Part shown: in pieces, positions 1 through 64,000 of the stretch | Numbering within the stretch: the stretch's first letter is position 1 | How the letters are laid out: each line of letters opens with the position of its first letter | Assembly (NCBI RefSeq): GCF_025148125.1 | Contig: NZ_CP102267.1 | Span: forward strand, 1,808,501 to 1,872,500 | DNA length: 64,000 bases | Reading direction: 5' to 3' | Source: Blautia wexlerae DSM 19850 | Lineage (GTDB): Bacteria > Bacillota > Clostridia > Lachnospirales > Lachnospiraceae | The notes under the pieces: generated by a model | Database searches by the model: none | What the model saw: only the letters and a program-made list of their open reading frames with translations | Told to the model about the DNA's origin: nothing | Made by a program: the position numbers and the translations under genes

Positions 1-1031
1 TCATCTGCTTCATTTTTTATAAGGGAGGCCAGATTCGATAAAAGCATATTTATATAAAATTCCTGCTGTATAGACACTGCAGTAGCACCGGAAAACTCTT
101 CCATGGCAAAGCGGCTTTTTAGTTCTTTGTACTTAAGTTCTACAGGCCATCTGTAGAAGTAAAGTTCCCGGAACATATCTTTTGTAACAGCAGGATCAAA
201 CAGGTTTGTTGCAAGATATTCTTTTGTGCCATCATCAAGCGGAATCTCAAGGACACGTATAGGTACATCGGAAGTACCTTCTTTTGAAGTTCCCTGAAGA
301 ATGGAAATCATATCACCATTGCATTTTTTAGATAAATTGATTCCCTCTTTCAGTCTCATAACACAGAGATGCCCATGCTCTACACAGTAGCGGAACATAT
401 CTTCTGAATAATAACCTCTGTCAAAAATAATAATACTGTTGTTATATAGTCCCATATCTTCAAGAACTTTAAGATGTTCTAATGCAGCTGCTCGTTCAGA
501 GGAAAGAAATTTATGGATAGATGCATGAAGGATATAATCATCCAGAACATCATAAATTATGGAAGCCAGTCCCATGGTATAACGTCGGTTTGGATCAGGA
601 TAGCTGGACATTTCACCAAAGAAATCAAAAGTTGATTTTGAATTCGGAAGTTCGATCCTGGAACCATCTACTGCAAAAAGATGATAACCCTGCCACAGCT
701 TTCTTGAAGGGATCTGGCTGTAAAACAGATCAACAGAAAGATAATAAAGTTCCTTAAACAGTGAAGGATTAATGAACTGTCTGGCTTTGGAAAGTGCCTG
801 TTTTGAAACATCCGGAAAAGAAAGTGTGCCAAGTTCTTCTCTGATCTGTGAAAGATTCTGGAACATGGAAGCTTTTGAAGAAAAGAACAGATAAATAATA
901 ACTTGCAAAAGTGAAAGTTTTCTTCGCCGTACAAAATGTTTTTCCACCCGATGGGGTTCCAGTTTAACTTGATCTGTGATATAATCTTTAATGGATTGGA
1001 CGATATTTTTACAAATATTAGTTCGATTCAT
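1..1031 (-). CDS. IS4-family DDE transposase, C-terminal part outside the window
   Basis: The reading frame runs uninterrupted leftwards from the ATG at 1029-1031 to the window edge, covering about 343 of the 426 codons of the intact copy at 6664-7944. A TACGTAGGAGG-type ribosome binding site lies just upstream. It would cut and paste the element using an RNase H-fold DDE catalytic core. The first catalytic Asp region (FAVDGSRI), the IIFDRGYYSEDMF block and the Y-R-E-K block all lie inside the visible part. Start and family follow from near-identity with copy 2. I cannot tell whether the unseen end is intact. Confidence 0.88.
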   Translation of the reverse strand, partial: MNRTNICKNIVQSIKDYITDQVKLEPHRVEKHFVRRRKLSLLQVIIYLFFSSKASMFQNLSQIREELGTLSFPDVSKQALSKARQFINPSLFKELYYLSVDLFYSQIPSRKLWQGYHLFAVDGSRIELPNSKSTFDFFGEMSSYPDPNRRYTMGLASIIYDVLDDYILHASIHKFLSSERAAALEHLKVLEDMGLYNNSIIIFDRGYYSEDMFRYCVEHGHLCVMRLKEGINLSKKCNGDMISILQGTSKEGTSDVPIRVLEIPLDDGTKEYLATNLFDPAVTKDMFRELYFYRWPVELKYKELKSRFAMEEFSGATAVSIQQEFYINMLLSNLASLIKNEAD

Positions 1032-1211
1032 ATGGCATACCTCCTACGTATTGGAATAGATAAATATTTCGCCGGTAACGTAATATTGCTTAATCTATAA
1101 ACCACATATTTAGGAGGATATGTCAAGATATTTATATAAAAAAATCCAGAATATAAGCCCAGAATCGTTGAATTTTCAGCATTCTGGGCTTAAGTTGACC
1201 ACATTGGGGTC
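1..1211 (-). mobile_element. IS4-family insertion sequence, copy 1 (right part lies beyond the window)
   Basis: This is the reverse complement of the complete element at 6484-8120, collinear base for base (position 1 corresponds to 7694). Its left terminal inverted repeat, GACCCCAATGTGGTCAAC, ends at 1194-1211. The only difference I noticed is a two-base change near 602-603 that turns an Asp into a Ser in the transposase. Because the two copies are inverted and their left ends face each other, they bracket 1219-6467 like a composite transposon. Confidence 0.9.
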
Positions 1212-1218
1212 AGACCCC
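1197..1218. repeat. IS-end palindrome GACCACATTGGGGTC-A-GACCCC
   Basis: The 15-bp IS terminus is followed by one base and a 6-bp mirror of its own outer end. The fully extended 31-bp version sits at both ends of copy 2 (6468-6498, 8106-8136). Shorter versions recur at many fragment junctions in this window. Confidence 0.85.
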
Positions 1219-1489
1219 ATAAAGAAAGAGTGAAGAGGAAAACCAGTAAGAAGAAGTTTGCAAATAAGTGCAGAGAAGTAAATCTTCTGTTAGTGAAGAT
1301 GAGAACATGCAGATTACAAGAGATTATTGCAAAACTTAACCAGATACTAACTGGTTATTACCATTACTATGGAATTACGGACAATATAGAAAGTATAACG
1401 GCATTCCGATATAACATCATGAGAGGCCTGTTCTATTGTCTGAACCGGAGAAGCCAGAAGAAAAGCTATAATTGGGTAGTATGAATGTT
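1219..1489 (+). pseudogene. Group II intron maturase, C-terminal fragment
   Basis: An 84-codon frame (1230-1484) reads ...LNQILTGYYHYYGITDN...FRYNIMRGLFYCLNRRSQKKSYNW, which matches the thumb/maturase (domain X) to C-terminal end of bacterial group II intron-encoded proteins. The reverse transcriptase domains are missing; the fragment begins straight after the IS palindrome at 1197-1218 and ends at another palindrome copy (1490-1501). A stretch around 1271-1330 is repeated almost exactly at 37608-37675, so both derive from the same intron type. It cannot be functional alone. Confidence 0.75.
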
Positions 1490-1501
1490 GGGGTCTGACC
1501 C
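1490..1501. repeat. GGGGTCTGACCC scar
   Basis: A copy of the IS-end palindrome core lies exactly between the maturase fragment and unrelated AT-rich DNA. It continues TGTGAAGT, close to the TATGAAGT that follows most other scars. Confidence 0.7.
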
Positions 1502-1577
1502 TGTGAAGTACAACTAAAAAGAATAAAGCAGAGCTAAAAAATCTATAAAAGAATTATAAAATCGGAAATAGAGTGGA

Positions 1578-1649
1578 ATGTCAAGATATTTTGGTAAAAA
1601 AGTGTAAAATATAAGCCCAGAAATATTGAAAAATGTCGGGGTCTGATCC
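1578..1649 (-). mobile_element. Remnant of an IS4-type left end
   Basis: The stretch GTCAAGATATTT...AATATAAGCCCAGAA resembles, with substitutions, the sequence between the transposase start and the left terminus of the intact IS4 copies (compare 1125-1175). It then runs into GGGGTCTGATCC at 1638-1649. The rest of this older, diverged element is gone. Confidence 0.6.
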
Positions 1650-1916
1650 TATGAAGTTTGTTATGCATTCTTCAGTGAAAGAATTTAAGGATTCTTATAT
1701 GGGATTATATCCGGTAGAAGAAAACTGGTTTAGTGATTCGATACGCACATATCATGATAATGGAAGATATTTAAGATACATTAAGGATGAAGATGCAAGA
1801 CAATTTGCCGCCTATGCTCATAAATTGGAACAATATAATGTGCAGATTCATAAATGGTATGCAGAGCAGATTGGAATACAAGAAGATGTTTTTATAAAGA
1901 AAAATAGAACGCTTCC
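1650..1916 (+). pseudogene. Unidentified gene fragment between two palindrome scars
   Basis: An open frame of about 90 codons (containing KEFKDSYMGLYPVEENWF and YAHKLEQYNVQIHKWYAEQ) fills the space between GGGGTCTGATCC (1638-1649) and GGGGTCTGACCC (1917-1928). Its first codons derive from the scar and the frame continues into unrelated DNA. I therefore read it as an internal piece of a larger gene rather than a complete one. No family is recognised. Confidence 0.45.
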
Positions 1917-1928
1917 GGGGTCTGACCC
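1917..1928. repeat. GGGGTCTGACCC scar followed by TATGAAGT
   Basis: A palindrome core separates the fragment above from the minus-strand ExeA-associated fragment below. Confidence 0.7.
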
Positions 1929-2046
1929 TATGAAGTCTCAGTTTGTCACTAATCAGATTTGCTCCCATGTCACAGATCTGCTGAGTTTTGTGTCATTGGC
2001 ATTTTTGTGCAATCCGGCAGATTTCCTGCCGGATTATCTGTTTCAT

Positions 2047-2373
2047 TTACAATGTTACATATGAGCTGAGTGCTTCAAGTGCTTTTACGATACTGATGAC
2101 GTCCACCTTTGACAGCTCCGAATAGTCCTGTTCAAGGCGTCCCCTGTTCCAGAAGCAGTCCGACAGGGACGATATTTCTGTGCCGATCCCCCAGTTGGGA
2201 ATACACAGATACTTTCCATATGCATGTTTTCCTACCAGCAGATGGAAAGTGCTTCCACGGGCGGTCACCTCAAACTCATTTCTGTTTATGTTTAATGGAC
2301 GGATATGACCGGTCCAGTTTTTTTCATTGCTGTCCGGATCACTGCACTGGTAATAGGATCCCATATCAGACAT
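2047..2373 (-). CDS. Small protein coupled to an ExeA-like ATPase (DUF6618-like)
   Basis: A protein of about 108 aa (MSDMGSYYQCSDP... to ...ALEALSSYVTL) whose ATG overlaps the stop of the upstream ATPase fragment (ATGTCTGA), with GGAGG just before it. Genes of this kind sit directly behind ExeA-type AAA ATPases in transposon operons of Lachnospiraceae; the DUF number is from memory. The C-terminal half contains conserved-looking WGIGTEISSLSDCFWNRGRL. With its ATPase truncated it is probably a relic even though the frame is intact. A start nine bases further in (2364) is possible. Confidence 0.5.
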   Translation of the reverse strand: MSDMGSYYQCSDPDSNEKNWTGHIRPLNINRNEFEVTARGSTFHLLVGKHAYGKYLCIPNWGIGTEISSLSDCFWNRGRLEQDYSELSKVDVISIVKALEALSSYVTL

Positions 2374-2570
2374 CACCTCCCAGCATTTCGTGTTCAATGA
2401 TATAACGCACCAGATGTTCATCGATCAGGCGTTTTCCCTGCTGGCTGGCATACATCAGGCTCTTTTCGCAGATGCGGTTGATACGCCGCGGTATCCCGGT
2501 AGATTCTTTATAGATATCGTCCAGTGCCCTGTCTGTGAAGATATCCTGTGGGAATGTCCGGGTCCGACAC
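2366..2570 (-). pseudogene. ExeA-like AAA ATPase, C-terminal fragment
   Basis: The minus strand encodes FPQDIFTDRALDDIYK, GIPRRINRICEKSLMYA and IDEHLVRYIIEHEMLGGDV. This matches the C-terminal lid of ExeA/TniB-like ATPases that accompany Mu-type (rve) transposases. The P-loop part is absent: the frame is cut near 2568 by a GGGTCCGACACC sequence that looks like a decayed copy of the palindrome scar. Its stop overlaps the next gene's start, showing the original operon order. Confidence 0.6.
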
Positions 2571-2582
2571 CAAATAGATGTC

Positions 2583-2594
2583 GGGGTCAGACCC
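2583..2594. repeat. GGGGTCAGACCC scar followed by TATGAAGT
   Basis: A palindrome core truncates the 5' end of the epimerase pseudogene that follows. Confidence 0.7.
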
Positions 2595-3279
2595 TATGAA
2601 GTATGCTATCCTACAAGTAAAAGAGCAGCAGAAAACCTCTGCGCATCTTATAGTAAACAGTATGGCATGGAAACTGTAGTGGTTAGACCTTGTCATACTT
2701 ATGGACCTAGTATTACTCCAACAGATAACCGTGCAAATGTTCAGTTCATTAGTAGAAATGTACTAGTATGACTCACGCTAATTAACAATCTGATTCATGC
2801 TGGATAAATTTTCATCTACAAGGCGAAGGAATGAGGCGTAGCGGTGGCTACGCCGATTGACGACAACGCAGTAGATGGGAATTTATACAAATGAAACAGG
2901 TTGCTAATTAGCGTGAGCCATACTAGATAATGAAGATATAGTTATGAAAAGTGCTGGAACACAAATGTGTAGCTATAACTATATTGGTGATTGTGCTTCG
3001 GCAATTATTACAGTTCTTATTAACGGAAAATGTGGTGAGGCTTATAATACAGCAAATCCGGATGTTAGACTTACAATTGCACAGTTAGCAGAGATAATAG
3101 CATCAGCAGCAAATCGCAAAGTAGTATTCGCTGATCCAGATGATGTTGATTTAGCTTACAGAACACCGATTGCAAAACAGGTGTTAAGTAGCAAAAAATT
3201 AGAGAATCTTGGTTGGAGTGGTGTATTTAGTTCGGAAATCGGAGTAAAGCACACTTTGGATATCTTGCTAGGAAAGTAG
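2595..3279 (+). pseudogene. NAD-dependent sugar-nucleotide epimerase/dehydratase, 5'-truncated and split
   Basis: The two halves (2600-2762 and 2927-3279) together encode the C-terminal half of an extended short-chain dehydrogenase. It begins right at the catalytic YxxxK (CYPTSKRAAENL), followed by VVVRPCHTYGPS, the YNYIGDCASAI block and the substrate-domain end LGWSGVFSSEIGVKHTLDILL. The Rossmann NAD-binding half is missing, cut at the palindrome scar. A 164-bp inverted-repeat element (2763-2926) interrupts the reading frame. The original would have acted on a nucleotide sugar in surface-polysaccharide synthesis; it cannot work now. Confidence 0.8.
2763..2926. repeat. 164-bp MITE-like fold-back element inside the epimerase gene
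   Basis: The ends are 26-bp inverted repeats with two mismatches (CTAGTATGACTCACGCTAAT at the left; its near mirror ends at 2926). Homology between the arms continues inward: the whole left arm to about 2820 pairs imperfectly with 2870-2926. At the centre lies a perfect 8-bp stem with a 4-base loop (GGCGTAGC/GCTACGCC, 2834-2853). It carries no gene and interrupts the coding frame, so it arrived by insertion. Confidence 0.75.
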
Positions 3280-3386
3280 GGTAGAGCGAAAATATATATG
3301 TTAGAACAGTTAAAGATAGAAGTATGTGAAGTGTACCTTGATTTAGTTACTAAATATATAAAATACAGGTTATATAGGGGAACTTT

Positions 3387-3827
3387 ATGAAAAAGGAATC
3401 AAATTCAGATGAAAAAAATATTTTAAAATCAGAGACAAATGAAGATATGATAGATTGGTGGGTAGGAACAGTTATACTTACTTTTTTTCCAATATTAACT
3501 TCTATAATTATTAATATATGTCGCAATGGTTATGCGGACTTTAATAGAATGGTCGGTGATGGAGAACTCATTTTATCGGCTTTTTTAGTAATTACACCTT
3601 CAGTAATGAATTATTTTAAGGCTGATTTTAATAAAAAGGATCAAGTACATAAAAAGATATTTTACTTGCTGTTGTTTGTAGCTTTTTTTGAACTTACGAC
3701 TTATACTACTATAAAAACCAATCCTGATAATATAGTGTGGGTTGTTTATATAGCATCAATCATATGTACGGTTTCCTCTATAATTATTTCATGGCAAAGT
3801 GAATTATTTTTAAAAAGAAAGGAATGA
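3387..3827 (+). CDS. Predicted four-helix membrane protein of unknown function
   Basis: 146 aa with about four hydrophobic segments (around residues 27-46, 60-75, 94-112 and 116-136) behind a charged, Lys/Glu-rich N terminus of some 22 residues. GGGGAAC lies a few bases before the ATG. It overlaps the next gene by 4 bp (ATGA), so the two are translationally coupled. I recognise no family. The pair lies between inverted IS4 copies and could be cargo. Confidence 0.6.
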   Translation: MKKESNSDEKNILKSETNEDMIDWWVGTVILTFFPILTSIIINICRNGYADFNRMVGDGELILSAFLVITPSVMNYFKADFNKKDQVHKKIFYLLLFVAFFELTTYTTIKTNPDNIVWVVYIASIICTVSSIIISWQSELFLKRKE

Positions 3828-4102
3828 GTATGAAGATTGTAGAATTTTTATTGAACAATTTGCTACCTATTTTCTTTGCTGTGTTATGTTTAATTGCGGC
3901 ATTGAAGTCGATTGAGATAGTAAAAAGAAGTGAAGTAGAATTAATGACCAAAAGGAGAAAAGAAATTGAACGGTTCGAGTCAGATACGAGAAAAAAATAT
4001 GATGAGCAGTGTGAAAATCAAGAATCAGAAGAAAATCAAGAGCTAAAAGAAAGCCGGGAGTCAGAAGAAGACCAAGAATCGAGAAAAAAGAAGATATCGT
4101 AG
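3824..4102 (+). CDS. Small single-span membrane protein with a charged Glu/Lys tail
   Basis: 92 aa: one N-terminal transmembrane helix (about residues 6-26), then a highly charged tail ending in degenerate repeats of the type QESEENQELKESRESEE. The ATG overlaps the stop of the preceding membrane protein; a second ATG at 3830 is better spaced from the AAAGAAAGGA site. Function unknown. A small protein coupled to a multi-span partner suggests a two-component membrane complex, but this is only inference from the overlap. Confidence 0.55.
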   Translation: MSMKIVEFLLNNLLPIFFAVLCLIAALKSIEIVKRSEVELMTKRRKEIERFESDTRKKYDEQCENQESEENQELKESRESEEDQESRKKKIS

Positions 4103-4191
4103 AGTAAATCTTAACTTCGTTGATTGTCAAGGTAGTTGTCAGTAAAAAAATATATTTTTTGTTCTTGCAGATTATCAGACATTGTTCTATA

Positions 4192-4242
4192 CCTGACGTG
4201 AGTATCAATAAATTATCCACATTTATTGGCAATCACGTCAGG
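4192..4242. terminator. Inverted repeat downstream of the membrane-protein pair
   Basis: Perfect 10-bp arms CCTGACGTGA / TCACGTCAGG are separated by 31 bases. There is no clear T-run, so it may be the end of a lost insertion sequence rather than a terminator. Confidence 0.35.
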
Positions 4243-4285
4243 CACAGAATCCTGCCTGATCACCATCATTTTGAATGAATAGATT

Positions 4286-4427
4286 TTATGAAACAGCCAT
4301 CTGCTCATCAGCTTTTTCGGATTGTTCGTGTACCTTATCTGGGTTCAGATATACAGTATCCGGAAGACTCCAGTCACGGGTTGCACGTCCATTCCAGCGT
4401 TCCGGATGCTCTGCTTTAGCAGCTGCG
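4286..4427 (-). pseudogene. 3' fragment of a probable transposase
   Basis: The minus strand reads EHPERWNGRATRDWSLPDTV then YLNPDKVHEQSEKADEQMAV and a stop. This style of C terminus (RW-G-TR-W...V-LNP) is familiar from transposase ends, but I cannot place the family with certainty; IS3-type is my best guess. The fragment is cut on its 5' side precisely at GACCACATTTGGGTCTGACC (4428-4447). Confidence 0.4.
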
Positions 4428-4448
4428 GACCACATTTGGGTCTGACCC
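4428..4448. repeat. IS-end palindrome scar (GACCACATTTGGGTC-T-GACCC)
   Basis: A diverged copy of the IS4 terminus plus mirrored core, followed by TATGAATG. It joins the transposase tail to the next orphan frame. Confidence 0.7.
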
Positions 4449-4449
4449 T

Positions 4450-4653
4450 ATGAATGATGGCAAGGATACTATGTCTGTCCGTGTACCTGATGGATTTCTG
4501 GAATTACATAGAAGTTTTAAGATACACAGTAAGCAATTCGTGTACGAGACACTCATCGGATGGGGATTAAATCCGGAAAAGACGTATTCTTTTAAAGGGG
4601 AGTACCTGGAAGAACAGAAAATGGTTGTTTTTAGTTTGAAAAATACAGATTAA
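4450..4653 (+). pseudogene. Short orphan frame, probably a 3' gene fragment
   Basis: 67 codons (MNDGKDTMSVRVPDG...VFSLKNTD) begin within the TATGAA that abuts the palindrome scar, with no ribosome binding site of their own. The frame is more likely the end of a truncated gene than a complete protein. No family is recognised. Confidence 0.35.
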
Positions 4654-4782
4654 ATGTTATATCAAATAAAAATACGATATTGTTAGAGTTAATAGTTCTG
4701 AAATTCTATTGATGAATTAATTTGTCTATGTTACCATCAACTTATAGAAACTTAAGGAATGTAGAATATTAGGGTGGTAATT

Positions 4783-5865
4783 ATGAGTTTATTTGATAAT
4801 ATTCCAGAAGGTACAGATATTATAGAAGTTAGAAAAAAAGTGAATAAAATGCTTTCTGAAGCACGAAAAAAAGCAAAACCCCCAAAATGTATATTGTGTG
4901 GAAAAGAACAAAGCAGTTTTTGTAATTCTCATTCTGTTCCACAAATGTGTTTACGTCCGATTGCAGATAGGGGAAAAGTTTTACATGCATCATTGGCAAT
5001 GGGATTTGATATAGGAGTAGTAGATTTGGATGGAGGTGTAAATAAATCTGGCACATTTAATTATATTTGTAGGGAATGTGATGCGAAATTCTTTCAGGAT
5101 TATGAAAATCCAGATAATATAATACACCCGCCAACAGATAAATTTCTTGCAGAAATTGCAGTAAAAAATATGCTGTTGCAGTTAAGTAAGCGTGCAAATG
5201 AACAAGAATTGATTCCAGTATTACAGCGAGAATTGGGAATGTATGAGAATCCGGATGATTTATCTAAAATAAAAACTTTAGACCAAAAAGAATATGAAGA
5301 GGAAGTCTTATTTCATCAAGATATAGCGAAGAATAATAAAGTAGGTGGATATCAGATTTTGTTTTGGAAAGTCCTACCATATAAAGTGCCAATAGCAACT
5401 CAAAGTGCTATTGTATTACCATATGATATGGAAGGAAATATACTCAATGAAATATATAATTTTGATGAATCTGTCAGAATGCAATATATGCATATAGCAG
5501 TGTTTCCATTAGAAGATGAGAGTGTTGTATTGGCATTTTATCATAAAAGAGATAAGCTTTATAGGCAGTTACGACACCAAATAAATTCTTCTTCACAAGA
5601 AAAAGTATTACAATATATAAATTATTTGATTTTTGAGCATACAGAAAATGTCTATTTTTCTAAGAAAATAGAAGAGGAAATAAAGAATAATAAGATGATT
5701 GAAAAATTAAGTCAGGAAGCAAATGGACTTCCTAGATTTGGTCATTTAAGTGCTGATAATATGTTTGGAATAGGATATGAAGCTGTAAAACCAGAAGATA
5801 TACCTAATTTCTTAGATGAAAGCTGGGCTATTAAAGAAGAGGAAAGCACGGATGGGGAAGAATAA
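4783..5865 (+). CDS. Zinc-finger/HNH-like protein of unknown function, first gene of a two-gene operon
   Basis: 360 aa. The N-terminal quarter carries CILCGKEQ (Cys36, Cys39), NSHSVPQMCL (His50) and YICRECDAKF (Cys96, Cys99). This C-x2-C ... SHSVP ... C-x2-CD pattern is typical of treble-clef/HNH-like domains found in nucleases and toxins. The remaining ~250 residues are mixed alpha/beta with no motif I recognise and an acidic tail. The start at 4783 is chosen for the AGGGTGG site 6 bases upstream. It overlaps the next gene by 14 bp. A role as a nuclease toxin or anti-phage effector is inference from the domain and from its place between inverted IS copies. Confidence 0.7.
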   Translation: MSLFDNIPEGTDIIEVRKKVNKMLSEARKKAKPPKCILCGKEQSSFCNSHSVPQMCLRPIADRGKVLHASLAMGFDIGVVDLDGGVNKSGTFNYICRECDAKFFQDYENPDNIIHPPTDKFLAEIAVKNMLLQLSKRANEQELIPVLQRELGMYENPDDLSKIKTLDQKEYEEEVLFHQDIAKNNKVGGYQILFWKVLPYKVPIATQSAIVLPYDMEGNILNEIYNFDESVRMQYMHIAVFPLEDESVVLAFYHKRDKLYRQLRHQINSSSQEKVLQYINYLIFEHTENVYFSKKIEEEIKNNKMIEKLSQEANGLPRFGHLSADNMFGIGYEAVKPEDIPNFLDESWAIKEEESTDGEE

Positions 5866-6367
5866 CAGCGTAAAGAAAATAGATGAAGAACAGATTTTGA
5901 AGAGATTTGAATACACTGTACAAGAATATATCAGATTTTATGATTTTTATAAGAATCAGGAAGTGAGTGAAGAAAATACAGAAGCTTTTTATGTTATGTT
6001 ACAAACTAAATTAATGATTCTTAGGAAATATGATTATAATAGGGAAGATGTATATTTGAGTAATGTATTTGATGCCATTGATAAGATGTATCCAGAAGTG
6101 GGAGAAAATATTAATATTCTTAGAGAAAAGTTTGAGAAGCTTAATAATTATTATATGGAAGTGATTTTGTCTGACGGGACGAGTCTTAATCTTTATAAAG
6201 CTATAGAGGATGTGATGTATGGTTTATATCTACATGCGGATCCAGATAAAATAGAAAGACTGCTCAAAACAAATAAAAATGTGTATCTTATGGCTGTAAA
6301 GGAATATATTACTGTTTTGGAAGGAATAGTTGTTGATACATATAATTCAATAGCTGATAAAATGTAA
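5852..6367 (+). CDS. Helical partner protein of the HNH-like gene
   Basis: 171 aa, predicted almost wholly alpha-helical (FEYTVQEYIRFYDFYKNQEV, REKFEKLNNYYMEVIL, AVKEYITVLEGIVV). The ATG at 5852 lies inside the end of the upstream gene, with GAGGAAAG at 5839-5846. This overlap means coupled synthesis, as expected for an antitoxin/immunity protein or a complex subunit. No family is recognised. Confidence 0.6.
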   Translation: MGKNNSVKKIDEEQILKRFEYTVQEYIRFYDFYKNQEVSEENTEAFYVMLQTKLMILRKYDYNREDVYLSNVFDAIDKMYPEVGENINILREKFEKLNNYYMEVILSDGTSLNLYKAIEDVMYGLYLHADPDKIERLLKTNKNVYLMAVKEYITVLEGIVVDTYNSIADKM

Positions 6368-6467
6368 AATAAGTATATCCAGCAAGAGGAAACAAGTGCA
6401 TCTGTAATTTTTATGGGAGATCCAACGGATGAAAAACATGATATAAAAAATTCACCGTATTGGAAGG

Positions 6468-6498
6468 GACCACATTGGGGTCTGACCCCAATGTGGTC
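6468..6498. repeat. 31-bp perfect palindrome at the left end of IS4 copy 2
   Basis: GACCACATTGGGGTC (6468-6482), a single T, then its exact reverse complement (6484-6498). The right half is the IS left terminus; the left half is an extra mirrored terminus outside the element. Confidence 0.9.
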
Positions 6499-8120
6499 AA
6501 CTTAAGCCCAGAATGCTGAAAATTCAACGATTCTGGGCTTATATTCTGGATTTTTTTATATAAATATCTTGACATATCCTCCTAAATATGTGGTTTATAG
6601 ATTAAGCAATATTACGTTACCGGCGAAATATTTATCTATTCCAATACGTAGGAGGTATGCCATATGAATCGAACTAATATTTGTAAAAATATCGTCCAAT
6701 CCATTAAAGATTATATCACAGATCAAGTTAAACTGGAACCCCATCGGGTGGAAAAACATTTTGTACGGCGAAGAAAACTTTCACTTTTGCAAGTTATTAT
6801 TTATCTGTTCTTTTCTTCAAAAGCTTCCATGTTCCAGAATCTTTCACAGATCAGAGAAGAACTTGGCACACTTTCTTTTCCGGATGTTTCAAAACAGGCA
6901 CTTTCCAAAGCCAGACAGTTCATTAATCCTTCACTGTTTAAGGAACTTTATTATCTTTCTGTTGATCTGTTTTACAGCCAGATCCCTTCAAGAAAGCTGT
7001 GGCAGGGTTATCATCTTTTTGCAGTAGATGGTTCCAGGATCGAACTTCCGAATTCAAAATCAACTTTTGATTTCTTTGGTGAAATGTCCGACTATCCTGA
7101 TCCAAACCGACGTTATACCATGGGACTGGCTTCCATAATTTATGATGTTCTGGATGATTATATCCTTCATGCATCTATCCATAAATTTCTTTCCTCTGAA
7201 CGAGCAGCTGCATTAGAACATCTTAAAGTTCTTGAAGATATGGGACTATATAACAACAGTATTATTATTTTTGACAGAGGTTATTATTCAGAAGATATGT
7301 TCCGCTACTGTGTAGAGCATGGGCATCTCTGTGTTATGAGACTGAAAGAGGGAATCAATTTATCTAAAAAATGCAATGGTGATATGATTTCCATTCTTCA
7401 GGGAACTTCAAAAGAAGGTACTTCCGATGTACCTATACGTGTCCTTGAGATTCCGCTTGATGATGGCACAAAAGAATATCTTGCAACAAACCTGTTTGAT
7501 CCTGCTGTTACAAAAGATATGTTCCGGGAACTTTACTTCTACAGATGGCCTGTAGAACTTAAGTACAAAGAACTAAAAAGCCGCTTTGCCATGGAAGAGT
7601 TTTCCGGTGCTACTGCAGTGTCTATACAGCAGGAATTTTATATAAATATGCTTTTATCGAATCTGGCCTCCCTTATAAAAAATGAAGCAGATGAGGAAAT
7701 ACAGATTTCTGCCAAAAGCACAAATAAGTTCCGTTATCAGGCCAATCGTGCATTTATCATTGGACGGATCAAAAGTATTGTTCCCAAAATACTCTGCGGA
7801 CTGTTTGAGCTTTCAATTATTGAACAGTTATATACAGATGCTGTACGCTGCAGATCACAGCTCCTGCCCGGCAGGTCGTTTCCAAGGAAGAAATTGAAAT
7901 CCAAGGGACGTTCACATTTTCGAAATAAAAAAGCTTCTTTTTAAAATAGAGCCAGCATTCATCAATAGGCTTATTTAAGTGCGGTCATTTTTATAAATCT
8001 TCTAGTTTCCAACAAAACAGCAACTGTTTTCTAGCATAAACCGATTTGTTTTGTAGTTTGCATTGGAGGCTATTCGCTAATATGCCCCTAAGTTGACGCT
8101 AGGTTGACCACATTGGGGTC
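6484..8120 (+). mobile_element. IS4-family insertion sequence, copy 2, complete (about 1.64 kb)
   Basis: Terminal inverted repeats of at least 18 bp (GACCCCAATGTGGTCAAC at 6484-6501 and its reverse complement at 8103-8120) enclose a single intact transposase gene. On each side the terminus continues as a mirror image, giving identical 31-bp palindromes at both ends. A second hairpin just inside the left end (AGCCCAGAAT...ATTCTGGGCT, 6505-6540) probably blocks read-through transcription into the transposase. Confidence 0.9.
6664..7944 (+). CDS. IS4-family DDE transposase
   Basis: 426 aa. The IS4 signature is complete: FAVDGSRIELP (first Asp), IIFDRGYYSEDMF (second Asp) and YFYRWPVELKYKELK, which fits the Y-x2-R-x3-E-x6-K block exactly. 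The ATG follows TACGTAGGAGG with good spacing. The C terminus is basic (RSFPRKKLKSKGRSHFRNKK). It moves this element and probably copy 1 in trans. A decayed relative of its last ~55 codons remains at 49480-49637. Confidence 0.93.
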   Translation: MNRTNICKNIVQSIKDYITDQVKLEPHRVEKHFVRRRKLSLLQVIIYLFFSSKASMFQNLSQIREELGTLSFPDVSKQALSKARQFINPSLFKELYYLSVDLFYSQIPSRKLWQGYHLFAVDGSRIELPNSKSTFDFFGEMSDYPDPNRRYTMGLASIIYDVLDDYILHASIHKFLSSERAAALEHLKVLEDMGLYNNSIIIFDRGYYSEDMFRYCVEHGHLCVMRLKEGINLSKKCNGDMISILQGTSKEGTSDVPIRVLEIPLDDGTKEYLATNLFDPAVTKDMFRELYFYRWPVELKYKELKSRFAMEEFSGATAVSIQQEFYINMLLSNLASLIKNEADEEIQISAKSTNKFRYQANRAFIIGRIKSIVPKILCGLFELSIIEQLYTDAVRCRSQLLPGRSFPRKKLKSKGRSHFRNKKASF

Positions 8121-8136
8121 TGACCCCAATGTGGTC
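8106..8136. repeat. 31-bp perfect palindrome at the right end of IS4 copy 2
   Basis: Identical in sequence to 6468-6498. The left half is the IS right terminus and the right half its mirror. Confidence 0.9.
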
Positions 8137-8199
8137 GAATCAAAAAACGTTTAGAAAAATTGCTTAAAAGAAACGATTTATTATTCATCTGAAAAAATA

Positions 8200-8442
8200 C
8201 GCAGAATACCGGAACTCAGGCAGAATGCAGGTCTTACCACACCGCTTTTGGCAGGGCTTGTTCATACGAAACTGTATCTGCCTGCGACCGGGGCAGGCGT
8301 GCCATATACCAGTGGATTCAATACTGCGTCCGGTGTGGCATCAATTGTAGCAGCAGATGAAGGCGATGAAGAATCCAGAGTCCTTTACAATAACGGAGAC
8401 GGAACCTGGATCGATGAGAACGGAAATCTTTATGAAGAGTAA
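8200..8442 (+). pseudogene. Orphan 3' gene fragment
   Basis: An open frame reads through ...RIPELRQNAGLTTPLLAGLV and ends DEESRVLYNNGDGTWIDENG + NLYEE. There is no ribosome binding site, and a start could only be TTG (8248). It lies just right of the IS palindrome, so it is probably the tail of a gene cut by the insertion events. I do not recognise the family. The following 8443-8670 is AT-rich with no gene. Confidence 0.35.
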
Positions 8443-8732
8443 ATGAAAAGAAACGTTTTCCGTAAGCAAATAAGGGAATGGAAAACATTTCTTTTTTTAT
8501 AAAATGTTATATGAGATATAAAAGCTATTTTGAAATATAATTATTTGATAAGAAAGACATTTTTATTTTACAACAAACAGACATTTTTATGATAAAATAT
8601 CGATAAAAATAATTTTGGACTGTAACAAAAGTCGTTGCAGTGTCTAAACTACATCAAATGGATATGTGCACATTGGGGTCAGGTATCGGTAATTTTCTAT
8701 AAAGAAAATTTAAAAGTTTTATAAAATATTCG

Positions 8733-8751
8733 CCGCACTATTTGTGCGGCA
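8733..8751 (+). terminator. Hairpin in the leader of the DUF4062 operon
   Basis: GCCGCAC / GTGCGGC arms with a 5-base loop lie about 100 bases before the gene and are conserved in the other copy (34923-34941). There is no U-run, so it could be a leader structure rather than a terminator. Confidence 0.35.
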
Positions 8752-8840
8752 GTCATCCAAGGGGGAATCCCTGCGTGGTGTGTGATAGACAAGTCAGGTA
8801 CTATTAAAATCAGTGAGTTTTTCCCCGTGGGAGGTTGAAA

Positions 8841-10228
8841 ATGTCATATAAAGCAAATGTATATAATGTAATGATTGCCTCTCCATCTGATGTGGCGAAG
8901 GAACGAACAAAGGTTGTGGAGGCTTTGGCGGAGTGGAATCGTCATAACACAGCGGAGAGAAAATGCGTGTTTCTTCCATTGAGATGGGAAGAAGATTCTG
9001 CCGCCCGTATGGGATGTCCGCCACAAGAGACGCTGAATCATGACTCTGTGAGCGGAGTGATATGCTGATTGCGATATTCTGGACAAGGCTTGGGACACCG
9101 ACAGAAGGTTTTGCCAGTGGCACGGTGGAGGAGATTGAATATCATCTGAAAGCGAATAAACCGGTGATGCTTTATTTTTGCGACAGAGACATACCGATGG
9201 ATACGGACAGGACACAGTTGGAAAAACTAAAGGAATATCGAAAGTCCGTAGAAAATAAGGCATTGTATCATACTTTTAAAAGGGCCGCTGACTTAAAGAA
9301 CCTTTTGCTGAATCAGTTGCGTACAGCAGTGATAACGGATGAACCGTTTGTGACGGATTGTAAGAAACTGGCATCGAATGAGAAGGAAGAAACGGATAAA
9401 AAGCGTCCCAATCTGTGGATAGAGATAAATGATGCGGATGAGATTCAGCTTATTCTGCCGAAGTTTCCAGTCCTGGATAATGTGGAGTATATGGATGAAA
9501 ATATGTCTTTTGCCGTAACAGACCCCGATGTGCCTGAAATGACCTTTGAACTATTCGAACAGGATGCCAGAGATATCTTGAATCATAAGATTCCGAATGA
9601 TTTGGAGAATTGGGTAAGCGAAAAGGAATTAGCTGCATTTAAAAAGAGAATTCCGGATATAGAGGATTTGGAAACATATCTGCGAAAATGGAAGATGTCT
9701 CTTTGCATGGAAAATGCGGTAGAGTTAAAGATTACGCTGCACAATGATGGAAAGGCGATGGCGGAAGAAATCTATGTGGACATGGACGAGCCAGAAAATG
9801 TATGGGTGATTGATGAGGATGAGTGGGAATCTCTTTCGAAGTTTAGCACTATTTCAGACCCGTTCCATGCGGCCAGACAGAAGAAAGCCATCCATAAGAT
9901 ACCGTCCCTTGAGATGCAGAATGCGTTTGACTGTGCAAGCAGGGTATTTTTAGCTTCCGGTTTGGCGTATCCGTCAGAGCTGATGAATGTTCCGGTGTCG
10001 CTGCTTACACCATTTAACAAAGATTTTTACCGTAGAGTGGAAGATGGAGATGTTGTACTGCATTTGGACAAGCTGCTGCAAGGAAGAATGGTTGAATTTA
10101 AAAAGATTTATATGATTCCGAAGAAAGTGGGAGAAGCGGATATAAAAGTGGCTTATCAGTGTCGGCAGTTTCCGGATGCGGTAGTGGGGAAAATCAAGGT
10201 TGAAGTATTGGCAGAGGACACGGAATGA
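8841..10228 (+). pseudogene. DUF4062-domain protein, frameshifted copy
   Basis: The same gene as the intact 35031-36419. Here the sequence around 9047-9052 reads AATCATGACTCTG instead of AATCGCCAGCTCTG: one base is lost and neighbours are changed, so the frame breaks after about 71 codons, inside the DUF4062 domain. The remainder (9062-10228) stays open, which suggests a recent lesion. The ATG at 8841 has GGGAGG 6 bases upstream. It is unlikely to yield a full protein. Confidence 0.88.
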
Positions 10229-10751
10229 TAGAGATTATTTTGCATGATATCTGCGATACATTTCCATATCTGAAATATGGATTGGCGGCTGCAGTTTGTA
10301 CTGCCCTGGCTTTAACAGTATTAAACCACAGTCGAATCATGGACAAGGAAAAGCGGAGCAACTATGTTTCGCTGCTAGGTAAGAGTATGTTTCTGGCATT
10401 TTACGGAGCGGTTTTGCTTCAGGTCACACTGCTGTCACGAGAACCGGGAAGCAGAACTGCCGCTGATTTGATTCCTTTCAGCACCTGGGGAACAACAGCG
10501 CAGAGCAGAGCGCATGAGATTGAGAATATGATTATGTTCCTGCCCGTAGGGGTGTTTCTTCCGATGTTGCATAGAGGACTGCGGGAATTTCGCACAGCCG
10601 TTCTGGTGCTGACTGGACTCAGCGCGGCATTGAACTGATACAGTTTGTGACACAGCGGGGATATCTGCAGACAGATGATGTAATTATGAATGTACTGGGT
10701 GGTGTGGCTGGATATACATTTTGGCGATTGATTTTCAAATGGAGGAAATAG
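10225..10751 (+). pseudogene. VanZ-like membrane protein, frameshifted copy
   Basis: The start codon overlaps the preceding stop (ATGATAG). A single-base deletion near 10625 (AGCGCGGCATT against AGCGCTGGCATT in the intact copy) truncates it after about 137 codons and removes the last transmembrane region. The intact homologue is 36416-36943. Confidence 0.85.
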
Positions 10752-10754
10752 CAT

Positions 10755-10910
10755 ATGAAAAACACAACATTACTGATTATGGCAGCCGGTATCGGCTCAC
10801 GCTTCGGCGGAGGAATCAAGCAATTGGAGCCGGTGGGATTACATGATGAGATTATTATGGACTATTCCATCCATGATGCCATCGAAGCCGGATTTAACAA
10901 GAGTATGTAA
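10755..10910 (+). pseudogene. Nucleotidyltransferase, N-terminal fragment
   Basis: Only about 50 codons remain. The start LLIMAAGIGSRFGGGIKQLE is the nucleotide-binding signature (G-x-G-x-R) of sugar-phosphate nucleotidyltransferases, which normally span about 300 residues. Homology stops at 10901, where the duplication ends and an unrelated gene fragment begins. Confidence 0.8.
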
Positions 10911-12084
10911 GTTTAACTGCTGTTATGGGTGTGAAACATATACTGTACCTGCAAATATTAGCTTACGTATTTATTCAAAAGATAATGATAAATATCGGCA
11001 TGTTAATATCTGGCAGTATCTTCAATTGGGACTGCTAGTTGCGGCATCGCAAATAAAAACAGATTTTCAAAGTACAATAGAAGTGAACTATACGATTCGA
11101 AAAGAAGCATTTGCGTGTGAAGAAAATTTGCTTGGACAAAACAGCAAGAAAACATTGAACAATTATGTTGAATTGTATTATTCAAAGGAAGAGCAGAGAA
11201 AAATTTTTTATGAGTGCATTGGAAACCAGGATCCAGATTATTTATTTGAACCATCATTGGCGAAGATGGATGGCATGGAAGAAGAAGCATTTGTGGGCGT
11301 TAAAACCCTGTGTCATCCGTATAATCTGGCACTTAGTGAATCTGTATTTGACAGTATTTTCCGTCATTCTTTTGACAGAGCTCATGACATTCAGGAGTAT
11401 GGAAGAGTATTAACAGAACATATGCCTGAGATTAAAAAAATAGCTACAGTTCTTGGTCGAGGGGAAAAGGTTAAGGAGTTGATTGAGGAAACGGCAGCCG
11501 AACTTGCATTTAATAATGACCCTTCTCTTGCATCTGGAAATGTTTGTTATTATTACGAGAAGATTAGTATGTTACCGAACTTCTGGGCACAGACTAATAA
11601 TTTCAAACGGTTGCTGAGTTTGTTTGATAGAAACTTGATGTTTATACGAGATGTTCACGATGTATGCAAAAAATTCAATGGTTTATCCAGATGTAAAGGA
11701 AATTGCAAGAAGTGTGATGCGATTCATCATCCTTTTTCAATGTTGTACAAGCTGGGAATGCTAGGAATAATACCAACGTCATTAAACAGAGAAGGGTATG
11801 TTACACAGGAATTTTTAGACTCTACAAAAGTAACTTATATTACAGGAAATGATTTGTTAAATGTAAATAATGATTGCATTTATGTTCTTCATCCTGCCCT
11901 GACAAAAAGTATAGATAAGTTGCAGCGAAAGAAGATTAAGCATTTTAACCTGTTTGTTCTGGGAAAGGGAATGAGTGTACCGCAGGATAAGTTAATGCAA
12001 TTAGTCGCAGATTATAGAAATAATACGATTAAAAAGAGCGATTTTGACAGTAAATATTATTCGAAACAAATGAAGAAGGACTAA
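10902..12084 (+). pseudogene. 5'-truncated unknown protein fused by chance to the duplication end
   Basis: About 390 codons from the junction at 10902 encode an unrecognised, mostly helical protein. It has a Cys-rich patch (CKGNCKKCDAIHH near 11695-11733) and a strand-rich C terminus (YVLHPALTKSIDKL, KHFNLFVLGKGMSV). An apparent start at 10843 reads the nucleotidyltransferase remnant in the wrong frame, so the long open frame is chimeric and the true N terminus is lost. The ...FRHSFDRAHDIQEYG helix and the C-terminal strand are reminiscent of P-loop proteins with a C-terminal sensor region, but I cannot name a family. Confidence 0.5.
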
Positions 12085-12128
12085 GTGGGGTTACTGTTAG
12101 ATGGTAACTTGTGGGAGGTATCAGATTT

Positions 12129-12353
12129 ATGCAATTAACAGCAATTCATCACATAGCAATTATAGTATCAGATTACAACCGTTCAAAAGATTTCTATGTC
12201 AACAAGCTAGGTTTTTCTGTCATCCGGGAGAACTATCGCCCGGAAAGAAATGACTGGAAATCGGATTTGCAATGTGGAAATATAGAACTGGAAATCTTCG
12301 GTGTGTCCAATCCACCTGCCAGAGTATCACATCCGGAAGCGGCGAAGATGTGA
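12129..12353 (+). pseudogene. VOC (glyoxalase-fold) protein, truncated
   Basis: 75 codons beginning MQLTAIHHIAIIVSDYNRSK, the N-terminal module of a GloA2-like vicinal-oxygen-chelate protein with the metal-ligand His in AIHHIAII and a Glu in IELEIFG. Relatives are about 125 residues. This one stops after the first half, at RVSHPEAAKM, losing the second beta-alpha-beta-beta-beta module. GGGAGG precedes the ATG. It is probably dead. Confidence 0.7.
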
Positions 12354-12407
12354 GAAAAGATAGTCGAAAATGAATCATACTACCCAAAAGAATAGGGGGT
12401 GTGTATT

Positions 12408-12503
12408 ATGGGAATCCTGTCACTGTCACGTAAGAGACAGCCGATGAGAAATCGGCTTCTCTTTGAAGACTTATATATAGATAGTTACGATTTAGAAAGA
12501 TGA
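12408..12503 (+). CDS. Possible 31-residue peptide
   Basis: ATG at 12408 with GGGGGTG a few bases upstream. It encodes a basic-then-acidic peptide beginning MGILSLSRKRQPMRNRLLFE and ends 10 bases before the next gene. It could be a small leader gene or chance. Confidence 0.3.
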   Translation: MGILSLSRKRQPMRNRLLFEDLYIDSYDLER

Positions 12504-12513
12504 AGTGATAAAG

Positions 12514-13287
12514 ATGAGTGTGGAAAAAGCGAACAGAACCTGGCATGCCGGGAAGCCGAAGAAGAAGCCGGATTATGATAGAGAAGAAATTACGGAAGAA
12601 CTTCTGGCAGCGGTTGTTGGGGTATATGAAGCTCTGGATGAGTACGGGAACCACCCATCTCTCCAGGCAATCGTGGATGAACTTGATTGTGGGTTGAATC
12701 CCTTAAAAGTCCGCAAGCTGCTCATCACAGCCGGGGAAGTGCAAGGTAAAAAGATATATGAATCAGCCACAGTGGATGAAGTGCTTTCATTGTGGAAAGA
12801 GGGGAAGAGTGTGGAGGAGATTATGTCCACACTGGAACGTTCTCGGGCTTCCGTGAACTCATACCTTCCGTACACGAAAATCATTTACAAAATGAAGGAG
12901 AGCAGCGTTGGTGCTGATCGGGAGAAGTTGTACCGGGAGAGGAAGAAAGCTGTAGCAGAAATGGCAGAGGAACCATCCGCAGATAATTTGTGGAATGCGA
13001 TTGTGGCATTTCAGGGCTATCCTTTCAAGACGAGCAAAGGACTGAGTTTTACATATAAGGTGAAGGGCGGCGAACTGTTTTTTACCCGGAAGGAAAAGAG
13101 TATCACGAGATCCACAGTGGATATTGCTTTTCAGAAGGCACTGGAGCTGGGAGAGAAGGCGACTGGACCGAAGAAACTGGGCGTGTTCGGCGCATCGTAT
13201 CTGTATCCAGTGTTTGTGCGGCTTGGGGTGATAAATAAAAGGTGGCAGGAGAGTACCTCACAAAATACAATTGTAGCGGAGAAATGA
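12514..13287 (+). CDS. Helix-turn-helix-containing hypothetical protein
   Basis: 257 aa. The middle (SVEEIMSTLERSRASVNSYL) looks like a helix-turn-helix that would bind DNA. The C-terminal ~100 residues (WNAIVAFQGYPFKTSKGLSF, then FTRKEKSITRSTVDIAFQKA and GPKKLGVFGASYLYPVF) form a domain I have seen repeated in Lachnospiraceae mobile-element genes, without a known role. The N terminus is Lys-rich. GTG at 12505 is an alternative start. It sits 60 bp before another small mobile-element-type gene. Confidence 0.6.
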   Translation: MSVEKANRTWHAGKPKKKPDYDREEITEELLAAVVGVYEALDEYGNHPSLQAIVDELDCGLNPLKVRKLLITAGEVQGKKIYESATVDEVLSLWKEGKSVEEIMSTLERSRASVNSYLPYTKIIYKMKESSVGADREKLYRERKKAVAEMAEEPSADNLWNAIVAFQGYPFKTSKGLSFTYKVKGGELFFTRKEKSITRSTVDIAFQKALELGEKATGPKKLGVFGASYLYPVFVRLGVINKRWQESTSQNTIVAEK

Positions 13288-13347
13288 CTTGCTGAACGGC
13301 GGGTTCAGAGGTAACATCACCATACAAAAAAGAGGAAGGTGATTGTT

Positions 13348-13746
13348 ATGATGAGAGAAAAAACTAATAAAATATATCGCTCCGGTATTGTCCACACGGA
13401 CACAGCAGAGCAGATTTTGGATATTTTCCGCACTCATTTGTTAAACCATCCGCCCAGATATTTTGGAGATATAGATTCCATTGCCGAGTTTCTGTACTTC
13501 CAATACACAGAAACAAACCTCGTGGAGAACGAAACAGTCAGGAAGTCATACACAGCTTTTATGGATGAGCTGACCGAAGCACTTGGATATGATAAGGAAG
13601 TCTGGAGTGAGGAAGCAGCCAGCATAGAAGCGAAGGTGAATGTGGCGGTTTCAGAGTATGAAAAGGCTGCATATATAGAAGGCATGAAGCTGGGAGCAAG
13701 GGTTGTGATGGAATTGTGTGGGGTGATAGAAAAAATAAAGCACTGA
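13348..13746 (+). CDS. DUF6809-like hypothetical protein
   Basis: 132 aa, mainly helical. The core LVENETVRKSYTAFMDELTE...YEKAAYIEGMKLGARVVMEL resembles the small DUF6809-type proteins common in Firmicutes mobile elements and prophages (family name from memory). GAGGAAGG lies 8 bases before the ATG at 13348. It ends 60 bp before the NB-ARC gene and may be its operon partner. Confidence 0.55.
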   Translation: MMREKTNKIYRSGIVHTDTAEQILDIFRTHLLNHPPRYFGDIDSIAEFLYFQYTETNLVENETVRKSYTAFMDELTEALGYDKEVWSEEAASIEAKVNVAVSEYEKAAYIEGMKLGARVVMELCGVIEKIKH

Positions 13747-13807
13747 CATAAACAGTTTTTATGATATACTAAAGGCAGACCTTTTACGATAAAGGATGGA
13801 TGAAACG

Positions 13808-16800
13808 ATGAAGACAAAATATTTTTATAACGCTTTTAATATTCTGTATGACTTGGTAAAGGAATCACTTGGCATTTTTCAAAAAGAAGAGCTGTATCGG
13901 CAGTTATTTCAGGCGATTTACGTCATGAGTGGGGATGCTCTGTATGATAATGACTCAATCCGTAAAATAACATCAGGGAATCAGACGATTCACTTAAGAG
14001 CGGTAAAGAAACTTCATACGCCGGAAGGATTTGAAAAGTTTCGCCGTGATATTGAGCGGGTCTGCCTTACAAATATTAATTCTCCTGTTGATGTAGCCAA
14101 TAAGCTGCTTGAACAATGTGAACAAGTATCCGAAGAAACCGGTAGAACTATCAAAAGTAGTTTTAATGACGATACACCATATCAGATTTCCAGAGCAGTT
14201 GCGGCAGTTTTGATTTTTCTAAATCATGCGGATTATGCTTCTTCCAAAGGGAAACATACGGTTTTAAATATTGACTTTATGCGTTTGGGAGAAGAACAGC
14301 CGTTGCTGTCCTATCCTAAGTTTATTACAAATATTCCGAATGCAGCGGTTGACAGGCTGGTTGGCAGAATAGATGAAATAAACGAAGTCTATCAGGAAAT
14401 CGTTGAGGGTGACGGTAAGCTGATGGTCACCGGTGTCGGAGGTCTTGGTAAAACAGTAGTGGTTCAACAATTCCTGAATAAGCTGCAGAACACTCCAACA
14501 GAAGAAAGCCAAATTGAAAAAATTGCGTGGATTCCTTATGACAACCATGACATCTGTCTTTCTATGAAACAGGCACTTCATTTGAAGTGTGATTTAGAAG
14601 ATGTGTGGCAGGCTGTGCAGGATTTGTGTGCCGACAGCAAAGGAAGATTGCTTTTTGTAATCGACAATATTGAGAACATCGGGAATGACGAATTCCTTGG
14701 AAAACTAAGTATGCTTCCGTGCCGTGTTCTCATAACCAGCAGACAGAAAATACTGCGGGGATTTAATCGTATCATGTATCTTCCGCCATTGAAAATGGCA
14801 CAGTGCCGTGATTTATTTTATCAACATTATCAGTATGCAGAGCGTGATAACGAAGTGCTGAATGATATTATTGATTTGACTGCAAAACTGACTATTATGA
14901 TTGTCTTTCTCGCTAAAGTGGCATATTTGGAAGAACTTTCTTTGCATGAACTGTATGCAAAGCTGGTAGAGTGTGGTTTTAAATTGAGTGAGGAAGATGT
15001 CTCCTGTGAACACGAAAAAATGCAGAACGATGAAACGATCATCAGACAGATGTGTATCCTGTTTTCTCTTGTGAATTACAGTGAAGAGGATAAGCGTGTT
15101 CTTACTTTTATTTCGCTTATTCCGAACCTTCAGTTTGATTTTCCCAAAGCGAAGAAATGGTTTAATATAAAAAAAAACAGCCGTCTGCTCGGATTATATA
15201 ATATGGGTATGCTGGAGCATGTCATTAACGGCAGAAAACATATTTACTGGATGCATTCTGTGATTGCGGCTGCGGTTCGGGAACAGCAGAAAGAGCAGTT
15301 ATACAGCTTGTCCAGACCTTTTGTCTCCATATTGTCAGAAGAACTAAATACCGGTCCGGTGTTTGGCAAAGAGTATGAAAAAGCCTATCTGATTCCGTTT
15401 TCATGGTCTGTTGCGGACATAATGGAAAATCATTGGGGTGAGGAAGAAGACACTGATTTTTTGAGCAGTTTATTTCATGTGTGTTTTGCCTGTAGTAACT
15501 ATTCGCTCTGTGAAAAGTTAATTGATACTGTTATAGAGATACAGAAAGATACCTCAAAATTTTCTGTATCAGATCTGGCATATAGCTATCGGAATAAGGC
15601 TGATCTTCTTCTCCAATTTGATCGGGCTGAGGAAGCTTCTGCTGTGCTTGAAGCGATAGAAGAACTGTTTGATGAGAATAATTCGCCGCAGGAAGACAGG
15701 GAGATTTTGAATTCTCAATATGGCATTTTATATCAGATACGGGGTGATTACAAAAAGTCTCGCGGTTATTTTGAAAAATGTATTGATGCAGCGGAAAAGA
15801 GCGAAGGTGAAACAAGGAACAAAGACATTTCAACGGCTTGTAGTAATATGGCGAGGATGTTAGTAGATGCCGGAGATTTCTTTGAAGCTTATGATTATAT
15901 CAAACGAGCCATAAATGCAGAGGATGAGGATGCTAATGATTCGGATCAGATTATTTGCTACAGTACTTTGGCGGCAATTTGTACAGAGTTGATGAATGCT
16001 GGATTTGGAACTACTTATGTGCAAGAGGGCTATGATGCGTTCATGAAGGTAATCAAGTTCAGAAAAGAAAAACTGGGGAATCACCACGCAGACACAGCAG
16101 TTATATACCATGACTTCGCATATTTTTGGTACATAGCAGGAGATTATGACAAGGCGTTAAAATACAATGAGATGGCACGAAGTATCGAGGAAGAATTGTT
16201 TGCGGAATACAGCATCACACGAATGAGAAGCCTGAACACAAAAGCATTGGTTGTATGGGAACAGGGAAAGCATCAGGATGCAGACGATATTTTTGAGTAT
16301 ATTATTACAACCTCTGAGCAAATGAGTTCGGATTATCTTCCGGATGTTGCAGACTTTTTGTTCAACTATGCACGTTGCTTACACGATCAAGACGAAGATG
16401 AGAAGGCGAAGGCTCAGTATCTGAAATGCATCAATATCTGGTCTGAAATGTCTGAGGATGGAAATAGAAAACTGGCCCTTGCACATCAGGAAATTGCGGA
16501 TATTTTCTTTAGTGAGAATAATGCAGCGGACGCTCTTGAACATTATGTATTAGCTGAAAAGTTTAATGCGGAAGATTTTTATGTGGAGGTTGATGTACTT
16601 GACAGCGTAGCAGCGTGCCTGCTACTGTTAGACAAACCGGAGGAAGGAATTCAGAAATTTAAAGAATTGCTTGAAATATTGGTTAAGTATAAGGCGAACG
16701 ACACAGAAGCAAAATTCCAGTTGTGTAATAATCTTTTCTGCATCATAGATGCGGAGTCTGAAGAAGAGATAGAATTGAGAGAAATGTTAATGGAGCAGAT

Positions 16801-16864
16801 TAAAGATGAACCTGCTACCGTAGAATATGTTCATAATTTCTTAACAAACCGAGAAGAAAAATAG
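13808..16864 (+). CDS. NB-ARC STAND NTPase with TPR repeats (candidate anti-phage sensor)
   Basis: 1018 aa. Layout: an N-terminal ~180-residue alpha-helical domain (FQAIYVMSGDALYDNDSIRK onwards) in the usual effector position; an NB-ARC/AP-ATPase with P-loop GVGGLGKT (about residues 209-216), Walker B LLFVIDNIENI (about 281-291) and RVLITSRQKIL as sensor; a winged-helix stretch; then from about residue 560 a long array of TPR-like helical hairpins (NKADLLLQFDRAEEASAVLE, SQYGILYQIRGDYKKSRGYF). STAND proteins of this shape oligomerise after ligand binding on the repeats and switch on the N-terminal effector. The effector is not a TIR, nuclease or protease I recognise. GGATGGA supports the start at 13808; ATG 13796 is possible. 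Confidence 0.8.
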   Translation: MKTKYFYNAFNILYDLVKESLGIFQKEELYRQLFQAIYVMSGDALYDNDSIRKITSGNQTIHLRAVKKLHTPEGFEKFRRDIERVCLTNINSPVDVANKLLEQCEQVSEETGRTIKSSFNDDTPYQISRAVAAVLIFLNHADYASSKGKHTVLNIDFMRLGEEQPLLSYPKFITNIPNAAVDRLVGRIDEINEVYQEIVEGDGKLMVTGVGGLGKTVVVQQFLNKLQNTPTEESQIEKIAWIPYDNHDICLSMKQALHLKCDLEDVWQAVQDLCADSKGRLLFVIDNIENIGNDEFLGKLSMLPCRVLITSRQKILRGFNRIMYLPPLKMAQCRDLFYQHYQYAERDNEVLNDIIDLTAKLTIMIVFLAKVAYLEELSLHELYAKLVECGFKLSEEDVSCEHEKMQNDETIIRQMCILFSLVNYSEEDKRVLTFISLIPNLQFDFPKAKKWFNIKKNSRLLGLYNMGMLEHVINGRKHIYWMHSVIAAAVREQQKEQLYSLSRPFVSILSEELNTGPVFGKEYEKAYLIPFSWSVADIMENHWGEEEDTDFLSSLFHVCFACSNYSLCEKLIDTVIEIQKDTSKFSVSDLAYSYRNKADLLLQFDRAEEASAVLEAIEELFDENNSPQEDREILNSQYGILYQIRGDYKKSRGYFEKCIDAAEKSEGETRNKDISTACSNMARMLVDAGDFFEAYDYIKRAINAEDEDANDSDQIICYSTLAAICTELMNAGFGTTYVQEGYDAFMKVIKFRKEKLGNHHADTAVIYHDFAYFWYIAGDYDKALKYNEMARSIEEELFAEYSITRMRSLNTKALVVWEQGKHQDADDIFEYIITTSEQMSSDYLPDVADFLFNYARCLHDQDEDEKAKAQYLKCINIWSEMSEDGNRKLALAHQEIADIFFSENNAADALEHYVLAEKFNAEDFYVEVDVLDSVAACLLLLDKPEEGIQKFKELLEILVKYKANDTEAKFQLCNNLFCIIDAESEEEIELREMLMEQIKDEPATVEYVHNFLTNREEK

Positions 16865-16941
16865 CACACGTTTTATCACAGACAAATGAATAGGTTTCTG
16901 GCATAATTTGAGTAGTGAAAGCTACTTGAGCCAGAGGAGAA

Positions 16942-16986
16942 CACCCATGGTTTAGGTTACGGCTTGAACTGTGGGTGCTTTTTTAT
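16942..16986 (+). terminator. Rho-independent terminator of the NB-ARC gene
   Basis: CACCCATGGTT pairs with AACTGTGGGTG (16968-16978), followed by CTTTTTTATCC. Confidence 0.7.
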
Positions 16987-17033
16987 CCTACACAATAATG
17001 TACATTATGAACATATCATAAATTCTGCGAGAT

Positions 17034-17264
17034 GTGTCTTGCTTGATAACCCCGATGGAAGCCGAAGAAAATGGCTGCCGTCTTAGTCCCAGTGCGTATG
17101 TTTCAGAAGAATATGACCTTGAGATAGGTGTGACAGATTTAGATTTAGAGGTCTTGATGTGTGAAAACAGCAAACTACAAGCAGAGCTTGAAGAAATTCA
17201 AGATGAGTTTGTAGAAACAATGGGAGAATTTATTCGACTTAAACAGGAATGGGAGGGCTGTTAA
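17034..17264 (+). CDS. Small acidic hypothetical protein (prophage-like context)
   Basis: 76 aa if it starts at GTG 17034, or 69 aa from ATG 17055. The second half is a likely coiled coil (LMCENSKLQAELEEIQDEFV). Its TAA overlaps the next ATG by one base (TAATG), so the two are coupled. There is no family match; position before a holin suggests a phage-derived module. Confidence 0.45.
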   Translation: MSCLITPMEAEENGCRLSPSAYVSEEYDLEIGVTDLDLEVLMCENSKLQAELEEIQDEFVETMGEFIRLKQEWEGC

Positions 17265-17503
17265 TGGAGAAAAAATCAAACGAAATCAGAACTAAGCACA
17301 ATAAACTTCACGTGGGGAACCGAGCAGAATTAAAAGGCTGTCCGGTGGCAAAAGTGACCCACAAAAAGAAAGATGATTATATGACATCGCTTGAATTTAC
17401 AGAAGGAGTTTATAATCAGCCGATAAAGATGGTAACAATCTATTTTCAGGATGGAAGCATTCGGAATGAAACGCCGCTTACAGAAGCAAATATAGAATCA
17501 TAG
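17264..17503 (+). CDS. Small basic hypothetical protein
   Basis: 79 aa with GGGAGGG at 17250-17256 before the ATG. It has a basic first half (HNKLHVGNRAELKGCPVAKV) and a beta-rich end (KMVTIYFQDGSIRNETPL). Its frame is coupled to the preceding gene. I recognise no family. Confidence 0.45.
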   Translation: MEKKSNEIRTKHNKLHVGNRAELKGCPVAKVTHKKKDDYMTSLEFTEGVYNQPIKMVTIYFQDGSIRNETPLTEANIES

Positions 17504-17624
17504 AAAGCTAGACAGTCACCTCTACAAGTATGTAGGCTGTCAGACCTGTGAGGATAACGAAAAAAGAATATATATCTTGTCGCCAACTGAGCGATGCCGC
17601 ACTACCAATAAAGTAACGAGCATG

Positions 17625-17694
17625 AGCCGGAGCGAAATGTTTATGTGATGTATTGAGAATCAATGCAGATCATAGCATTTTGTTCCGGCTTTTT
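17625..17694 (+). terminator. Hairpin with T-run after the small-protein pair
   Basis: AGCCGGAGCGAAATG pairs with CATTTTGTTCCGGCT (17676-17690; 13 of 15 bases match), followed by TTTTG. The rest of 17504-17900 shows no gene I can support. Confidence 0.5.
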
Positions 17695-17900
17695 GTCGTT
17701 ATATGGCAATACTTGTCGATGTGAGAATCGGCGAGTGTGTTGTTGGTGCGGTAATCCATGCTTTTGGCAAATAATTTTCCACAGCCTTTTCCTGATGCGC
17801 ACAGGAAGGGACTGTGTTTTATATATAAGTACACATTTATCTTTGATCTAAAAACGGCCTTGTCTATTTTTATGCCTTAAAAGGCGGAAAGGACAGTAAT

Positions 17901-18350
17901 ATGCAGAATGTAATTGACAAGATTGAGCTGACTTTTGCAGCTCTGGATGGTTTTCTGGGATGGTTCTTCGGTGACCTTGACGGTTTCCTCTACGCACTCA
18001 TCATCTTTGTGGTGATGGACTACTTTACAGGGATTTTAGCAGCAGGCGTGAAGAAGGAGCTTTCCAGTGCGGTGGGCTTTAAGGGCATCGCAAAGAAGGT
18101 GTGCATCTTCGTTCTCGTGGGTATTGCCAATATCCTGGATACGCAGGTTCTTCAGAACGGAACGGCGATTTGCACGGCAGTGATTTTCTTCTATCTGGCG
18201 AATGAGGGAATCAGCATTCTGGAAAATTCCGCAGCGATCGGAATCCCTATCCCTGCAAAACTGCGGGATATGCTCATCCAGCTTTCCGATGAAAAGAAGC
18301 TGCCGGGTAAGGATGAAAAGCCGGAAGATGACAACAAAACTGAGGAGTAA
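17901..18350 (+). CDS. Phage holin (toxin-secretion/phage-lysis holin family)
   Basis: 149 aa with three or four membrane helices. LYALIIFVVMDYFTGILAAG and AICTAVIFFYLANEGISILE are hallmark segments of the TcdE/phage-lysis holin family, and the charged C-terminal tail is typical. Holins permeabilise the cytoplasmic membrane so that endolysin reaches peptidoglycan. GGCGGAAAGGA precedes the ATG. With the LysM-like gene behind it, it forms the remains of a prophage lysis cassette. Confidence 0.85.
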   Translation: MQNVIDKIELTFAALDGFLGWFFGDLDGFLYALIIFVVMDYFTGILAAGVKKELSSAVGFKGIAKKVCIFVLVGIANILDTQVLQNGTAICTAVIFFYLANEGISILENSAAIGIPIPAKLRDMLIQLSDEKKLPGKDEKPEDDNKTEE

Positions 18351-18412
18351 GTAAAAATGGGGCGGCGTGGAGACGGTTTTCTGCGCCGCTCCGAAATTAA
18401 GGAGGAATCGAG

Positions 18413-18787
18413 ATGAGCCTGACAAAAGCTGTTTTAACAAGTCCGGACGAAAATCCATTCGGGAAGCCTGTGTATGTAAGGGGCGTTCTCTATCTGGATG
18501 ATGTCCCGGAGGATGACAGTGCCAATGATGCCGGAGATAGCAGTGTGGACAAGCCGGGGGATGCTGACAATGAAGAACCAGAAAATGGTGGCGGAAACAA
18601 TGACGCAGATCTGCCGCCGGAGCGGGAAGAAGCTCCCTCCGAATATGAAAATGACGGGAATACGGCAACGATTGGGTATGGTGAGCTGAAAACGCTTGGA
18701 GCTGAAAGCCGCTATGAAGAGATCAAGATGCTGAATGGTATGAAGGATAACGTCCTTTCTGTTGGTTTTGTGCTGTTAATTCCATAA
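18413..18787 (+). CDS. LysM-like cell-wall-binding protein, probable endolysin remnant
   Basis: 124 aa. A short head (NPFGKPVYVRGVLYLDDV) is followed by an acidic low-complexity linker (about residues 35-85). The C-terminal module IGYGELKTLGAESRYEEIKM...NVLSVGFVLLIP has the spacing of a LysM repeat (Y-EI--LN-------VG--L-IP). LysM modules bind peptidoglycan. A GGAGG site precedes the ATG. No catalytic lysozyme or amidase domain is present, so it is either a binding-only protein or a deleted endolysin. Confidence 0.55.
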   Translation: MSLTKAVLTSPDENPFGKPVYVRGVLYLDDVPEDDSANDAGDSSVDKPGDADNEEPENGGGNNDADLPPEREEAPSEYENDGNTATIGYGELKTLGAESRYEEIKMLNGMKDNVLSVGFVLLIP

Positions 18788-18804
18788 GGAATTGCCTTGG
18801 CAGT

Positions 18805-19574
18805 GTGTCGTTTGGATGCACTAAGCTGATCCTTACCATCCTTTCCGCTTTGGCACAGGATGAAAGCAGATCCATCTCGGATAACATCCGCTGGTCCATC
18901 CAGAAGAAATTCCAGCGGGGTGAGGCAATGGTGGACTTAAGCCGGATGCTGGGATATGACAAGGGAGAGAACGGGGAATGGGTCATCAACCCGAAGCAGG
19001 CAGAGATTGTTCGATACATTTTTGAACGCTATGTGTGCGGTGTATCCGCAACTGCCATCGCCAAGGAACTCAATGCGATGGGGAAGAAAACAGTGCGGGG
19101 CAGCATCTGGAGGGCAGACGCAGTGCTGTTTATCCTCCGAAATGAAAAGTATGTGGGTGACTGCGAAAGCCAGAAAACTGTCACAAAAAACTTCCTGACC
19201 CATGAAGTCAGTATCAACGAAGGAGATGCACCAAAGTATTATGTGACAGACCATCATGTAGCAATCATTGACCGGCATACCTGGAATCAGGCACAGATGA
19301 TGCTTTTGGGAGGAGAAGAAGCCAGGGATAAAAAAGAAAAGAAGCGCCGGGCAAACAATGCTTCCCCGTTTACAAACCTGACCTATGGGGTGGACGGCTG
19401 CAATGAGCCGATGTTCAGAATCGGCTATAACACACCGCTTTACACCTACACGGATGAGCGTTCCGCAAAGGCAGAACCGTAGCCGAGAGAATAAATGGAA
19501 AGCACTTTGTGGAAACTATGTCGGTGGAGTTCTTGGAGTTCCTCACGGACTGTTATCGGGTGGTGTATTACTGA
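18805..19574 (+). pseudogene. Large serine recombinase, truncated and frameshifted
   Basis: It starts inside the resolvase domain (ILTILSALAQDESRSISDNI) and continues through the recombinase domain (NPKQAEIVRYIFERYVCGVS, WRADAVLFILRNEKYVGDCE) and part of the zinc ribbon. The catalytic N-terminal Ser region is missing. The true C terminus (HFVETMSVEFLEFLTDCYRV + VYY) is in another frame ending at 19574, so an internal deletion has shifted the frame. The whole protein would integrate or excise a phage or ICE; this one cannot. Confidence 0.85.
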
Positions 19575-19760
19575 TAAAGATGTTTGATAAATTGTGAATT
19601 TACAGACAGTTCAGAATATAAACTTGCAATTCGCTTGCTATTTTTGCGTCGTTGTGGTAAATTATAAACATAATGGGTGTATTATACTCTTCGCCGAGTA
19701 AAGCACCGAACAGCTTGGCTGTTTATGCGAGACAGACGAGCTGGAAAGGAGAGTGCAAAT

Positions 19761-21359
19761 ATGGGACTCTATTTAAATCCAGGGAATGAAACATTTGCAG
19801 AACTTGTTCAAGCAGATATTTATGTCGATAAAACAGGTTTGATTGCATATATGAATGGCTGTATTGGAAAAGCAAAACATTTGATTGCGTCCAGCAGACC
19901 GAGAAGATTCGGGAAAACATTGGCTGCTCAAATGCTAACTTCATATTACAGTAAAGGTTGCGATTCCAGTGAAGTCTTTAGCAATCTTGAAATTGCAAAA
20001 GATAAATCGTTTGAACTGCATCTCAATAAGTATGATGTAATTAGTCTTGATATTCAGTGGATGCGTGGCGTTGCAATCGGAAAAATTCAAGAGGGAGAAA
20101 ACACGACTGTATTAGGATATATACAGAGCGAGATATTGAAAGAACTTCGACAGGAATATCCTCAATATGTGAATGAAAAAGAAAATTCCGTTGCGGCAAC
20201 ACTTGCGAATATCAACCAAGAAACTAAGAAAAAGTTCATAATCATCATTGATGAGTGGGATTGTGTATTTAGAGAAGATAAGGAAAATCTTGCTTTGCAG
20301 TCTGAGTATATTAATTTTCTAAGAAGTCTTTTCAAGGGAGGCCCTGCTGATCGATTCGTAAAACTAGCATATATCACAGGTATTCTGCCAATCAAGAAAT
20401 ATGGTACACAGTCTGCTTTAAATAATTTTAGAGAACTTACCATGACCTCACCGGGAGGAATAGCAAAGTATATTGGATTCACGGAAGCAGAAGTTAAAGT
20501 GCTTTGCAAAGAGCATGATATGCCGTTTACAGAAATGAAGAAATGGTATGATGGCTATTATTTGAACCGGGTTGGTCATGTATACAGTCCGAATTCTGTA
20601 ATGGAAGCAATCAATAACGAAGAATTTCAAAATTATTGGTCACAAACTGAAACATATGAATCACTCAAAGTTTATATCGAAATGGACTTTGACGGCCTAA
20701 AGCAGAGAATTGTGGAAATGCTGGGCGGAGCAAGAATCAAAATAGAAGTAGGTTCTTTCCAAAATGATATGACCACATTCCACTGTGCAGATGATGTTTT
20801 GACCTTACTGATTCATCTGGGATACCTTGCCTATGACAGCAAAACTGAAAAAGCATTTATTCCGAATGAAGAAGTCCGCAGTGCATTCGTTCTTGCAATC
20901 AGAAATAGAGGTTGGGATGAAGTTTACAAGGCAATCGAAAATTCAGAAAAACTTCTAAAAGCGACCCTTGCAATGAATGAAACAGCAGTAGCAAAAATGC
21001 TACAGGATGTTCATATGCAAAACAGCTCCAGCCTTGTGTATAACAATGAGGTATCGCTGGCAAGTATTATTCAGCTTGCGTATTACACAGCAGCAAAGGA
21101 GTACACAATCATAAGAGAACTGCCTGCCGGTGAAGGATTTGCTGATATGGTTTTCATTCCCAAACGAACCTCAAAGAAGCCGGCATTGGTTGTAGAACTG
21201 AAATGGGATAAGAGTGCTGAAGGTGCTATTTCCCAGATTAAAGATAAAAAATATGTTACTGCACTGGAAGAATACAAAGGAAATATCCTACTTGTAGGAA
21301 TCAACTACGATAGGAAAACTAAGGAACATCAGTGCAAGATTGAAAAATACGAAATGTAA
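19761..21359 (+). CDS. AAA-ATPase-like / PD-(D/E)XK nuclease protein (PF09820 plus PF08011 type)
   Basis: 532 aa. It begins MGLYLNPGNETFAELVQADI + YVDKTGLI, the standard start of the AAA-ATPase-like family. The P-loop is ASSRPRRFGKTL (about residues 43-54) and a Walker-B-like IIIIDEWDCVF follows near 176. The C terminus has the PD-(D/E)XK_9 nuclease core ADMVFIPKR...ALVVELKWDKSAEGAISQI (E-x-K near residue 480). Such genes are abundant in gut anaerobes, often multicopy, with unknown function. GGAAAGGAG supports the start at 19761. Confidence 0.88.
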   Translation: MGLYLNPGNETFAELVQADIYVDKTGLIAYMNGCIGKAKHLIASSRPRRFGKTLAAQMLTSYYSKGCDSSEVFSNLEIAKDKSFELHLNKYDVISLDIQWMRGVAIGKIQEGENTTVLGYIQSEILKELRQEYPQYVNEKENSVAATLANINQETKKKFIIIIDEWDCVFREDKENLALQSEYINFLRSLFKGGPADRFVKLAYITGILPIKKYGTQSALNNFRELTMTSPGGIAKYIGFTEAEVKVLCKEHDMPFTEMKKWYDGYYLNRVGHVYSPNSVMEAINNEEFQNYWSQTETYESLKVYIEMDFDGLKQRIVEMLGGARIKIEVGSFQNDMTTFHCADDVLTLLIHLGYLAYDSKTEKAFIPNEEVRSAFVLAIRNRGWDEVYKAIENSEKLLKATLAMNETAVAKMLQDVHMQNSSSLVYNNEVSLASIIQLAYYTAAKEYTIIRELPAGEGFADMVFIPKRTSKKPALVVELKWDKSAEGAISQIKDKKYVTALEEYKGNILLVGINYDRKTKEHQCKIEKYEM

Positions 21360-21377
21360 ATAGTACAAAAATATCTT

Positions 21378-21448
21378 AGCCCACCATGTGAGCATCCAAC
21401 TTCGTAATGATTTTACGGAGAAGGAAACTTACATGGTGGGCTATTTTT
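21378..21448 (+). terminator. Terminator after the AAA/PD-(D/E)XK gene
   Basis: Perfect 12-bp arms AGCCCACCATGT (21378-21389) and ACATGGTGGGCT (21431-21442), followed by ATTTTTAT. Confidence 0.75.
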
Positions 21449-21450
21449 AT

Positions 21451-21524
21451 ACTGCCCGCTATACCACAGACAGCACCCAAGAAAAATCAAGGGTGCCGCT
21501 GTGTCGCTTATGCGGGCAGTTTTC
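21451..21524. terminator. Second nested hairpin
   Basis: ACTGCCCGC (21451-21459) pairs with GCGGGCAGT (21512-21520). Inside it GACAGCACCC pairs with GGGTGCCGCTGT. TTTTC follows. It may terminate transcription from either side. Confidence 0.5.
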
Positions 21525-21581
21525 TGTTATGTAGTTTGAACTTTTGTAGTTATGCTGTGTTCAGACGGTGCGCCTGAGAAT

Positions 21582-21800
21582 TCAAATTCCTAATCCATAT
21601 AAAATCGCCTTTAACTCTTTTACAGTCCTTGTGAGAATTTCCTCTTCGGTAGCATTGCAGTCCAGCAGCAGACGGTGGAGTTCGGAGTCTGCCGTGGATA
21701 CAGAGTGATGAAGGCTGTCTACCAAGAGATCATCTGTGGATACCTTGGTCTTGCCATAGGATATCACCGCCGTTTCTTTTATTGTACCATAAAACGGCAA
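21582..21800 (-). CDS. Small hypothetical protein or gene end
   Basis: Up to 72 codons on the minus strand ending EEEILTRTVKELKAILYGLG + I. The only start is TTG and upstream codons stay open, so this may be the 3' end of a larger lost gene. No family is recognised. 21801-21950 shows nothing else. Confidence 0.25.
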   Translation of the reverse strand: MPFYGTIKETAVISYGKTKVSTDDLLVDSLHHSVSTADSELHRLLLDCNATEEEILTRTVKELKAILYGLGI

Positions 21801-21954
21801 TAACAGCCAGAAATATTTGGCTAAATATCAATATGCCAGCACACTAGCAAATTGAGGAAAAGGCTGCAACTACAAACATTTTTCCGAAAATACTCTAAAT
21901 CAAAACAATTTTTTTAGTACTGTATTTGTTAGTATGGAAAAACTTGGGAATATC

Positions 21955-21963
21955 TGGTATAAT
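21955..21963 (+). promoter_or_regulatory. Extended -10 promoter (TGGTATAAT) for the glycosyltransferase pair
   Basis: TG-n-TATAAT with a poor -35. The expected transcription start falls at the beginning of the 23-bp element at 21971-21993. Confidence 0.6.
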
Positions 21964-21970
21964 GAATAGC

Positions 21971-21993
21971 AGATAATTAGCAGTTATCCATTA
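21971..21993 (+). repeat. 23-bp element, left copy of a perfect inverted pair
   Basis: AGATAATTAGCAGTTATCCA followed by TTA. The exact reverse complement is at 27671-27693. It lies just after the TATAAT of this promoter, within the transcribed leader. Confidence 0.85.
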
Positions 21994-22038
21994 TCTCTAA
22001 TTGTATTAAGGATATTCTTTTTCAGAGGAATGGTATAC

Positions 22039-23226
22039 ATGAAATCAAATCGCCTATTTATAAAAACCAAAAATAAAAAGATAGAGTATATGCAGGATAA
22101 AATTTTAGAATTACTATTTTATATTTTCAGAATATTTCCTGTTCAAAAAAGGAAAATTGTTGTTTCATGTTTCAAAAATCACGGTTATTGTGATAGCCCC
22201 AAATATATTATTCAACAACTGTTAAAATTAGATTGCACGGCAAACATAGTCTGGCTATGCGATTTTGAAAATCCACCTGAAATGCCAGCTTGCATACGTC
22301 AAGTTCCATATCATTCGATCCGGGGAATTTACGAACAGGTAACAGCTCAAATATGGATTTCTAATCGCCGCAAGTCACGATATGTTCGAAAGCGAAAAAA
22401 TCAATATTATATCCAGACATGGCATGGTGGTGTTCGACTGAAAAATATGGAACGTGCAGCAATAAATAAGTTGTCCAAGAGGTATATTGATAGTGCAAAA
22501 AATGATTCTAAAATGATAAATTTATTCTTGTCTAATAGTGACTTTTCTACCTTTCTTATAAGAAGAGATATGTGGTATTCAGGAAAGATACTGCAAAAAG
22601 GACTTCCGCGAACGGATGTATTGTTAAACGGAGATCGTAATACTATAGCTAAAAAAGTAAAGTCTTGTCTATCAATTAATGAAGACAACAAAATATTATT
22701 ATATGCGCCTACTTTTCGAGCGGATATGGGAGTTACTCAATACACACTACCATCCAGTCAAATATTGACAGAACTGGAAAACTGTACAGGCAATAAGTGG
22801 ACGTTTGTCATTCATATGCATACAAATGTTTATAACCCCAAATGCTGGCCAGGGAATTCAGAAAAAGTAATAAATGCTTCATCTTATGAAGATGTACAGG
22901 AATTACTTATAGCAGCTGATTTTTTAATCAGTGATTATTCCAGTATTATTACAGATTTCGCATTATTAAATAAACCTATACTGATATATTGTCCAGATTT
23001 AGAGGATTATCTTTCGGACAGAGGATTTAATCAGGATTTTAATGCTTTGCCTTTTCCAAAAGCATATACAGTTTCTGAAGTTATAAATAAACTTCCAGCA
23101 GCTGTATCGCAAAAAGAAATAAATACATTGGATTGGATGAAGAAAGAGTATGGCCTGTGCGAAACCGGACGTGCTTCCAAAACAGTCGCAAATATAATAA
23201 AAAATGTACTGGAGGGAAAAGAATAA
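22039..23226 (+). CDS. CDP-glycerol:glycerophosphotransferase-family protein (TagB/TagF-like)
   Basis: 395 aa of the PF04464 family, which transfers glycerol-phosphate or related polyol-phosphate units onto teichoic acid or capsule precursors at the cytoplasmic face. Visible motifs: IQTWHGGVRLKNM (the conserved Q-WHG motif), LFLSNSDFSTFLIRRDM, LPRTDVL, ILLYAPTFRAD and LLIAADFLISDYSSIITDFA (the S-DYSS...D motif). AGAGGA precedes the ATG at 22039. Its stop overlaps the next gene's ATG by one base. It is an unusual neighbour for the STAND defence genes and shares a leader element with one of them. Confidence 0.85.
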   Translation: MKSNRLFIKTKNKKIEYMQDKILELLFYIFRIFPVQKRKIVVSCFKNHGYCDSPKYIIQQLLKLDCTANIVWLCDFENPPEMPACIRQVPYHSIRGIYEQVTAQIWISNRRKSRYVRKRKNQYYIQTWHGGVRLKNMERAAINKLSKRYIDSAKNDSKMINLFLSNSDFSTFLIRRDMWYSGKILQKGLPRTDVLLNGDRNTIAKKVKSCLSINEDNKILLYAPTFRADMGVTQYTLPSSQILTELENCTGNKWTFVIHMHTNVYNPKCWPGNSEKVINASSYEDVQELLIAADFLISDYSSIITDFALLNKPILIYCPDLEDYLSDRGFNQDFNALPFPKAYTVSEVINKLPAAVSQKEINTLDWMKKEYGLCETGRASKTVANIIKNVLEGKE

Positions 23227-24335
23227 TGCAAGGTCTTTCAACAATCATAACTTTTTATAATGGATTGTCTTCCTTAAAAATGTGTATCAATCTGCTGCAG
23301 GATGCATTAAAAGCAGAAGATATATATGAAATTATTGTCGTCAATGACAATCCAACCATGAATATTAACTTTTTAGAGGATGAATATTCTGTCCAGGTAT
23401 TAAATATGCCGGAAAATAAAGGGTATGCAGCAGCCTGTAATTATGCTGTTGATCACGCACGGTATGATACATTGCTGTTTATGGATTGTGATATCTATCC
23501 AACAGGTAATTGGCTACAAAACATGAAAAAAACATATGCAGATATAGGGGAAAAGGGATGTGTATCCGCGACAATCTATGAAACAGATTCCGGAAACTTA
23601 TTTGGATATGGTATGGGAATTTATGAAATTGATATTCTGTTGTTTCTTCGCCATGGAAAGCCTTCTGCATTCTCCCAAAAAGACCATGATGTTCCTCTTG
23701 TGTCTTCTGGCTGCATGATGATGAATCATAATTTATACCAGGAACTTGGCGGACAGGATGAAATGTGCATGAACATTCATTGCGATGTAGACCTGGCCTT
23801 TCGTGTTCGAAAAGCTGGCTATACAAACAGAATGTGCGCAAACGCCAAAGTTTTTCACCGTGGACAGATTTCAGGACCTATTCGGACAGTACCTTTTAGA
23901 CAAGATGTAAAAGCATATTTATTCAAAAAATGGGGCGATGAATTATATCAATTATGCAATGCTGAAAACTATTTAAAAGAGCTCTGGATGGAAGCAAATT
24001 ATAAAAAAATATCGCAAAAAAGTGTCATTGTTGTAAGTTTTAGTAATTCGTTATACCGTGATAAATACATAAAGCTGTTCACACAATTGTTTGACATTTC
24101 CATTTTGCAATTTTTAGATATAAAAAATGTTACCGGCGCCACACACATTATTTTGCAGGAAAATGTAACCTGGGATATATGCCGATTAAATATTCCTATT
24201 GTATATTTTGCAGATGATTACAGATTATTGCTGGATAACTACTATTGGTTTACAAATCGTAATGAAGAGGATATTATTTTTGATAAAAACGGGAACCTGA
24301 TGTACGGATCAGATTCCCTGGAAACTAATAGTTAA
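23226..24335 (+). CDS. Glycosyltransferase family 2 protein
   Basis: 369 aa. The GT-A start LSTIITFYNGLSSLKMCINL is followed by IIVVNDNPT, MPENKGYAAACNYAVDHA and LLFMDCDIYPTGNW, where the D-x-D binds the nucleotide sugar and metal. A second conserved block follows (VSSGCMMMNHNLYQELGGQD, HCDVDLAFRVRKAGY). The last ~120 residues form an extra alpha/beta region. The ATG at 23226 overlaps the TagF-like stop. The 3' end overlaps the convergent STAND gene by 11 bp. It likely decorates the product of the upstream gene. Confidence 0.85.
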   Translation: MQGLSTIITFYNGLSSLKMCINLLQDALKAEDIYEIIVVNDNPTMNINFLEDEYSVQVLNMPENKGYAAACNYAVDHARYDTLLFMDCDIYPTGNWLQNMKKTYADIGEKGCVSATIYETDSGNLFGYGMGIYEIDILLFLRHGKPSAFSQKDHDVPLVSSGCMMMNHNLYQELGGQDEMCMNIHCDVDLAFRVRKAGYTNRMCANAKVFHRGQISGPIRTVPFRQDVKAYLFKKWGDELYQLCNAENYLKELWMEANYKKISQKSVIVVSFSNSLYRDKYIKLFTQLFDISILQFLDIKNVTGATHIILQENVTWDICRLNIPIVYFADDYRLLLDNYYWFTNRNEEDIIFDKNGNLMYGSDSLETNS

Positions 24336-27300
24336 AGAATACATGTTTAAACTGTAAAGGCCAATAGCCGTCTGTCAAGATGTTTTCGCTCCCAGAGATA
24401 AGCTGGTTGTAGTAAGAAGAGAGATTATCGAAATAAGCCTTTTCAAACAGCTTATCTCTTTTTGATGTATCCCCCAAAATATTATAAATGAATAGCAAAT
24501 TGTAGATTAGCGGCTTGTGTGTTATCGGGGAGACCTTGAATTTTTGATAAAGAGCATATGCCTGTTCAAGTTCTTCCTTAGCTGGCACATATTTACTTTG
24601 CAGAATGTAGGCAGCGCCTAAATTTGTATGCAGCTTTACTATTCCATCTTTATTCACCCTTTGAGCGGAAATTACAAGATCCTTTTGCCATGTGGAAAAT
24701 GCAGCTTCAGCTTTATTACTGAAATATTGAATAATTCCTAATAAATTTCTGCTTTTTATTTCCATTGCTGTTCCATTAATTTCAAGTGCACGGTTCAGTG
24801 CCAAATCTGCCAGATACTCTGCATCCTCCAGCTTATCTGTTAGTAAATCCACAAAAGCTTCCTGCGCAAGAATTTCAGCACTTCGATTGATGGTTGCTTT
24901 TTCAGAAATGTGTTTTTCTACCGCTTTGCTAAAATATAGAATTGTATTTTCCTTATCTTCATAGGCACGATAATAAATATAAGCTTTGTCTGAATAAGAG
25001 ACACTTTCCCACTGTGGTTCTTTACATTCTTTCGCTATTTTTAATGATTCATCAATTGACAATAATGCGTTTTCTATATCATTTATCGCTAAATATACGA
25101 CAGAATACCGATTGTACATAATGAAATCATAAAAGTTATTCCGTCCTTTATACTTCTTGAAATAATCTAAGACGATTAATGCATCGTCATAATCCGCTGC
25201 TGAAATACAGGCATTTGAGTACCTGTGAAAGAAACGGCAGGTATCAATGGACGTAAATTCCGAAATACTGTATTGCTGCAATATTTTATAGGCTTTCTTA
25301 TAATAATATACGCTTTGAGACAAATCCTGATAAATTCTGTATGCGTCTGCCACTGCATAGTAGACATGAAATTTTGCTCCTGCATCCATAAATTCTGCAA
25401 AGGGGTTAGGCACTGATTCTTCGGAAGCATCCTGAGTTTTCGGAACATCTTTTAATAGCTCTGTGCCAATATGTATGACTGCCTGAAAATTTCTTTTGTC
25501 ACATTCGCTTGAGATAGAAGATATTCCAAACCTGACAGCTTCTTCATATTCGGAAGCGCGTATATAACAGTCAAAAATTGCTGTTGTCCTAAGGTTGGAT
25601 TTGTACCAGGCATTTTCATTTAGCCACTTAATAATTTTCAGAGAAAGCGAGCGGTCATTCTGATAAAATTGGTACCCTTCAAAATATCTGTAAATATTGT
25701 CATGGTAAAATACAATTTTAGGGTATTTATCCATGTACTTAAAAAATAAAGATTGACTTAATTCAAATAACATATCACCGTCTATATTTAAACTAGCCAA
25801 AAAATCAACAGGTGTTTCTCCTCCAAAATACAATATTGACTTCACAACAACTTTAAATGCATCGAAATATCCCAATGTGGTATCAAAAGAGAATTTTTTA
25901 TGCATTTGCAGTTGGAAGCGTTGATCGATAATTTCCTTGCTTTTTACAGGTACTTTATTTATAAAGTTTTCAATTTCTTCTTTTTTTGAAGGAATCACCA
26001 TATTATGTGTTGATATATTAATTAAATTCTGGTCATAAAACCAGTGAATCAGCATAATAATATCAAATGGTCGTTTTCCGCTTTTGTTTAATAGCAGGCG
26101 CGTAAAATAATCAAACCCTTGCAAATTGGGAATAGCATGATAATACAATGTTTTCGCATCATTGTTCTGCATTTCACCGCAAGTATACACATACGAAGCC
26201 ACGTCTTCGTATTCGTTTATTTTAGCCAAAAATTCATTTACAAATCCCTGAGAGTCAAGAGGCACAATTTCTGTATTTGTGCCTAAAGAAAAAATCATTT
26301 CAGGAAAACATTCCTGTAAATGTGCAATCAGGAAATATATGATATCCAGAGTTTCTTTATCCAGACATTGTAAATTGTCTATTGTCCAAATTAAAGAAAC
26401 TCCGCCTACTATATTACAAGAGAAGAAAAGAAGTGCCTCTTTCAGATAATATAAGATATCAGGATCTAATTTCTTATGAAATACAAAAGAAAAAACTGCC
26501 TCACTTACTTTTGAGTTCCCATAATATTGCTTGATTATTTTAGAAAAATCATCTAATGTGCAGCTGATATTTCCAGTGCCATAAGGTAACCCCAGACAAG
26601 CACATAAAAATTCTCTTAAAATTTCAAATCCGTTTTGTTTTTTTGCATCGCAATATAACGTCTGAAAATTATAACTTTTAGCAGAATTTATTATTTCAGA
26701 CAATAGCCGTGTTTTTCCTGTTCCTGATTTCCCAGTTATATTAAGCATATAAATTGGGCTGAATCCGTTGCCCTTCAGAAGCGGAAGAATTTTACTGCTT
26801 AAGAAATTCTGTACATTCTCTCCTACCAATGGATAGTAGATGAGTTTTGTTGGATCTATAAATCCTCCGGGAACTTTTTTGGAATATGTATGACCATTGC
26901 ACTTATATTTTAAAGTAAGTGCGGGTATATGCTTCACGGTGTAAGAGCTTAATACTTCAGCGCGTATTTGTATAACACGGTTACTTCCCTGCAGCATATT
27001 AAAACAATTGTGGATTTCAGGAACATGAAATATAATATCTGCCATTTTCGGTAATGTGCAGGTTACATCTGAAACAGTTGCACTATACAAATTAGTCAGA
27101 TAAATATCAATGTAAAAAATATTATCTCGTTGCAATACGAGTTCCGATTCTTCTGTATATTTTTCCGTATCTTCAAATACACTAAAAAAACGAGATATTC
27201 TTAAATCATTTTTTATTATTTCATTTGATTTTTCAAAACCATATTGAAAACGTGGAAGAATTGATAATTCCTGATACAGACGGTTCCCATATATGAAAGT

Positions 27301-27648
27301 GACAGAAAAATTATGCTTGGCAGCAACTATGGAAACATGTTTAACCGCATTTCTGGTAATATCACTTGTAGAGAAATAAATCAGCTCATTAATTCCTTTT
27401 GAAATAACCAAAATAACATTTTTAGATATTTTCTCAAGACCAAGGGCACGATTGTGCCTCTTGCATTCAGCCCATATTTCATAGGGGACATCCTGTGCAG
27501 TTCCTACAATGTCTTTTCCACCATCTTTTTTCAAACGCGTACCGTGTATGGTAATATTTTTGTTTTTATAATGCAAGGTCAGGTATTCCGTGCAAAGCTG
27601 TTCAAACTCCTCGTCTGTAAGGCTGTGTATATATTGCTGGATGTTCAT
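24325..27648 (-). CDS. STAND NTPase with N-terminal Mrr-like nuclease and C-terminal TPRs (Avs4-like layout)
   Basis: 1107 aa. Residues 1-110 form a restriction-endonuclease fold: KKDGGKDIVGTAQDVPYEIW then AECKRH, giving D46...E61-x-K63 of the PD-(D/E)xK site. The STAND NTPase has P-loop ITGKSGTGKTRLL (about 304-316) and Walker B SLIWTIDNLQCLD (about 420-432). TPR-like hairpins fill residues ~730-1107 (AVADAYRIYQDLSQSVYYYK, LHTNLGAAYILQSKYVPAKE). Antiviral STAND proteins of type Avs4 pair an Mrr-type nuclease with such a sensor and degrade DNA after recognising a phage protein. Whether the sensor here is orthologous is unknown. ATG at 27648 with GGAGATG-like site upstream. Confidence 0.82.
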   Translation of the reverse strand: MNIQQYIHSLTDEEFEQLCTEYLTLHYKNKNITIHGTRLKKDGGKDIVGTAQDVPYEIWAECKRHNRALGLEKISKNVILVISKGINELIYFSTSDITRNAVKHVSIVAAKHNFSVTFIYGNRLYQELSILPRFQYGFEKSNEIIKNDLRISRFFSVFEDTEKYTEESELVLQRDNIFYIDIYLTNLYSATVSDVTCTLPKMADIIFHVPEIHNCFNMLQGSNRVIQIRAEVLSSYTVKHIPALTLKYKCNGHTYSKKVPGGFIDPTKLIYYPLVGENVQNFLSSKILPLLKGNGFSPIYMLNITGKSGTGKTRLLSEIINSAKSYNFQTLYCDAKKQNGFEILREFLCACLGLPYGTGNISCTLDDFSKIIKQYYGNSKVSEAVFSFVFHKKLDPDILYYLKEALLFFSCNIVGGVSLIWTIDNLQCLDKETLDIIYFLIAHLQECFPEMIFSLGTNTEIVPLDSQGFVNEFLAKINEYEDVASYVYTCGEMQNNDAKTLYYHAIPNLQGFDYFTRLLLNKSGKRPFDIIMLIHWFYDQNLINISTHNMVIPSKKEEIENFINKVPVKSKEIIDQRFQLQMHKKFSFDTTLGYFDAFKVVVKSILYFGGETPVDFLASLNIDGDMLFELSQSLFFKYMDKYPKIVFYHDNIYRYFEGYQFYQNDRSLSLKIIKWLNENAWYKSNLRTTAIFDCYIRASEYEEAVRFGISSISSECDKRNFQAVIHIGTELLKDVPKTQDASEESVPNPFAEFMDAGAKFHVYYAVADAYRIYQDLSQSVYYYKKAYKILQQYSISEFTSIDTCRFFHRYSNACISAADYDDALIVLDYFKKYKGRNNFYDFIMYNRYSVVYLAINDIENALLSIDESLKIAKECKEPQWESVSYSDKAYIYYRAYEDKENTILYFSKAVEKHISEKATINRSAEILAQEAFVDLLTDKLEDAEYLADLALNRALEINGTAMEIKSRNLLGIIQYFSNKAEAAFSTWQKDLVISAQRVNKDGIVKLHTNLGAAYILQSKYVPAKEELEQAYALYQKFKVSPITHKPLIYNLLFIYNILGDTSKRDKLFEKAYFDNLSSYYNQLISGSENILTDGYWPLQFKHVFFNY

Positions 27649-27670
27649 TTGTATTCATCTCCATAGGAAG

Positions 27671-27693
27671 TAATGGATAACTGCTAATTATCT
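27671..27693 (-). repeat. 23-bp element, right copy of the inverted pair
   Basis: Exact reverse complement of 21971-21993, read in the same sense relative to the STAND gene as the left copy is to the TagF-like gene. On the minus strand it immediately follows TATAAT (27694-27699) and lies 22 bases before the start codon. Confidence 0.85.
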
Positions 27694-27736
27694 ATTATAT
27701 TTGTGGATACCATGGCAAAGATAACAGTAAATTCTT

Positions 27737-27765
27737 TTGCTTGCTTTACATGTGTGTGGTATACT
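27737..27765 (+). promoter_or_regulatory. Sigma-A promoter for the NdpA-like operon
   Basis: TTGCTT (27737-27742), 17 bases, TATACT (27760-27765). Transcription would start near 27772, about 80 bases before the gene. It is divergent from the STAND promoter. Confidence 0.65.
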
Positions 27766-27851
27766 TAAGCTACAGTGAAATGAAGAAGTACATAGCAGTA
27801 ATTCAGACAAGAGATTCAGTGTTTATTCAGTGCGGAAGATAAAGAGGTTAT

Positions 27852-28895
27852 ATGCTTATGAGAATCGTTACACAGGCCATCAGGGTGATTGATTATGAAA
27901 ACAATAAAATTTCAGCAAGAAATATTATGCCAAAGTTTGGGGAGTATATTGAACAGTTGATTTCTTACATAAATGGGAATGTTTCTGTAAGGGAATACAA
28001 AACACAATCAACGGGTACAGAGGTCATTAGCAGTATATTAGAGATCATAAAGCACCAGGCAGAGGCTGAAATAGTTCTGCAAAGGATTGATATAATAGCA
28101 GAACGCCTGCTCCGAAAGGAAAGACAGGCACAAGAGCAGATTGCCAGTATGGATATTAGAGTGCAGAAAGGAAGCCTGATCTTGGCTCTGATCGAGGATG
28201 AGGGGAAGGTGCTGTTTCTGTTGGCGAAGGTAGAGCATACGGATTTCTTTGATGATAGTGATTACAGCATTAAATCAGGCTTTTCAAAGGACACAAAAAA
28301 GATCTGGAAAACCTGCCTGTTTGAGATTGATGATTTGAATTCTGTGAAATTTTTAGCCAGAATATATTCTAATACGGTGGCGAAATACTGGTGGCATGAT
28401 TTTCTGGAGTTAAATGAACTTCAAAGTGATGAGCTTAATACCAAGAGAGCGTTTAAAGCCGTAGAAAGTACACTGAGCAGAAATCTGAAAAAAGATGCAC
28501 CATATGACCATATGGTAATCCGGAATGCAATGTACTTGTATTTCAGTAGTGTCGAGCAGTTTGATTTTTCTGAAATGTTAGATAAAACGATTAAGAATTA
28601 TTCCCCTAACGACATGAAGGCGGAAAAGAAAGAAGAACTTATTCAGAAACTGTGCGACCTGCCTGAAAAACAACACTTTGACCATCAGTTTAAGCCAGTT
28701 CTGTCAATGATTAAGCCTAAAATGAAGAAAACGTATGATGTATATAGCGGAATTCAGATCAAAGTATCTAGTGCGGTTGAAGATTTGGAAGACATCATTG
28801 AGGCATATGAGGACGGTGATGGCAAACGGTATCTCAAGATCCGTATGGATAATGATATAACCTTCCGGACATTTGAGCGTAGGGAGGGGAGATAG
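27852..28895 (+). CDS. Nucleoid-associated protein, NdpA/YejK-like
   Basis: 347 aa. The stretch ERLLRKERQAQEQIASMDIR + VQKGSLILALI...FLLAKVEHTDFFDD matches the conserved core of the 37-kDa nucleoid-associated family (PF04245), which binds DNA. The C-terminal IKVSSAVEDLEDIIEAYEDG plus RYLKIRMDN also fits. It is 12 bp ahead of a membrane protein gene in one operon. NdpA-like genes in accessory islands often accompany defence genes; here the partner suggests a DNA sensor coupled to a membrane effector, which is inference. ATG at 27858 is an alternative start. Confidence 0.75.
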   Translation: MLMRIVTQAIRVIDYENNKISARNIMPKFGEYIEQLISYINGNVSVREYKTQSTGTEVISSILEIIKHQAEAEIVLQRIDIIAERLLRKERQAQEQIASMDIRVQKGSLILALIEDEGKVLFLLAKVEHTDFFDDSDYSIKSGFSKDTKKIWKTCLFEIDDLNSVKFLARIYSNTVAKYWWHDFLELNELQSDELNTKRAFKAVESTLSRNLKKDAPYDHMVIRNAMYLYFSSVEQFDFSEMLDKTIKNYSPNDMKAEKKEELIQKLCDLPEKQHFDHQFKPVLSMIKPKMKKTYDVYSGIQIKVSSAVEDLEDIIEAYEDGDGKRYLKIRMDNDITFRTFERREGR

Positions 28896-28907
28896 GAGGG
28901 ATTTGCT

Positions 28908-30377
28908 TTGCTGGAGCATATAAGGGATAAGGTTTTGGGATTGAAAGAAGAAGAACGCAGGAAATTCTATTCCGCCTGTTTTTCATTCCCATCTTCTCAG
29001 GCTTTAGGATTTTCAGAATTGATGGAGGTCATACAAAAGATTCCATCAAGGGATGAAGTCAGAATTTTTTTGTCGTTGGAAAATGAAGATCCCTTCATAA
29101 TAGTGAAAAATTCAACTGAAGCAGAGTACAGAGCGTTTATTGAAGAGACACTGGAAGATGAGATGATTTTTACAAAAATAGAGATAAATAAAACACTGGC
29201 AGATGGGCACTTTTCAATTTACCGATACCAAAAGTTTGTGGAGGATATTGTCGGTTTATCTATGGAAGACGTGCTGAAAACATTCTCTATGTTTCTGGAT
29301 GGGGCAGGGAAAAATATAGTGTTTGAACTATTTGACAGTCCAAATATTTTTTATACGAAAACAATGTATTTTCTTCCTGTGGGGAATAGAGAGATTGATT
29401 GTAATTTTAGCAGGACACAGCGTTTGCTGGCTTGTAGGGATAATACGTACTTTTATAACCAGGATTCCTATGGATTGCTGCCGGATGATTTTAAGATAGA
29501 AGTAGGGTATGAGGGAAACCCATTCAAAGAATTGTTCATGAAGCTGGAAACAATTTTGGCAGCAGGCTTCATTGCATCCAATGCTACGATTCAGGGCGGG
29601 CAGATGAAACTGCAGATCATGGGACAGCGTTCTGTTGATTATGTATGCCGTCTAAATGAGATAACGGGAAACCAGGTGCTGTACAAAATATATGACTGGA
29701 TATATTCAGGCGGAAGTTCTATTGACAAAGCCATTATTGCAAGAAATATTATCTGTCTGCATTGCAAATATGAGCCGCTGCTGAACCTGGACGAAAAAGT
29801 TCTTTCCTCTATCCAGTCTAATTACAATCTGTATTTGAAAGATAACGTAGGACAGTATCTTGAACTGAAAAACAAAGTGGCAGAATTTATAAGTGACATT
29901 GTGTCGAGAACCGGGGAATACGCCACAGAATTACTTGATAAGTTTAAAGCAAATGTTATAGCAATATTTGGCTTCCTATTTACAGTGGTCATAGCCGGTA
30001 TTGTATCAGACCAGCCGTTGAACAATATTTTTACAAAAGATATCACGGTAATTCTGGAATTAGTCCTGGTGGGTTCTGTGGTATATCTGTTCATTTGTTA
30101 TGGGCAGTCAAAGTATCAGATGAATAAAGTTTATGAAAGTTATGAGAAACTGAAAAAATCCTACGATAAGATATTGACCGAGGATGATATTCAGGAGTGC
30201 TTTCGGGGTGACTATCTGATCTTAGATATGAAGAAGACGATAGGAAAATCTGAAAAGATATATCTGTTCCTATGGGTTGTTTTTCTTCTGGTGCTTCTTG
30301 TGATTGTAGAATATATTAGTGAAGCTCCGGTTGTAATTCCTTTTTTAAAAAAGATTGCTGGCCGGTTCTGTAAGTAA
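28908..30377 (+). CDS. Membrane-anchored partner of the NdpA-like protein
   Basis: 489 aa, TTG start with AGGAGGG 7 bases upstream. About 340 residues are soluble. Then come three transmembrane segments: AIFGFLFTVVIAGIV (about 351-365), VILELVLVGSVVYLFICYG (about 381-399) and IYLFLWVVFLLVLLVIVEYI (about 451-470), with a cytosolic helical loop between the second and third. I recognise no family for the soluble part. A TM-bearing protein in an operon with a DNA-binding protein resembles abortive-infection pairs in which the membrane protein is the effector; this is a hypothesis only. Confidence 0.6.
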   Translation: MLEHIRDKVLGLKEEERRKFYSACFSFPSSQALGFSELMEVIQKIPSRDEVRIFLSLENEDPFIIVKNSTEAEYRAFIEETLEDEMIFTKIEINKTLADGHFSIYRYQKFVEDIVGLSMEDVLKTFSMFLDGAGKNIVFELFDSPNIFYTKTMYFLPVGNREIDCNFSRTQRLLACRDNTYFYNQDSYGLLPDDFKIEVGYEGNPFKELFMKLETILAAGFIASNATIQGGQMKLQIMGQRSVDYVCRLNEITGNQVLYKIYDWIYSGGSSIDKAIIARNIICLHCKYEPLLNLDEKVLSSIQSNYNLYLKDNVGQYLELKNKVAEFISDIVSRTGEYATELLDKFKANVIAIFGFLFTVVIAGIVSDQPLNNIFTKDITVILELVLVGSVVYLFICYGQSKYQMNKVYESYEKLKKSYDKILTEDDIQECFRGDYLILDMKKTIGKSEKIYLFLWVVFLLVLLVIVEYISEAPVVIPFLKKIAGRFCK

Positions 30378-30534
30378 AGAAAAAAATCCCCTTGCGCATT
30401 GATTGAAAAGGTCAATGGCACAGGAAATTTTTTGCCCGAACATATTTTTGCATTTTATATTTAATAATTGCTCCTATTGAAATTAGTGCCAAATACGGTA
30501 GTATGATGCTTATAACAGATAGGAGGAATCTAAA

Positions 30535-31452
30535 ATGAGATTAGAAGATAAACTGGCAGCATATTTGGAGTACTGTGAATATCGAAAGGAACTCGATAGG
30601 AAAACACTGAAAGCATACCGTATTGACTTGCGTCAGTATTTCGAATATATATGTGTGGATGAACCTGATAAGGAAAAGATTGAGGAGTATGTTACGCATT
30701 TGCATAAGAGCTACAAGCAAAAGACTGTAAAGCGGAAGATAGCATCAATAAAAGCGTTTTATAACTATTTAGAAGAAACTGAAATCATTGCTGAAAGCCC
30801 TTTCCGGAAAATAAAAGTCAAATTCAAGGAAACAGTAACCCTCCCCAGAATCATTCCCAGGGAAGAAATAGAGAAGCTTTTGAACCATATGTATCAATGC
30901 CTGAATGAGAACGATAAAGCATCCCGTAAATTTATGCTGCGTGATGTAGCCGTGATTGAAGTGTTTTTCGCAACCGGGGCGAGAGTGTATGAAATCTCCA
31001 ACATCCGGGACGACAGCATTAATCTGAATACGGGCTTGATCAGGCTTATGGGAAAAGGCGGGAAGGAACGATATGTACAGATCAGCAACACTTCAATTTT
31101 AGAGGTCTTGAAAAAATATTACGATGAAAATGAGCAGTCGATCAAGAAAAGTGGTTATTTTTTTGTAAACAACAGAGAAAGCAGGTATACGGAACAATCT
31201 ATCCGGCTGATGCTGAAGAAGTATACAAAGCAGGCTGGGATCGAGAGAAATATTACTCCTCATATGTTTCGTCATTCATTTGCGACATATTTAATAGAGG
31301 AGGGCGTAGATGTAAGCTGTGTTCAGCAGATTTTGGGCCATAGTTCCATAAAAACAACTCAGATTTATATACATATTGCGGCTAAAAAACAGGCTGAAAT
31401 ATTAAAAGAGCTGCATCCCCGGAATAATATGAAAATCGTTGGTGCGGCATGA
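30535..31452 (+). CDS. Tyrosine recombinase (XerC/D-type integrase)
   Basis: 305 aa with all catalytic residues: Arg in FFATGARVYEIS (R150), Lys in LMGKGGKERYVQ (near 174), HMFRHSFATYL (H243, R246), ILGHSSIKTTQIYIHI (H269, Tyr278). The N-terminal SAM-like core-binding domain spans residues 1-95. It would cut and rejoin DNA at short inverted sites, for integration or for site-specific inversion. AGGAGG lies 6 bases before the ATG. A 15-bp inverted repeat pair lies just behind the gene (31478-31562), and a 23-bp pair flanks 21971-27693; either could be a substrate. Confidence 0.9.
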   Translation: MRLEDKLAAYLEYCEYRKELDRKTLKAYRIDLRQYFEYICVDEPDKEKIEEYVTHLHKSYKQKTVKRKIASIKAFYNYLEETEIIAESPFRKIKVKFKETVTLPRIIPREEIEKLLNHMYQCLNENDKASRKFMLRDVAVIEVFFATGARVYEISNIRDDSINLNTGLIRLMGKGGKERYVQISNTSILEVLKKYYDENEQSIKKSGYFFVNNRESRYTEQSIRLMLKKYTKQAGIERNITPHMFRHSFATYLIEEGVDVSCVQQILGHSSIKTTQIYIHIAAKKQAEILKELHPRNNMKIVGAA

Positions 31453-31477
31453 TTTTCTGCCAATATGTGAACTTCCA

Positions 31478-31562
31478 GTGAATTTACGACTAAAATCGAT
31501 TTACCCGCATAAATACTGGATTTTCTGTGGAAATATAGGTGAACCAGTAGTCGTAAGTTTAC
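31478..31562. repeat. 15-bp inverted repeat pair behind the tyrosine recombinase
   Basis: GTGAATTTACGACTA (31478-31492) faces TAGTCGTAAGTTTAC (31548-31562); 13 of 15 positions match, with 55 bases between. The absence of a T-run argues against a terminator. A recombinase site is possible. Confidence 0.5.
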
Positions 31563-31653
31563 AATTATACTACATTGGGACGTTTTCCTTTGTGGTATAT
31601 TAGGACATTATCATAAATGGTTCATAGAAAAGTTATAAAATGTGATAAAAAAG

Positions 31654-31682
31654 TTGAAAAATGAAAATGTTTTAGATATAAT
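31654..31682 (+). promoter_or_regulatory. Sigma-A promoter of the RelA/SpoT-domain operon
   Basis: TTGAAA (31654-31659), 17 bases, TATAAT (31677-31682). It implies a leader of about 180 nt before the first large gene. Confidence 0.7.
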
Positions 31683-31780
31683 AAAGCAATGGAGAATTTT
31701 TTTAGTTATATCTGTATAGCTGCAAATTGAATAATAAGCATAGATGCTGTAGCGTATTAGACTACGAGGGGATTTATGTT

Positions 31781-31840
31781 ATGACTTATCAGCATTCTTG
31801 TGAAGTATTGAACTTTGCAGGGATGTTTTGGCATATATAA
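31781..31840 (+). CDS. 19-codon leader ORF ahead of the RelA/SpoT-domain gene
   Basis: Encodes MTYQHSCEVLNFAGMFWHI, with GAGGGG 8 to 13 bases before its ATG. It lies wholly within the leader. It might be a small antitoxin-like or regulatory peptide, or chance. Confidence 0.35.
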   Translation: MTYQHSCEVLNFAGMFWHI

Positions 31841-31868
31841 GTATTGACTATGAGGGTGGGATTACCGA

Positions 31869-32804
31869 TTGATTGCGAAAAATGAACTATTAAAGAAATA
31901 TAATATTTCTGAAGATGAATTTGAGGTAGCTGATATTAAATGGGAAGAGCTTGAATATATTTATAAAGACTTTTCCGAAAAGAGAAGTTCATATGAACAG
32001 AAACTGGCTGAATTTCAGAAAGAGTTCTTGATGAACATTTCCGAAAATGGTATTCATTCTATACGAACAAGAGTGAAGGATGCAGAACATTTAATTGTAA
32101 AGATTATCAGAAAGCGACAGGAGAATTATAAGAAGTATAGAACGCTGGATAAGGATAATTATGAAAAATTTCTTACAGACTTGATTGGAATTCGTTGTTT
32201 TATACTTTTTAAAGCTGATTGGAAGAAATTTCACGCATATCTTGAAGAAAAAATTGAAGATAATCCCCAGTACTATTTGGATGATTGCTTAAAGGATTTT
32301 GACGAGGATACAGAGCATACTTATATGGCGGAAATGCCGAAGGTTCATATTCGAGATGGTGATGCACGAGAGATATATGAAACTGTGCTTCCGCCTGATG
32401 AAATAAAAAATAAAAAGATATATCGATCAGTACATTATATCGTTAAATATCATGGCGTTTATATTGAGATTCAAGTGAGGACATTGTTTGAGGAAGGATG
32501 GGGTGAAATAGATCACCACATTGTTTATCCATATTATCAGGATGACATGTTATTTCAGCAATACACCAGTCTGCTGAATCGTTTAACGGGGCTAGCGGAT
32601 GAGATGAGCAGCTTTTTTTGTGAAGTAAAGCGTTTGGAAGAAGAGCATTTGCAAAGAGTGAAGACAGAACCGGATGGAAATGAGTCTCAAAAAATAGTAG
32701 ATGAAGAAGACGAAATTAGTAAGGCTTGTCCTGTTGAGGAGAAAGAACCTTTGTTAGATGATAATACTGCTGCAGCATGTATACAAAATGTATTATATGA
32801 ATGA
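31869..32804 (+). CDS. RelA/SpoT-domain nucleotide pyrophosphokinase-like protein (possible toxSAS)
   Basis: 311 aa. The alarmone-synthetase fold is visible in order: SIRTRVKDAEHLIVKIIRK (64-82), FLTDLIGIRCFILF (101-114), IYRSVHYIVKYHG (184-196), EIQVRTLFEEGWGEIDHHIV (200-219). There is no HD hydrolase, TGS or ACT domain, so it is a small alarmone synthetase. Family members make (p)ppGpp or, as toxSAS toxins, ppApp or pyrophosphorylated tRNA. The C-terminal 60 residues are a charged tail. TTG start with GAGGGTGGG upstream. Two further genes follow in tight coupling, suggesting toxin plus antidotes; the exact reaction cannot be read from sequence. Confidence 0.78.
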   Translation: MIAKNELLKKYNISEDEFEVADIKWEELEYIYKDFSEKRSSYEQKLAEFQKEFLMNISENGIHSIRTRVKDAEHLIVKIIRKRQENYKKYRTLDKDNYEKFLTDLIGIRCFILFKADWKKFHAYLEEKIEDNPQYYLDDCLKDFDEDTEHTYMAEMPKVHIRDGDAREIYETVLPPDEIKNKKIYRSVHYIVKYHGVYIEIQVRTLFEEGWGEIDHHIVYPYYQDDMLFQQYTSLLNRLTGLADEMSSFFCEVKRLEEEHLQRVKTEPDGNESQKIVDEEDEISKACPVEEKEPLLDDNTAAACIQNVLYE

Positions 32805-32814
32805 GAGGAAATTT

Positions 32815-33036
32815 ATGATGTCAGAAAAAAATTATTATTCAAAAGAGACAGAAGATTTTGCCAATGAAAGTATGAGACAGATAAAGTCAGGTGTGGTAAG
32901 AAACCATAAATTGAAGAACAGTGCAAGAATTCATACTGGTGAAATGGAAGAGGTGGAATGTGATGCATTTTGTAACTTTCTGATGTCGAAAAATTATTTT
33001 CTGGTAGATGAATTACGAGGATGTGAGAATGCGTAA
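32815..33036 (+). CDS. Small acidic protein, second gene of the RelA/SpoT operon (candidate antitoxin)
   Basis: 73 aa, starting 10 bases after the synthetase-like gene with GAGAGGAAA in front. Sequence features: MRQIKSGVVRNHKLKNSARI (basic patch) and an acidic, Cys-containing end (EMEEVECDAFCNFLMS). Its last codons overlap the next gene by 8 bp. Its size and coupling fit an antitoxin or regulator; I recognise no family. Confidence 0.5.
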   Translation: MMSEKNYYSKETEDFANESMRQIKSGVVRNHKLKNSARIHTGEMEEVECDAFCNFLMSKNYFLVDELRGCENA

Positions 33037-33562
33037 TATTGAGAATATTTATACTGACTATAATGGTCTTGTTGATGAGATAACGGAAGAAGCAATTAAG
33101 AATCGCATAAAGCAGTTTCAAGCAGAGATGCAAGCCTTTATTGATAGCAATAAATTGCAGGATAAGGTCTTTATTCACCAAATGGCACTGAATCACGCTG
33201 TTATGGACTATTATTCTGATATTCAAAGATTAAAAAGTTATCAGGAAATAGGTCACATTAATGAGGTGAAAATCAAGGCATACGAAACGTTCTGGCTTTT
33301 GAAAAGGCGGCCTCTGCAGTTAAAAGCCCAGCTTGAAGATGATAAATGGCTATATATAAATGAGAAATTTTTATTAGCTCGTATTGCTAGCTTCATATTA
33401 AGAGATAATATAAACATACCGCTTACAAAAGAAAAAAAGGAAGCATTCACGAATTTCTTAGACACATTGTATTATTATCTTAAATTTAGAAAAACTGATG
33501 CTCAGGCTATAGAATTGATGTTGCTTGGCTTTGATGCAGGCAGAATTATAGCTGGCAAGTAA
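33029..33562 (+). CDS. Helical protein, third gene of the RelA/SpoT operon
   Basis: 177 aa, almost entirely alpha-helical (EEAIKNRIKQFQAEMQAFID, YDVQ-free, later AFTNFLDTLYYYLKFRKTDA). The start overlaps the previous stop with GAGGATGTGAG just upstream. It ends straight into an intrinsic terminator, marking the end of the operon. No family is recognised; immunity protein or complex partner are both possible. Confidence 0.5.
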   Translation: MRNIENIYTDYNGLVDEITEEAIKNRIKQFQAEMQAFIDSNKLQDKVFIHQMALNHAVMDYYSDIQRLKSYQEIGHINEVKIKAYETFWLLKRRPLQLKAQLEDDKWLYINEKFLLARIASFILRDNINIPLTKEKKEAFTNFLDTLYYYLKFRKTDAQAIELMLLGFDAGRIIAGK

Positions 33563-33584
33563 AGGCTCCGTAAGGAGCCTTTCA
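33561..33584 (+). terminator. Terminator of the RelA/SpoT operon
   Basis: AAAGGCTCC / GGAGCCTTT arms with a 4-base loop, beginning inside the last codon and stop region. Confidence 0.7.
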
Positions 33585-33586
33585 GA

Positions 33587-33636
33587 CTGTAGACAAACTT
33601 ACTTTGATGACATCATCAAAGTAAGTTTGTCTACAG
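33587..33636. repeat. 50-bp near-perfect palindrome, probably two abutting IS66 ends
   Basis: 24-bp perfect arms beginning CTGTAGACAAACTTACTTTG are separated by only CA. The right arm leads straight into an IS66 transposase fragment, so the arms look like terminal inverted repeats placed head to head. Confidence 0.8.
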
Positions 33637-33670
33637 TTTGAGCATCCGTTCCCTGGAACGGATGCTCAAA
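33637..33670. repeat. 34-bp perfect hairpin at the start of the IS66 fragment
   Basis: TTTGAGCATCCGTTCC, a 2-base centre (CT), then the exact mirror GGAACGGATGCTCAAA. It directly follows the previous palindrome and lies inside coding sequence (IRSLERMLKE). Confidence 0.8.
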
Positions 33671-34472
33671 GAGCGTGACCAGGAGATCTGCAGATGCCAT
33701 CAGGAGACGATCCGTGTCCACAATTACTGGTTTGAAGTATTCGAAGATATGCAGAAAGAACATCTGCGGGAAATAAAAAAGCTGCAGGCAGAGAAAAAGG
33801 CGCTTGAGCAGCGTGCCCTGAAAGCAGAACGTGAATGTGATGAACTGTATGATAAGAAAAAAGAGCTTCTTCATAAGCTATATGACGTCCTGACCCAGCT
33901 GGAAGATGAAAAAGGGAAGCACCAGAAACTGACTGCCCAGATCAACAGGGATTATGAAAACTCTTCCATTCCCTCTTCAAAAGCAGTGCAGCGTAAAAAG
34001 ATCACAAACAGCAGAGAAAAAACAGGCAGGAAACCAGGCGGACAGCCAGGACATAAAGGCCACTGCCGCAGGAAACAGGAGCCCACACAGCCAGTCATTT
34101 TTCTTCCGCCACCGGAAGAAGTCCTGGAAGACAGTACTTTTAAAAAGACCGCAAAAACCATTGTAAAGCAGATGGTAAATATCCGAATGGTACTGGATGT
34201 AACGGAATACCATGCGGATGTTTATTACAACAGTCAGACAGGTGAACGTGTACATGCTGTACATCCATTGATAAGAGCAGGGGATTTCTGTCTGACCTGA
34301 CGGGTGGAAAACTGAATATTTCCAAGGGGATGATAAGCAGACTAAACCGGGAGTTTGCTTTAAAAACTGAAGCGGAACGCAGGTCTGCGCAGATATGCTG
34401 CTTTCTCCTGTCATGCATACAGACTGTACAAATGCCAGGGAAAATGGGAAAAACTGTCAGGTATATGTCTGT
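33638..34472 (+). pseudogene. IS66-family transposase (TnpC), N-terminal part, frameshifted and truncated
   Basis: The first ~220 codons carry the coiled coil (EIKKLQAEKKALEQRALKAE), the GRKPGGQPGHKGHCRRK zinc-binding/linker motif diagnostic of IS66 transposases, and FLPPPEEVLEDSTFKKTAKT. A frameshift near 34290 moves the rest (FLSDLTGGKLNISKGMISRL) to another frame. The DDE core is then cut off at GACCACATTGGGGTC (34473). Non-functional. Confidence 0.85.
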
Positions 34473-34492
34473 GACCACATTGGGGTCAGACC
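34473..34492. repeat. IS-end palindrome scar truncating IS66
   Basis: GACCACATTGGGGTC-A-GACC followed by ATATGAAGTATG. The same boundary sequence as at 1197, 4428 and 2583. Confidence 0.8.
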
Positions 34493-34864
34493 ATATGAAG
34501 TATGAATAAAGTAAATAAACTAAGTCTTAAAGTTCTCTGAAAAATTCATAAAGGCTGTTTTAACCAACATATTGAGGCGAAAATTGTTGTTTATCGTTTT
34601 CCCGATCTGATGGGTGTTCCAGACCTAAATATAATTTTGCAGAGGTGACTTGTAAAGAAATTCCAGAAATACGATTTACATGTTTTCTATTTTCTTTCCC
34701 ACAACTAATATAAGTCTGCTGCCAGCCCGAACGGATTGGGCGCTGAAACAAAAATAGGATGGAATTCTTTCTTCCTGGCTTCTCTTTTACGGAAATTGCC
34801 AGTTATATTTAGGCTGCAAGGGTCAGATACTATGAGACAACTCCAATTGTTTGAGAAGATAGAA
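34493..34864. other. Gene-free stretch between scars
   Basis: No gene I can support lies here. It contains another partial scar (GGGTCAG at 34820-34826, then ATACTATGAG) and ends at the GGGGTCAG that opens the right duplication copy. A 63-codon minus-strand frame (34560-34751) has no recognisable content. Confidence 0.5.
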
Positions 34865-35030
34865 GGGGTCAGGTATCGGTAATTTTCTATAAAGAAAATT
34901 TAAAAGTTTTATAAAATATTCGCCGCACTATTTGTGCGGCAGTCATCCAAGGGGGAATCCCTGCGTGGTGTGTGATAGACAAGTCAGGCACTATTAAAAT
35001 CAGTGAGTTTTTCCCCGTGGGAGGTTGAAA

Positions 35031-36419
35031 ATGTCATATAAAGCAAATGTATATAATGTAATGATTGCCTCTCCATCTGATGTGGCGAAGGAACGAGCAA
35101 AGGTTGTGGAGGCTTTGGCGGAGTGGAATCGCCATAACACAGCGGAGAGAAAATGCGTGTTTCTTCCATTGAGATGGGAAGAAGATTCTGCCGCCCGTAT
35201 GGGATGTCCGCCACAAGAGACGCTGAATCGCCAGCTCTGTGAGCGGAGTGATATGCTGATTGCGATATTCTGGACAAGGCTTGGGACACCGACAGAAGGT
35301 TTTGCCAGTGGCACGGTGGAGGAGATTGAATATCATCTGAAAGCGAATAAACCGGTGATGCTTTATTTTTGCGACAGAGACATACCGATGGATACGGACA
35401 GGACACAGTTGGAAAAACTAAAGGAATATCGAAAGTCCGTAGAAAATAAGGCATTGTATCATACTTTTAAAAGGGCCGCTGACTTAAAGAACCTTTTGCT
35501 GAATCAGTTGCGTACAGCAGTGATAACGGATGAACCGTTTGTGACGGATTGTAAGAAACTGGCATCGAATGAGAAGGAAGAAACGGATAAAAAGCGTCCC
35601 AATCTGTGGATAGAGATAAATGATGCGGATGAGATTCAGCTTATTCTGCCGAAGTTGCCAGTCCTGGATAATGTGGAGTATATGGATGAAAATATGTCTT
35701 TTGCCGTAACAGACCCCGATGTGCCTGAAATGACCTTTGAACTATTCGAACAGGATGCCAGAGATATCTTGAATCATAAGATTCCGAATGATTTGGAGAA
35801 TTGGGTAAGCGAAAAGGAATTAGCTGCATTTAAAAAGAGAATTCCGGATATAGAGGAGCTGGAAACATATCTGCGAAAATGGAAGATGTCTCTTTGCATG
35901 GAAAATGCGGTAGAGTTAAAGATTACGCTGCACAATGATGGAAAGGCGATGGCGGAAGAAATCTATGTGGACATGGACGAGCCGGAAAATGTATGGGTGA
36001 TTGATGAGGATGAGTGGGAATCTCTTTCGAAGTTTAGCACTATTTCAGACCCGTTCCATGCGGCCAGACAGAAGAAAGCCATCCATAAGATACCGTCCCT
36101 TGAGATGCAGAATGCGTTTGACTGTGCAAGCAGGGTATTTTTAGCTTCCGGTTTGGCGTATCCGTCAGAGCTGATGAATGTTCCGGTGTCGCTGCTTACA
36201 CCATTTAACAAAGATTTTTACCGTAGAGTGGAAGATGGAGATGTTGTACTGCATTTGGACAAGCTGCTGCAAGGAAGAATGGTTGAATTTAAAAAGATTT
36301 ATATGATTCCGAAGAAAGTGGGAGAAGCGGATATAAAAGTGGCTTATCAGTGTCGGCAGTTTCCGGATGCGGTAGTGGGGAAAATCAAGGTTGAAGTATT
36401 GGCAGAGGACACGGAATGA
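35031..36419 (+). CDS. DUF4062-domain protein
   Basis: 462 aa. The N-terminal ~100 residues carry the DUF4062 signature: VMIASPSDVAKERAKVVEAL, RMGCPPQETLNRQL, DMLIAIFWTRLGTPTEGFAS, GTVEEIEYHLKANKPVMLYF. DUF4062 is a TIR-like Rossmannoid domain found at the front of many STAND-type conflict proteins, where it is thought to act as effector or adaptor. The rest (about 170-462) is a long mixed domain I do not recognise, with no P-loop. GGGAGG stands 6 bases before the ATG. It overlaps the VanZ-like gene by 4 bp. Confidence 0.8.
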   Translation: MSYKANVYNVMIASPSDVAKERAKVVEALAEWNRHNTAERKCVFLPLRWEEDSAARMGCPPQETLNRQLCERSDMLIAIFWTRLGTPTEGFASGTVEEIEYHLKANKPVMLYFCDRDIPMDTDRTQLEKLKEYRKSVENKALYHTFKRAADLKNLLLNQLRTAVITDEPFVTDCKKLASNEKEETDKKRPNLWIEINDADEIQLILPKLPVLDNVEYMDENMSFAVTDPDVPEMTFELFEQDARDILNHKIPNDLENWVSEKELAAFKKRIPDIEELETYLRKWKMSLCMENAVELKITLHNDGKAMAEEIYVDMDEPENVWVIDEDEWESLSKFSTISDPFHAARQKKAIHKIPSLEMQNAFDCASRVFLASGLAYPSELMNVPVSLLTPFNKDFYRRVEDGDVVLHLDKLLQGRMVEFKKIYMIPKKVGEADIKVAYQCRQFPDAVVGKIKVEVLAEDTE

Positions 36420-36943
36420 TAGAGATTATTTTGCATGATATCTGCGATACATTTCCATATCTGAAATATGGATTGGCGGCTGCAGTTTGTACTGCCCTGG
36501 CTTTAACAGTATTAAACCACAGTCGAATCATGGACAAGGAAAAGCGGAGCAACTATGTTTCGCTGCTAGGTAAGAGTATGTTTCTGGCATTTTACGGAGC
36601 GGTTTTGCTTCAGGTCACACTGCTGTCACGAGAACCGGGAAGCAGAACTGCCGCTGATTTGATTCCTTTCAGCACCTGGGGAACAACAGCGCAGAGCAGA
36701 GCGCATGAGATTGAGAATATGATTATGTTCCTGCCCGTAGGGGTGTTTCTTCCGATGTTGCATAGAGGACTGCGGGAATTTCGCACAGCCGTTCTGGTGC
36801 TGACTGGACTCAGCGCTGGCATTGAACTGATACAGTTTGTGACACAGCGGGGATATCTGCAGACAGATGATGTAATTATGAATGTACTGGGTGGTGTGGC
36901 TGGATATACATTTTGGCGATTGATTTTCAAATGGAGGAAATAG
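36416..36943 (+). CDS. VanZ-like membrane protein
   Basis: 175 aa with four or five membrane helices. The VanZ-family signature is present: LLSREPGSRTAADLIPFSTW, NMIMFLPVGVFLPML, GLSAGIELIQFVTQRGYLQT, DDVIMNVLGGVAGY. VanZ-like proteins are poorly understood; the type member gives low-level teicoplanin resistance. The ATG overlaps the DUF4062 stop, so the two are co-translated. A nucleotidyltransferase start follows 3 bp later, so the original operon was longer. Confidence 0.88.
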   Translation: MIEIILHDICDTFPYLKYGLAAAVCTALALTVLNHSRIMDKEKRSNYVSLLGKSMFLAFYGAVLLQVTLLSREPGSRTAADLIPFSTWGTTAQSRAHEIENMIMFLPVGVFLPMLHRGLREFRTAVLVLTGLSAGIELIQFVTQRGYLQTDDVIMNVLGGVAGYTFWRLIFKWRK

Positions 36944-36946
36944 CAT

Positions 36947-37114
36947 ATGAAAAACACAACATTACTGATTATGGCAGCCGGTATCGGCTCACGCTTCGGC
37001 GGAGGAATCAAGCAATTGGAGCCGGTGGGATTACATGATGAGATTATTATGGACTATTCCATCCATGATGCCATCGAAGCCGGATTTAACAAGATAATCT
37101 TCGTTGTCCGCTGA
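36947..37114 (+). pseudogene. Nucleotidyltransferase, N-terminal fragment
   Basis: 55 codons starting MKNTTLLIMAAGIGSRFGGG, with ATGGAGG upstream. The family normally has ~300 residues; here the frame ends in an abrupt TGA after IIFVVR, at the junction with foreign sequence at 37111. It would have activated a sugar or choline phosphate for surface polymers. Confidence 0.8.
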
Positions 37115-37139
37115 AGGCAGTGAGCATTGTGGTCAGACC

Positions 37140-37680
37140 GTGCGTCCAGCTAAGGGTATATAGTCCGGTGGGTGGAAGCCCCATCAAATAAGCTGCTAAC
37201 CACAGCATTTGAAGCGAGTCTTGAGTCTGTCGCGGTAACGTTGCAGGCTAAGCGTAGACAGCAAGATAACAGGGATAGCTATTGAGCACCGAAATCCTAA
37301 AGTCACCAGAGGGTCGACATCGTGGTCTGGATGGAAGACAACGTGTGTAAACAGAAAGTATGCCTGACAACCAGAAGAAGGATGGTAAAAGAAATGCAGG
37401 TAGTCGGAGGTCCGAATAGTACCAAGGAAGGTATGAACAAAAATAAATACCAGAGGGAAGTCGAGAGAGAACTGTTCCTCACAGTTCTGACCTGCGAAAC
37501 CATATCAAAGAGGAATAGGGGAGAAGTCTGGAAGAAAACATAAACGCTCTTATAGAACGTCTAAAGAAAAAGTCCTATAAGCCGAAACCAGCAAGGCTGG
37601 TGGAAATGCAGAGAAGTAAATCTTCTGTTAGTGAAGATGAGAACATGCAGATTAAAAGAGATGATTGCAAAATTTTTCAG
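37140..37680 (+). mobile_element. Group II intron remnant (5' ribozyme domains plus scraps of maturase)
   Basis: It begins GTGCGTCCAGCTAAGGGTAT, the characteristic GUGCG 5' end of group II introns, directly after GGTCAGACC (37131-37139). Some 400 bases of structured domain I-III-like sequence follow, then a short in-frame RT start scrap (NALIERLKKKSYKPKPARLVE) fused at 37607 to the maturase segment also found at 1271-1330. The RT core and domains V-VI are not seen, so it cannot splice or move. Confidence 0.75.
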
Positions 37681-37725
37681 GAAGTTCACGTTACCTATGT
37701 TCTTAATGAAGGGTGAGGAATGTTA

Positions 37726-38241
37726 ATGTCGCTATGGTATGTAATGCAGGTGCGGGCAGGTACTGAAGAAAATGCCCGATGCCAGTGTCTGCGGTTAATC
37801 AGCAGTAATATATTGGAACACTGCTTTGTTCCATACTATCAGCAGAAGAAGCGGTTTCAGGGTGAGTGGCATATTCAGGAAACAGTACTTTTTCCGGGAT
37901 ATGTGTTTTTGGTTACTTCTGATTTGAAACAGCTTATGGATAGTCTCAGAAAAGTAACAGGAATGATCAGATTATTGAGGACAGGGGAACAAATTGTTCC
38001 GTTATCAGGAGAGGAAGTGGATTTGCTTCTGAAACTGGGAAGAGAAGAACAATTGGTACGCATGTCTACAGGAGTTATTGAGAATGCTTATGTCAAAGTA
38101 TTTGATGGACCATTAAAGGGTATGGAAGATTGTATAAAGAAGATTGACAGGCATAAGCGAAAAGCCCATATTGCTATAGAAATGTTTGGAAGGAGCATGG
38201 ATGTAGAGATTGGATTGGAGATTATTTCTAAGATTAAATGA
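37726..38241 (+). CDS. loaP: LoaP-type NusG paralog (processive transcription antiterminator)
   Basis: 171 aa. The NGN domain starts SLWYVMQVRAGTEENARCQC and contains CFVPYYQQKKRFQGEWH and LFPGYVFLVTSD, followed by TGMIRLLRTGEQIVPLSGEE. The C-terminal KOW domain is VKVFDGPLKGMEDCIKKIDR + HKRKAHIAIEMFG. This is the specialised NusG layout of LoaP, which loads on RNA polymerase at an RNA hairpin in the 5' leader and suppresses terminators across long operons. GGGTGAGG lies 7 bases before the ATG at 37726. It directly precedes the six-gene operon at 38609-48392, which has a leader hairpin and an internal terminator as expected for a LoaP target. Confidence 0.85.
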   Translation: MSLWYVMQVRAGTEENARCQCLRLISSNILEHCFVPYYQQKKRFQGEWHIQETVLFPGYVFLVTSDLKQLMDSLRKVTGMIRLLRTGEQIVPLSGEEVDLLLKLGREEQLVRMSTGVIENAYVKVFDGPLKGMEDCIKKIDRHKRKAHIAIEMFGRSMDVEIGLEIISKIK

Positions 38242-38299
38242 GACAGTCCGGTGATTTGGAATGAAATATGGCAATTTGACAGAAATTTCGCGAAAAATG

Positions 38300-38327
38300 T
38301 TGAATAATATTGGAAAATTGATATAAT
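38300..38327 (+). promoter_or_regulatory. Promoter ahead of the leader hairpin
   Basis: TTGAAT (38300-38305), 16 bases, TATAAT (38322-38327). Transcription from about 38334 would place the hairpin at 38353-38380 near the 5' end of the leader RNA. Confidence 0.5.
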
Positions 38328-38352
38328 ATAGTACATGGATAAAAGCGGAGGG

Positions 38353-38380
38353 CTTAAATCGTCGCAGTGTCGCGTTTAAG
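38353..38380 (+). promoter_or_regulatory. Leader RNA hairpin, candidate LoaP loading element
   Basis: CTTAAA pairs with TTTAAG (38375-38380); inside, a 4-base bulge and CGC/GCG enclose the loop AGTGTC. There is no U-run behind it, so it is not a terminator. Its location between loaP and a long operon is what LoaP targets show; sequence match to known elements is not verified. Confidence 0.45.
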
Positions 38381-38478
38381 AAGAGAAGTGGACATAGTAC
38401 TATTATATTTATTCACTTGTGACATAGTGGAATGGTACTTTGTACACTTTTTTTGTTGAAAAAGTCGAACATAAATCA

Positions 38479-38507
38479 TTGACAAAATTGGGTAACTGGT
38501 ATATTAT
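38479..38507 (+). promoter_or_regulatory. Strong sigma-A promoter of the PRTase/HSP90 operon
   Basis: Consensus TTGACA (38479-38484), 17 bases, TATTAT (38502-38507). The transcription start falls at about 38514, at the edge of the palindrome at 38518-38547. Confidence 0.75.
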
Positions 38508-38517
38508 TAAGTAATTT

Positions 38518-38547
38518 GCAAATGTGCATAAAAATATGCACATTTGC
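38518..38547. promoter_or_regulatory. Operator-like palindrome at the transcription start
   Basis: Perfect 13-bp arms GCAAATGTGCATA and TATGCACATTTGC around AAAA. A bound dimer here would block the promoter at 38479-38507. The half-site TGTGCATA recurs at 44909-44916, 44 bases before the XRE regulator gene, which suggests that regulator as the binder. Confidence 0.6.
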
Positions 38548-38585
38548 ATATTGTGTAGGGAGTGGTACAAGACAGAAAGGGAGCA

Positions 38586-38618
38586 ATGGATATAGCAGAA
38601 AGGGAGCAATGGATATGA
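38586..38618 (+). CDS. 10-codon upstream ORF in a duplicated ribosome-binding-site unit
   Basis: The 21-bp unit CAGAAAGGGAGCAATGGATA + T occurs twice, 23 bases apart (38573 and 38596). Each has its own Shine-Dalgarno and ATG. The first ATG gives MDIAEREQWI and its stop overlaps the second start region, so it could modulate translation of the PRTase-like gene. Confidence 0.3.
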   Translation: MDIAEREQWI

Positions 38619-40540
38619 CAGAAAGGAGCATATACAGTTTATATGAGAGAGATAAAAGAGGAAAACTGACGATCAGGGCATTGATAGATGTTTTAGACAA
38701 AGCGGTTGCTGAGAATGCACCGGTTATTTTTATGTGCCGAAAAGCATACTGGCTATACCGGAGTTTACGTAGCTGTCTTCGGGATTGGGATAAGAAATAT
38801 GGCAGTCTGGTGGTTTTGAGCAATCGTTTTGTCATTAAGGAATCCATAAGTACTTTAGATGATCAATATCATACTGTTTATGTATTTGATGATACTGTGA
38901 ATACAGGACGCTCTCTTTATCAGATATATGAATTCATCATGAGAATGAATCCGAATCTTGAGATTAAGATGGTTGTAGCATGTGCACCGGAATCCAAGCT
39001 GGAATTAAAGAATAAACTTATGATGCAGGAGGATGATTCTGCTTTAGTAGAAAGATTTTTTGAATCATTGACAATTTGCTATTATGTTGGTATTGATGAA
39101 ATAGGATGGATTTCGTCACAGGAAATTTTTATGTATCAGCAGGAGATGATACCATATGTGATAGAGCTTCCGTTTATCAGACCTGCTATTGAAGAAAATA
39201 GGGAAGAAACAACAGGTAATCCATATATTATCAGTTTTCAGCGAGAGATTTTCAGAGGATTGTGTGCTGCTGGAGGAACTCAATGGAAATATGTGGATAA
39301 CTCGTATTTATGGCCGGATCGCCTGGATTCTGTTACAGGTGACGAAGAGATAAAGTGCGGTTTTTTCCAATATTATAATCCATACGTAGTTAAGACTTTG
39401 GGAGATTATGCACCAGAGTTGATCGTTAAATGCAGATATGAGGAAGCAGGTGATAATGTACAGATGATATTTACGCCTTTTGCAGTGATGGATTCTATAA
39501 GCTTTGAAGATGCATGGGCAATCTTTAATTGTTTGTATATGAACACTAATTATCTGAAACAGAAGAAAAAGGTATATAGACAGTTAAAAGAAAAAGAAGC
39601 TGTAGAGGAGAACGCAGTTAGTATGAAGCAGTTAGGTATAGCTGTTTTTAGAGCGAATGTGTTTTTCTTTTCTTTATATGTGTATAGTGCATTTAGGACA
39701 ATGGTTTCTAAGGTTACGAATTGTCAACTAATGCTTGATCAGCAATTTATGGGTGAGAGTTTTTCGGAAGATTTTATTAAATATACAGGTAAATTAAGCG
39801 AATGGAAACCGGAAGAATTTCTTGAACGTATTCGAAATTTGAAACCAGTTACAAAGATTCTGAGACAGAATGAGTTCAGGAATATTGAATATGAACATAT
39901 TAAAAATGATATTCCGGGATTACTTGCTCAGATTAGACTTGAGATTCTTAGAAAAAAGAGACAAAAAGCGGATAATATATTTACACCTATAGAAGAAATA
40001 GAGGATTATGTTTTTCATAAAACATCAGATAAGGACTTTCAGACAAGAAAGCAGATGCTTTTGAGTGTTATTCTTCAGATGACAGACCAGAGTGTGATTG
40101 GAAACAGTTTGAGAGTAGAGGATAATATTATTTATCGAGGATATCGCTATGGCGAGAATAGTGATGTTGTTTTGCCGTTTCGTAATTCATATATTCAATT
40201 TATTGTGGAAGTTTTCTATCATAATTGTGAAAAAATCTGTCAGTATGACAGTAAGAAGAGCAGACGACTTTATTTTAATCTTATCTCATATATGTTCCAT
40301 GAACTGGAAAGTTGGATGGAAGATCATGGCTATTTAAATGTGTTTGTATCTGCGGAGGAACTGGAATGGGGAAGTTTATATTACAGTGATGAACGTACAG
40401 ATATGGACACACTCATAAAAAATAAGAGAATGCTTATGCAGGATAACAGAGATAGACTGATGGAGAGAATTTTTCGTAAATGGATAGATGAATTTTCTGA
40501 TTCATGGGGAGAAGATTTGAAGTATATTGGAATTTTGTAG
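38609..40540 (+). CDS. Phosphoribosyltransferase-like protein, first gene of a predicted conflict operon
   Basis: 643 aa. The N-terminal ~200 residues show a type I PRTase fold: APVIFMCRKAYWLY, then the PRPP-binding loop VYVFDDTVNTGRSLYQIYEF (about 90-109, acidic pair D94-D95 and TG at 99-100). The remaining ~440 residues are mostly alpha-helical without motifs I know. PRTase-like proteins with long extra regions occur in predicted bacterial conflict systems, often next to HSP90-like and HD proteins (established from comparative genomics, as I recall). Biosynthetic PRTases are about 200 aa, so nucleotide salvage is unlikely. Start at 38609 from GGGAG; it is the second of two repeated start units. 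Confidence 0.7.
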   Translation: MDMTERSIYSLYERDKRGKLTIRALIDVLDKAVAENAPVIFMCRKAYWLYRSLRSCLRDWDKKYGSLVVLSNRFVIKESISTLDDQYHTVYVFDDTVNTGRSLYQIYEFIMRMNPNLEIKMVVACAPESKLELKNKLMMQEDDSALVERFFESLTICYYVGIDEIGWISSQEIFMYQQEMIPYVIELPFIRPAIEENREETTGNPYIISFQREIFRGLCAAGGTQWKYVDNSYLWPDRLDSVTGDEEIKCGFFQYYNPYVVKTLGDYAPELIVKCRYEEAGDNVQMIFTPFAVMDSISFEDAWAIFNCLYMNTNYLKQKKKVYRQLKEKEAVEENAVSMKQLGIAVFRANVFFFSLYVYSAFRTMVSKVTNCQLMLDQQFMGESFSEDFIKYTGKLSEWKPEEFLERIRNLKPVTKILRQNEFRNIEYEHIKNDIPGLLAQIRLEILRKKRQKADNIFTPIEEIEDYVFHKTSDKDFQTRKQMLLSVILQMTDQSVIGNSLRVEDNIIYRGYRYGENSDVVLPFRNSYIQFIVEVFYHNCEKICQYDSKKSRRLYFNLISYMFHELESWMEDHGYLNVFVSAEELEWGSLYYSDERTDMDTLIKNKRMLMQDNRDRLMERIFRKWIDEFSDSWGEDLKYIGIL

Positions 40541-40557
40541 CAAATAACTATATAAAA

Positions 40558-40590
40558 AGACTTAACGCGATTGTTAGGTCTTTTTTTATT
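40558..40590 (+). terminator. Intrinsic terminator inside the operon
   Basis: AGACTTAAC pairs with GTTAGGTCT (9 bp, one G-T) around GCGATT, followed by seven Ts. It stands between the first and second genes with only about 75 bp separating them, so downstream genes need read-through. Confidence 0.75.
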
Positions 40591-40615
40591 ACAAAAAATA
40601 GAGGTGGTGTTTTTA

Positions 40616-41353
40616 GTGAAACGTAGTATACGGTTATTTATTGCGGCGATTCAGAATTTTTATATGGAATGTACTATTAAACTGATGGATATGGGGAAAG
40701 GTTGTATTCATCCTGAGGAGTATTATGTTCCAGTGTATTTATATCCGGAATTATTTCGAAAGGCAGCGGCGTGTAATAATATGGCATGGGATGAGGAAGT
40801 ATTTTTGAAGGAGATAGATTATAATAAAAATCAGAAATATTACTGCACAAATCCATTGTTAAAAAAGATTGCAGAAAGTCTTAAAGATAATGGTAGATCC
40901 GGATATAAAATAACAGAATGTTTTAATGAAACAGAATTAAAACCGGAAACAGATGTTATTATTTTGTCTGCCTGTATGTTTCGGGAAGGGGAGTACCTTA
41001 TCAGAAGATGGTGTGAGATATGCGAGAGATATGCAGATGGATTGTATTTAGAAGTGAAAGAAAATGGGTTGGTAATTATATATTATCTCTTGTTTCAGAC
41101 TGATGCTGATATGAAAATCAATGAATCTTATCGTCAGAATTATCGGGATCTCTGGGAAGCAGTGACAGATGAAGCAGATAGAATACGTATAGAAGAGCTA
41201 TTTGTACTTCATTTTTTTGCAATAATTGAGAAATTAACAGAACAAATTGATTTGGCGGAAGAAGGTAATAAATTATCATCTGGAATCAGTATATGCAAAA
41301 ATCAAATTATTAAAGGGATTCGTGACAATGTATTGAATATAACCGAGATGTGA
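40616..41353 (+). CDS. Unknown helical protein, second gene of the conflict operon
   Basis: 245 aa from GTG 40616, which has GAGGTGG in front; a TTG at 40571 lies inside the terminator and is less likely. Mostly alpha-helical (SIRLFIAAIQNFYMECTIKL, ELFVLHFFAIIEKLTEQIDL), no signal peptide, no motif I recognise. Its stop overlaps an upstream GTG of the next gene and lies 12 bases from that gene's ATG, so it is tightly coupled to the HD-HSP90 gene. Confidence 0.6.
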   Translation: MKRSIRLFIAAIQNFYMECTIKLMDMGKGCIHPEEYYVPVYLYPELFRKAAACNNMAWDEEVFLKEIDYNKNQKYYCTNPLLKKIAESLKDNGRSGYKITECFNETELKPETDVIILSACMFREGEYLIRRWCEICERYADGLYLEVKENGLVIIYYLLFQTDADMKINESYRQNYRDLWEAVTDEADRIRIEELFVLHFFAIIEKLTEQIDLAEEGNKLSSGISICKNQIIKGIRDNVLNITEM

Positions 41354-41364
41354 GGAGAAAGACT

Positions 41365-44300
41365 ATGAATGATAATGATATGATAATCACTAACGTAATT
41401 AATGAAGGAAATCAGAACAATGTTAAGATATGTATTAATGCGGATACTTATCTGGAGAAGATTTTTTCTCAGAAATGTGCATCGGATAATAGAAAAATAC
41501 AGATTTATTATGAGTGGCAGAATACTAAAAACAGATATATACATCAGACTTCCATCATAGCGCATGATTTTCCTAATTATAGTGTGCATGATCAGGAACA
41601 TTCCAGAACGATAATTGAATCTATAGAGATGTTATTGGGAAGATGGAGAATAGAAAGATTCGGAATTGGAAATGCATGGCTCTTGCTGAATGCGGCGTAT
41701 GGTCATGATATTGGAATGGTGATTCAGCATCAGGAAGCTTTGGAACTCTGGCGGGATGACAGGGAATTTCAGAAGTATCTGGATAATATTTGTAATAATC
41801 CGGAATCTGATATGCAGGAAGCACTCCAATATTGTCGCCAGCTACATAATGTACTGCATAATAAAGAAAAATTAGATGGAATTGATGAGAGCGAAAACGT
41901 ATTTCAGATATATGAACTGACAAACGACTGGCCTGTTGTTGTTAAGAAAAATGTGATGATGATTACGGCAGATTATATTAGATGCCATCATGAGGAACGT
42001 AGTAAAAAGTTTTTTGAGAATCTGTCTAAAACTATAGGTATAGAAGTCGCTGAAAACCGTCTTTATAATTTACTTGGAAAAGTAGTATATTCTCATGGTA
42101 AAGATCTGGATTATATTTTTTCGGAACTGCCTAAGGAGACGATTGGGTTTGGAACTGAAAGAATACATCCGCAGTTTATAGCGTTACTGCTTCGTATTGG
42201 AGATTTGCTGGACCTGGATAATAACCGGTTTGATAGTATGCTTCTGCAGCATTTTGGGGCATTGCCAAAAACAAGTATGAAACATTTGCAGAAACATTTA
42301 TCCATCTCACATTTTCTTGTCACAGAGCGAAAGATTCAGGCAAAAGCGTATACTACTGATTATGAAGTGTGCAAAATTATGGATCAGTGGTTTCAGTATA
42401 TTAGAGAGGATATCGGGAATATTACTTCTAACTGGAATCGTGTGGCACCGAAAGAAATGGAAGGATGCACATTCAATTATTGTAATCTTGAGATTTATCT
42501 GAATGGTGAAAAATACGAGAGTTTTGGAAAGGCGCGTTTCGAAGTTGATAACAAACGTTTTATGAGTGTCCTTATCGGTGATAAGCTGTATGAAGAACAA
42601 TTGGTATTTCTGCGAGAATATATACAGAATGCTATGGATGCTACGAAGCTGATGTTATGGTTGAAATGGAAACAAGAAGAAAATATGCATGTTTTTACTG
42701 CTGATGAAAATGGACATGTAGATGAAACTCTTTCTAGTCTGGATTACGTTAATTTAAAAGACTATGCCATTAAAGTTGGAGTGGAGCTTGTTCAGGAAGA
42801 TGAATATGCCGTTTCAGATGTAGGAAAGAAATCTTGTTCTGAAGTATTGAGGGTCCATATTATTGATTCAGGTGTAGGTATGGATGAAGAATGCCTTAAG
42901 GCTTTGGCTGTGATTGGAACCGGATGGAGCGGACGTAAGAAATACTTTGAAGAGATAGGACGTATGCCGATATGGATGCAGCCAACAGGTAGTTTTGGGA
43001 TAGGTATTCAGTCTGGTTTTATGATGACAAACCGGATCAGAATTATAACAAGAGGCATGAATGAGAAACATGGATTGGATATTCAGTTGTATTCACCCAG
43101 ACAGCTGGGAAAGATTAATTATGTTTTCTTATCAGATAATCGGGTTGGTACAGAACTGATATTGGATGTTGACTGGGCGGATTTCTTGAGTAAACTTCAG
43201 GAATCAGGACATTATGAGAGTATTTTAAATACAGGTAATGGAGTTTTTGATTATGATGGAATATTACGGGATATAAAAAAATGTCTCACAAGATATATTG
43301 GTGAGGTGATTCCGAATAGTTTTATTCCTGTTCGTGTGGCAATAATATCGAAAAAGTTATCCAAATCTGAATCCGGTGAAGTAGTTGATTCTTATGTGCA
43401 GCAATTTCTTGATAAGGATTCCGGGACTATATTAAGAGACACTGGTAGTAATATAGATTATATCTTAAAGAATGACATGAGTGAGGCTTGTTTCTGGATG
43501 AGAGATGAACAAGTTTTTGTTCAAATGGAAAATGATGCAGAATTGTTTTCTGATCAGATGATAAGCGATAAGTTCTGTTATAAGGGTGTTCTGGTAAGGA
43601 ATAAAACTATTAAAAATAGAAAGGAAGACAATCTGATATCCAGATATATTCCGGTGAGTATGGATATTATGGGAATGAATGCCTCTGATTGTCTATTGAT
43701 AAGTAGAAGTCATTTTACTGAGAAAATGAATGGCAGGTTTGAGGAACTGGCATGGAAATGCTTTAAATTATATGTGGAGATTGTAGCAAAACATATAAAG
43801 AAACTTGGACTTAAAAATCAGTTGTCTGATGTAGTGAAAAATTCCAGGAGTCCATATTTATTATTAATGGGGGTTCTTTATTTTGGGAAAAATTCGGATG
43901 TAGCGTATATTTGTGAACAAAATGTATGGGCAGACACAACATATTTTATGCAGCATTTGAAAAAAGATACAAAGAAATATAAGCTGGAGGATAGTGTCCA
44001 TGTTACTTTCAATGATGTATACGAATGGTTTTCATCAGAAGATAAAATGATTGTATGGAAGGTTAACAGGACTGATCTTCAGAGTAAAGCTGAAAAAATT
44101 TTGGATATTGTTTCCATAATGAATGAAGAAGCTTCTGAAGAAGTGGAAAAAACCAGTAAATATGGGCTGAATATAAGAGAAAAAACAGAAAATTATTTAA
44201 AGAAAACTGTAAAAACGAAAGCAGATCCGAATTATATTATTACCGATCCGATTCTGGTCAATATTCTTGAAGAATTCATAGAGAAAAAGAGTGTTAATAG

Positions 44301-44838
44301 AGAATTGTTTAAAATTCAAAGTATTGATCAGGAAGACATGGTTCTGTCAGTGTATGATCCAGGATACAACTTGAAAAAGGAACAGAATACTGACACAGAA
44401 GAACAAAACGATTTAAGAGAAATCTTGCTTATGGCAATAAAACAAGAAAAATATTATATTGTGGTGGGTAAGGAATATGACAGAAAATTTTCAGAATTAT
44501 ATGTCAGGAAAGCTCCGCTTAACAATGATTTAACAGAAGAGTATCTCGAAAATCATAAAGTAATACTGTTTCCATTTAATGTAGATATTTACGGAGTGAT
44601 GAAAAAATGGTTTATTAAGATTAATATTCCTGATATAGATACAGAAAATAACGGAATAGAGAGGGAGCAGAACTTTTGGGATTATGTGTTAAATAACCCG
44701 GCATGGGAGCGGGCAGTGCAGTGGACCATGAGGCATGGTGTAAATAAAAAGAGTTTTCAGCAGAGAGGTGCTATTACACAACAGTACAAAGAATTATGTA
44801 AAGAGTTTCTGAAGGCATATATAGATTGTTGCAAATGA
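41365..44838 (+). CDS. HD-domain plus HSP90-like GHKL ATPase protein (1157 aa)
   Basis: Residues ~50-350 form an HD-type domain: VHDQEHSRTIIESIEML (H75-D76, H79), AAYGHDIGM (H114-D115), DYIRCHHEERS (H208-H209) and LLLRIGDLLDLDNNR (D280). Residues ~385-700 are an HSP90-like ATPase: N-box LREYIQNAMDATKL (E418, N422), VHIIDSGVGMDEEC (D501-x-G-x-G) and PTGSFGIGIQSGF (542-547). The C-terminal ~450 residues are unassigned. HD plus HSP90 fusions are known only as predicted components of bacterial conflict systems; the HD part may hydrolyse a nucleotide or phosphate ester, the HSP90 part may be the ATP-driven sensor or chaperone for effectors. GAGGAG precedes the ATG at 41365. Confidence 0.8.
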   Translation: MNDNDMIITNVINEGNQNNVKICINADTYLEKIFSQKCASDNRKIQIYYEWQNTKNRYIHQTSIIAHDFPNYSVHDQEHSRTIIESIEMLLGRWRIERFGIGNAWLLLNAAYGHDIGMVIQHQEALELWRDDREFQKYLDNICNNPESDMQEALQYCRQLHNVLHNKEKLDGIDESENVFQIYELTNDWPVVVKKNVMMITADYIRCHHEERSKKFFENLSKTIGIEVAENRLYNLLGKVVYSHGKDLDYIFSELPKETIGFGTERIHPQFIALLLRIGDLLDLDNNRFDSMLLQHFGALPKTSMKHLQKHLSISHFLVTERKIQAKAYTTDYEVCKIMDQWFQYIREDIGNITSNWNRVAPKEMEGCTFNYCNLEIYLNGEKYESFGKARFEVDNKRFMSVLIGDKLYEEQLVFLREYIQNAMDATKLMLWLKWKQEENMHVFTADENGHVDETLSSLDYVNLKDYAIKVGVELVQEDEYAVSDVGKKSCSEVLRVHIIDSGVGMDEECLKALAVIGTGWSGRKKYFEEIGRMPIWMQPTGSFGIGIQSGFMMTNRIRIITRGMNEKHGLDIQLYSPRQLGKINYVFLSDNRVGTELILDVDWADFLSKLQESGHYESILNTGNGVFDYDGILRDIKKCLTRYIGEVIPNSFIPVRVAIISKKLSKSESGEVVDSYVQQFLDKDSGTILRDTGSNIDYILKNDMSEACFWMRDEQVFVQMENDAELFSDQMISDKFCYKGVLVRNKTIKNRKEDNLISRYIPVSMDIMGMNASDCLLISRSHFTEKMNGRFEELAWKCFKLYVEIVAKHIKKLGLKNQLSDVVKNSRSPYLLLMGVLYFGKNSDVAYICEQNVWADTTYFMQHLKKDTKKYKLEDSVHVTFNDVYEWFSSEDKMIVWKVNRTDLQSKAEKILDIVSIMNEEASEEVEKTSKYGLNIREKTENYLKKTVKTKADPNYIITDPILVNILEEFIEKKSVNRELFKIQSIDQEDMVLSVYDPGYNLKKEQNTDTEEQNDLREILLMAIKQEKYYIVVGKEYDRKFSELYVRKAPLNNDLTEEYLENHKVILFPFNVDIYGVMKKWFIKINIPDIDTENNGIEREQNFWDYVLNNPAWERAVQWTMRHGVNKKSFQQRGAITQQYKELCKEFLKAYIDCCK

Positions 44839-44959
44839 AAGAAAAGGGTATGACTGGACAGAAACGGTTATATGAGAATATTAATCACTAAAAATAATGC
44901 AATAAGGTTGTGCATATATGAGTGAAATTTAAAGAATTAATTTGGAATCAGGGGGGAGT
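44839..44959 (+). other. Intergenic region before the XRE regulator
   Basis: 121 bases with no gene. It contains TGTGCATA at 44909-44916, matching half of the operator palindrome at 38518-38547, and poor promoter-like AT-rich sequence. The regulator may have a secondary promoter here. Confidence 0.4.
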
Positions 44960-45979
44960 ATGGATAAATCCGAAAAAGTAAAAGATAAACTTATATGTCT
45001 GGATCAGATATGGATAAGAGTAGAAGAATTGATGAAAAAACAACGGATTTCACAGGTGGATATGGTAAGGTTATGTCAGAGAAAAGGATATTCTATTCAG
45101 CAGCCGGAAATTTCAAAATTAAAAAGCGGAAAATGTAAAATCACATTATATCAGTTGATGGCATTTGCAGATGTCCTGGAGGTTGGTACGGATTATCTGA
45201 TCAATGGATCAGTGAATGAAAATACAGTAGTGTTTCCGTTAAATAACAGATTTATTACAAATGCAGATGATGAAGAGTTTAAAGGCATATTAGGAGAATA
45301 TTATACGCTTTTTCATAGTACAGGTGAAATGGAGGATAAATGGCTTAAGGGGAAACTGTCGTTGAACAGATCTTCAGAGGGAATATGCCGTGCTGAGTTC
45401 ATATTATGGACGGGTGAGAAAAATCATACAGAACAGAATGTTGCAAAGAAATATCAGGGACAGGTTATTATTTCCAAAAAGCAAAAATCCATGTATTGTA
45501 TTCTGATTAATAATATGATAAGTGAAATGTGTTTTATAGCATTCCGGTTCAGGCCTTTCCAGACGATAGATATGGCATGCAGAATAGGGCTTGTTCTTAC
45601 TTTTTCATCAGGAGAAGACAGAACACCTGTTGTTCATAAGATGTTTTTGTCACGTAAGAAGATTGATAAAGAAATGCATAATGCGATTGCGCCAACTTTA
45701 CAATTTACAAATAAGGACACTTTGATTTCGAGAAAAAAGCTCCAAAATCTGAGATGTACTTACCCGGAATGGCAGGATGAAATTGACAAAATTCTACAAC
45801 AACAGCCAGAAGAATATTATATGTTATATGAAAGTATGCAGGGAATATTAAAACTGAATATGAAAGAGAAGCTGCGAATGAAGGGATTGATTAAGGAATG
45901 TGCAGATATGTCATATGTAGTATCTTTAACAAAAGAAGATGATGATGGAGCCTTTATGATACAGCGGGAGGAAAATTAG
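44960..45979 (+). CDS. XRE-family transcriptional regulator with a large C-terminal domain
   Basis: 339 aa. Residues ~15-75 are a Cro/CI-type helix-turn-helix (IWIRVEELMKKQRISQVDMV, then QQPEISKLKSGKCKITLYQL + MAFADVLEVGTDYLI). The ~250-residue C-terminal part is beta-rich then helical, and could sense a ligand or protein partner. GGGGGGAG stands 5 bases before the ATG. It lies inside the operon rather than divergent to it, and probably autoregulates through the palindrome at 38518-38547. Confidence 0.75.
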   Translation: MDKSEKVKDKLICLDQIWIRVEELMKKQRISQVDMVRLCQRKGYSIQQPEISKLKSGKCKITLYQLMAFADVLEVGTDYLINGSVNENTVVFPLNNRFITNADDEEFKGILGEYYTLFHSTGEMEDKWLKGKLSLNRSSEGICRAEFILWTGEKNHTEQNVAKKYQGQVIISKKQKSMYCILINNMISEMCFIAFRFRPFQTIDMACRIGLVLTFSSGEDRTPVVHKMFLSRKKIDKEMHNAIAPTLQFTNKDTLISRKKLQNLRCTYPEWQDEIDKILQQQPEEYYMLYESMQGILKLNMKEKLRMKGLIKECADMSYVVSLTKEDDDGAFMIQREEN

Positions 45980-46017
45980 CTGGTATAGTTCGAAGAAATG
46001 TGTGAGGGTAAGAAAAG

Positions 46018-47427
46018 ATGAGCTTGGAGCGTATAGGAAGAAAAAAAGCGGATAATGGAACATATAGAGATATATTTTCAGCAAAAGAGATTCGTAGTTT
46101 GCTGTATTATCAAAATGCCGGAAAGAATATTGTGTTATCGGATAACGAGAAGCATTTAGAAAAATTCTACGCTATAGAAAATGCCTATGAAGTAATTAAT
46201 ATGTTGATGTTTGATGACATTGGCAGTGAGCAGGTTCGATTATCAGCAGAAGGAAGATGGATGGATCCGGACATTCTGAATAATATGAATGAGCTTTTGG
46301 ATGTATATTGTAATTTATATTCAGCAATCTGCAAGTATACATATCTGATTAAAAAAAGAACGGCATATACGTATCGGGATGACAGACGTTACACATATCT
46401 TCACATGAAGACCCATAAGTTTAATGAATCATTTCTGTCGGCAACATTGAACGAGAAGAAACAGGTGAATTTATTTCAGGAAAAAGAGGATCTGACATTT
46501 TTTGAGTTTAAGGTTGATCAAAGTATAGAGTATCTGGATATAAATGAGGTATTAGGAGAAATGAGTAAGTATCCAGATGAAAGAGAAATTCTTTTTCCGC
46601 CATTTATGAATCTTGAATTAAAAAGAATGGAATTGACACCGGATGAAAGAATAATGCGGGGAATCAGGAATAAGCCGCCTTATGGAAAATATCTGGTTGT
46701 ATTTAAGGATTCAAAGATATCTCCCACTGTATTGACTGAAAAAATAAGAGATGAGCTGACAGAACTTAGAAAAATGATTTTAGACCCTTCTTCAATTGAG
46801 AATGCGAAAGCTGTCTGGGAACAGGTCAGAAGGAATAATTATAATGTGAAAAATATTGATAATATTAAGTATTATCTTGAATGGAAAAAGAATCTTCAGT
46901 TGTATATAAGAAAATGTTATTCTGTTATCAAGTGGGAGATTATGAGCTTTAAAGGTCGGGAGTGTATGTTTAGAAATGAACTGAAGGACCAGATTAGTAA
47001 TGCAAATAAAAAACGAGAAATGTACGAAAACAGAGTACAGTGGATTTTTGGGACAGAGATATTTTTTGGAGTTTTAGCAGGAATATTTCTGGCATTTAAT
47101 GCGATAGAGTATCATCCTGAACGGTTTAAAATAATGGCCATATGTGCACTTGGTATAGTTGCGTTTCAGGCAGGGATATCAAAGGTCTTTTCATTGACAG
47201 ATAAATTGCATCAGAGAACAAGTATATTTTTGCAATATGATGAACTGAGAATGAAATGGGAATTTGAAAAAGTAAAGGATCCAGAGAGACTAAATGAGTA
47301 TATTCAAAGAATGCTGGATATTTCGATTTTAGATAATGAACTCTGCAAACAGTATACAGAAAACAGGATTAACAATATGCATAAATGGGAAAAAAACATG
47401 GAAGAAAAATCTGAATGGAAGAAATGA
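46018..47427 (+). CDS. ADP-ribosyltransferase-like protein with C-terminal membrane hairpin
   Basis: 469 aa. Residues ~100-200 match the R-S-E clade of ADP-ribosyltransferases: an Arg-rich strand (TAYTYRDDRRYTYLHM; R120-R124), KFNESFLSATLN (S138, S141), FFEFKVDQSIEYLDI, and PDEREILFPPF giving E188-x-E190, the ExE pair of arginine-type enzymes. The paralog at 47517 keeps the same order and spacing. Residues ~343-361 and 371-389 are two transmembrane helices, followed by a helical tail. It would modify a target at the membrane using NAD. The assignment rests on motifs only; a SLATT-like membrane module is an alternative reading of the C terminus. Confidence 0.6.
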   Translation: MSLERIGRKKADNGTYRDIFSAKEIRSLLYYQNAGKNIVLSDNEKHLEKFYAIENAYEVINMLMFDDIGSEQVRLSAEGRWMDPDILNNMNELLDVYCNLYSAICKYTYLIKKRTAYTYRDDRRYTYLHMKTHKFNESFLSATLNEKKQVNLFQEKEDLTFFEFKVDQSIEYLDINEVLGEMSKYPDEREILFPPFMNLELKRMELTPDERIMRGIRNKPPYGKYLVVFKDSKISPTVLTEKIRDELTELRKMILDPSSIENAKAVWEQVRRNNYNVKNIDNIKYYLEWKKNLQLYIRKCYSVIKWEIMSFKGRECMFRNELKDQISNANKKREMYENRVQWIFGTEIFFGVLAGIFLAFNAIEYHPERFKIMAICALGIVAFQAGISKVFSLTDKLHQRTSIFLQYDELRMKWEFEKVKDPERLNEYIQRMLDISILDNELCKQYTENRINNMHKWEKNMEEKSEWKK

Positions 47428-47516
47428 TTATTGTGGAGTTCTTTTAGTCAGATAGTTGGAAAATCAGTAATCCAGAGTTTGGCATATTATTAGGTGTAGA
47501 AGGGAAATGTGATAGC

Positions 47517-48392
47517 GTGGTAACGAAAAAAGAACTTGATATGTTAAGATTTTATGGTGGAGATATACGAAAAAGAACAGAAGAGGGAAAGCTTTTGATA
47601 ATAAATAGTTCTGAGAATTCTAAAGACCCGAAAGATTTATTGTGGAGAGATAAAGATGCGTACCGTACATTGAATGCGTTACTCTTTGATGGTTATGAAA
47701 ATGAAAAGGAACGTATATTTCAGGAACATCATCAGCTAAATCCGATATTTATTGAACTACTTGAAGAAACACTTGCTATATACACAGGGATTTTTGCAGT
47801 AATGTGTCAGAATAAAGAAAAGCAGTCAGTTATTTCAACAGTAAGGAGAGTAGATCGTAAAGCTTCTTTAAGTGCATATACCAAAGGATATACAGAGTCT
47901 TTTGTTTCGTGTAGTAGGGGAGGTTTTGAATCAGATTTTTCTAAAAAGAATCAGATAATTCTTCTGGAAATTGAAACTTCAGAAAATAGTCTTTATGTAG
48001 ATTATCAGCAGGCTTTGGGAGCGGAGTATGCGAAGTGGGATGAGCAGGAAGTATTGTTTCCTCCATTTCTTCCTCTGACTATGGAAGAAATGGAGTTGAG
48101 TAAACGAGAGAAATTGAGTATACATGATATGCATGGCAATTCTCCGTGTGGAAAATATTTGTTGAAGTTGAGGGAGTTTCCGGATTATAGAAAGATTATA
48201 ACCTGTTCACAGGAGAAATTGCTCGAAAAATTGTTTTCCGGAAAAAAAGAAGCAGCTACATGTCTGCAGAAAATGAATAGCGGTCAATGGGATGAAGATT
48301 TCCAGGAATATATAAATTGGAAAAAGAATCTTCATGATTATTTGAAACTCTTGTATTCTGCCATGTGGTGTGGAACGGAAGAACAGAAATAA
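47517..48392 (+). CDS. Second ADP-ribosyltransferase-like protein (soluble paralog)
   Basis: 291 aa, GTG start with GAAGGGAA upstream. It aligns along its length with the first ~305 residues of the preceding gene: ISTVRRVDRKASLSAY (R110-R111), GYTESFVSCSRGGFES (S128, S131), IILLEIETSENSLYVD, WDEQEVLFPPFLPL (E176-x-E178), then EYINWKKNLHDYLKLLYSAM against YYLEWKKNLQLYIRKCYSVI. It lacks the membrane part. Two diverged copies in tandem suggest effectors with different targets or an effector and a regulator. Last gene of the operon; an integrase remnant follows. Confidence 0.6.
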   Translation: MVTKKELDMLRFYGGDIRKRTEEGKLLIINSSENSKDPKDLLWRDKDAYRTLNALLFDGYENEKERIFQEHHQLNPIFIELLEETLAIYTGIFAVMCQNKEKQSVISTVRRVDRKASLSAYTKGYTESFVSCSRGGFESDFSKKNQIILLEIETSENSLYVDYQQALGAEYAKWDEQEVLFPPFLPLTMEEMELSKREKLSIHDMHGNSPCGKYLLKLREFPDYRKIITCSQEKLLEKLFSGKKEAATCLQKMNSGQWDEDFQEYINWKKNLHDYLKLLYSAMWCGTEEQK

Positions 48393-48424
48393 TAAGATAC
48401 TAAGACTTCTCATACAGTCCAGAG

Positions 48425-49262
48425 TTGATGGATTCCTACAAGGACAATCTTGATACAAGGTGCTCTTCTGGTGAGATATGCAGGGAATATCATCGATTCC
48501 AACTGCGCGTTATGCGTATGCTGTCTTCGCTTGCGGAAAGAGGCATCGTTGATTTTTCGAGCACTAAATCTCATCCGCTCAAGTACATTGTATCCAACGA
48601 GACAAACAACCTTGTTGAAATGATACTTGACAGTTACCCTGTCAGTCCTGCAACAAAAAACGATCTCCGGGCTCCCACCAGACATTTTTTGTGGTACGCT
48701 GAACAGATCGGGATAAAGCCACAATTCATTGATGATACTATAGTCATGTCATTTCTGATTGACGAAGTACCGGCTTCGAACGGAGACAGTACCGGACGTA
48801 CGTTAAGGTGTGTAAAGTACGCCACGGAATACCTTCGGGCTCATGGGAATGATTGCCTGCACCGTGATTATACTCTTCTGAAGCTGAAAAATGATCACTG
48901 ACGTATTATCCCGGCCTATTCTGAAGAAGAGATTTCGGGAATAGCCCAGGCAGCTGATACAGCTAGCACCATTGGAAAGAGGAATCTTGCGATTATACTT
49001 GTTGCATACTGCACAGGGCTTCGCGGAATCGACATCATAGGCATTAAGTTATCAGATATAGACTGGCACAATCACAAAGTGTCAGTAGTGCAGTCAAAAA
49101 CTCATACGCCAATCGTATCTGAACTGAACGGTGCCACCTTGAACGCCCTTGCTGATTATATCCTCGACTGGCGTCCTAAATGCGATATTCCTGAGGTTTT
49201 CGTAACAGTAAAGGCTCCGTATTCCGTATCGAAGACTGTCAAAGGGATTTGGCAGAAAGACT
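48425..49262 (+). pseudogene. Tyrosine recombinase/integrase, interrupted and truncated
   Basis: The N-terminal 158 codons (to 48901) contain the SAM-like core-binding region. A TGA at 48899-48901 interrupts. The same frame then continues RIIPAYSEEEISGIAQAADT and LVAYCTGLRGIDIIGIKLSD, the Arg-box of the catalytic domain. The gene is lost at 49266, at an IS-end palindrome, before the HxxR and Tyr boxes. It is a different recombinase from the intact 30535-31452 and may be the former integrase of the neighbouring operon. Confidence 0.75.
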
Positions 49263-49265
49263 CTA

Positions 49266-49637
49266 GGGTCAGACCTCAATGTGGTCAATTTACCGTCAAC
49301 TTAAGGAAAATCGTCAGATTTTATTCTGATTATATACTATGGTTTACCGCAAAAATGCAGGATTAATCCTCAACCAGTTAGAAAATTCACCAAAAAGGCG
49401 CACTTAAATAAAGCTTAAATGTGACAGTGTTTTTATTTACAAGGCAGCTTTCTTATTTCTAAAATGTGAACGTCCTTTTGACTTTAATTTTTTTCTTGGA
49501 AATGATCTACCGGGAAGGAGCTGTGAACGGCACCGGACAGCTTCTCAATAACTGAGAGTTCAGACAGATCACAGAGGATCTTTGGAAAGATGATCTTGAT
49601 CCGTCCGATGATAAATGCGCGATTAGCCTGATAATAT
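49266..49637 (-). mobile_element. Relic of an IS4-family element (right end)
   Basis: GGGTCAGACCTCAATGTGG + TCAA is a degenerate terminus. Further in, the minus strand encodes YQANRAFIIGRIK and LSVIEKL, then ...KGRSHFRNKKAA-like sequence, clearly related to the C terminus of the intact transposase (7730-7944) but diverged and missing everything upstream of 49637. It truncates the integrase. Confidence 0.75.
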
Positions 49638-49759
49638 CAAAAAGGTTACATAATTTGGAAGAATGCAACATCGGATGCTTGGTTGCTGTTCAGAGGTATG
49701 CATAAGTCATTGTAAAAAATGACGAATTTTATTTTTTTATTTTGTGGATAATCATTTTC

Positions 49760-49797
49760 AGCAGGAAAAACTGTGTTTATAGTTTTTTCTGCTGCTC
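49760..49797 (+). terminator. Hairpin with T-rich tail
   Basis: AGCAGGAAAAACT pairs with AGTTTTTTCTGCT (12 of 13), followed by GCTCTTTTT. It stands between the IS4 relic and the IS1182 element; the rest of 49638-49868 shows no gene. Confidence 0.45.
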
Positions 49798-49868
49798 TTT
49801 TTATGAACAGTTATACACCGGGTTCTGGTTTTAAGTCCTCTTTTTTTGAAGTCTCAAGATTGATTTAG

Positions 49869-51673
49869 GTGTCAAAAGCACCTATCTACCATAATCCTCA
49901 CTATTGTTGTATAATTAGGACATATCAATAGTGAGGTGTACCGATATGTCCTTTAAAACAAACGAGTATCAACAGATCACTCTGAATGATAGTTTTATAA
50001 ATCTTTCTCCAAGAACGCAGAAGATAATCATGAATTCCTGGTGTAAAGATTTTGCTGATATTGTGTTCCCGGCTATCAATGAAGAACGCTTTGCTGTTCT
50101 TTATAGCAACAACAATGCTTCTCGGCCAAATACACCGATCAATTTCATCATTGGAAGCCTTATGCTGAAAGAAAACAACGGGCTTACTGACGATGAACTG
50201 GTCGAATCCATCTGCTGTGATGTGCGCTACCAGTATGCTCTGCATACGACACATCTTGCTGAACAGCCAGTCAGTGACCGGACATTCAGCCGTTTCAGAG
50301 AAAGGCTTTATAACTACGAAATGGAGACTGGCACAAACCTTCTTGAGGAAGAAATGCTGCATCTCGCAGATATCTATGCAAGATACATGAATCTCCATTC
50401 AAACGTAAAACGTATGGATAGTCTGATGATTGCTTCCAGATGCAAGCGTATGTCACGTCTGGAAATCATCTATCAGACCACTGCAAATGCTGTTTGTCTA
50501 ATTCACCGACTCGGGCATGACGAACTGATCAATTCCGGGCTTCGCCATTATCTTGATGCTGATGACCACAATCAGATGATCTATTACTGTAAAACAGAAG
50601 ATGTGTCACCACGCCTGGAAAAAGTCCTTCGGGAAGCACAGGCAGTAAAAGACCTCATGTCTGATGAACTCTGGTATAGTTTTTCAGAACACCAGCTTCT
50701 GCTCCGGGTTCTCAGAGAACAGGGCACGGTTGATGAGGAAGGGAATCTTCATGCCTGTGACAAGAAGGAAATCCGTTCCTCGAGTCTGCAGAATCCATCC
50801 GATCCTGATGCGACCTATCGGAGCAAAGCAGGGAAGTCCCACAAAGGCTATATCGGTAATGTAGTAGAAACCGTCGGAGAAGCCGGAGACAGCCTTATTA
50901 CCAGAGTCAGTTTTGAAGAGAACATTCACAGCGACAGTGCTTTTTGCAAAGAGTATCTGGAAAACAGACCAGATAACGCAGAGCCGGAGATCATGATCAC
51001 CGACGGAGCATATGGAAGCCAGGAAAACCAGAGGCTTGCAGAGCGTAAAAACACTGAGCTGATAACAACCGCACTTACCGGAAAACCAGTTGATAAGTTC
51101 TATGCCGAATTTCAATTTTCAGAAGATGGAACAAAGATGCTGATCTGTCCAATGGGGTATGTTCCACTCAAAACAACGTATTATCCTAAAACAGGCATGT
51201 GCCGTGCGCTTTTTCCAAAAGACTGCTGTGAGGACTGTCCACACAAAAACGATTGCAAAAGCAAGCCACAGAAAAAGAACTATGCGGTTCACGCCTCAGC
51301 CAGCATGGTATCCAGAGCACGATATTCGGAAAAGTTATCCACTGCAAAGTACATCGAACTGACTCGGTTGTGTAATGCAATAGAGGGGATTCCTTCTGTA
51401 CTGCGTAGAAAATACCACATTGATGAAATACCAGTGTTTGGGAAACTGCGTTCAAGACAGTTCATCCTGTTTAAAATTGGGGCATATAATTTTGGTAAAC
51501 TTTTTCGACACAATCGCCGTTTACGGGTGGAGTCTGCGCAAAATTTGGTAATGGCCTGAAAATGAGGCAGGGTGAGAGTCGGAATTGAGGGTTCTGACTC
51601 CCACAATCACCAGTCATGTTTAAAAATTCTAGCTTTTTGCTGATGCATGATTCAGAACATGACTTTTGACACT
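49869..51673 (+). mobile_element. IS1182-family insertion sequence, apparently complete
   Basis: GTGTCAAAAGCA at 49869 and TGACTTTTGACAC ending at 51673 form matching inverted ends around a single intact transposase gene. Total about 1.8 kb. Confidence 0.8.
49946..51559 (+). CDS. IS1182-family transposase
   Basis: 537 aa from ATG 49946 with GAGGTG upstream. The N-terminal region INFIIGSLMLKENNGLTDDE and YQYALHT...PVSDRTFSRFRERL is typical of IS1182/DUF772 transposases. DDE blocks: RMDSLMIAS, MITDGAYGSQEN and a Cys-rich insertion (CCEDCPHKNDCKSKP), ending with LRSRQFILFKIGAYNFGKLF. No frameshift is visible, so the element may be active. Confidence 0.9.
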   Translation: MSFKTNEYQQITLNDSFINLSPRTQKIIMNSWCKDFADIVFPAINEERFAVLYSNNNASRPNTPINFIIGSLMLKENNGLTDDELVESICCDVRYQYALHTTHLAEQPVSDRTFSRFRERLYNYEMETGTNLLEEEMLHLADIYARYMNLHSNVKRMDSLMIASRCKRMSRLEIIYQTTANAVCLIHRLGHDELINSGLRHYLDADDHNQMIYYCKTEDVSPRLEKVLREAQAVKDLMSDELWYSFSEHQLLLRVLREQGTVDEEGNLHACDKKEIRSSSLQNPSDPDATYRSKAGKSHKGYIGNVVETVGEAGDSLITRVSFEENIHSDSAFCKEYLENRPDNAEPEIMITDGAYGSQENQRLAERKNTELITTALTGKPVDKFYAEFQFSEDGTKMLICPMGYVPLKTTYYPKTGMCRALFPKDCCEDCPHKNDCKSKPQKKNYAVHASASMVSRARYSEKLSTAKYIELTRLCNAIEGIPSVLRRKYHIDEIPVFGKLRSRQFILFKIGAYNFGKLFRHNRRLRVESAQNLVMA

Positions 51674-51862
51674 CAAACCATTTATACTTGAAAAATTATA
51701 TTTCCATGAGAATAATTATAAAGGCTGCTACGCACCGCTGAAGCGGCAAGGACTTGACAAATATTCTCATAGAAATGGACATTTAATCAAGCACAAATAC
51801 GGCGATTTCCGATTATCGGAATTCTGATTTCCTATTTTCCGGATTCACGGTTTCTAAGTATG

Positions 51863-51877
51863 GTTCTTCCGCAAAAG
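51863..51877 (+). repeat. 15-bp inverted repeat, left, of a single-gene cassette
   Basis: GTTCTTCCGCAAAAG. The exact reverse complement is at 53104-53118, on the other side of one gene. Confidence 0.75.
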
Positions 51878-51915
51878 GCCGTATTACATTAACTAATAAG
51901 GAGAATATTACCCAT

Positions 51916-52998
51916 ATGAACAATATATTAGAAACAAATTTACATTTAACTCACTCTCCTATCTCTATCAAAGATTTTAACCGTATAAAGAAATCACCTG
52001 TACTCAATACTGAACTCTGGCGTGAGAAAGAAAGCCTCGACAATGCTTCTCTCTATATCATAGGCAAACGAGAAGCTCCGGTTTTTGTTCCACGAAGGGA
52101 AATATCAGATGAACATTGCTTAATCCTTGATGTTGAGGTGGGTAAAGCATCCTTCCGTATTTTCATCCCCGCATTAACAAATCCAAAATACTCTTTGAAC
52201 GGTTTTGCAGGAATAAAAACGGAACCAGAGGGATTGGAGAAAGCTCAGAAAGTATGGCTATTTGCTTTTAATGATAAGGGTGAAGCTGTTCCCAATATTG
52301 GATTTACCTTTGATGAACTGATTTATTACGCTAGTAATGATTTGTTCCACATTGAGATACAGGGTGATTTTACCTCGGCTATTACCTATGATGTTCTTTA
52401 TGTAGGAGAAACAGTTAGGGAGAAGTTGACACAAAGGTTTAAGGCACATCATGCCCTACAGGATATGCTTATAGAAGAGAAAGTAATATCACCTAGCTTT
52501 GACAAAAGTGAAGAACTTATATTGATGCCGTTCACTATCGATTCCTATATGTGTACGATGCTCACGGGATTCAGTACGGAGAATGACTGGATGAAAGGAC
52601 TCATCGGGGATTTTGATGTAACACCTAGCCAGATAAGCCTTGATGCAGAAAAGTCTCTTATTCATAGCATGAATCCAAAGTATAACCGTATACGATTTAA
52701 GAACTATCCTTTTTCAAAGGATGGTCTGTATAAATCCGATGCCAGTGTCTTTTGCTACTCAATCGCAGAGAACATGATTTTGAAGTATGACGCAGGGAAC
52801 ATAATAGGCTATCCTGAAACGGCATTTGCTTCATCCATTGTGGGAGATAAAGACGGGTACACTAAAGTCTTCGTTCCAGGTGAGAACAAAACTGAACGGT
52901 ACGCGAAAAAATGGTATGCTGAACATGAGAGGCGAATGATTGAAGAAGGTTATGCATTCACAAGTTCGGATAGTCATCATTCTGATGGGTGTATATGA
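51916..52998 (+). CDS. Unknown protein with a weak GIY-YIG-like motif, lone gene between inverted repeats
   Basis: 360 aa with AAGGAGAA before the ATG. The segment YDVLYVGETVREKLTQRF + KAHHALQDML resembles the YIG...R...H part of GIY-YIG-type nuclease-fold proteins; the GIY strand itself is not obvious. The flanks (residues 1-150 and 200-360) are not recognised; the later NDWMKGLIGDFDV and FKNYPFSKDGLYKSDA blocks look well ordered. It has its own terminator and lies just upstream of the Lamassu-type operon, but in a separate transcription unit. Confidence 0.55.
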   Translation: MNNILETNLHLTHSPISIKDFNRIKKSPVLNTELWREKESLDNASLYIIGKREAPVFVPRREISDEHCLILDVEVGKASFRIFIPALTNPKYSLNGFAGIKTEPEGLEKAQKVWLFAFNDKGEAVPNIGFTFDELIYYASNDLFHIEIQGDFTSAITYDVLYVGETVREKLTQRFKAHHALQDMLIEEKVISPSFDKSEELILMPFTIDSYMCTMLTGFSTENDWMKGLIGDFDVTPSQISLDAEKSLIHSMNPKYNRIRFKNYPFSKDGLYKSDASVFCYSIAENMILKYDAGNIIGYPETAFASSIVGDKDGYTKVFVPGENKTERYAKKWYAEHERRMIEEGYAFTSSDSHHSDGCI

Positions 52999-53017
52999 CG
53001 TTCGCATAAGGCTCTTT

Positions 53018-53035
53018 CGCAAATTTGCGTTTTTT
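53018..53035 (+). terminator. Terminator of the single-gene cassette
   Basis: CGCAAATTTGCG, a perfect 12-bp palindrome, then TTTTTT. Confidence 0.7.
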
Positions 53036-53103
53036 CTGAAAATCAAATTCAAATTTCTTGATAAATATTGGATATCTGTTTCTGATATTTTGTAAAATAC
53101 AGT

Positions 53104-53118
53104 CTTTTGCGGAAGAAC
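53104..53118 (-). repeat. 15-bp inverted repeat, right, of the single-gene cassette
   Basis: CTTTTGCGGAAGAAC, the exact mirror of 51863-51877. Confidence 0.75.
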
Positions 53119-53179
53119 TCTAAGTACAAGAATATTCAAAAAGTCTTTTGTAACAGTAACAGGATAGGAGAAAAACATA

Positions 53180-54313
53180 ATGGTCAAGATATTTGCTTTG
53201 CCTGCGAATGAAGGAGATTTTATTTGGGTTGCATATGGTGAAAATGAAGTATATAGTCACATCTTAATTGATGGTGGAACTGATGAATGTGGGGAGGAAT
53301 TTGCATCAATTATTAGTATTATTGATGAACGTAAAGAAAAAATAGAAGCACTTGTGCTAACTCACGTTGATTATGATCATATACAAGGAGCGCTAGAGGG
53401 CATTTGTAGAATTTCAAATGATATATTGGATAGAACAGTGAAACGAATTTATTTTAATACATACCAAGGTATACATAGGAATCTGAAAGGGACAGGCGAA
53501 ATTTTGGAAAGCTCTGTTTGCATAGAAGATCAGATTCGTGTAAACCAGAATTATAAAGAATATGGTGTAAAGGATGGAATTAAATTTGGGGAGTTATTAT
53601 CAGAGAAAGGATTGAAAGATCGTTTGGTTGATTATGTTGTATATGGACAACAAGCTGTTTTACCTAATGGCGCGACAATGCGATTTATTAGTCCTGGAGA
53701 AAAAGAATTAATTAAGTTTGCAAATGAATGGGAAAAGTATGAAAGAGAAAACGAGTATGTTCAATATGCAAGTAATCTTGAGATGGTGAAAAAGAATTTA
53801 GCTGATTTAATGCAAGAAAAATTGTTGAGTGATTCATCTCCCAATAATGCTTCTTCTATAGCCTTTATTTTTGAATATCATAGTATAAAACTGGCTTTTT
53901 TAGGAGATGCAAAACCATCAGTCTGTTTGCAAGGAATTAAAAAAATCAACGACGCAGATCATTTCGAGGTCGATTTATTAAAATTGTCACATCATGGCAG
54001 CAGAAGTAACACTTCCGATTCTTTGCTAAAAACAATTAGGACGAATAATTATTTATTGAGTACAAACGGTCATCATAAGAAGGTACCCAGTAAAGTTGTG
54101 CTTTCTCATCTGCTGAAAAATGCAGGTAAAAAAGATATTAATCTGTATTGTAATTATGATTGGTATAATACAGAATATCATGAAAGATATTTTACTATTG
54201 AGGATCGTAGAGCGTTTATAGATACAAAGAAACTATCTTTGTATCTGTTAGATGACCAAGCTCTAGAGATAAAGGATGGATGTTATATATATGGAGAATA
54301 CGGAATGTTTTGA
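53180..54313 (+). CDS. Metallo-beta-lactamase-fold hydrolase (Lamassu-type effector component)
   Basis: 377 aa with GGAGAAA before the ATG. The fold is clear: ILIDGGTDECGEEF, then VLTHVDYDHIQG (H62-x-D64-x-D66-H67, a variant of HxHxDH as in ComEC-like hydrolases), KLAFLGDAKPS, DLLKLSHHGSRSNTSDSLL and YLLSTNGHHKKVPS. Enzymes of this class cleave phosphodiester or ester bonds with metal ions. It overlaps the protease gene by about 20 bp and forms a three-gene operon with protease and SMC-like ATPase, the composition of hydrolase/protease-type Lamassu systems. Confidence 0.82.
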   Translation: MVKIFALPANEGDFIWVAYGENEVYSHILIDGGTDECGEEFASIISIIDERKEKIEALVLTHVDYDHIQGALEGICRISNDILDRTVKRIYFNTYQGIHRNLKGTGEILESSVCIEDQIRVNQNYKEYGVKDGIKFGELLSEKGLKDRLVDYVVYGQQAVLPNGATMRFISPGEKELIKFANEWEKYERENEYVQYASNLEMVKKNLADLMQEKLLSDSSPNNASSIAFIFEYHSIKLAFLGDAKPSVCLQGIKKINDADHFEVDLLKLSHHGSRSNTSDSLLKTIRTNNYLLSTNGHHKKVPSKVVLSHLLKNAGKKDINLYCNYDWYNTEYHERYFTIEDRRAFIDTKKLSLYLLDDQALEIKDGCYIYGEYGMF

Positions 54314-55778
54314 GATAATTAATCGTCTGTCGGTAAGAATTGCTAAAGACGAATCGGACCAATTGAAAGGGTCTGGAATCTTGTTTTTAAGACAAGTAGG
54401 GGAAATGGCTGTTGTTTTCACCGCTGCACATGTGATAATCGATATATTCAAAGAAGGTGAATCACAGATATGTTTATCGTTAGGTTGCATGGATAGTTTT
54501 GGAAATCCTCAAAAAATTAATGTTGAAGCAAAATTAGCTATGAATATTTCGGACTTTGTCCCTGAAGAAGGAAGCATATGTATTCATCCTGATTATATGC
54601 AAACAGATCCGTCATCTATTGCTGACATTGCCATGATTCTTATCCCATGGCAAGAGTGGATGAATACAATGGGGTATATGAAAATTAGTCAGGGAATACT
54701 TGCAGAGGAATTATATGGTTATGGCTTTCCATTATCTATGGATAAAGAGCGTGAAAAAAAAGGTGCGAATTTCCTAGATGGGAAGCGCGAATTGCAGGGG
54801 AGAATCAATGGTATTTCTCAGAATAAAACATATTCTATAGAATATAAATTTAGTGCAATAGGGAGAATGGGTTCTCGTAGTAGTGTAATGGAAGGGTATT
54901 CGGGAACCGGTTTATTTTCTTTTAGAAATAATAGCATAAACTTAATATGTATTATTTCAGAAGAATGTGGTGATAATTCCTCAGGAACATTGTTAAGGGC
55001 TACTTCTTCTGAAAAGTGCAGAGAATTACTGGAACTTACCAATTTACATTCAGAGTATCCGCGTTCTTTTGAGAGATATAAAGAATTAGCTGGTTTTACA
55101 TTTCCGAGTAGCAGGAGCAAAGCTAAAAGGTTGTTTTATGACTTTTCAGAAGAACTAATGGAAGATTGTGATTTATTACCCGAAAATTGCGTTGAAAAAT
55201 GGTACGATGAATTATCTTGTAAAAGTGATCGAAAGAAGTGTGATAAATTTTGGACTGGGAAATTAGAATTAATGGCGATACTTTACGGCTCGGGGTTTGT
55301 TTCTGGTGCTAATGTAACTAAGCCAGTGATAAATATGCCAGATCCTTATGAAAATGATCAAGTTGAAGTGGAATATATTTGTACTGAGGATGAAACAGAA
55401 TCGGTTTTAGGACGCTTAATAGAAGCTGAATACTTTGCAAAGCGAGGAAAACTAAAAAATGGAACATTATTTGTTCTAAATAGTAATAATGGACGTTTTT
55501 TTCTATATCCAAGACATGAATGCCGTGCAATTGTGAGAGATATTACTGCATGTGCGGAATGTTCTAATAGGGCACTAAAGAATAAATTAGGACAGTTTTT
55601 ACCTGAAAATAGCAAAGAGTCGGAAAACTTTGATATTATTGATGGTGCAGCTATACATTGCAATTTGGCTGCTATAAGTGTTGATCGTATGCTGGATTTG
55701 ATGAGTAGAAATAAAATTGATAAATGCTTGTTACAAGAAAATATGGCGGGGGTACTGAAAGAGTTATGGGAATTATAA
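54291..55778 (+). CDS. Trypsin-like serine protease (Lamassu-type effector component)
   Basis: 495 aa. Chymotrypsin-fold triad visible as H47 (VVFTAAHVIID), D112 (SSIADIAMILIPW) and S204 (MEGYSGTGLFS, i.e. GxSG). The C-terminal ~280 residues are a second domain (ERYKELAGFTFPSSRSKAKR onwards, later HECRAIVRDITACAECSNRA). In known systems of this kind, proteolysis is unleashed when the SMC-like partner senses invading DNA. ATG 54276 is an alternative start; both overlap the MBL gene. Its end overlaps the ATPase gene by 13 bp. Confidence 0.8.
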   Translation: MENTECFEIINRLSVRIAKDESDQLKGSGILFLRQVGEMAVVFTAAHVIIDIFKEGESQICLSLGCMDSFGNPQKINVEAKLAMNISDFVPEEGSICIHPDYMQTDPSSIADIAMILIPWQEWMNTMGYMKISQGILAEELYGYGFPLSMDKEREKKGANFLDGKRELQGRINGISQNKTYSIEYKFSAIGRMGSRSSVMEGYSGTGLFSFRNNSINLICIISEECGDNSSGTLLRATSSEKCRELLELTNLHSEYPRSFERYKELAGFTFPSSRSKAKRLFYDFSEELMEDCDLLPENCVEKWYDELSCKSDRKKCDKFWTGKLELMAILYGSGFVSGANVTKPVINMPDPYENDQVEVEYICTEDETESVLGRLIEAEYFAKRGKLKNGTLFVLNSNNGRFFLYPRHECRAIVRDITACAECSNRALKNKLGQFLPENSKESENFDIIDGAAIHCNLAAISVDRMLDLMSRNKIDKCLLQENMAGVLKELWEL

Positions 55779-58700
55779 ATAGTTTAATTAACTGGGAATT
55801 ACAGACTACATTGATCGATAAGTGGGGATGCAAATGCTGTTACTACACTCGTAAAATGCATGCGGATACCTCTTATCATTCGCATATATTTATTTGCGTG
55901 TTTTCTGAACTAAAAGATCTGTACCAAAACTGGAAAGAAATAAACTATTATGTGGCAGTAAAATATCAAACAAAAATAGAATCTATTATTGAAAAAAGTA
56001 ATTTTTATATTTGTTTCTTTACTTCTAAAGAAATAAATCTTGAAATGAAAAATCAGATTGAGGAGGATTCTTTTTCAGCAAAGAAATATGTGTTTGAACA
56101 AAGATGTGACACTGACGAAGAATATAAACAATTGGTTGAAAGCAAAATATTTAAAATTGATATACAAGCTCCAATAAAAACACACCCAAAGCTGAAAAGC
56201 CTGACATTAAAGAATTTTCGTAAATATGAAGGGGAGAAAGTTATAGATTTTAAGGATAGAAATAGACGACCGGCGAGTTTTGTCTTAATTTATGCAAAAA
56301 ATGGAATGGGAAAAACCAGTATATTTGACGGGATTGAATATGCTCTTAAGGGAGAGGTGGGACGTATAGTTGCTCTTGAGGCTAAAGAAAGAGGAAAAAG
56401 AAAGGGACCCATCTATCATCATCGAGATCATAGCCATGAAGAGGCGTATGTTGTAATAAATTTAGATAATGGTTTAGTGATAAAAAGAAAAGTTGCTAAT
56501 CTACAAGAAGATGGGAATGACTGTAGATTTATTTCTGCTAGTCCAGGGAAAGATATTACTGGAGCAAAAAGTCAAAGGAAAATTTGGGACTTACTGATTC
56601 TTCCTCATGATAAAATTGATAGTTTTATTTCGGCCCAATCTCCAACTGCTCAGTTTAAAGAATGGACAGATAGTGCGGCACCTCTTAGTAATGAACGAGA
56701 AGAGTTTATTGATTTATATGACGTGTATAAAAGAAAAAAACGTGAATTATCAGATCTAGAAGAGGATAAGCAGTTGTTGGAAAAAGAATTATCACAGCTG
56801 ATGAAAGACAAGCTTTCTGTGCAAAGAATTATAGATATAATATATAAATATAATTCGTTTCCAAATCAAAACAGACCTATATTATTTGATGCTCAAAATG
56901 CGGGTACTCTAGAATATGATGAATTAATTAATGAAGCACAGATTTATGAAAGAGAAATAAAAAATATTGAACTAAAAAAACTTTCAGAAAAAATTAGTGC
57001 TGCTGAAAATATTCAGCTTATAGGTATAACATATTTTTATCAACAATTGGATGCGATTCAACAGGTTGAATCTTATTTAAGGGAGTGCGAAACAAAACTC
57101 AAAAGAAAAAGAGAATTAGGTAGGATTATTCAATCACTCAAAAAACTTCAATCAGAAATTACCGCTGTAAAAGAAAAACTGGAATTGTTGGAACTAATTG
57201 ATTCATATGGTTACGATAAAGTAGAAAAGCAGCTATATATTTATCTAGAGCTGGATAATCAGGAGAATAGTTTTAATAAAAATCTCAAGGCCATTTCGCA
57301 CCAGTATGACGAAAATCTGAGTAGGTATCAAAAGGTTAGTGAGCAACTAAATCAAATAGTGGACAGCTTGGATGAAAAGAAAATGCAAGAAATTGATACA
57401 AACGCAGAAAAAATGGATTTTGTCAGAAGTCAGCTAAAAGATTTGGAGAACAATCTGGCAAAAATAAAGAAACAAATAGAACAGTATAAAAGAATTCTAT
57501 TAGAAAGAAGAGAAAAATTTAACCAGATTGAGAACATAGTTCTATCTGAGAATATAGAACAAATCGATATGGGTAGCAAAAATTTTCTTGACGTAGAATT
57601 GTTAGCTGGATTTGAACTGAAACAAGATTTATGCAAAATAAAAGAAATTTATGAAAATCAAATTCAAAAAATTGACATATACAGAAAAAAGGCATATAAG
57701 GCTAATCAAAGTAAAGAGACTGTTCAGGATATTTGTAATAAAGCAAAACAATATTTACAGTCTCATAAAGAAGAAAAAGATTGCCCGCTATGTCATACAA
57801 AGTTTAAAAATTGGGAAGCATTGGTCTCTGCTATTGATAATTATAATTTTGATAATACGGAGAAATTGAATGAAGATTTTTATAATGCTCAAGTGGAAGC
57901 AACAAAAATATTAGGTGAATATGAAAGGTTATTGCATATATTTGAAGAAAGGAAAAGTGGGAAGAAAGAAGTAGTAAAACAAGATATATTGAAAATTGAG
58001 AATGATTTACGAAACTGTTATTTACTACAAGAGGATTTTAGCAAACAAAAAAACAAATTAGAAGAAGAAATGAGTGATTTGCGTATCTGGTTTGTTCAAC
58101 ACGAAATCAATTTAGATATCTATTCTTTAGCTACAGTAAAAGAATGGGAGAAATTGCAGGAGGAAAAAAGAAAGAATTATATAGAGTTACGAGATAGTTT
58201 ACAGAGCCAGAAAGAAATACTATCTGATTCGATAAAAACTATAAAAGAAAGCATAAAAAGCGTTATGAAAAGAAAAGAAAGTTTTCTGGAAGATCCACAA
58301 ATGTTCACCAGTATAATGATTCTTAAAGAAAAACCAGAAAATTATGATTTTTATAAAGAATTAGAAGCTCTTCGCTTACAAGATAAAAATTGTTTACACG
58401 AAATAGAAGAATTAGAAAATCAGATTAGAACATACAACGATGTTGCAGCAGAGAATGAGGAAAAACTCCTGGCAGATAAAGATAAACAATCTAAAGAATT
58501 AGAACATTTAAAAAAGGTGGTATCTATTAGTGAGTTTTTTAGTGATTTTACCAAAGAAGGAGTAGAACGAGATTTAAAAAAATGGATGCAATCTGCGGAT
58601 GACTATCTGAAACAAGTAGAATATTTAGTGCAAATTCAAGAAGAAAATAGTGCGAGAAACTATTTCGAGAAGTACAAAAGTGTGACAGAACAAATTGATA

Positions 58701-59257
58701 CGAATAAAGAAATTTACGCATCTACACAAGAAGAAACTAAAGAAGCAGAAGAGGATTTTCAACTTGCAAAGGAAACTTTTGAAAAGAGTCTAAAGGATTA
58801 TTTTAGTCAGAATATAATGAACGAAATATATCAGAAAATTGATCCGCATGATTTTATGAAAAATGTTGATTATCATTTGTCATTTAATGAAAAAGATGAG
58901 CCACAACTTTATATTGTAGTTAATGAACAGATTGGAGATGAGACAGATTCGTATCGTCCAGAATGGTATTTTAGTACAGCTCAATTAAATACTGTAGCGT
59001 TTAGCTCATTCTTTGGGAGAGCATTAACAGCAAACAATCTTACTTTTAGAACAATATTTATTGATGATCCTATTAGTCATTTTGATGATATGAATATGTT
59101 GGGGTTTTCTGATATGATTCGAAGTATTATAGAAAGTACGGATTGCCAGATAATTATGTCCACACATGATAGAAAAATTTATAATATTCTGAGACGTAAA
59201 TTGGACGATCAATACTATAGTTCTTGCTTTATTGACTTGGTAGAAAATATTAAATAG
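55766..59257 (+). CDS. Rad50/SMC-like ATPase with N-terminal extra domain (LmuB-like)
   Basis: 1163 aa. Residues ~1-135 form an extra domain (INSLINWELQTTLIDKWGCK) before the ABC head. The head starts KSLTLKNFRKYEGEKVIDF with Walker A YAKNGMGKTSIFDGIEYAL (GKT near 182-184). Long coiled coils flank a zinc hook CPLCHTKF (near 673-676). The C-terminal head has Walker B RTIFIDDPISHFDDMN (near 1099) and the H-loop IIMSTHDRK. This is the LmuB-type sensor ATPase of Lamassu systems, which clamps DNA ends or structures and activates effectors. The start at 55766 gives a 13-bp overlap with the protease gene. Confidence 0.85.
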   Translation: MGIINSLINWELQTTLIDKWGCKCCYYTRKMHADTSYHSHIFICVFSELKDLYQNWKEINYYVAVKYQTKIESIIEKSNFYICFFTSKEINLEMKNQIEEDSFSAKKYVFEQRCDTDEEYKQLVESKIFKIDIQAPIKTHPKLKSLTLKNFRKYEGEKVIDFKDRNRRPASFVLIYAKNGMGKTSIFDGIEYALKGEVGRIVALEAKERGKRKGPIYHHRDHSHEEAYVVINLDNGLVIKRKVANLQEDGNDCRFISASPGKDITGAKSQRKIWDLLILPHDKIDSFISAQSPTAQFKEWTDSAAPLSNEREEFIDLYDVYKRKKRELSDLEEDKQLLEKELSQLMKDKLSVQRIIDIIYKYNSFPNQNRPILFDAQNAGTLEYDELINEAQIYEREIKNIELKKLSEKISAAENIQLIGITYFYQQLDAIQQVESYLRECETKLKRKRELGRIIQSLKKLQSEITAVKEKLELLELIDSYGYDKVEKQLYIYLELDNQENSFNKNLKAISHQYDENLSRYQKVSEQLNQIVDSLDEKKMQEIDTNAEKMDFVRSQLKDLENNLAKIKKQIEQYKRILLERREKFNQIENIVLSENIEQIDMGSKNFLDVELLAGFELKQDLCKIKEIYENQIQKIDIYRKKAYKANQSKETVQDICNKAKQYLQSHKEEKDCPLCHTKFKNWEALVSAIDNYNFDNTEKLNEDFYNAQVEATKILGEYERLLHIFEERKSGKKEVVKQDILKIENDLRNCYLLQEDFSKQKNKLEEEMSDLRIWFVQHEINLDIYSLATVKEWEKLQEEKRKNYIELRDSLQSQKEILSDSIKTIKESIKSVMKRKESFLEDPQMFTSIMILKEKPENYDFYKELEALRLQDKNCLHEIEELENQIRTYNDVAAENEEKLLADKDKQSKELEHLKKVVSISEFFSDFTKEGVERDLKKWMQSADDYLKQVEYLVQIQEENSARNYFEKYKSVTEQIDTNKEIYASTQEETKEAEEDFQLAKETFEKSLKDYFSQNIMNEIYQKIDPHDFMKNVDYHLSFNEKDEPQLYIVVNEQIGDETDSYRPEWYFSTAQLNTVAFSSFFGRALTANNLTFRTIFIDDPISHFDDMNMLGFSDMIRSIIESTDCQIIMSTHDRKIYNILRRKLDDQYYSSCFIDLVENIK

Positions 59258-59324
59258 AAAAAGCATTGGCATACGGAATCATATCGAAAAGGAAACATTA
59301 TCTGCACACAGAGGTAGAAGAATA

Positions 59325-59648
59325 ATGGAAACGAAATTGGAGAGAATATCACAGCTATCCAAAGAAAATCCAAACATGGTATTTACATCTATTGGACACC
59401 TGATCAATAAAGAAATGTTGAAAAAGTGTCATGAAACGATGCAGAAGGATAAGGCGACAGGAATAGATGGGATAACAAAAGAAGAATACGGGAAACACCT
59501 GGAAGAAAATCTGGAGAAACTTGTAGAAAGACTTAAGAATCGTTCCTATAAACCGAAACCTGCCAGAAGGGTCGAAATACCCAAACCAAATGGGAAAACC
59601 CGTCCACTGAGTATATATTGTTACGAAGATAAACTAGAGCGTGTTTGA
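59325..59648 (+). pseudogene. Group II intron reverse transcriptase, N-terminal fragment
   Basis: 107 codons: RT0/RT1 region MVFTSIGHLINKEMLKKCHE and DKATGIDGITKEEYGKHLEE, ending ARRVEIPKPNGKTRPLSIY. Group II proteins are ~420-600 aa; this one breaks at 59640 where IS5-type sequence begins. Its missing maturase end is of the type seen at 1219-1489. Confidence 0.8.
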
Positions 59649-59722
59649 AAATTAAAAATTGCACAAAACATATGTTTTTATGCCCTTTTTCATGATAAAA
59701 TAAAGAAAAAGGGGTGTTTATT

Positions 59723-59845
59723 ATGTTGCGGCGATATGAATTGACTGATGATGAATGGAATCGTATTGTTGATTTACTCCCTCCTGAAAATACGGGGAAG
59801 CAGGGTCGTCCACGCAAAAATAACCGTACTATCCTTAATCCTTAA
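59723..59845 (+). pseudogene. IS5-family transposase, N-terminal fragment
   Basis: 40 codons starting MLRRYELTDDEWNRIVDLLP + PE, the DUF4096-type start of IS5-family transposases, with AAGGGGTG upstream. It ends at about 59834, where IS21 sequence begins, so IS21 inserted here. Confidence 0.75.
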
Positions 59846-60034
59846 CTTCCTGAAAAAGTAACACTCAAAAAATGGCAGATTGTAAAAAACCTTGAAAAAT
59901 AGGGATTTTTTGGCAGAAAATCTTGAAAAAACCTTAACTTCCAAAAATGAATTGAATATTCTTGTGCGGTAACACCGCAAGTCCGGCAGACGGGAAACCG
60001 TCTGTCCGGGCTAGCGGGAACCGCTTATGCGAGT

Positions 60035-60811
60035 TTACTCACGTAATGTTTTGTCCAAGCCATAAACCTCTCGCATCGAGATATCATGTTCGGCATCAAT
60101 GCTTGTAATGTTGATACGATAACTGTCATGAGCAATGCGGTCAATGATTGCATCTGCCAGAGGACTATCATCACCACCCAGTTGGTCGTACCATTCCTCG
60201 AACTCATACTGGGAGCAAAAAATCGTTGAAGATTTCTTGCGTCTCCGATGGAGTAGTTCGAAGATATCTCTTTGTTCAGATTCCGTTGGTTTCAATAGAA
60301 GCCATTCGTCCAAAATCAGGACAACGGGATTGGCATACTTAGCCATCACCTTTTTGTAGTTGCCATCTGTCCGTGCCACCTCCAGATCAATAAGCAGATC
60401 AGGCAGACGGATATATTTGGTATTGTAATACTGCTTACAGGCTTCCATGCCAAAGGCACAGGCCATGTAAGTTTTACCGCAGCCTGTAGCACCGGTAATA
60501 AAAAGATTCCGATGTTCAGATATATATTCGCAGGTAGCAAGTCTGCGAATCAGTTCCTTGTTTAGCTTGCGTCCGGAAGTATAGTTGATATCCATGATAT
60601 TCGCTTCCGGCTGATCGAAACCGGCATTCTTGATCAGTCTTTTGAGACGGTTGTTTTTGCGACTGCTGTATTCGATATCCACCAGCATACCGAATTGATC
60701 CTCAAAGGGAACCTCCTTGAATTTTGGGTCATTGAGTTGATTGCGGAATGCATCTGCCATTGTGGTAAGGCGCATTTCTATTAACTTATCCATTGTACTC
60801 TGATTGGTCAT
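60035..60811 (-). CDS. istB: IstB-like transposition ATPase of IS21
   Basis: 258 aa AAA+ helper: P-loop LFITGATGCGKTYMACAFG, Walker B VVLILDEWLLLKP, sensor region STIFCSQYEFEEWYDQLG and DAIIDRIAHDSYRINI. It oligomerises on target DNA and stimulates the IstA transposase. It starts 6 bp after istA ends; AGGTAA precedes the ATG. Confidence 0.92.
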   Translation of the reverse strand: MTNQSTMDKLIEMRLTTMADAFRNQLNDPKFKEVPFEDQFGMLVDIEYSSRKNNRLKRLIKNAGFDQPEANIMDINYTSGRKLNKELIRRLATCEYISEHRNLFITGATGCGKTYMACAFGMEACKQYYNTKYIRLPDLLIDLEVARTDGNYKKVMAKYANPVVLILDEWLLLKPTESEQRDIFELLHRRRKKSSTIFCSQYEFEEWYDQLGGDDSPLADAIIDRIAHDSYRINITSIDAEHDISMREVYGLDKTLRE

Positions 60812-60817
60812 ATGTGT

Positions 60818-62362
60818 TTACCTCCGATAGTAATCGGCACCTCGTGTGATGCCATGTGCTTTATGTGTGGTCTTGGTATCGATTGCTTCCGATGCCAGCT
60901 TTTCTGAACCGGTTACAAGTAGGTTTTTAATACTCTTGTAACTGGGTGATGCTGTATAGGATAATGCCTTTTTACAGGCAGCTTCCAGTAACGCATCTGA
61001 GTACTTCTCAGCAAGCTTAAGAAGCCCCATACAGCTTCGGTAGGTTTGTTGTTCCACACTTTTGGAGGTCAATATTGCATTGACTGCAGTGTACGTATTT
61101 ATGCCAATCCGCTCAGCCCATTTACGGAAGCGGTCACCGTTCCATTCCAGATACTTCTGGTGGTCTGCCGGCATATGTTCAGTAATGGTGCTGTACTGCC
61201 CAGGGCGTCCTTTTAGACGACGATGGGAAGCAATGCGGTTATGGTTGTAGAAAATTTCAATCGTGGTGTCTGTTACCCTTATATCAACTTTCTTTTTAAT
61301 GTATTCGTACGGAACGGAGTATAGCATTCCGTCCACAGATATGTGATAATTGAACTGGACAGTGGCTGCTTTCCAGTCACTCAGTTCAAAACGGGTAGCA
61401 GGTAATGGTGACAGCAATGGTTTTTCTTCCCCAAGAAATAAGCTTCGCCGACTACCCTCTTTCTTCTGAAAGAGCCTTTGGTTGAACAGTTCCAGCTTAT
61501 CTCTGATTGCTAGATTCAATTCGGCAAGGGAGAAGAACTGTTCATTCCGAAGAGCTGCTGTGATCCAAGTAGAAATATTTCCTACTGTCCCCTCAGCATT
61601 CGGCTTATCTTTTGGAGCCCTGACACGCGCCGGGATAATAGCGGTGCCGTAGTATTCGGCCATTTCCTGATAAGTTTCATTGACCTGCTGGTCTTTAAAG
61701 CCACCATTGTGGACAACCGCTGTTTTACAGTTATCCGGTACGAGAATTCTGGCAACACCACCAAAATATTCATACATATGAACATGGGCATTAATCCATG
61801 ATTTCTGCTTCATATCCAGAAATGCTTCCACATATGCGTACTGACTATAAGTCATCACGCCGACAAATATATAGGCTTTGGTGATCTCACCGGTATCCGG
61901 ATCAAGGATTGTTGCAGGATCTCCTGCCCAATCGACCTCAACCTGCTCACCAGGTTTCCGGTTGATATGCATGGTAGCACGTCGTTTCTGCTCATCCTGC
62001 TGGATGTGATAGCAGAACTGGGAATACATAAGTGGTTCTTCGCCATTTGCATGACAATCCTCCATGTATTCTGTCCACAAGAGTTTCTTACTGACTCCGT
62101 TACGGAGTAATTCTTTATGGACATAATCGTAGTTAGGCATCCGTTTATTGGATCTGACTTGCTTTGTAGAAGGAAAAAACATTTCTGCAAGAACAGCATC
62201 GGTATCGCTTTTATCAAGCGGCCAGGAAATATTTAATTCCTTTGCACGCTTCAAAACGCGATTAACCGTTTTCTTGGAGACATTGCAGCTGTCGGCAATG
62301 CTCTGCTGACTGAGTCCCAGACTTTTTAGCCTGAGAATCTCTCGATACTTGGTCATGGTCAT
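60818..62362 (-). CDS. istA: IstA transposase of IS21
   Basis: 514 aa. N-terminal helix-turn-helix (YREILRLKSLGLSQQSIADS, CNVSKKTVNRVLK), then the rve integrase core: EQVEVDWAGDPATILDPDTG (first Asp), ARILVPDNCKTAVV (second Asp) and PKDKPNAEGTVGNISTWI (Glu), followed by the Mu-type C-terminal beta domain. AGGAGG before the ATG. No lesion is visible, so the element could be active. Confidence 0.92.
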   Translation of the reverse strand: MTMTKYREILRLKSLGLSQQSIADSCNVSKKTVNRVLKRAKELNISWPLDKSDTDAVLAEMFFPSTKQVRSNKRMPNYDYVHKELLRNGVSKKLLWTEYMEDCHANGEEPLMYSQFCYHIQQDEQKRRATMHINRKPGEQVEVDWAGDPATILDPDTGEITKAYIFVGVMTYSQYAYVEAFLDMKQKSWINAHVHMYEYFGGVARILVPDNCKTAVVHNGGFKDQQVNETYQEMAEYYGTAIIPARVRAPKDKPNAEGTVGNISTWITAALRNEQFFSLAELNLAIRDKLELFNQRLFQKKEGSRRSLFLGEEKPLLSPLPATRFELSDWKAATVQFNYHISVDGMLYSVPYEYIKKKVDIRVTDTTIEIFYNHNRIASHRRLKGRPGQYSTITEHMPADHQKYLEWNGDRFRKWAERIGINTYTAVNAILTSKSVEQQTYRSCMGLLKLAEKYSDALLEAACKKALSYTASPSYKSIKNLLVTGSEKLASEAIDTKTTHKAHGITRGADYYRR

Positions 62363-62652
62363 GACCTCCTTTGAATGAATTTACACCAGCTGGTGCATGA
62401 TTACATTCTAAAGGATTTATGATAAAGGTTTCCACTACCGGAAGGATGGTTTCCTAAAAAACGGATTTGCGGTTTCCTGTCACCGGACAGCAGGGACACG
62501 GGCACCGGATTATTCAGCATCCACTTCTTTCCTCCTTTTTCTACTGAAAGCACTTTCTATTATATATAACGAATAAATTGTACAAAAAGATAGTCAATAC
62601 ACCTACTTTATAAGCGTTTTTTTTTAACCACCAAAGCAGGCTCATCAGTTTT

Positions 62653-63570
62653 TTATCCTTTTTGCTTAGGAAAGCACACTACAATTTCAAAAACATTATT
62701 ATTTAGAGAAGCACTGATAGAACCGCCCATTTTTACTGTTAAATTCTTTGCTATTGTGAGACCCAAACCGGTTGTTTTGCGGGAACGGGATAAATCTGTT
62801 GTATAAAAACGATTAAATATTTTGTCTATATCAGATTCATTTATGCTGTCTGTAAAATTCTGAAAAGAAAAATGGTAATTTTCATTATCATCATAAGATG
62901 AAAAATGATAATCACTTTTCCCATGTGACAAGGCATTAGAAATGATATTTTCAAAAATTCTGGTTACTGCTTTTTCATCTCCATAAAATGGAAAAGAAAT
63001 CTCTGCAATACTTAATGCTGGAATTATTTTGCGTTCCTCAAAAGATTTAAAAAAGGAAACTGCAACAGAGCGTAAAACAGCATTTAAATCAAATGTAGTA
63101 TAAGAAAATTCCATTTCATCAGCTTCTATTCGTGCAAATTCAAACAACTGATTTAGTAACTGATTTAAAACATTCAATCTTTCATTTATAACAGCTGCTG
63201 CATCTAAATCTTCCTCGGACAACTCCGGCGATTGTAGAAGCATTTGGGTATATCCTTGAATAGCAGTCACAGGTGTTCTAAGATCATGAGCTAAATTTGT
63301 AATTGTTTCTTTGATTGCCTCATCCTTTTTTTGTAATGAATATACTTGTTTGTGGTAAACTCGAAACAATTCATTTAAAGCATTTACAAGATCGGTTATA
63401 TCGGAAGAAGGAAAATCTAATGTCAATTCCGCATGGGTAAATGAATGTAAAAGTGTTTGCAATTTCTGGCTTAACCGGGTTACCTCCCTACAATGAAGCA
63501 AGTAAAATGATAAAACAATAATAAGAGATAGTGTCACAATGATAGCATATATTTGAAGTAGCACACTCAT
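62653..63570 (-). CDS. Sensor histidine kinase
   Basis: 305 aa. One N-terminal membrane helix (IYAIIVTLSLIIVLSFYLLH), a short linker, H-box ETITNLAHDLRTPVTAIQGY (phospho-acceptor His), N-box FENIISNALSHGK, and G-boxes TTGLGLTIAKNLTVKMGGS. It has almost no extracellular loop, like the intramembrane-sensing kinases that work with antibiotic-peptide ABC exporters. It follows an ABC-2 permease by 19 bp, which supports that role. The response regulator and ATPase are presumably beyond the window. Confidence 0.85.
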   Translation of the reverse strand: MSVLLQIYAIIVTLSLIIVLSFYLLHCREVTRLSQKLQTLLHSFTHAELTLDFPSSDITDLVNALNELFRVYHKQVYSLQKKDEAIKETITNLAHDLRTPVTAIQGYTQMLLQSPELSEEDLDAAAVINERLNVLNQLLNQLFEFARIEADEMEFSYTTFDLNAVLRSVAVSFFKSFEERKIIPALSIAEISFPFYGDEKAVTRIFENIISNALSHGKSDYHFSSYDDNENYHFSFQNFTDSINESDIDKIFNRFYTTDLSRSRKTTGLGLTIAKNLTVKMGGSISASLNNNVFEIVVCFPKQKG

Positions 63571-63589
63571 AACATTATCCCTCCCTGCA

Positions 63590-64000
63590 TTATGTAATAT
63601 CTCTTTTCTTGAAAATTGTTCCTATAACTCCACCAAATATAATCATATAGGCGAAGAAAATGATAATTGCGGTTGGAAGCCATTGAACTGCCATATCTAT
63701 TCTTGTTTTATTGATATTACTAATTGCCCAAAAAATTGTGATGTTATATCCTAAGCCCAAAATACTTTCCAATCCATGAAGAACCAGATAACCAAAAAAT
63801 ATAAGCAAAGCATTAACTGCCATGCTAACTGAACTGTTTCTTATGAGAAAAACAAGTGAAATTGCGAGCGTTGATACAGCCATATGATATAATGCCTCAC
63901 AGAATATGTAGGACACTATATTGCTAATGCTTGTAAAAGTAAGACCGCTTATTCCAAAAAAAATTTTATTACATAACAAACCAATTAAAAAGGCAGACAC
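63590..64000 (-). CDS. ABC-2-type transporter permease, C-terminal part
   Basis: The visible 136 codons hold four hydrophobic segments (SISNIVSYIFCEALYHMAVS, TLAISLVFLIRN, MAVNALLIFFGYLVL, TAIIIFFAYMIIFGGVIG) and end TIFKKRDIT, like lantibiotic-immunity (MutG/MutE-type) permeases. The gene continues past the right window edge; the codon at the edge is not a trustworthy start. It is in an operon with the histidine kinase. Confidence 0.75.
   Translation of the reverse strand: MSAFLIGLLCNKIFFGISGLTFTSISNIVSYIFCEALYHMAVSTLAISLVFLIRNSSVSMAVNALLIFFGYLVLHGLESILGLGYNITIFWAISNINKTRIDMAVQWLPTAIIIFFAYMIIFGGVIGTIFKKRDIT

Follow-up and report, generated by a model that had tools for sequence, protein, structure and literature searches.

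An HD-HSP90 operon with PRTase-fold and ADP-ribosyltransferase genes in Blautia wexlerae as a candidate anti-phage system

Described relatives and layout of the operon

Nicastro et al. (NAR 51:11479, 2023) reportedly predicted nucleotide-targeting immune systems bearing HSP90/HD-CE and PRTase-CE components, and HSP90 is said to have been proposed in the same work as an analogue of STAND switches. PADLOC lists a second relative, the UG24 type of defence-associated reverse-transcriptase (RT) system (DRT), with the models RT_UG24, RTas1299 and RTas1808. A third, Clover, is presented as an HD-type dNTPase plus an NTase in the cited part of its description (PMC12265719). We analysed a 64,000-nucleotide stretch of Blautia wexlerae DSM 19850 (Lachnospiraceae; contig NZ_CP102267.1; hereafter, the window), in which a loaP gene is followed by six co-oriented genes (38609-48392); loaP, these genes and the sites described between them lie on the + strand.

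The loaP gene (37720..38241) encodes a NusG-paralogue antiterminator of 173 aa (NF033641: E 9.8e-53, 178.7 bits vs a cut-off of 125). On its 3' side lies a terminator-like hairpin with a T-run (38375..38462; RNA fold -29.6 kcal/mol, z -5.6), followed by the region's best promoter-like site, TTGACA-17-TATTAT (38479..38507; 11/12 positions); the region holds 53 promoter-like sites against a shuffle mean of 49.7, a count that is not above the shuffles. Directly 3' of this site, a perfect 14-bp inverted repeat with an AAAA loop (38517..38548) is spanned by a segment (38508-38612) with a fold z of -5.1, and we infer that the repeat is a candidate XRE operator or, alternatively, a leader hairpin.

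A UNCG-type leader hairpin is a LoaP feature shown for B. velezensis in the cited part of PMC12691694. No UNCG hairpin of the described type with at least five contiguous pairs was found between 36900 and 38700, and the AAAA-loop palindrome is not of that type. Matches to two animal miRNA families fell below threshold and were attributed to chance. The initial annotation described the operon as LoaP-headed; loaP does adjoin it, but the terminator-like hairpin and then the promoter-like site intervene and no UNCG hairpin accompanies them. By adjacency, LoaP has a putative and unproven role in control of the operon.

The first gene of the core module encodes a PRTase-fold protein of 643 aa with a PRPP loop (38609..40540). 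A terminator-like hairpin (40554..40585) that could serve as a read-through control point separates it from the gene for a small protein of ~245 aa (40616..41353; longest open reading frame from 40571), whose start was picked by eye via an upstream GAGGTGG. The fold of 40545-40605 has a z of -4.0, with 1 of 200 shuffles equally good, and a second analysis recovered the same hairpin; both this hairpin and the one at 38375-38462 come from fold analysis and are absent from a simple terminator scan. The centre of the system is an HD-CE plus HSP90-type ATPase of 1157 aa (41365..44838). It is followed by an XRE-type regulator with a long C-terminal region (44960..45979; 339 aa from ATG, longest open reading frame from 44942), by a 469-aa protein in which an ADP-ribosyltransferase (ART) domain of the RTas1808 family is fused to a SLATT-like two-TM part (46018..47427; R120-S141-E188xE190), and by a second RTas1808-family ART of 291 aa without the SLATT part (47517..48392). 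The widest intergenic gap of the operon, 103 or 121 nt, lies directly before the XRE gene and leaves room for a separate transcription unit there.

Domain assignments

The HD part of the central protein matches Pfam HD-CE with 148.3 bits (curated cut-off 27). In alignment A1, which contains the window protein and 32 of 86 homologues, five HD residues are invariant in all 33 rows, as are the GHKL (Bergerat) residues E418, N422, D501, G503, G505, G545 and G547, which we take to be the catalytic Glu, the Mg-binding Asn and the G boxes. The A1 profile matches E. coli HtpG (E 1.5e-13), with E418 aligned to the HtpG N-box Glu and R781 aligned, in a low-confidence stretch, to the Arg of the middle-domain SRE motif. 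A profile search of the PDB matched 147 sequences, and the 60 listed were all HSP90-family chains (best E 4e-21). These matches bear out the earlier assignment of an HD plus GHKL ATPase. Because its scores against NCBIfam chaperone families are far below the cut-offs (42.6 bits vs 455, and 39.8 vs 371), sequence comparison indicates that the protein is HSP90-like and not an HtpG orthologue.

The first-gene product adopts a PRTase fold with a PRPP loop in a confident AlphaFold model with a moderate fold match, and together with profiles and conserved motifs this model backs the PRTase-like assignment made initially. The PRPP-loop Thr is missing from several distant PRTase homologues. Membership in PRTase-CE (PF24390) was rejected: a search of the window's own genome to E 10 returned seven weak hits, none at the PRTase gene, and PF24390 was not among the hmmscan matches of the protein up to E 1. 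Five of the eight PRTase-bearing relatives have a gene of 207-227 aa next to that for the PRTase; in comparisons of the small protein with positional equivalents (six compared), blastp and hhalign detected no similarity, and a profile HMM gave 1.7 bits.

Both ARTs match the PADLOC RTas1808 model (E 2.2e-94 and 7.2e-120). The Arg, Ser and ExE motifs of the first ART are invariant in 31 rows, and when seven rows are added its first Glu is nearly invariant; the second ART keeps the R-S-ExE motifs. A confident AlphaFold model of the first ART shows an ART fold, which Foldseek by itself would have missed. Profiles and conserved motifs back the initial description of both proteins as ART-like. Nothing clear was found among PDB sequences with the ART profile (best E 0.18). 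The C-terminal part of the first ART scores just below the cut-off of the SLATT family NF033634 (37.4 bits vs 41) and has two hydrophobic stretches where a SLATT domain is expected, and this ART is probably anchored in the membrane by its two-TM part. Matches of the regulator to XRE proteins are weak, which leaves that earlier assignment provisional.

Neighbourhood conservation and distribution

We inspected the neighbourhoods of the best 80 of 146 HD-HSP90 loci found (the named loci), 18 of which have <2.5 kb of sequence on one side of the gene. Among these 80, a PRTase neighbour is present in 8, all in one clade, and an ART match at E 1e-4 in none; in these loci the six genes do not form the single conserved unit initially proposed. 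A rule-based criterion gave no close neighbour on the same strand for 21 of the 80 HD-HSP90 genes, some of them at contig ends, which indicates that HD-HSP90 can be retained without ARTs. The tree comprised 102 rows, including 17 of 86 P rows; L104 was dropped as lying on the same contig as L090, and loci with E >1e-60 or open reading frames <700 aa were excluded. The eight PRTase-bearing loci share a supported 27-row set with the window, and the Fisher test compared 8/8 with 0/71, with L021 omitted (contig too short) and the groups picked after the tree was seen. On labelled rows only, the PRT label needs two changes and the ART label one. L099 and L100 fall together in a 19-row set (support 91, unstarred). 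Because the other 17 rows, including the nearest sisters of both, have no ART label, ART presence is patchy, a pattern that does not prove several origins.

Across 397 family genomes, ART and HD-HSP90 each occur in 8 and both occur in 3 (hypergeometric p 3e-4, or 0.005 when the window is left out). An HD-CE-type gene adjoins the ART in 7 of the 8 ART-bearing genomes, with partners that vary (RT, HSP90 or other). L099 combines an ART, an RTas1299 gene (E 9e-31), RT_UG24 and HD-HSP90; L106 has an ART, RT_UG24 and a gene that resembles, by clustering, the RTas1299 gene of L099; in L109 the ART and HD-CE-type gene accompany another long protein; and in L100 an ART gene and a SLATT-like gene are separate neighbours of HD-HSP90. 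DUF4231/SLATT-like genes also share the HD-HSP90 gene run in L023, L076, L097 and L105 (by Pfam in three of the four), where the HD-HSP90 proteins of L097 and L105 are near-identical. The neighbourhoods show two modules, PRTase with HD-HSP90 and ART beside an HD-CE-type gene.

The two modules might be independent adjacent systems, one formed by PRTase, small protein and HD-HSP90 and the other by an XRE-controlled pair of ART-SLATT and ART, which would share an island and not a mechanism. PRTase and HD-HSP90 do occur without a detected ART in all eight PRTase-bearing named loci, and the largest gap falls exactly before the XRE gene; operons in which an XRE gene precedes two effector genes are common. 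However, such independence is at odds with the HD-CE-type gene adjoining the ART in the family genomes and with the longest contigs of P0099 (a metagenome ART-SLATT homologue) and P0133 (a PRTase homologue), which are both 23,616 bases where ~0.03 such coincidences are expected by chance, although equal length is no proof of the same contig. Size coincidences between homologue contigs numbered two for HSP-PRTase, one for ART-PRTase and none for HSP-ART, based on 25 of 86 HSP, 41 of 43 ART and 37 of 39 PRTase rows. On balance, we regard two independent systems as rather unlikely.

The ARTs might instead be remnants of a UG24 RT system, to which RTas1808 is an accessory, or serve one in trans. 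Both match RTas1808 in PADLOC, L099 and L106 combine ART with RT_UG24, and the HD-HSP90 protein of the window matches RT_UG24 through the HD part that the two have in common. A whole-genome RT_UG24 search, however, hit only the HD-HSP90 gene (model positions 699-918), none of the ten proteins scanned matched RTas1299, and ARTs adjoining RT_UG24-type genes (L099 and L106-L108) are 284-323 aa long and by length have no SLATT part. A UG24 RT acting in trans was rejected, as the window's whole genome contains none apart from the HD match; dependence on an RT is largely refuted, and we judge the leftover explanation highly improbable.

Close metagenome homologues of HD-HSP90 are 46-81% identical to it. 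Of 394 genomes of the family, only that of the window gave a PRTase match, in a search that relatives of ~22% identity would escape. The window's genome was likewise the only one with an ART match among 392 genomes of the order and among 331 of the class. Two of 60 genomes of the genus carry HD-HSP90, one of them being G733 (L113). Plasmids yielded no match for the PRTase, the second ART or the L106 ART. HD-HSP90 was found in four plasmid records and one phage record, all distant, and the single plasmid context inspected contains no PRTase or ART by annotation. No relatives were found in viral contigs via P0142, the window HD-HSP90, A4 or P0099.

Proposed mechanism and relation to known systems

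A Lamassu operon (53180-59257) lies ~5 kb from the HD-HSP90/ART operon, and the window also carries STAND-type and DUF4062/PDC-S60 genes. This defence setting favours the anti-phage reading of the initial annotation, although the loci inspected do not keep all six genes together, and we consider a defence role of the operon very probable. The computed folds and families, catalytic residues, gene order, recurrence of PRTase with HD-HSP90 and of ART with HD-CE, and island setting are consistent with an abortive anti-phage system with several effectors, in which HD-HSP90 would act as a switch driven by ATP and the outputs would be PRTase, HD and ART/SLATT (probability roughly 0.55). Taken separately, HSP90 as the switch and the ARTs as effectors are both probable.

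In the order of events that we propose, HD-HSP90 would sense phage infection, either by itself or together with the small protein, which evolves fast, and would change conformation through its GHKL N-domain and HSP90-like middle domain. The triggered protein would then release several outputs. Two of them, the HD-CE phosphohydrolase within the protein itself and the PRTase, have nucleotides or PRPP as predicted substrates; the others are the toxin-like ARTs, which would use NAD+ and of which one would be tethered to the membrane through its two-helix SLATT-like segment, itself a possible pore. Repression of the operon would fall to the XRE protein, perhaps bound to the palindrome that follows the promoter-like site. 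As an ART was detected in none of these 80 loci, the PRTase and ART modules may simply happen to lie side by side in the window. Alternatively, HD-CE and PRTase might make or remove a nucleotide signal with SLATT-ART as its receptor, as in signal-gated pores, which would be compatible with the abortive multi-effector reading. The HD-CE-type genes found in 7 of 8 ART loci with differing partners agree with such regulation, but the operon proteins have no match to cyclase or nucleotidyltransferase families and the SLATT-like part has no known signal; we consider it improbable.

We tentatively suggest, at somewhat less than even odds, that HD-CE is the conserved immune partner of the RTas1808 ART and that the trigger of this pair is exchangeable: RT in UG24, HSP90 in the window and L100, both in L099 and another long protein in L109. 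If so, the operon would be an RT-free DRT relative with an HSP90 switch in place of DNA synthesis and with a PRTase that attacks nucleotides; fusion to the SLATT-like part would have brought one ART to the membrane, and the HD-CE domain, not the RT, would speak to the effector.

The initial annotation knew of no described system with this exact set. No exact named system was found, because PADLOC left the PRTase and small protein unmatched and matched only the HD part of RT_UG24 to the HD-HSP90 protein; however, RTas1808 is already listed as an accessory of RTs, and immune systems with HSP90/HD-CE were reportedly predicted in 2023. Like the systems reportedly predicted by Nicastro et al., the operon has HD-CE fused to an HSP90-type ATPase and a PRTase-fold partner, but its PRTase has no PRTase-CE match, and ART-SLATT, ART, LoaP and XRE are added. 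Clover likewise uses an HD-domain enzyme acting on nucleotides as an anti-phage output, whereas HSP90, PRTase and ART are not mentioned in the cited part of its description (PMC12265719). The central protein shares N-domain Bergerat motifs and, at low confidence, a middle-domain SR motif with HtpG/HSP90, but has HD-CE in front and bits far under the family cut-offs. The candidate two-TM SLATT-like part, C-terminal or a separate partner, recalls SLATT-effector conflict systems, whereas here it is fused to an ART and scores just under the NCBI cut-off. Unlike R-S-E class ART enzymes with solved catalytic domains, the window ARTs have no clear PDB match and an intracellular operon context; the operon places an R-S-E class ART, fused to a SLATT-like membrane segment, in an apparent intracellular defence setting. 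The RTas1808 ART family and the HD-CE domain are common to the operon and the UG24 DRT, but the operon has no RT or RTas1299 match, has an HSP90 ATPase instead, and carries one SLATT-fused ART. Through this shared domain and family, the operon ties HSP90/HD-CE switches to UG24 RT systems, two lines of bacterial immunity that are mostly catalogued separately, and offers a testable idea on the role of HSP90-type ATPases in phage defence. Each of its components belongs to an immune type already known or predicted, but their combination looks new.

Domains of the encoded proteins

The HD-HSP90 protein (1157 aa; residues numbered from a start at 41350) matched Pfam HD-CE across residues 74-351 (E 4.5e-43), and its HSP90-like part begins near residue 385. 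When we aligned it with 32 homologs (33 rows), H75, H79, H114, D115 and D280 were invariant, as were R417, E418, N422, D425, D501, G503, G505, G545, G547 and R781. A profile of this alignment matched E. coli HtpG (E 1.5e-13); E418 aligned with the N-box Glu, and R781 aligned with the Arg of the middle-domain SRE motif; the latter pairing falls where alignment confidence is low, yet both alignments made show it. These two HtpG residues are catalytic. Among PDB sequences, 147 matched at E ≤0.01 (best, 4e-21), and all 60 shown are HSP90-family proteins. The HD-CE match and the HtpG alignment bear out the HD plus GHKL/HSP90 assignment of the initial annotation; because of the invariant residues, this alignment and the PDB matches, both enzyme sites look intact. 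Elsewhere in the same genome, a second gene lies at the HD-CE cut-off (G000:C1:2962148-2962606; 27 bits), and a third place scores under it.

Sequence families barely detected the PRTase-like protein (gene start, 38609): PF00156 scored under the cut-off (E 0.0054), and the PRTase-CE model gave no match. Its structure model was confident (pLDDT 88.5), and 45 of the 50 Foldseek rows shown were HPRT-, OPRT- or PyrR-type enzymes, with a moderate VIA Z for the fold match; the model and these rows uphold its description as PRTase-like.

Gene neighborhoods of HD-HSP90 and the ARTs

HD-HSP90 neighborhoods were compared at 80 named loci, the best 80 of 146 found. A PRTase gene was a neighbor in eight (L019, L020, L022, L023, L024, L025, L028, L096), and none had an ART nearby at E 1e-4, so conservation of the six genes together was not supported at these loci. 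In 21 of the 80, some at contig ends, HD-HSP90 has no close same-strand neighbor. Type I restriction genes lie nearby in L032 (Pfam), and clustering places similar genes in L039, L040, L049, L061 and L062; SLATT/DUF4231 genes occur in L023, L076, L097 and L105, and some other named loci carry a pair of a HATPase gene and a 142-aa gene. As a further arrangement, a 737-766 aa protein and a 140-142 aa protein precede HD-HSP90 in L046, L058, L090 and L091, the larger shown in L046 to have its own HATPase domain.

The small protein (gene start, 40616) had no detected family. A gene of 207-227 aa adjoins the PRTase gene in five of the eight PRTase-bearing relatives; in L019, L022 and L096 it separates PRTase from HSP90, and in L023 and L024 it comes after PRTase; a 152-aa ORF occupies this place in L025, and L020 and L028 have no ORF of at least 70 aa there. 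No similarity was detected between the window's small protein and these 207-227 aa counterparts.

Both ARTs belong to RTas1808, a PADLOC family accessory to UG24 reverse-transcriptase (RT_UG24) systems. Among 397 Lachnospiraceae genomes, RTas1808 was found in 8 (E 1e-10), HD-HSP90 in 8 (E 1e-20), and both in 3 (G000, the window's own; G162; G231). An HD-CE-type gene stands beside the ART in seven of the eight ART-bearing genomes, on evidence of uneven strength. Beside the ART are HD-HSP90 with PRTase in the window; a gene of another accessory family (RTas1299), RT_UG24 with HD-CE, and HD-HSP90 in L099 (G162); a SLATT-like gene, HD-HSP90 (own profile, E 3e-144) and an IrrE-like gene in L100 (G231); RT_UG24, with the full model covered, in L106 (G148); a gene sized and ordered as in L106, with an HD match by our own profile only (E 7e-16), in L107 (G247); RVT_1 plus HD-CE (Pfam) in L108 (G371); and HD-CE pieces in two frames, one scoring 27.9 bits, narrowly above the cut-off, and the other 20.2 bits, below it, in L109 (G111). 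In L110 (G375), our own profiles, the only ones used there, showed no gene of the HD-CE type next to the ART. In L099, L106, L107 and L108, the small genes located between ART and RT all fall into one cluster. The single operon of L099 places both kinds of HD-CE trigger (RT_UG24 with HD-CE, and HD-HSP90) next to one ART.

In the HD-HSP90 tree (102 rows), a single set of 27 rows (support 99, drawn open) contains the window and all eight PRTase-linked proteins. L099 and L100, which are linked to an ART, belong to a set of 19 rows (support 91), and the nearest sisters of each lack an ART; ART presence is therefore patchy along the family, and the tree is no proof of several origins.

Operon layout, surroundings and regulation

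As initially described, six co-oriented genes follow loaP, all on the + strand within 37720-48392. The host genome is one contig of 4,685,728 bases, and the GC content of the six genes is 0.32-0.35 vs 0.374 for the window. Directly 3' of the second ART gene, we read degenerate integrase-like pieces with interrupted frames (48425-49366), the first without a Pfam match, and a transposase also lies downstream. A Lamassu-type operon (53180-59257) encodes an LmuA-like MBL-fold protein (E 8e-76), a second LmuA-like protein (E 2e-25) and an LmuB-like SMC-type ATPase (E 1.6e-116). Between it and an IS21-type pair (60035-62362), a short ORF (59325-59648) reads like the beginning of a group II intron RT. 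Upstream of loaP, the start of a nucleotidyltransferase-like ORF (36946-37413, read by eye) appears interrupted by the 5' portion of a group II intron; the piece at 37175-37413 matched Rfam group-II-D1D4-6 (94 bits), and no other intron family was listed at 36900-38700 up to E 1. Two STAND-like NTPases with TPR matches (13796-16864 and 24325-27648, -), the latter also with an Mrr-type nuclease domain, had no PADLOC match at 1e-5. The N-terminal part of a DUF4062-like protein (35025-36419; under the Pfam cut-off) matched the PADLOC candidate PDC-S60.

Located 3' of loaP is a hairpin with a T-run (38375-38462); the region's top-scoring promoter-like site (38479-38507) comes next, then a perfect palindrome (38517-38548); the overall number of promoter-like sites was not above that in shuffles. 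The stretch separating the PRTase gene from the small-protein gene holds another terminator-like hairpin. B. velezensis LoaP is reported to act via a UNCG hairpin and terminator read-through and to adjoin metabolite or polysaccharide operons (PMC12691694). No UNCG hairpin was seen at this locus; the internal terminator-like hairpins of the operon would suit LoaP action. This loaP is the sole LoaP match over the cut-off in the genome, a second gene scoring below.

Proposed working and known systems

From the computed parts and associations of the six-gene operon, we infer its function: in the most likely working, a trigger would act on an HD-HSP90 switch, which would drive outputs via HD, PRTase and ART/SLATT, and these would shut down the cell. 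Clover, an HD-type dNTPase system drawn from Nicastro et al. 2023, is reported to work in anti-phage defense (PMC12265719). PADLOC 2023 matches gave no named system with the exact six-gene set, in agreement with the initial annotation, and the set did not appear among the papers listed by literature searches, which covered few subscription papers and not Nicastro et al. 2023. Because HD-CE, PRTase-CE and HSP90-centered immune systems were reportedly predicted by Nicastro et al. in 2023, and UG24 and RTas1808 are already in PADLOC, the kind of system is already known, and the six-gene set is a variant of it.
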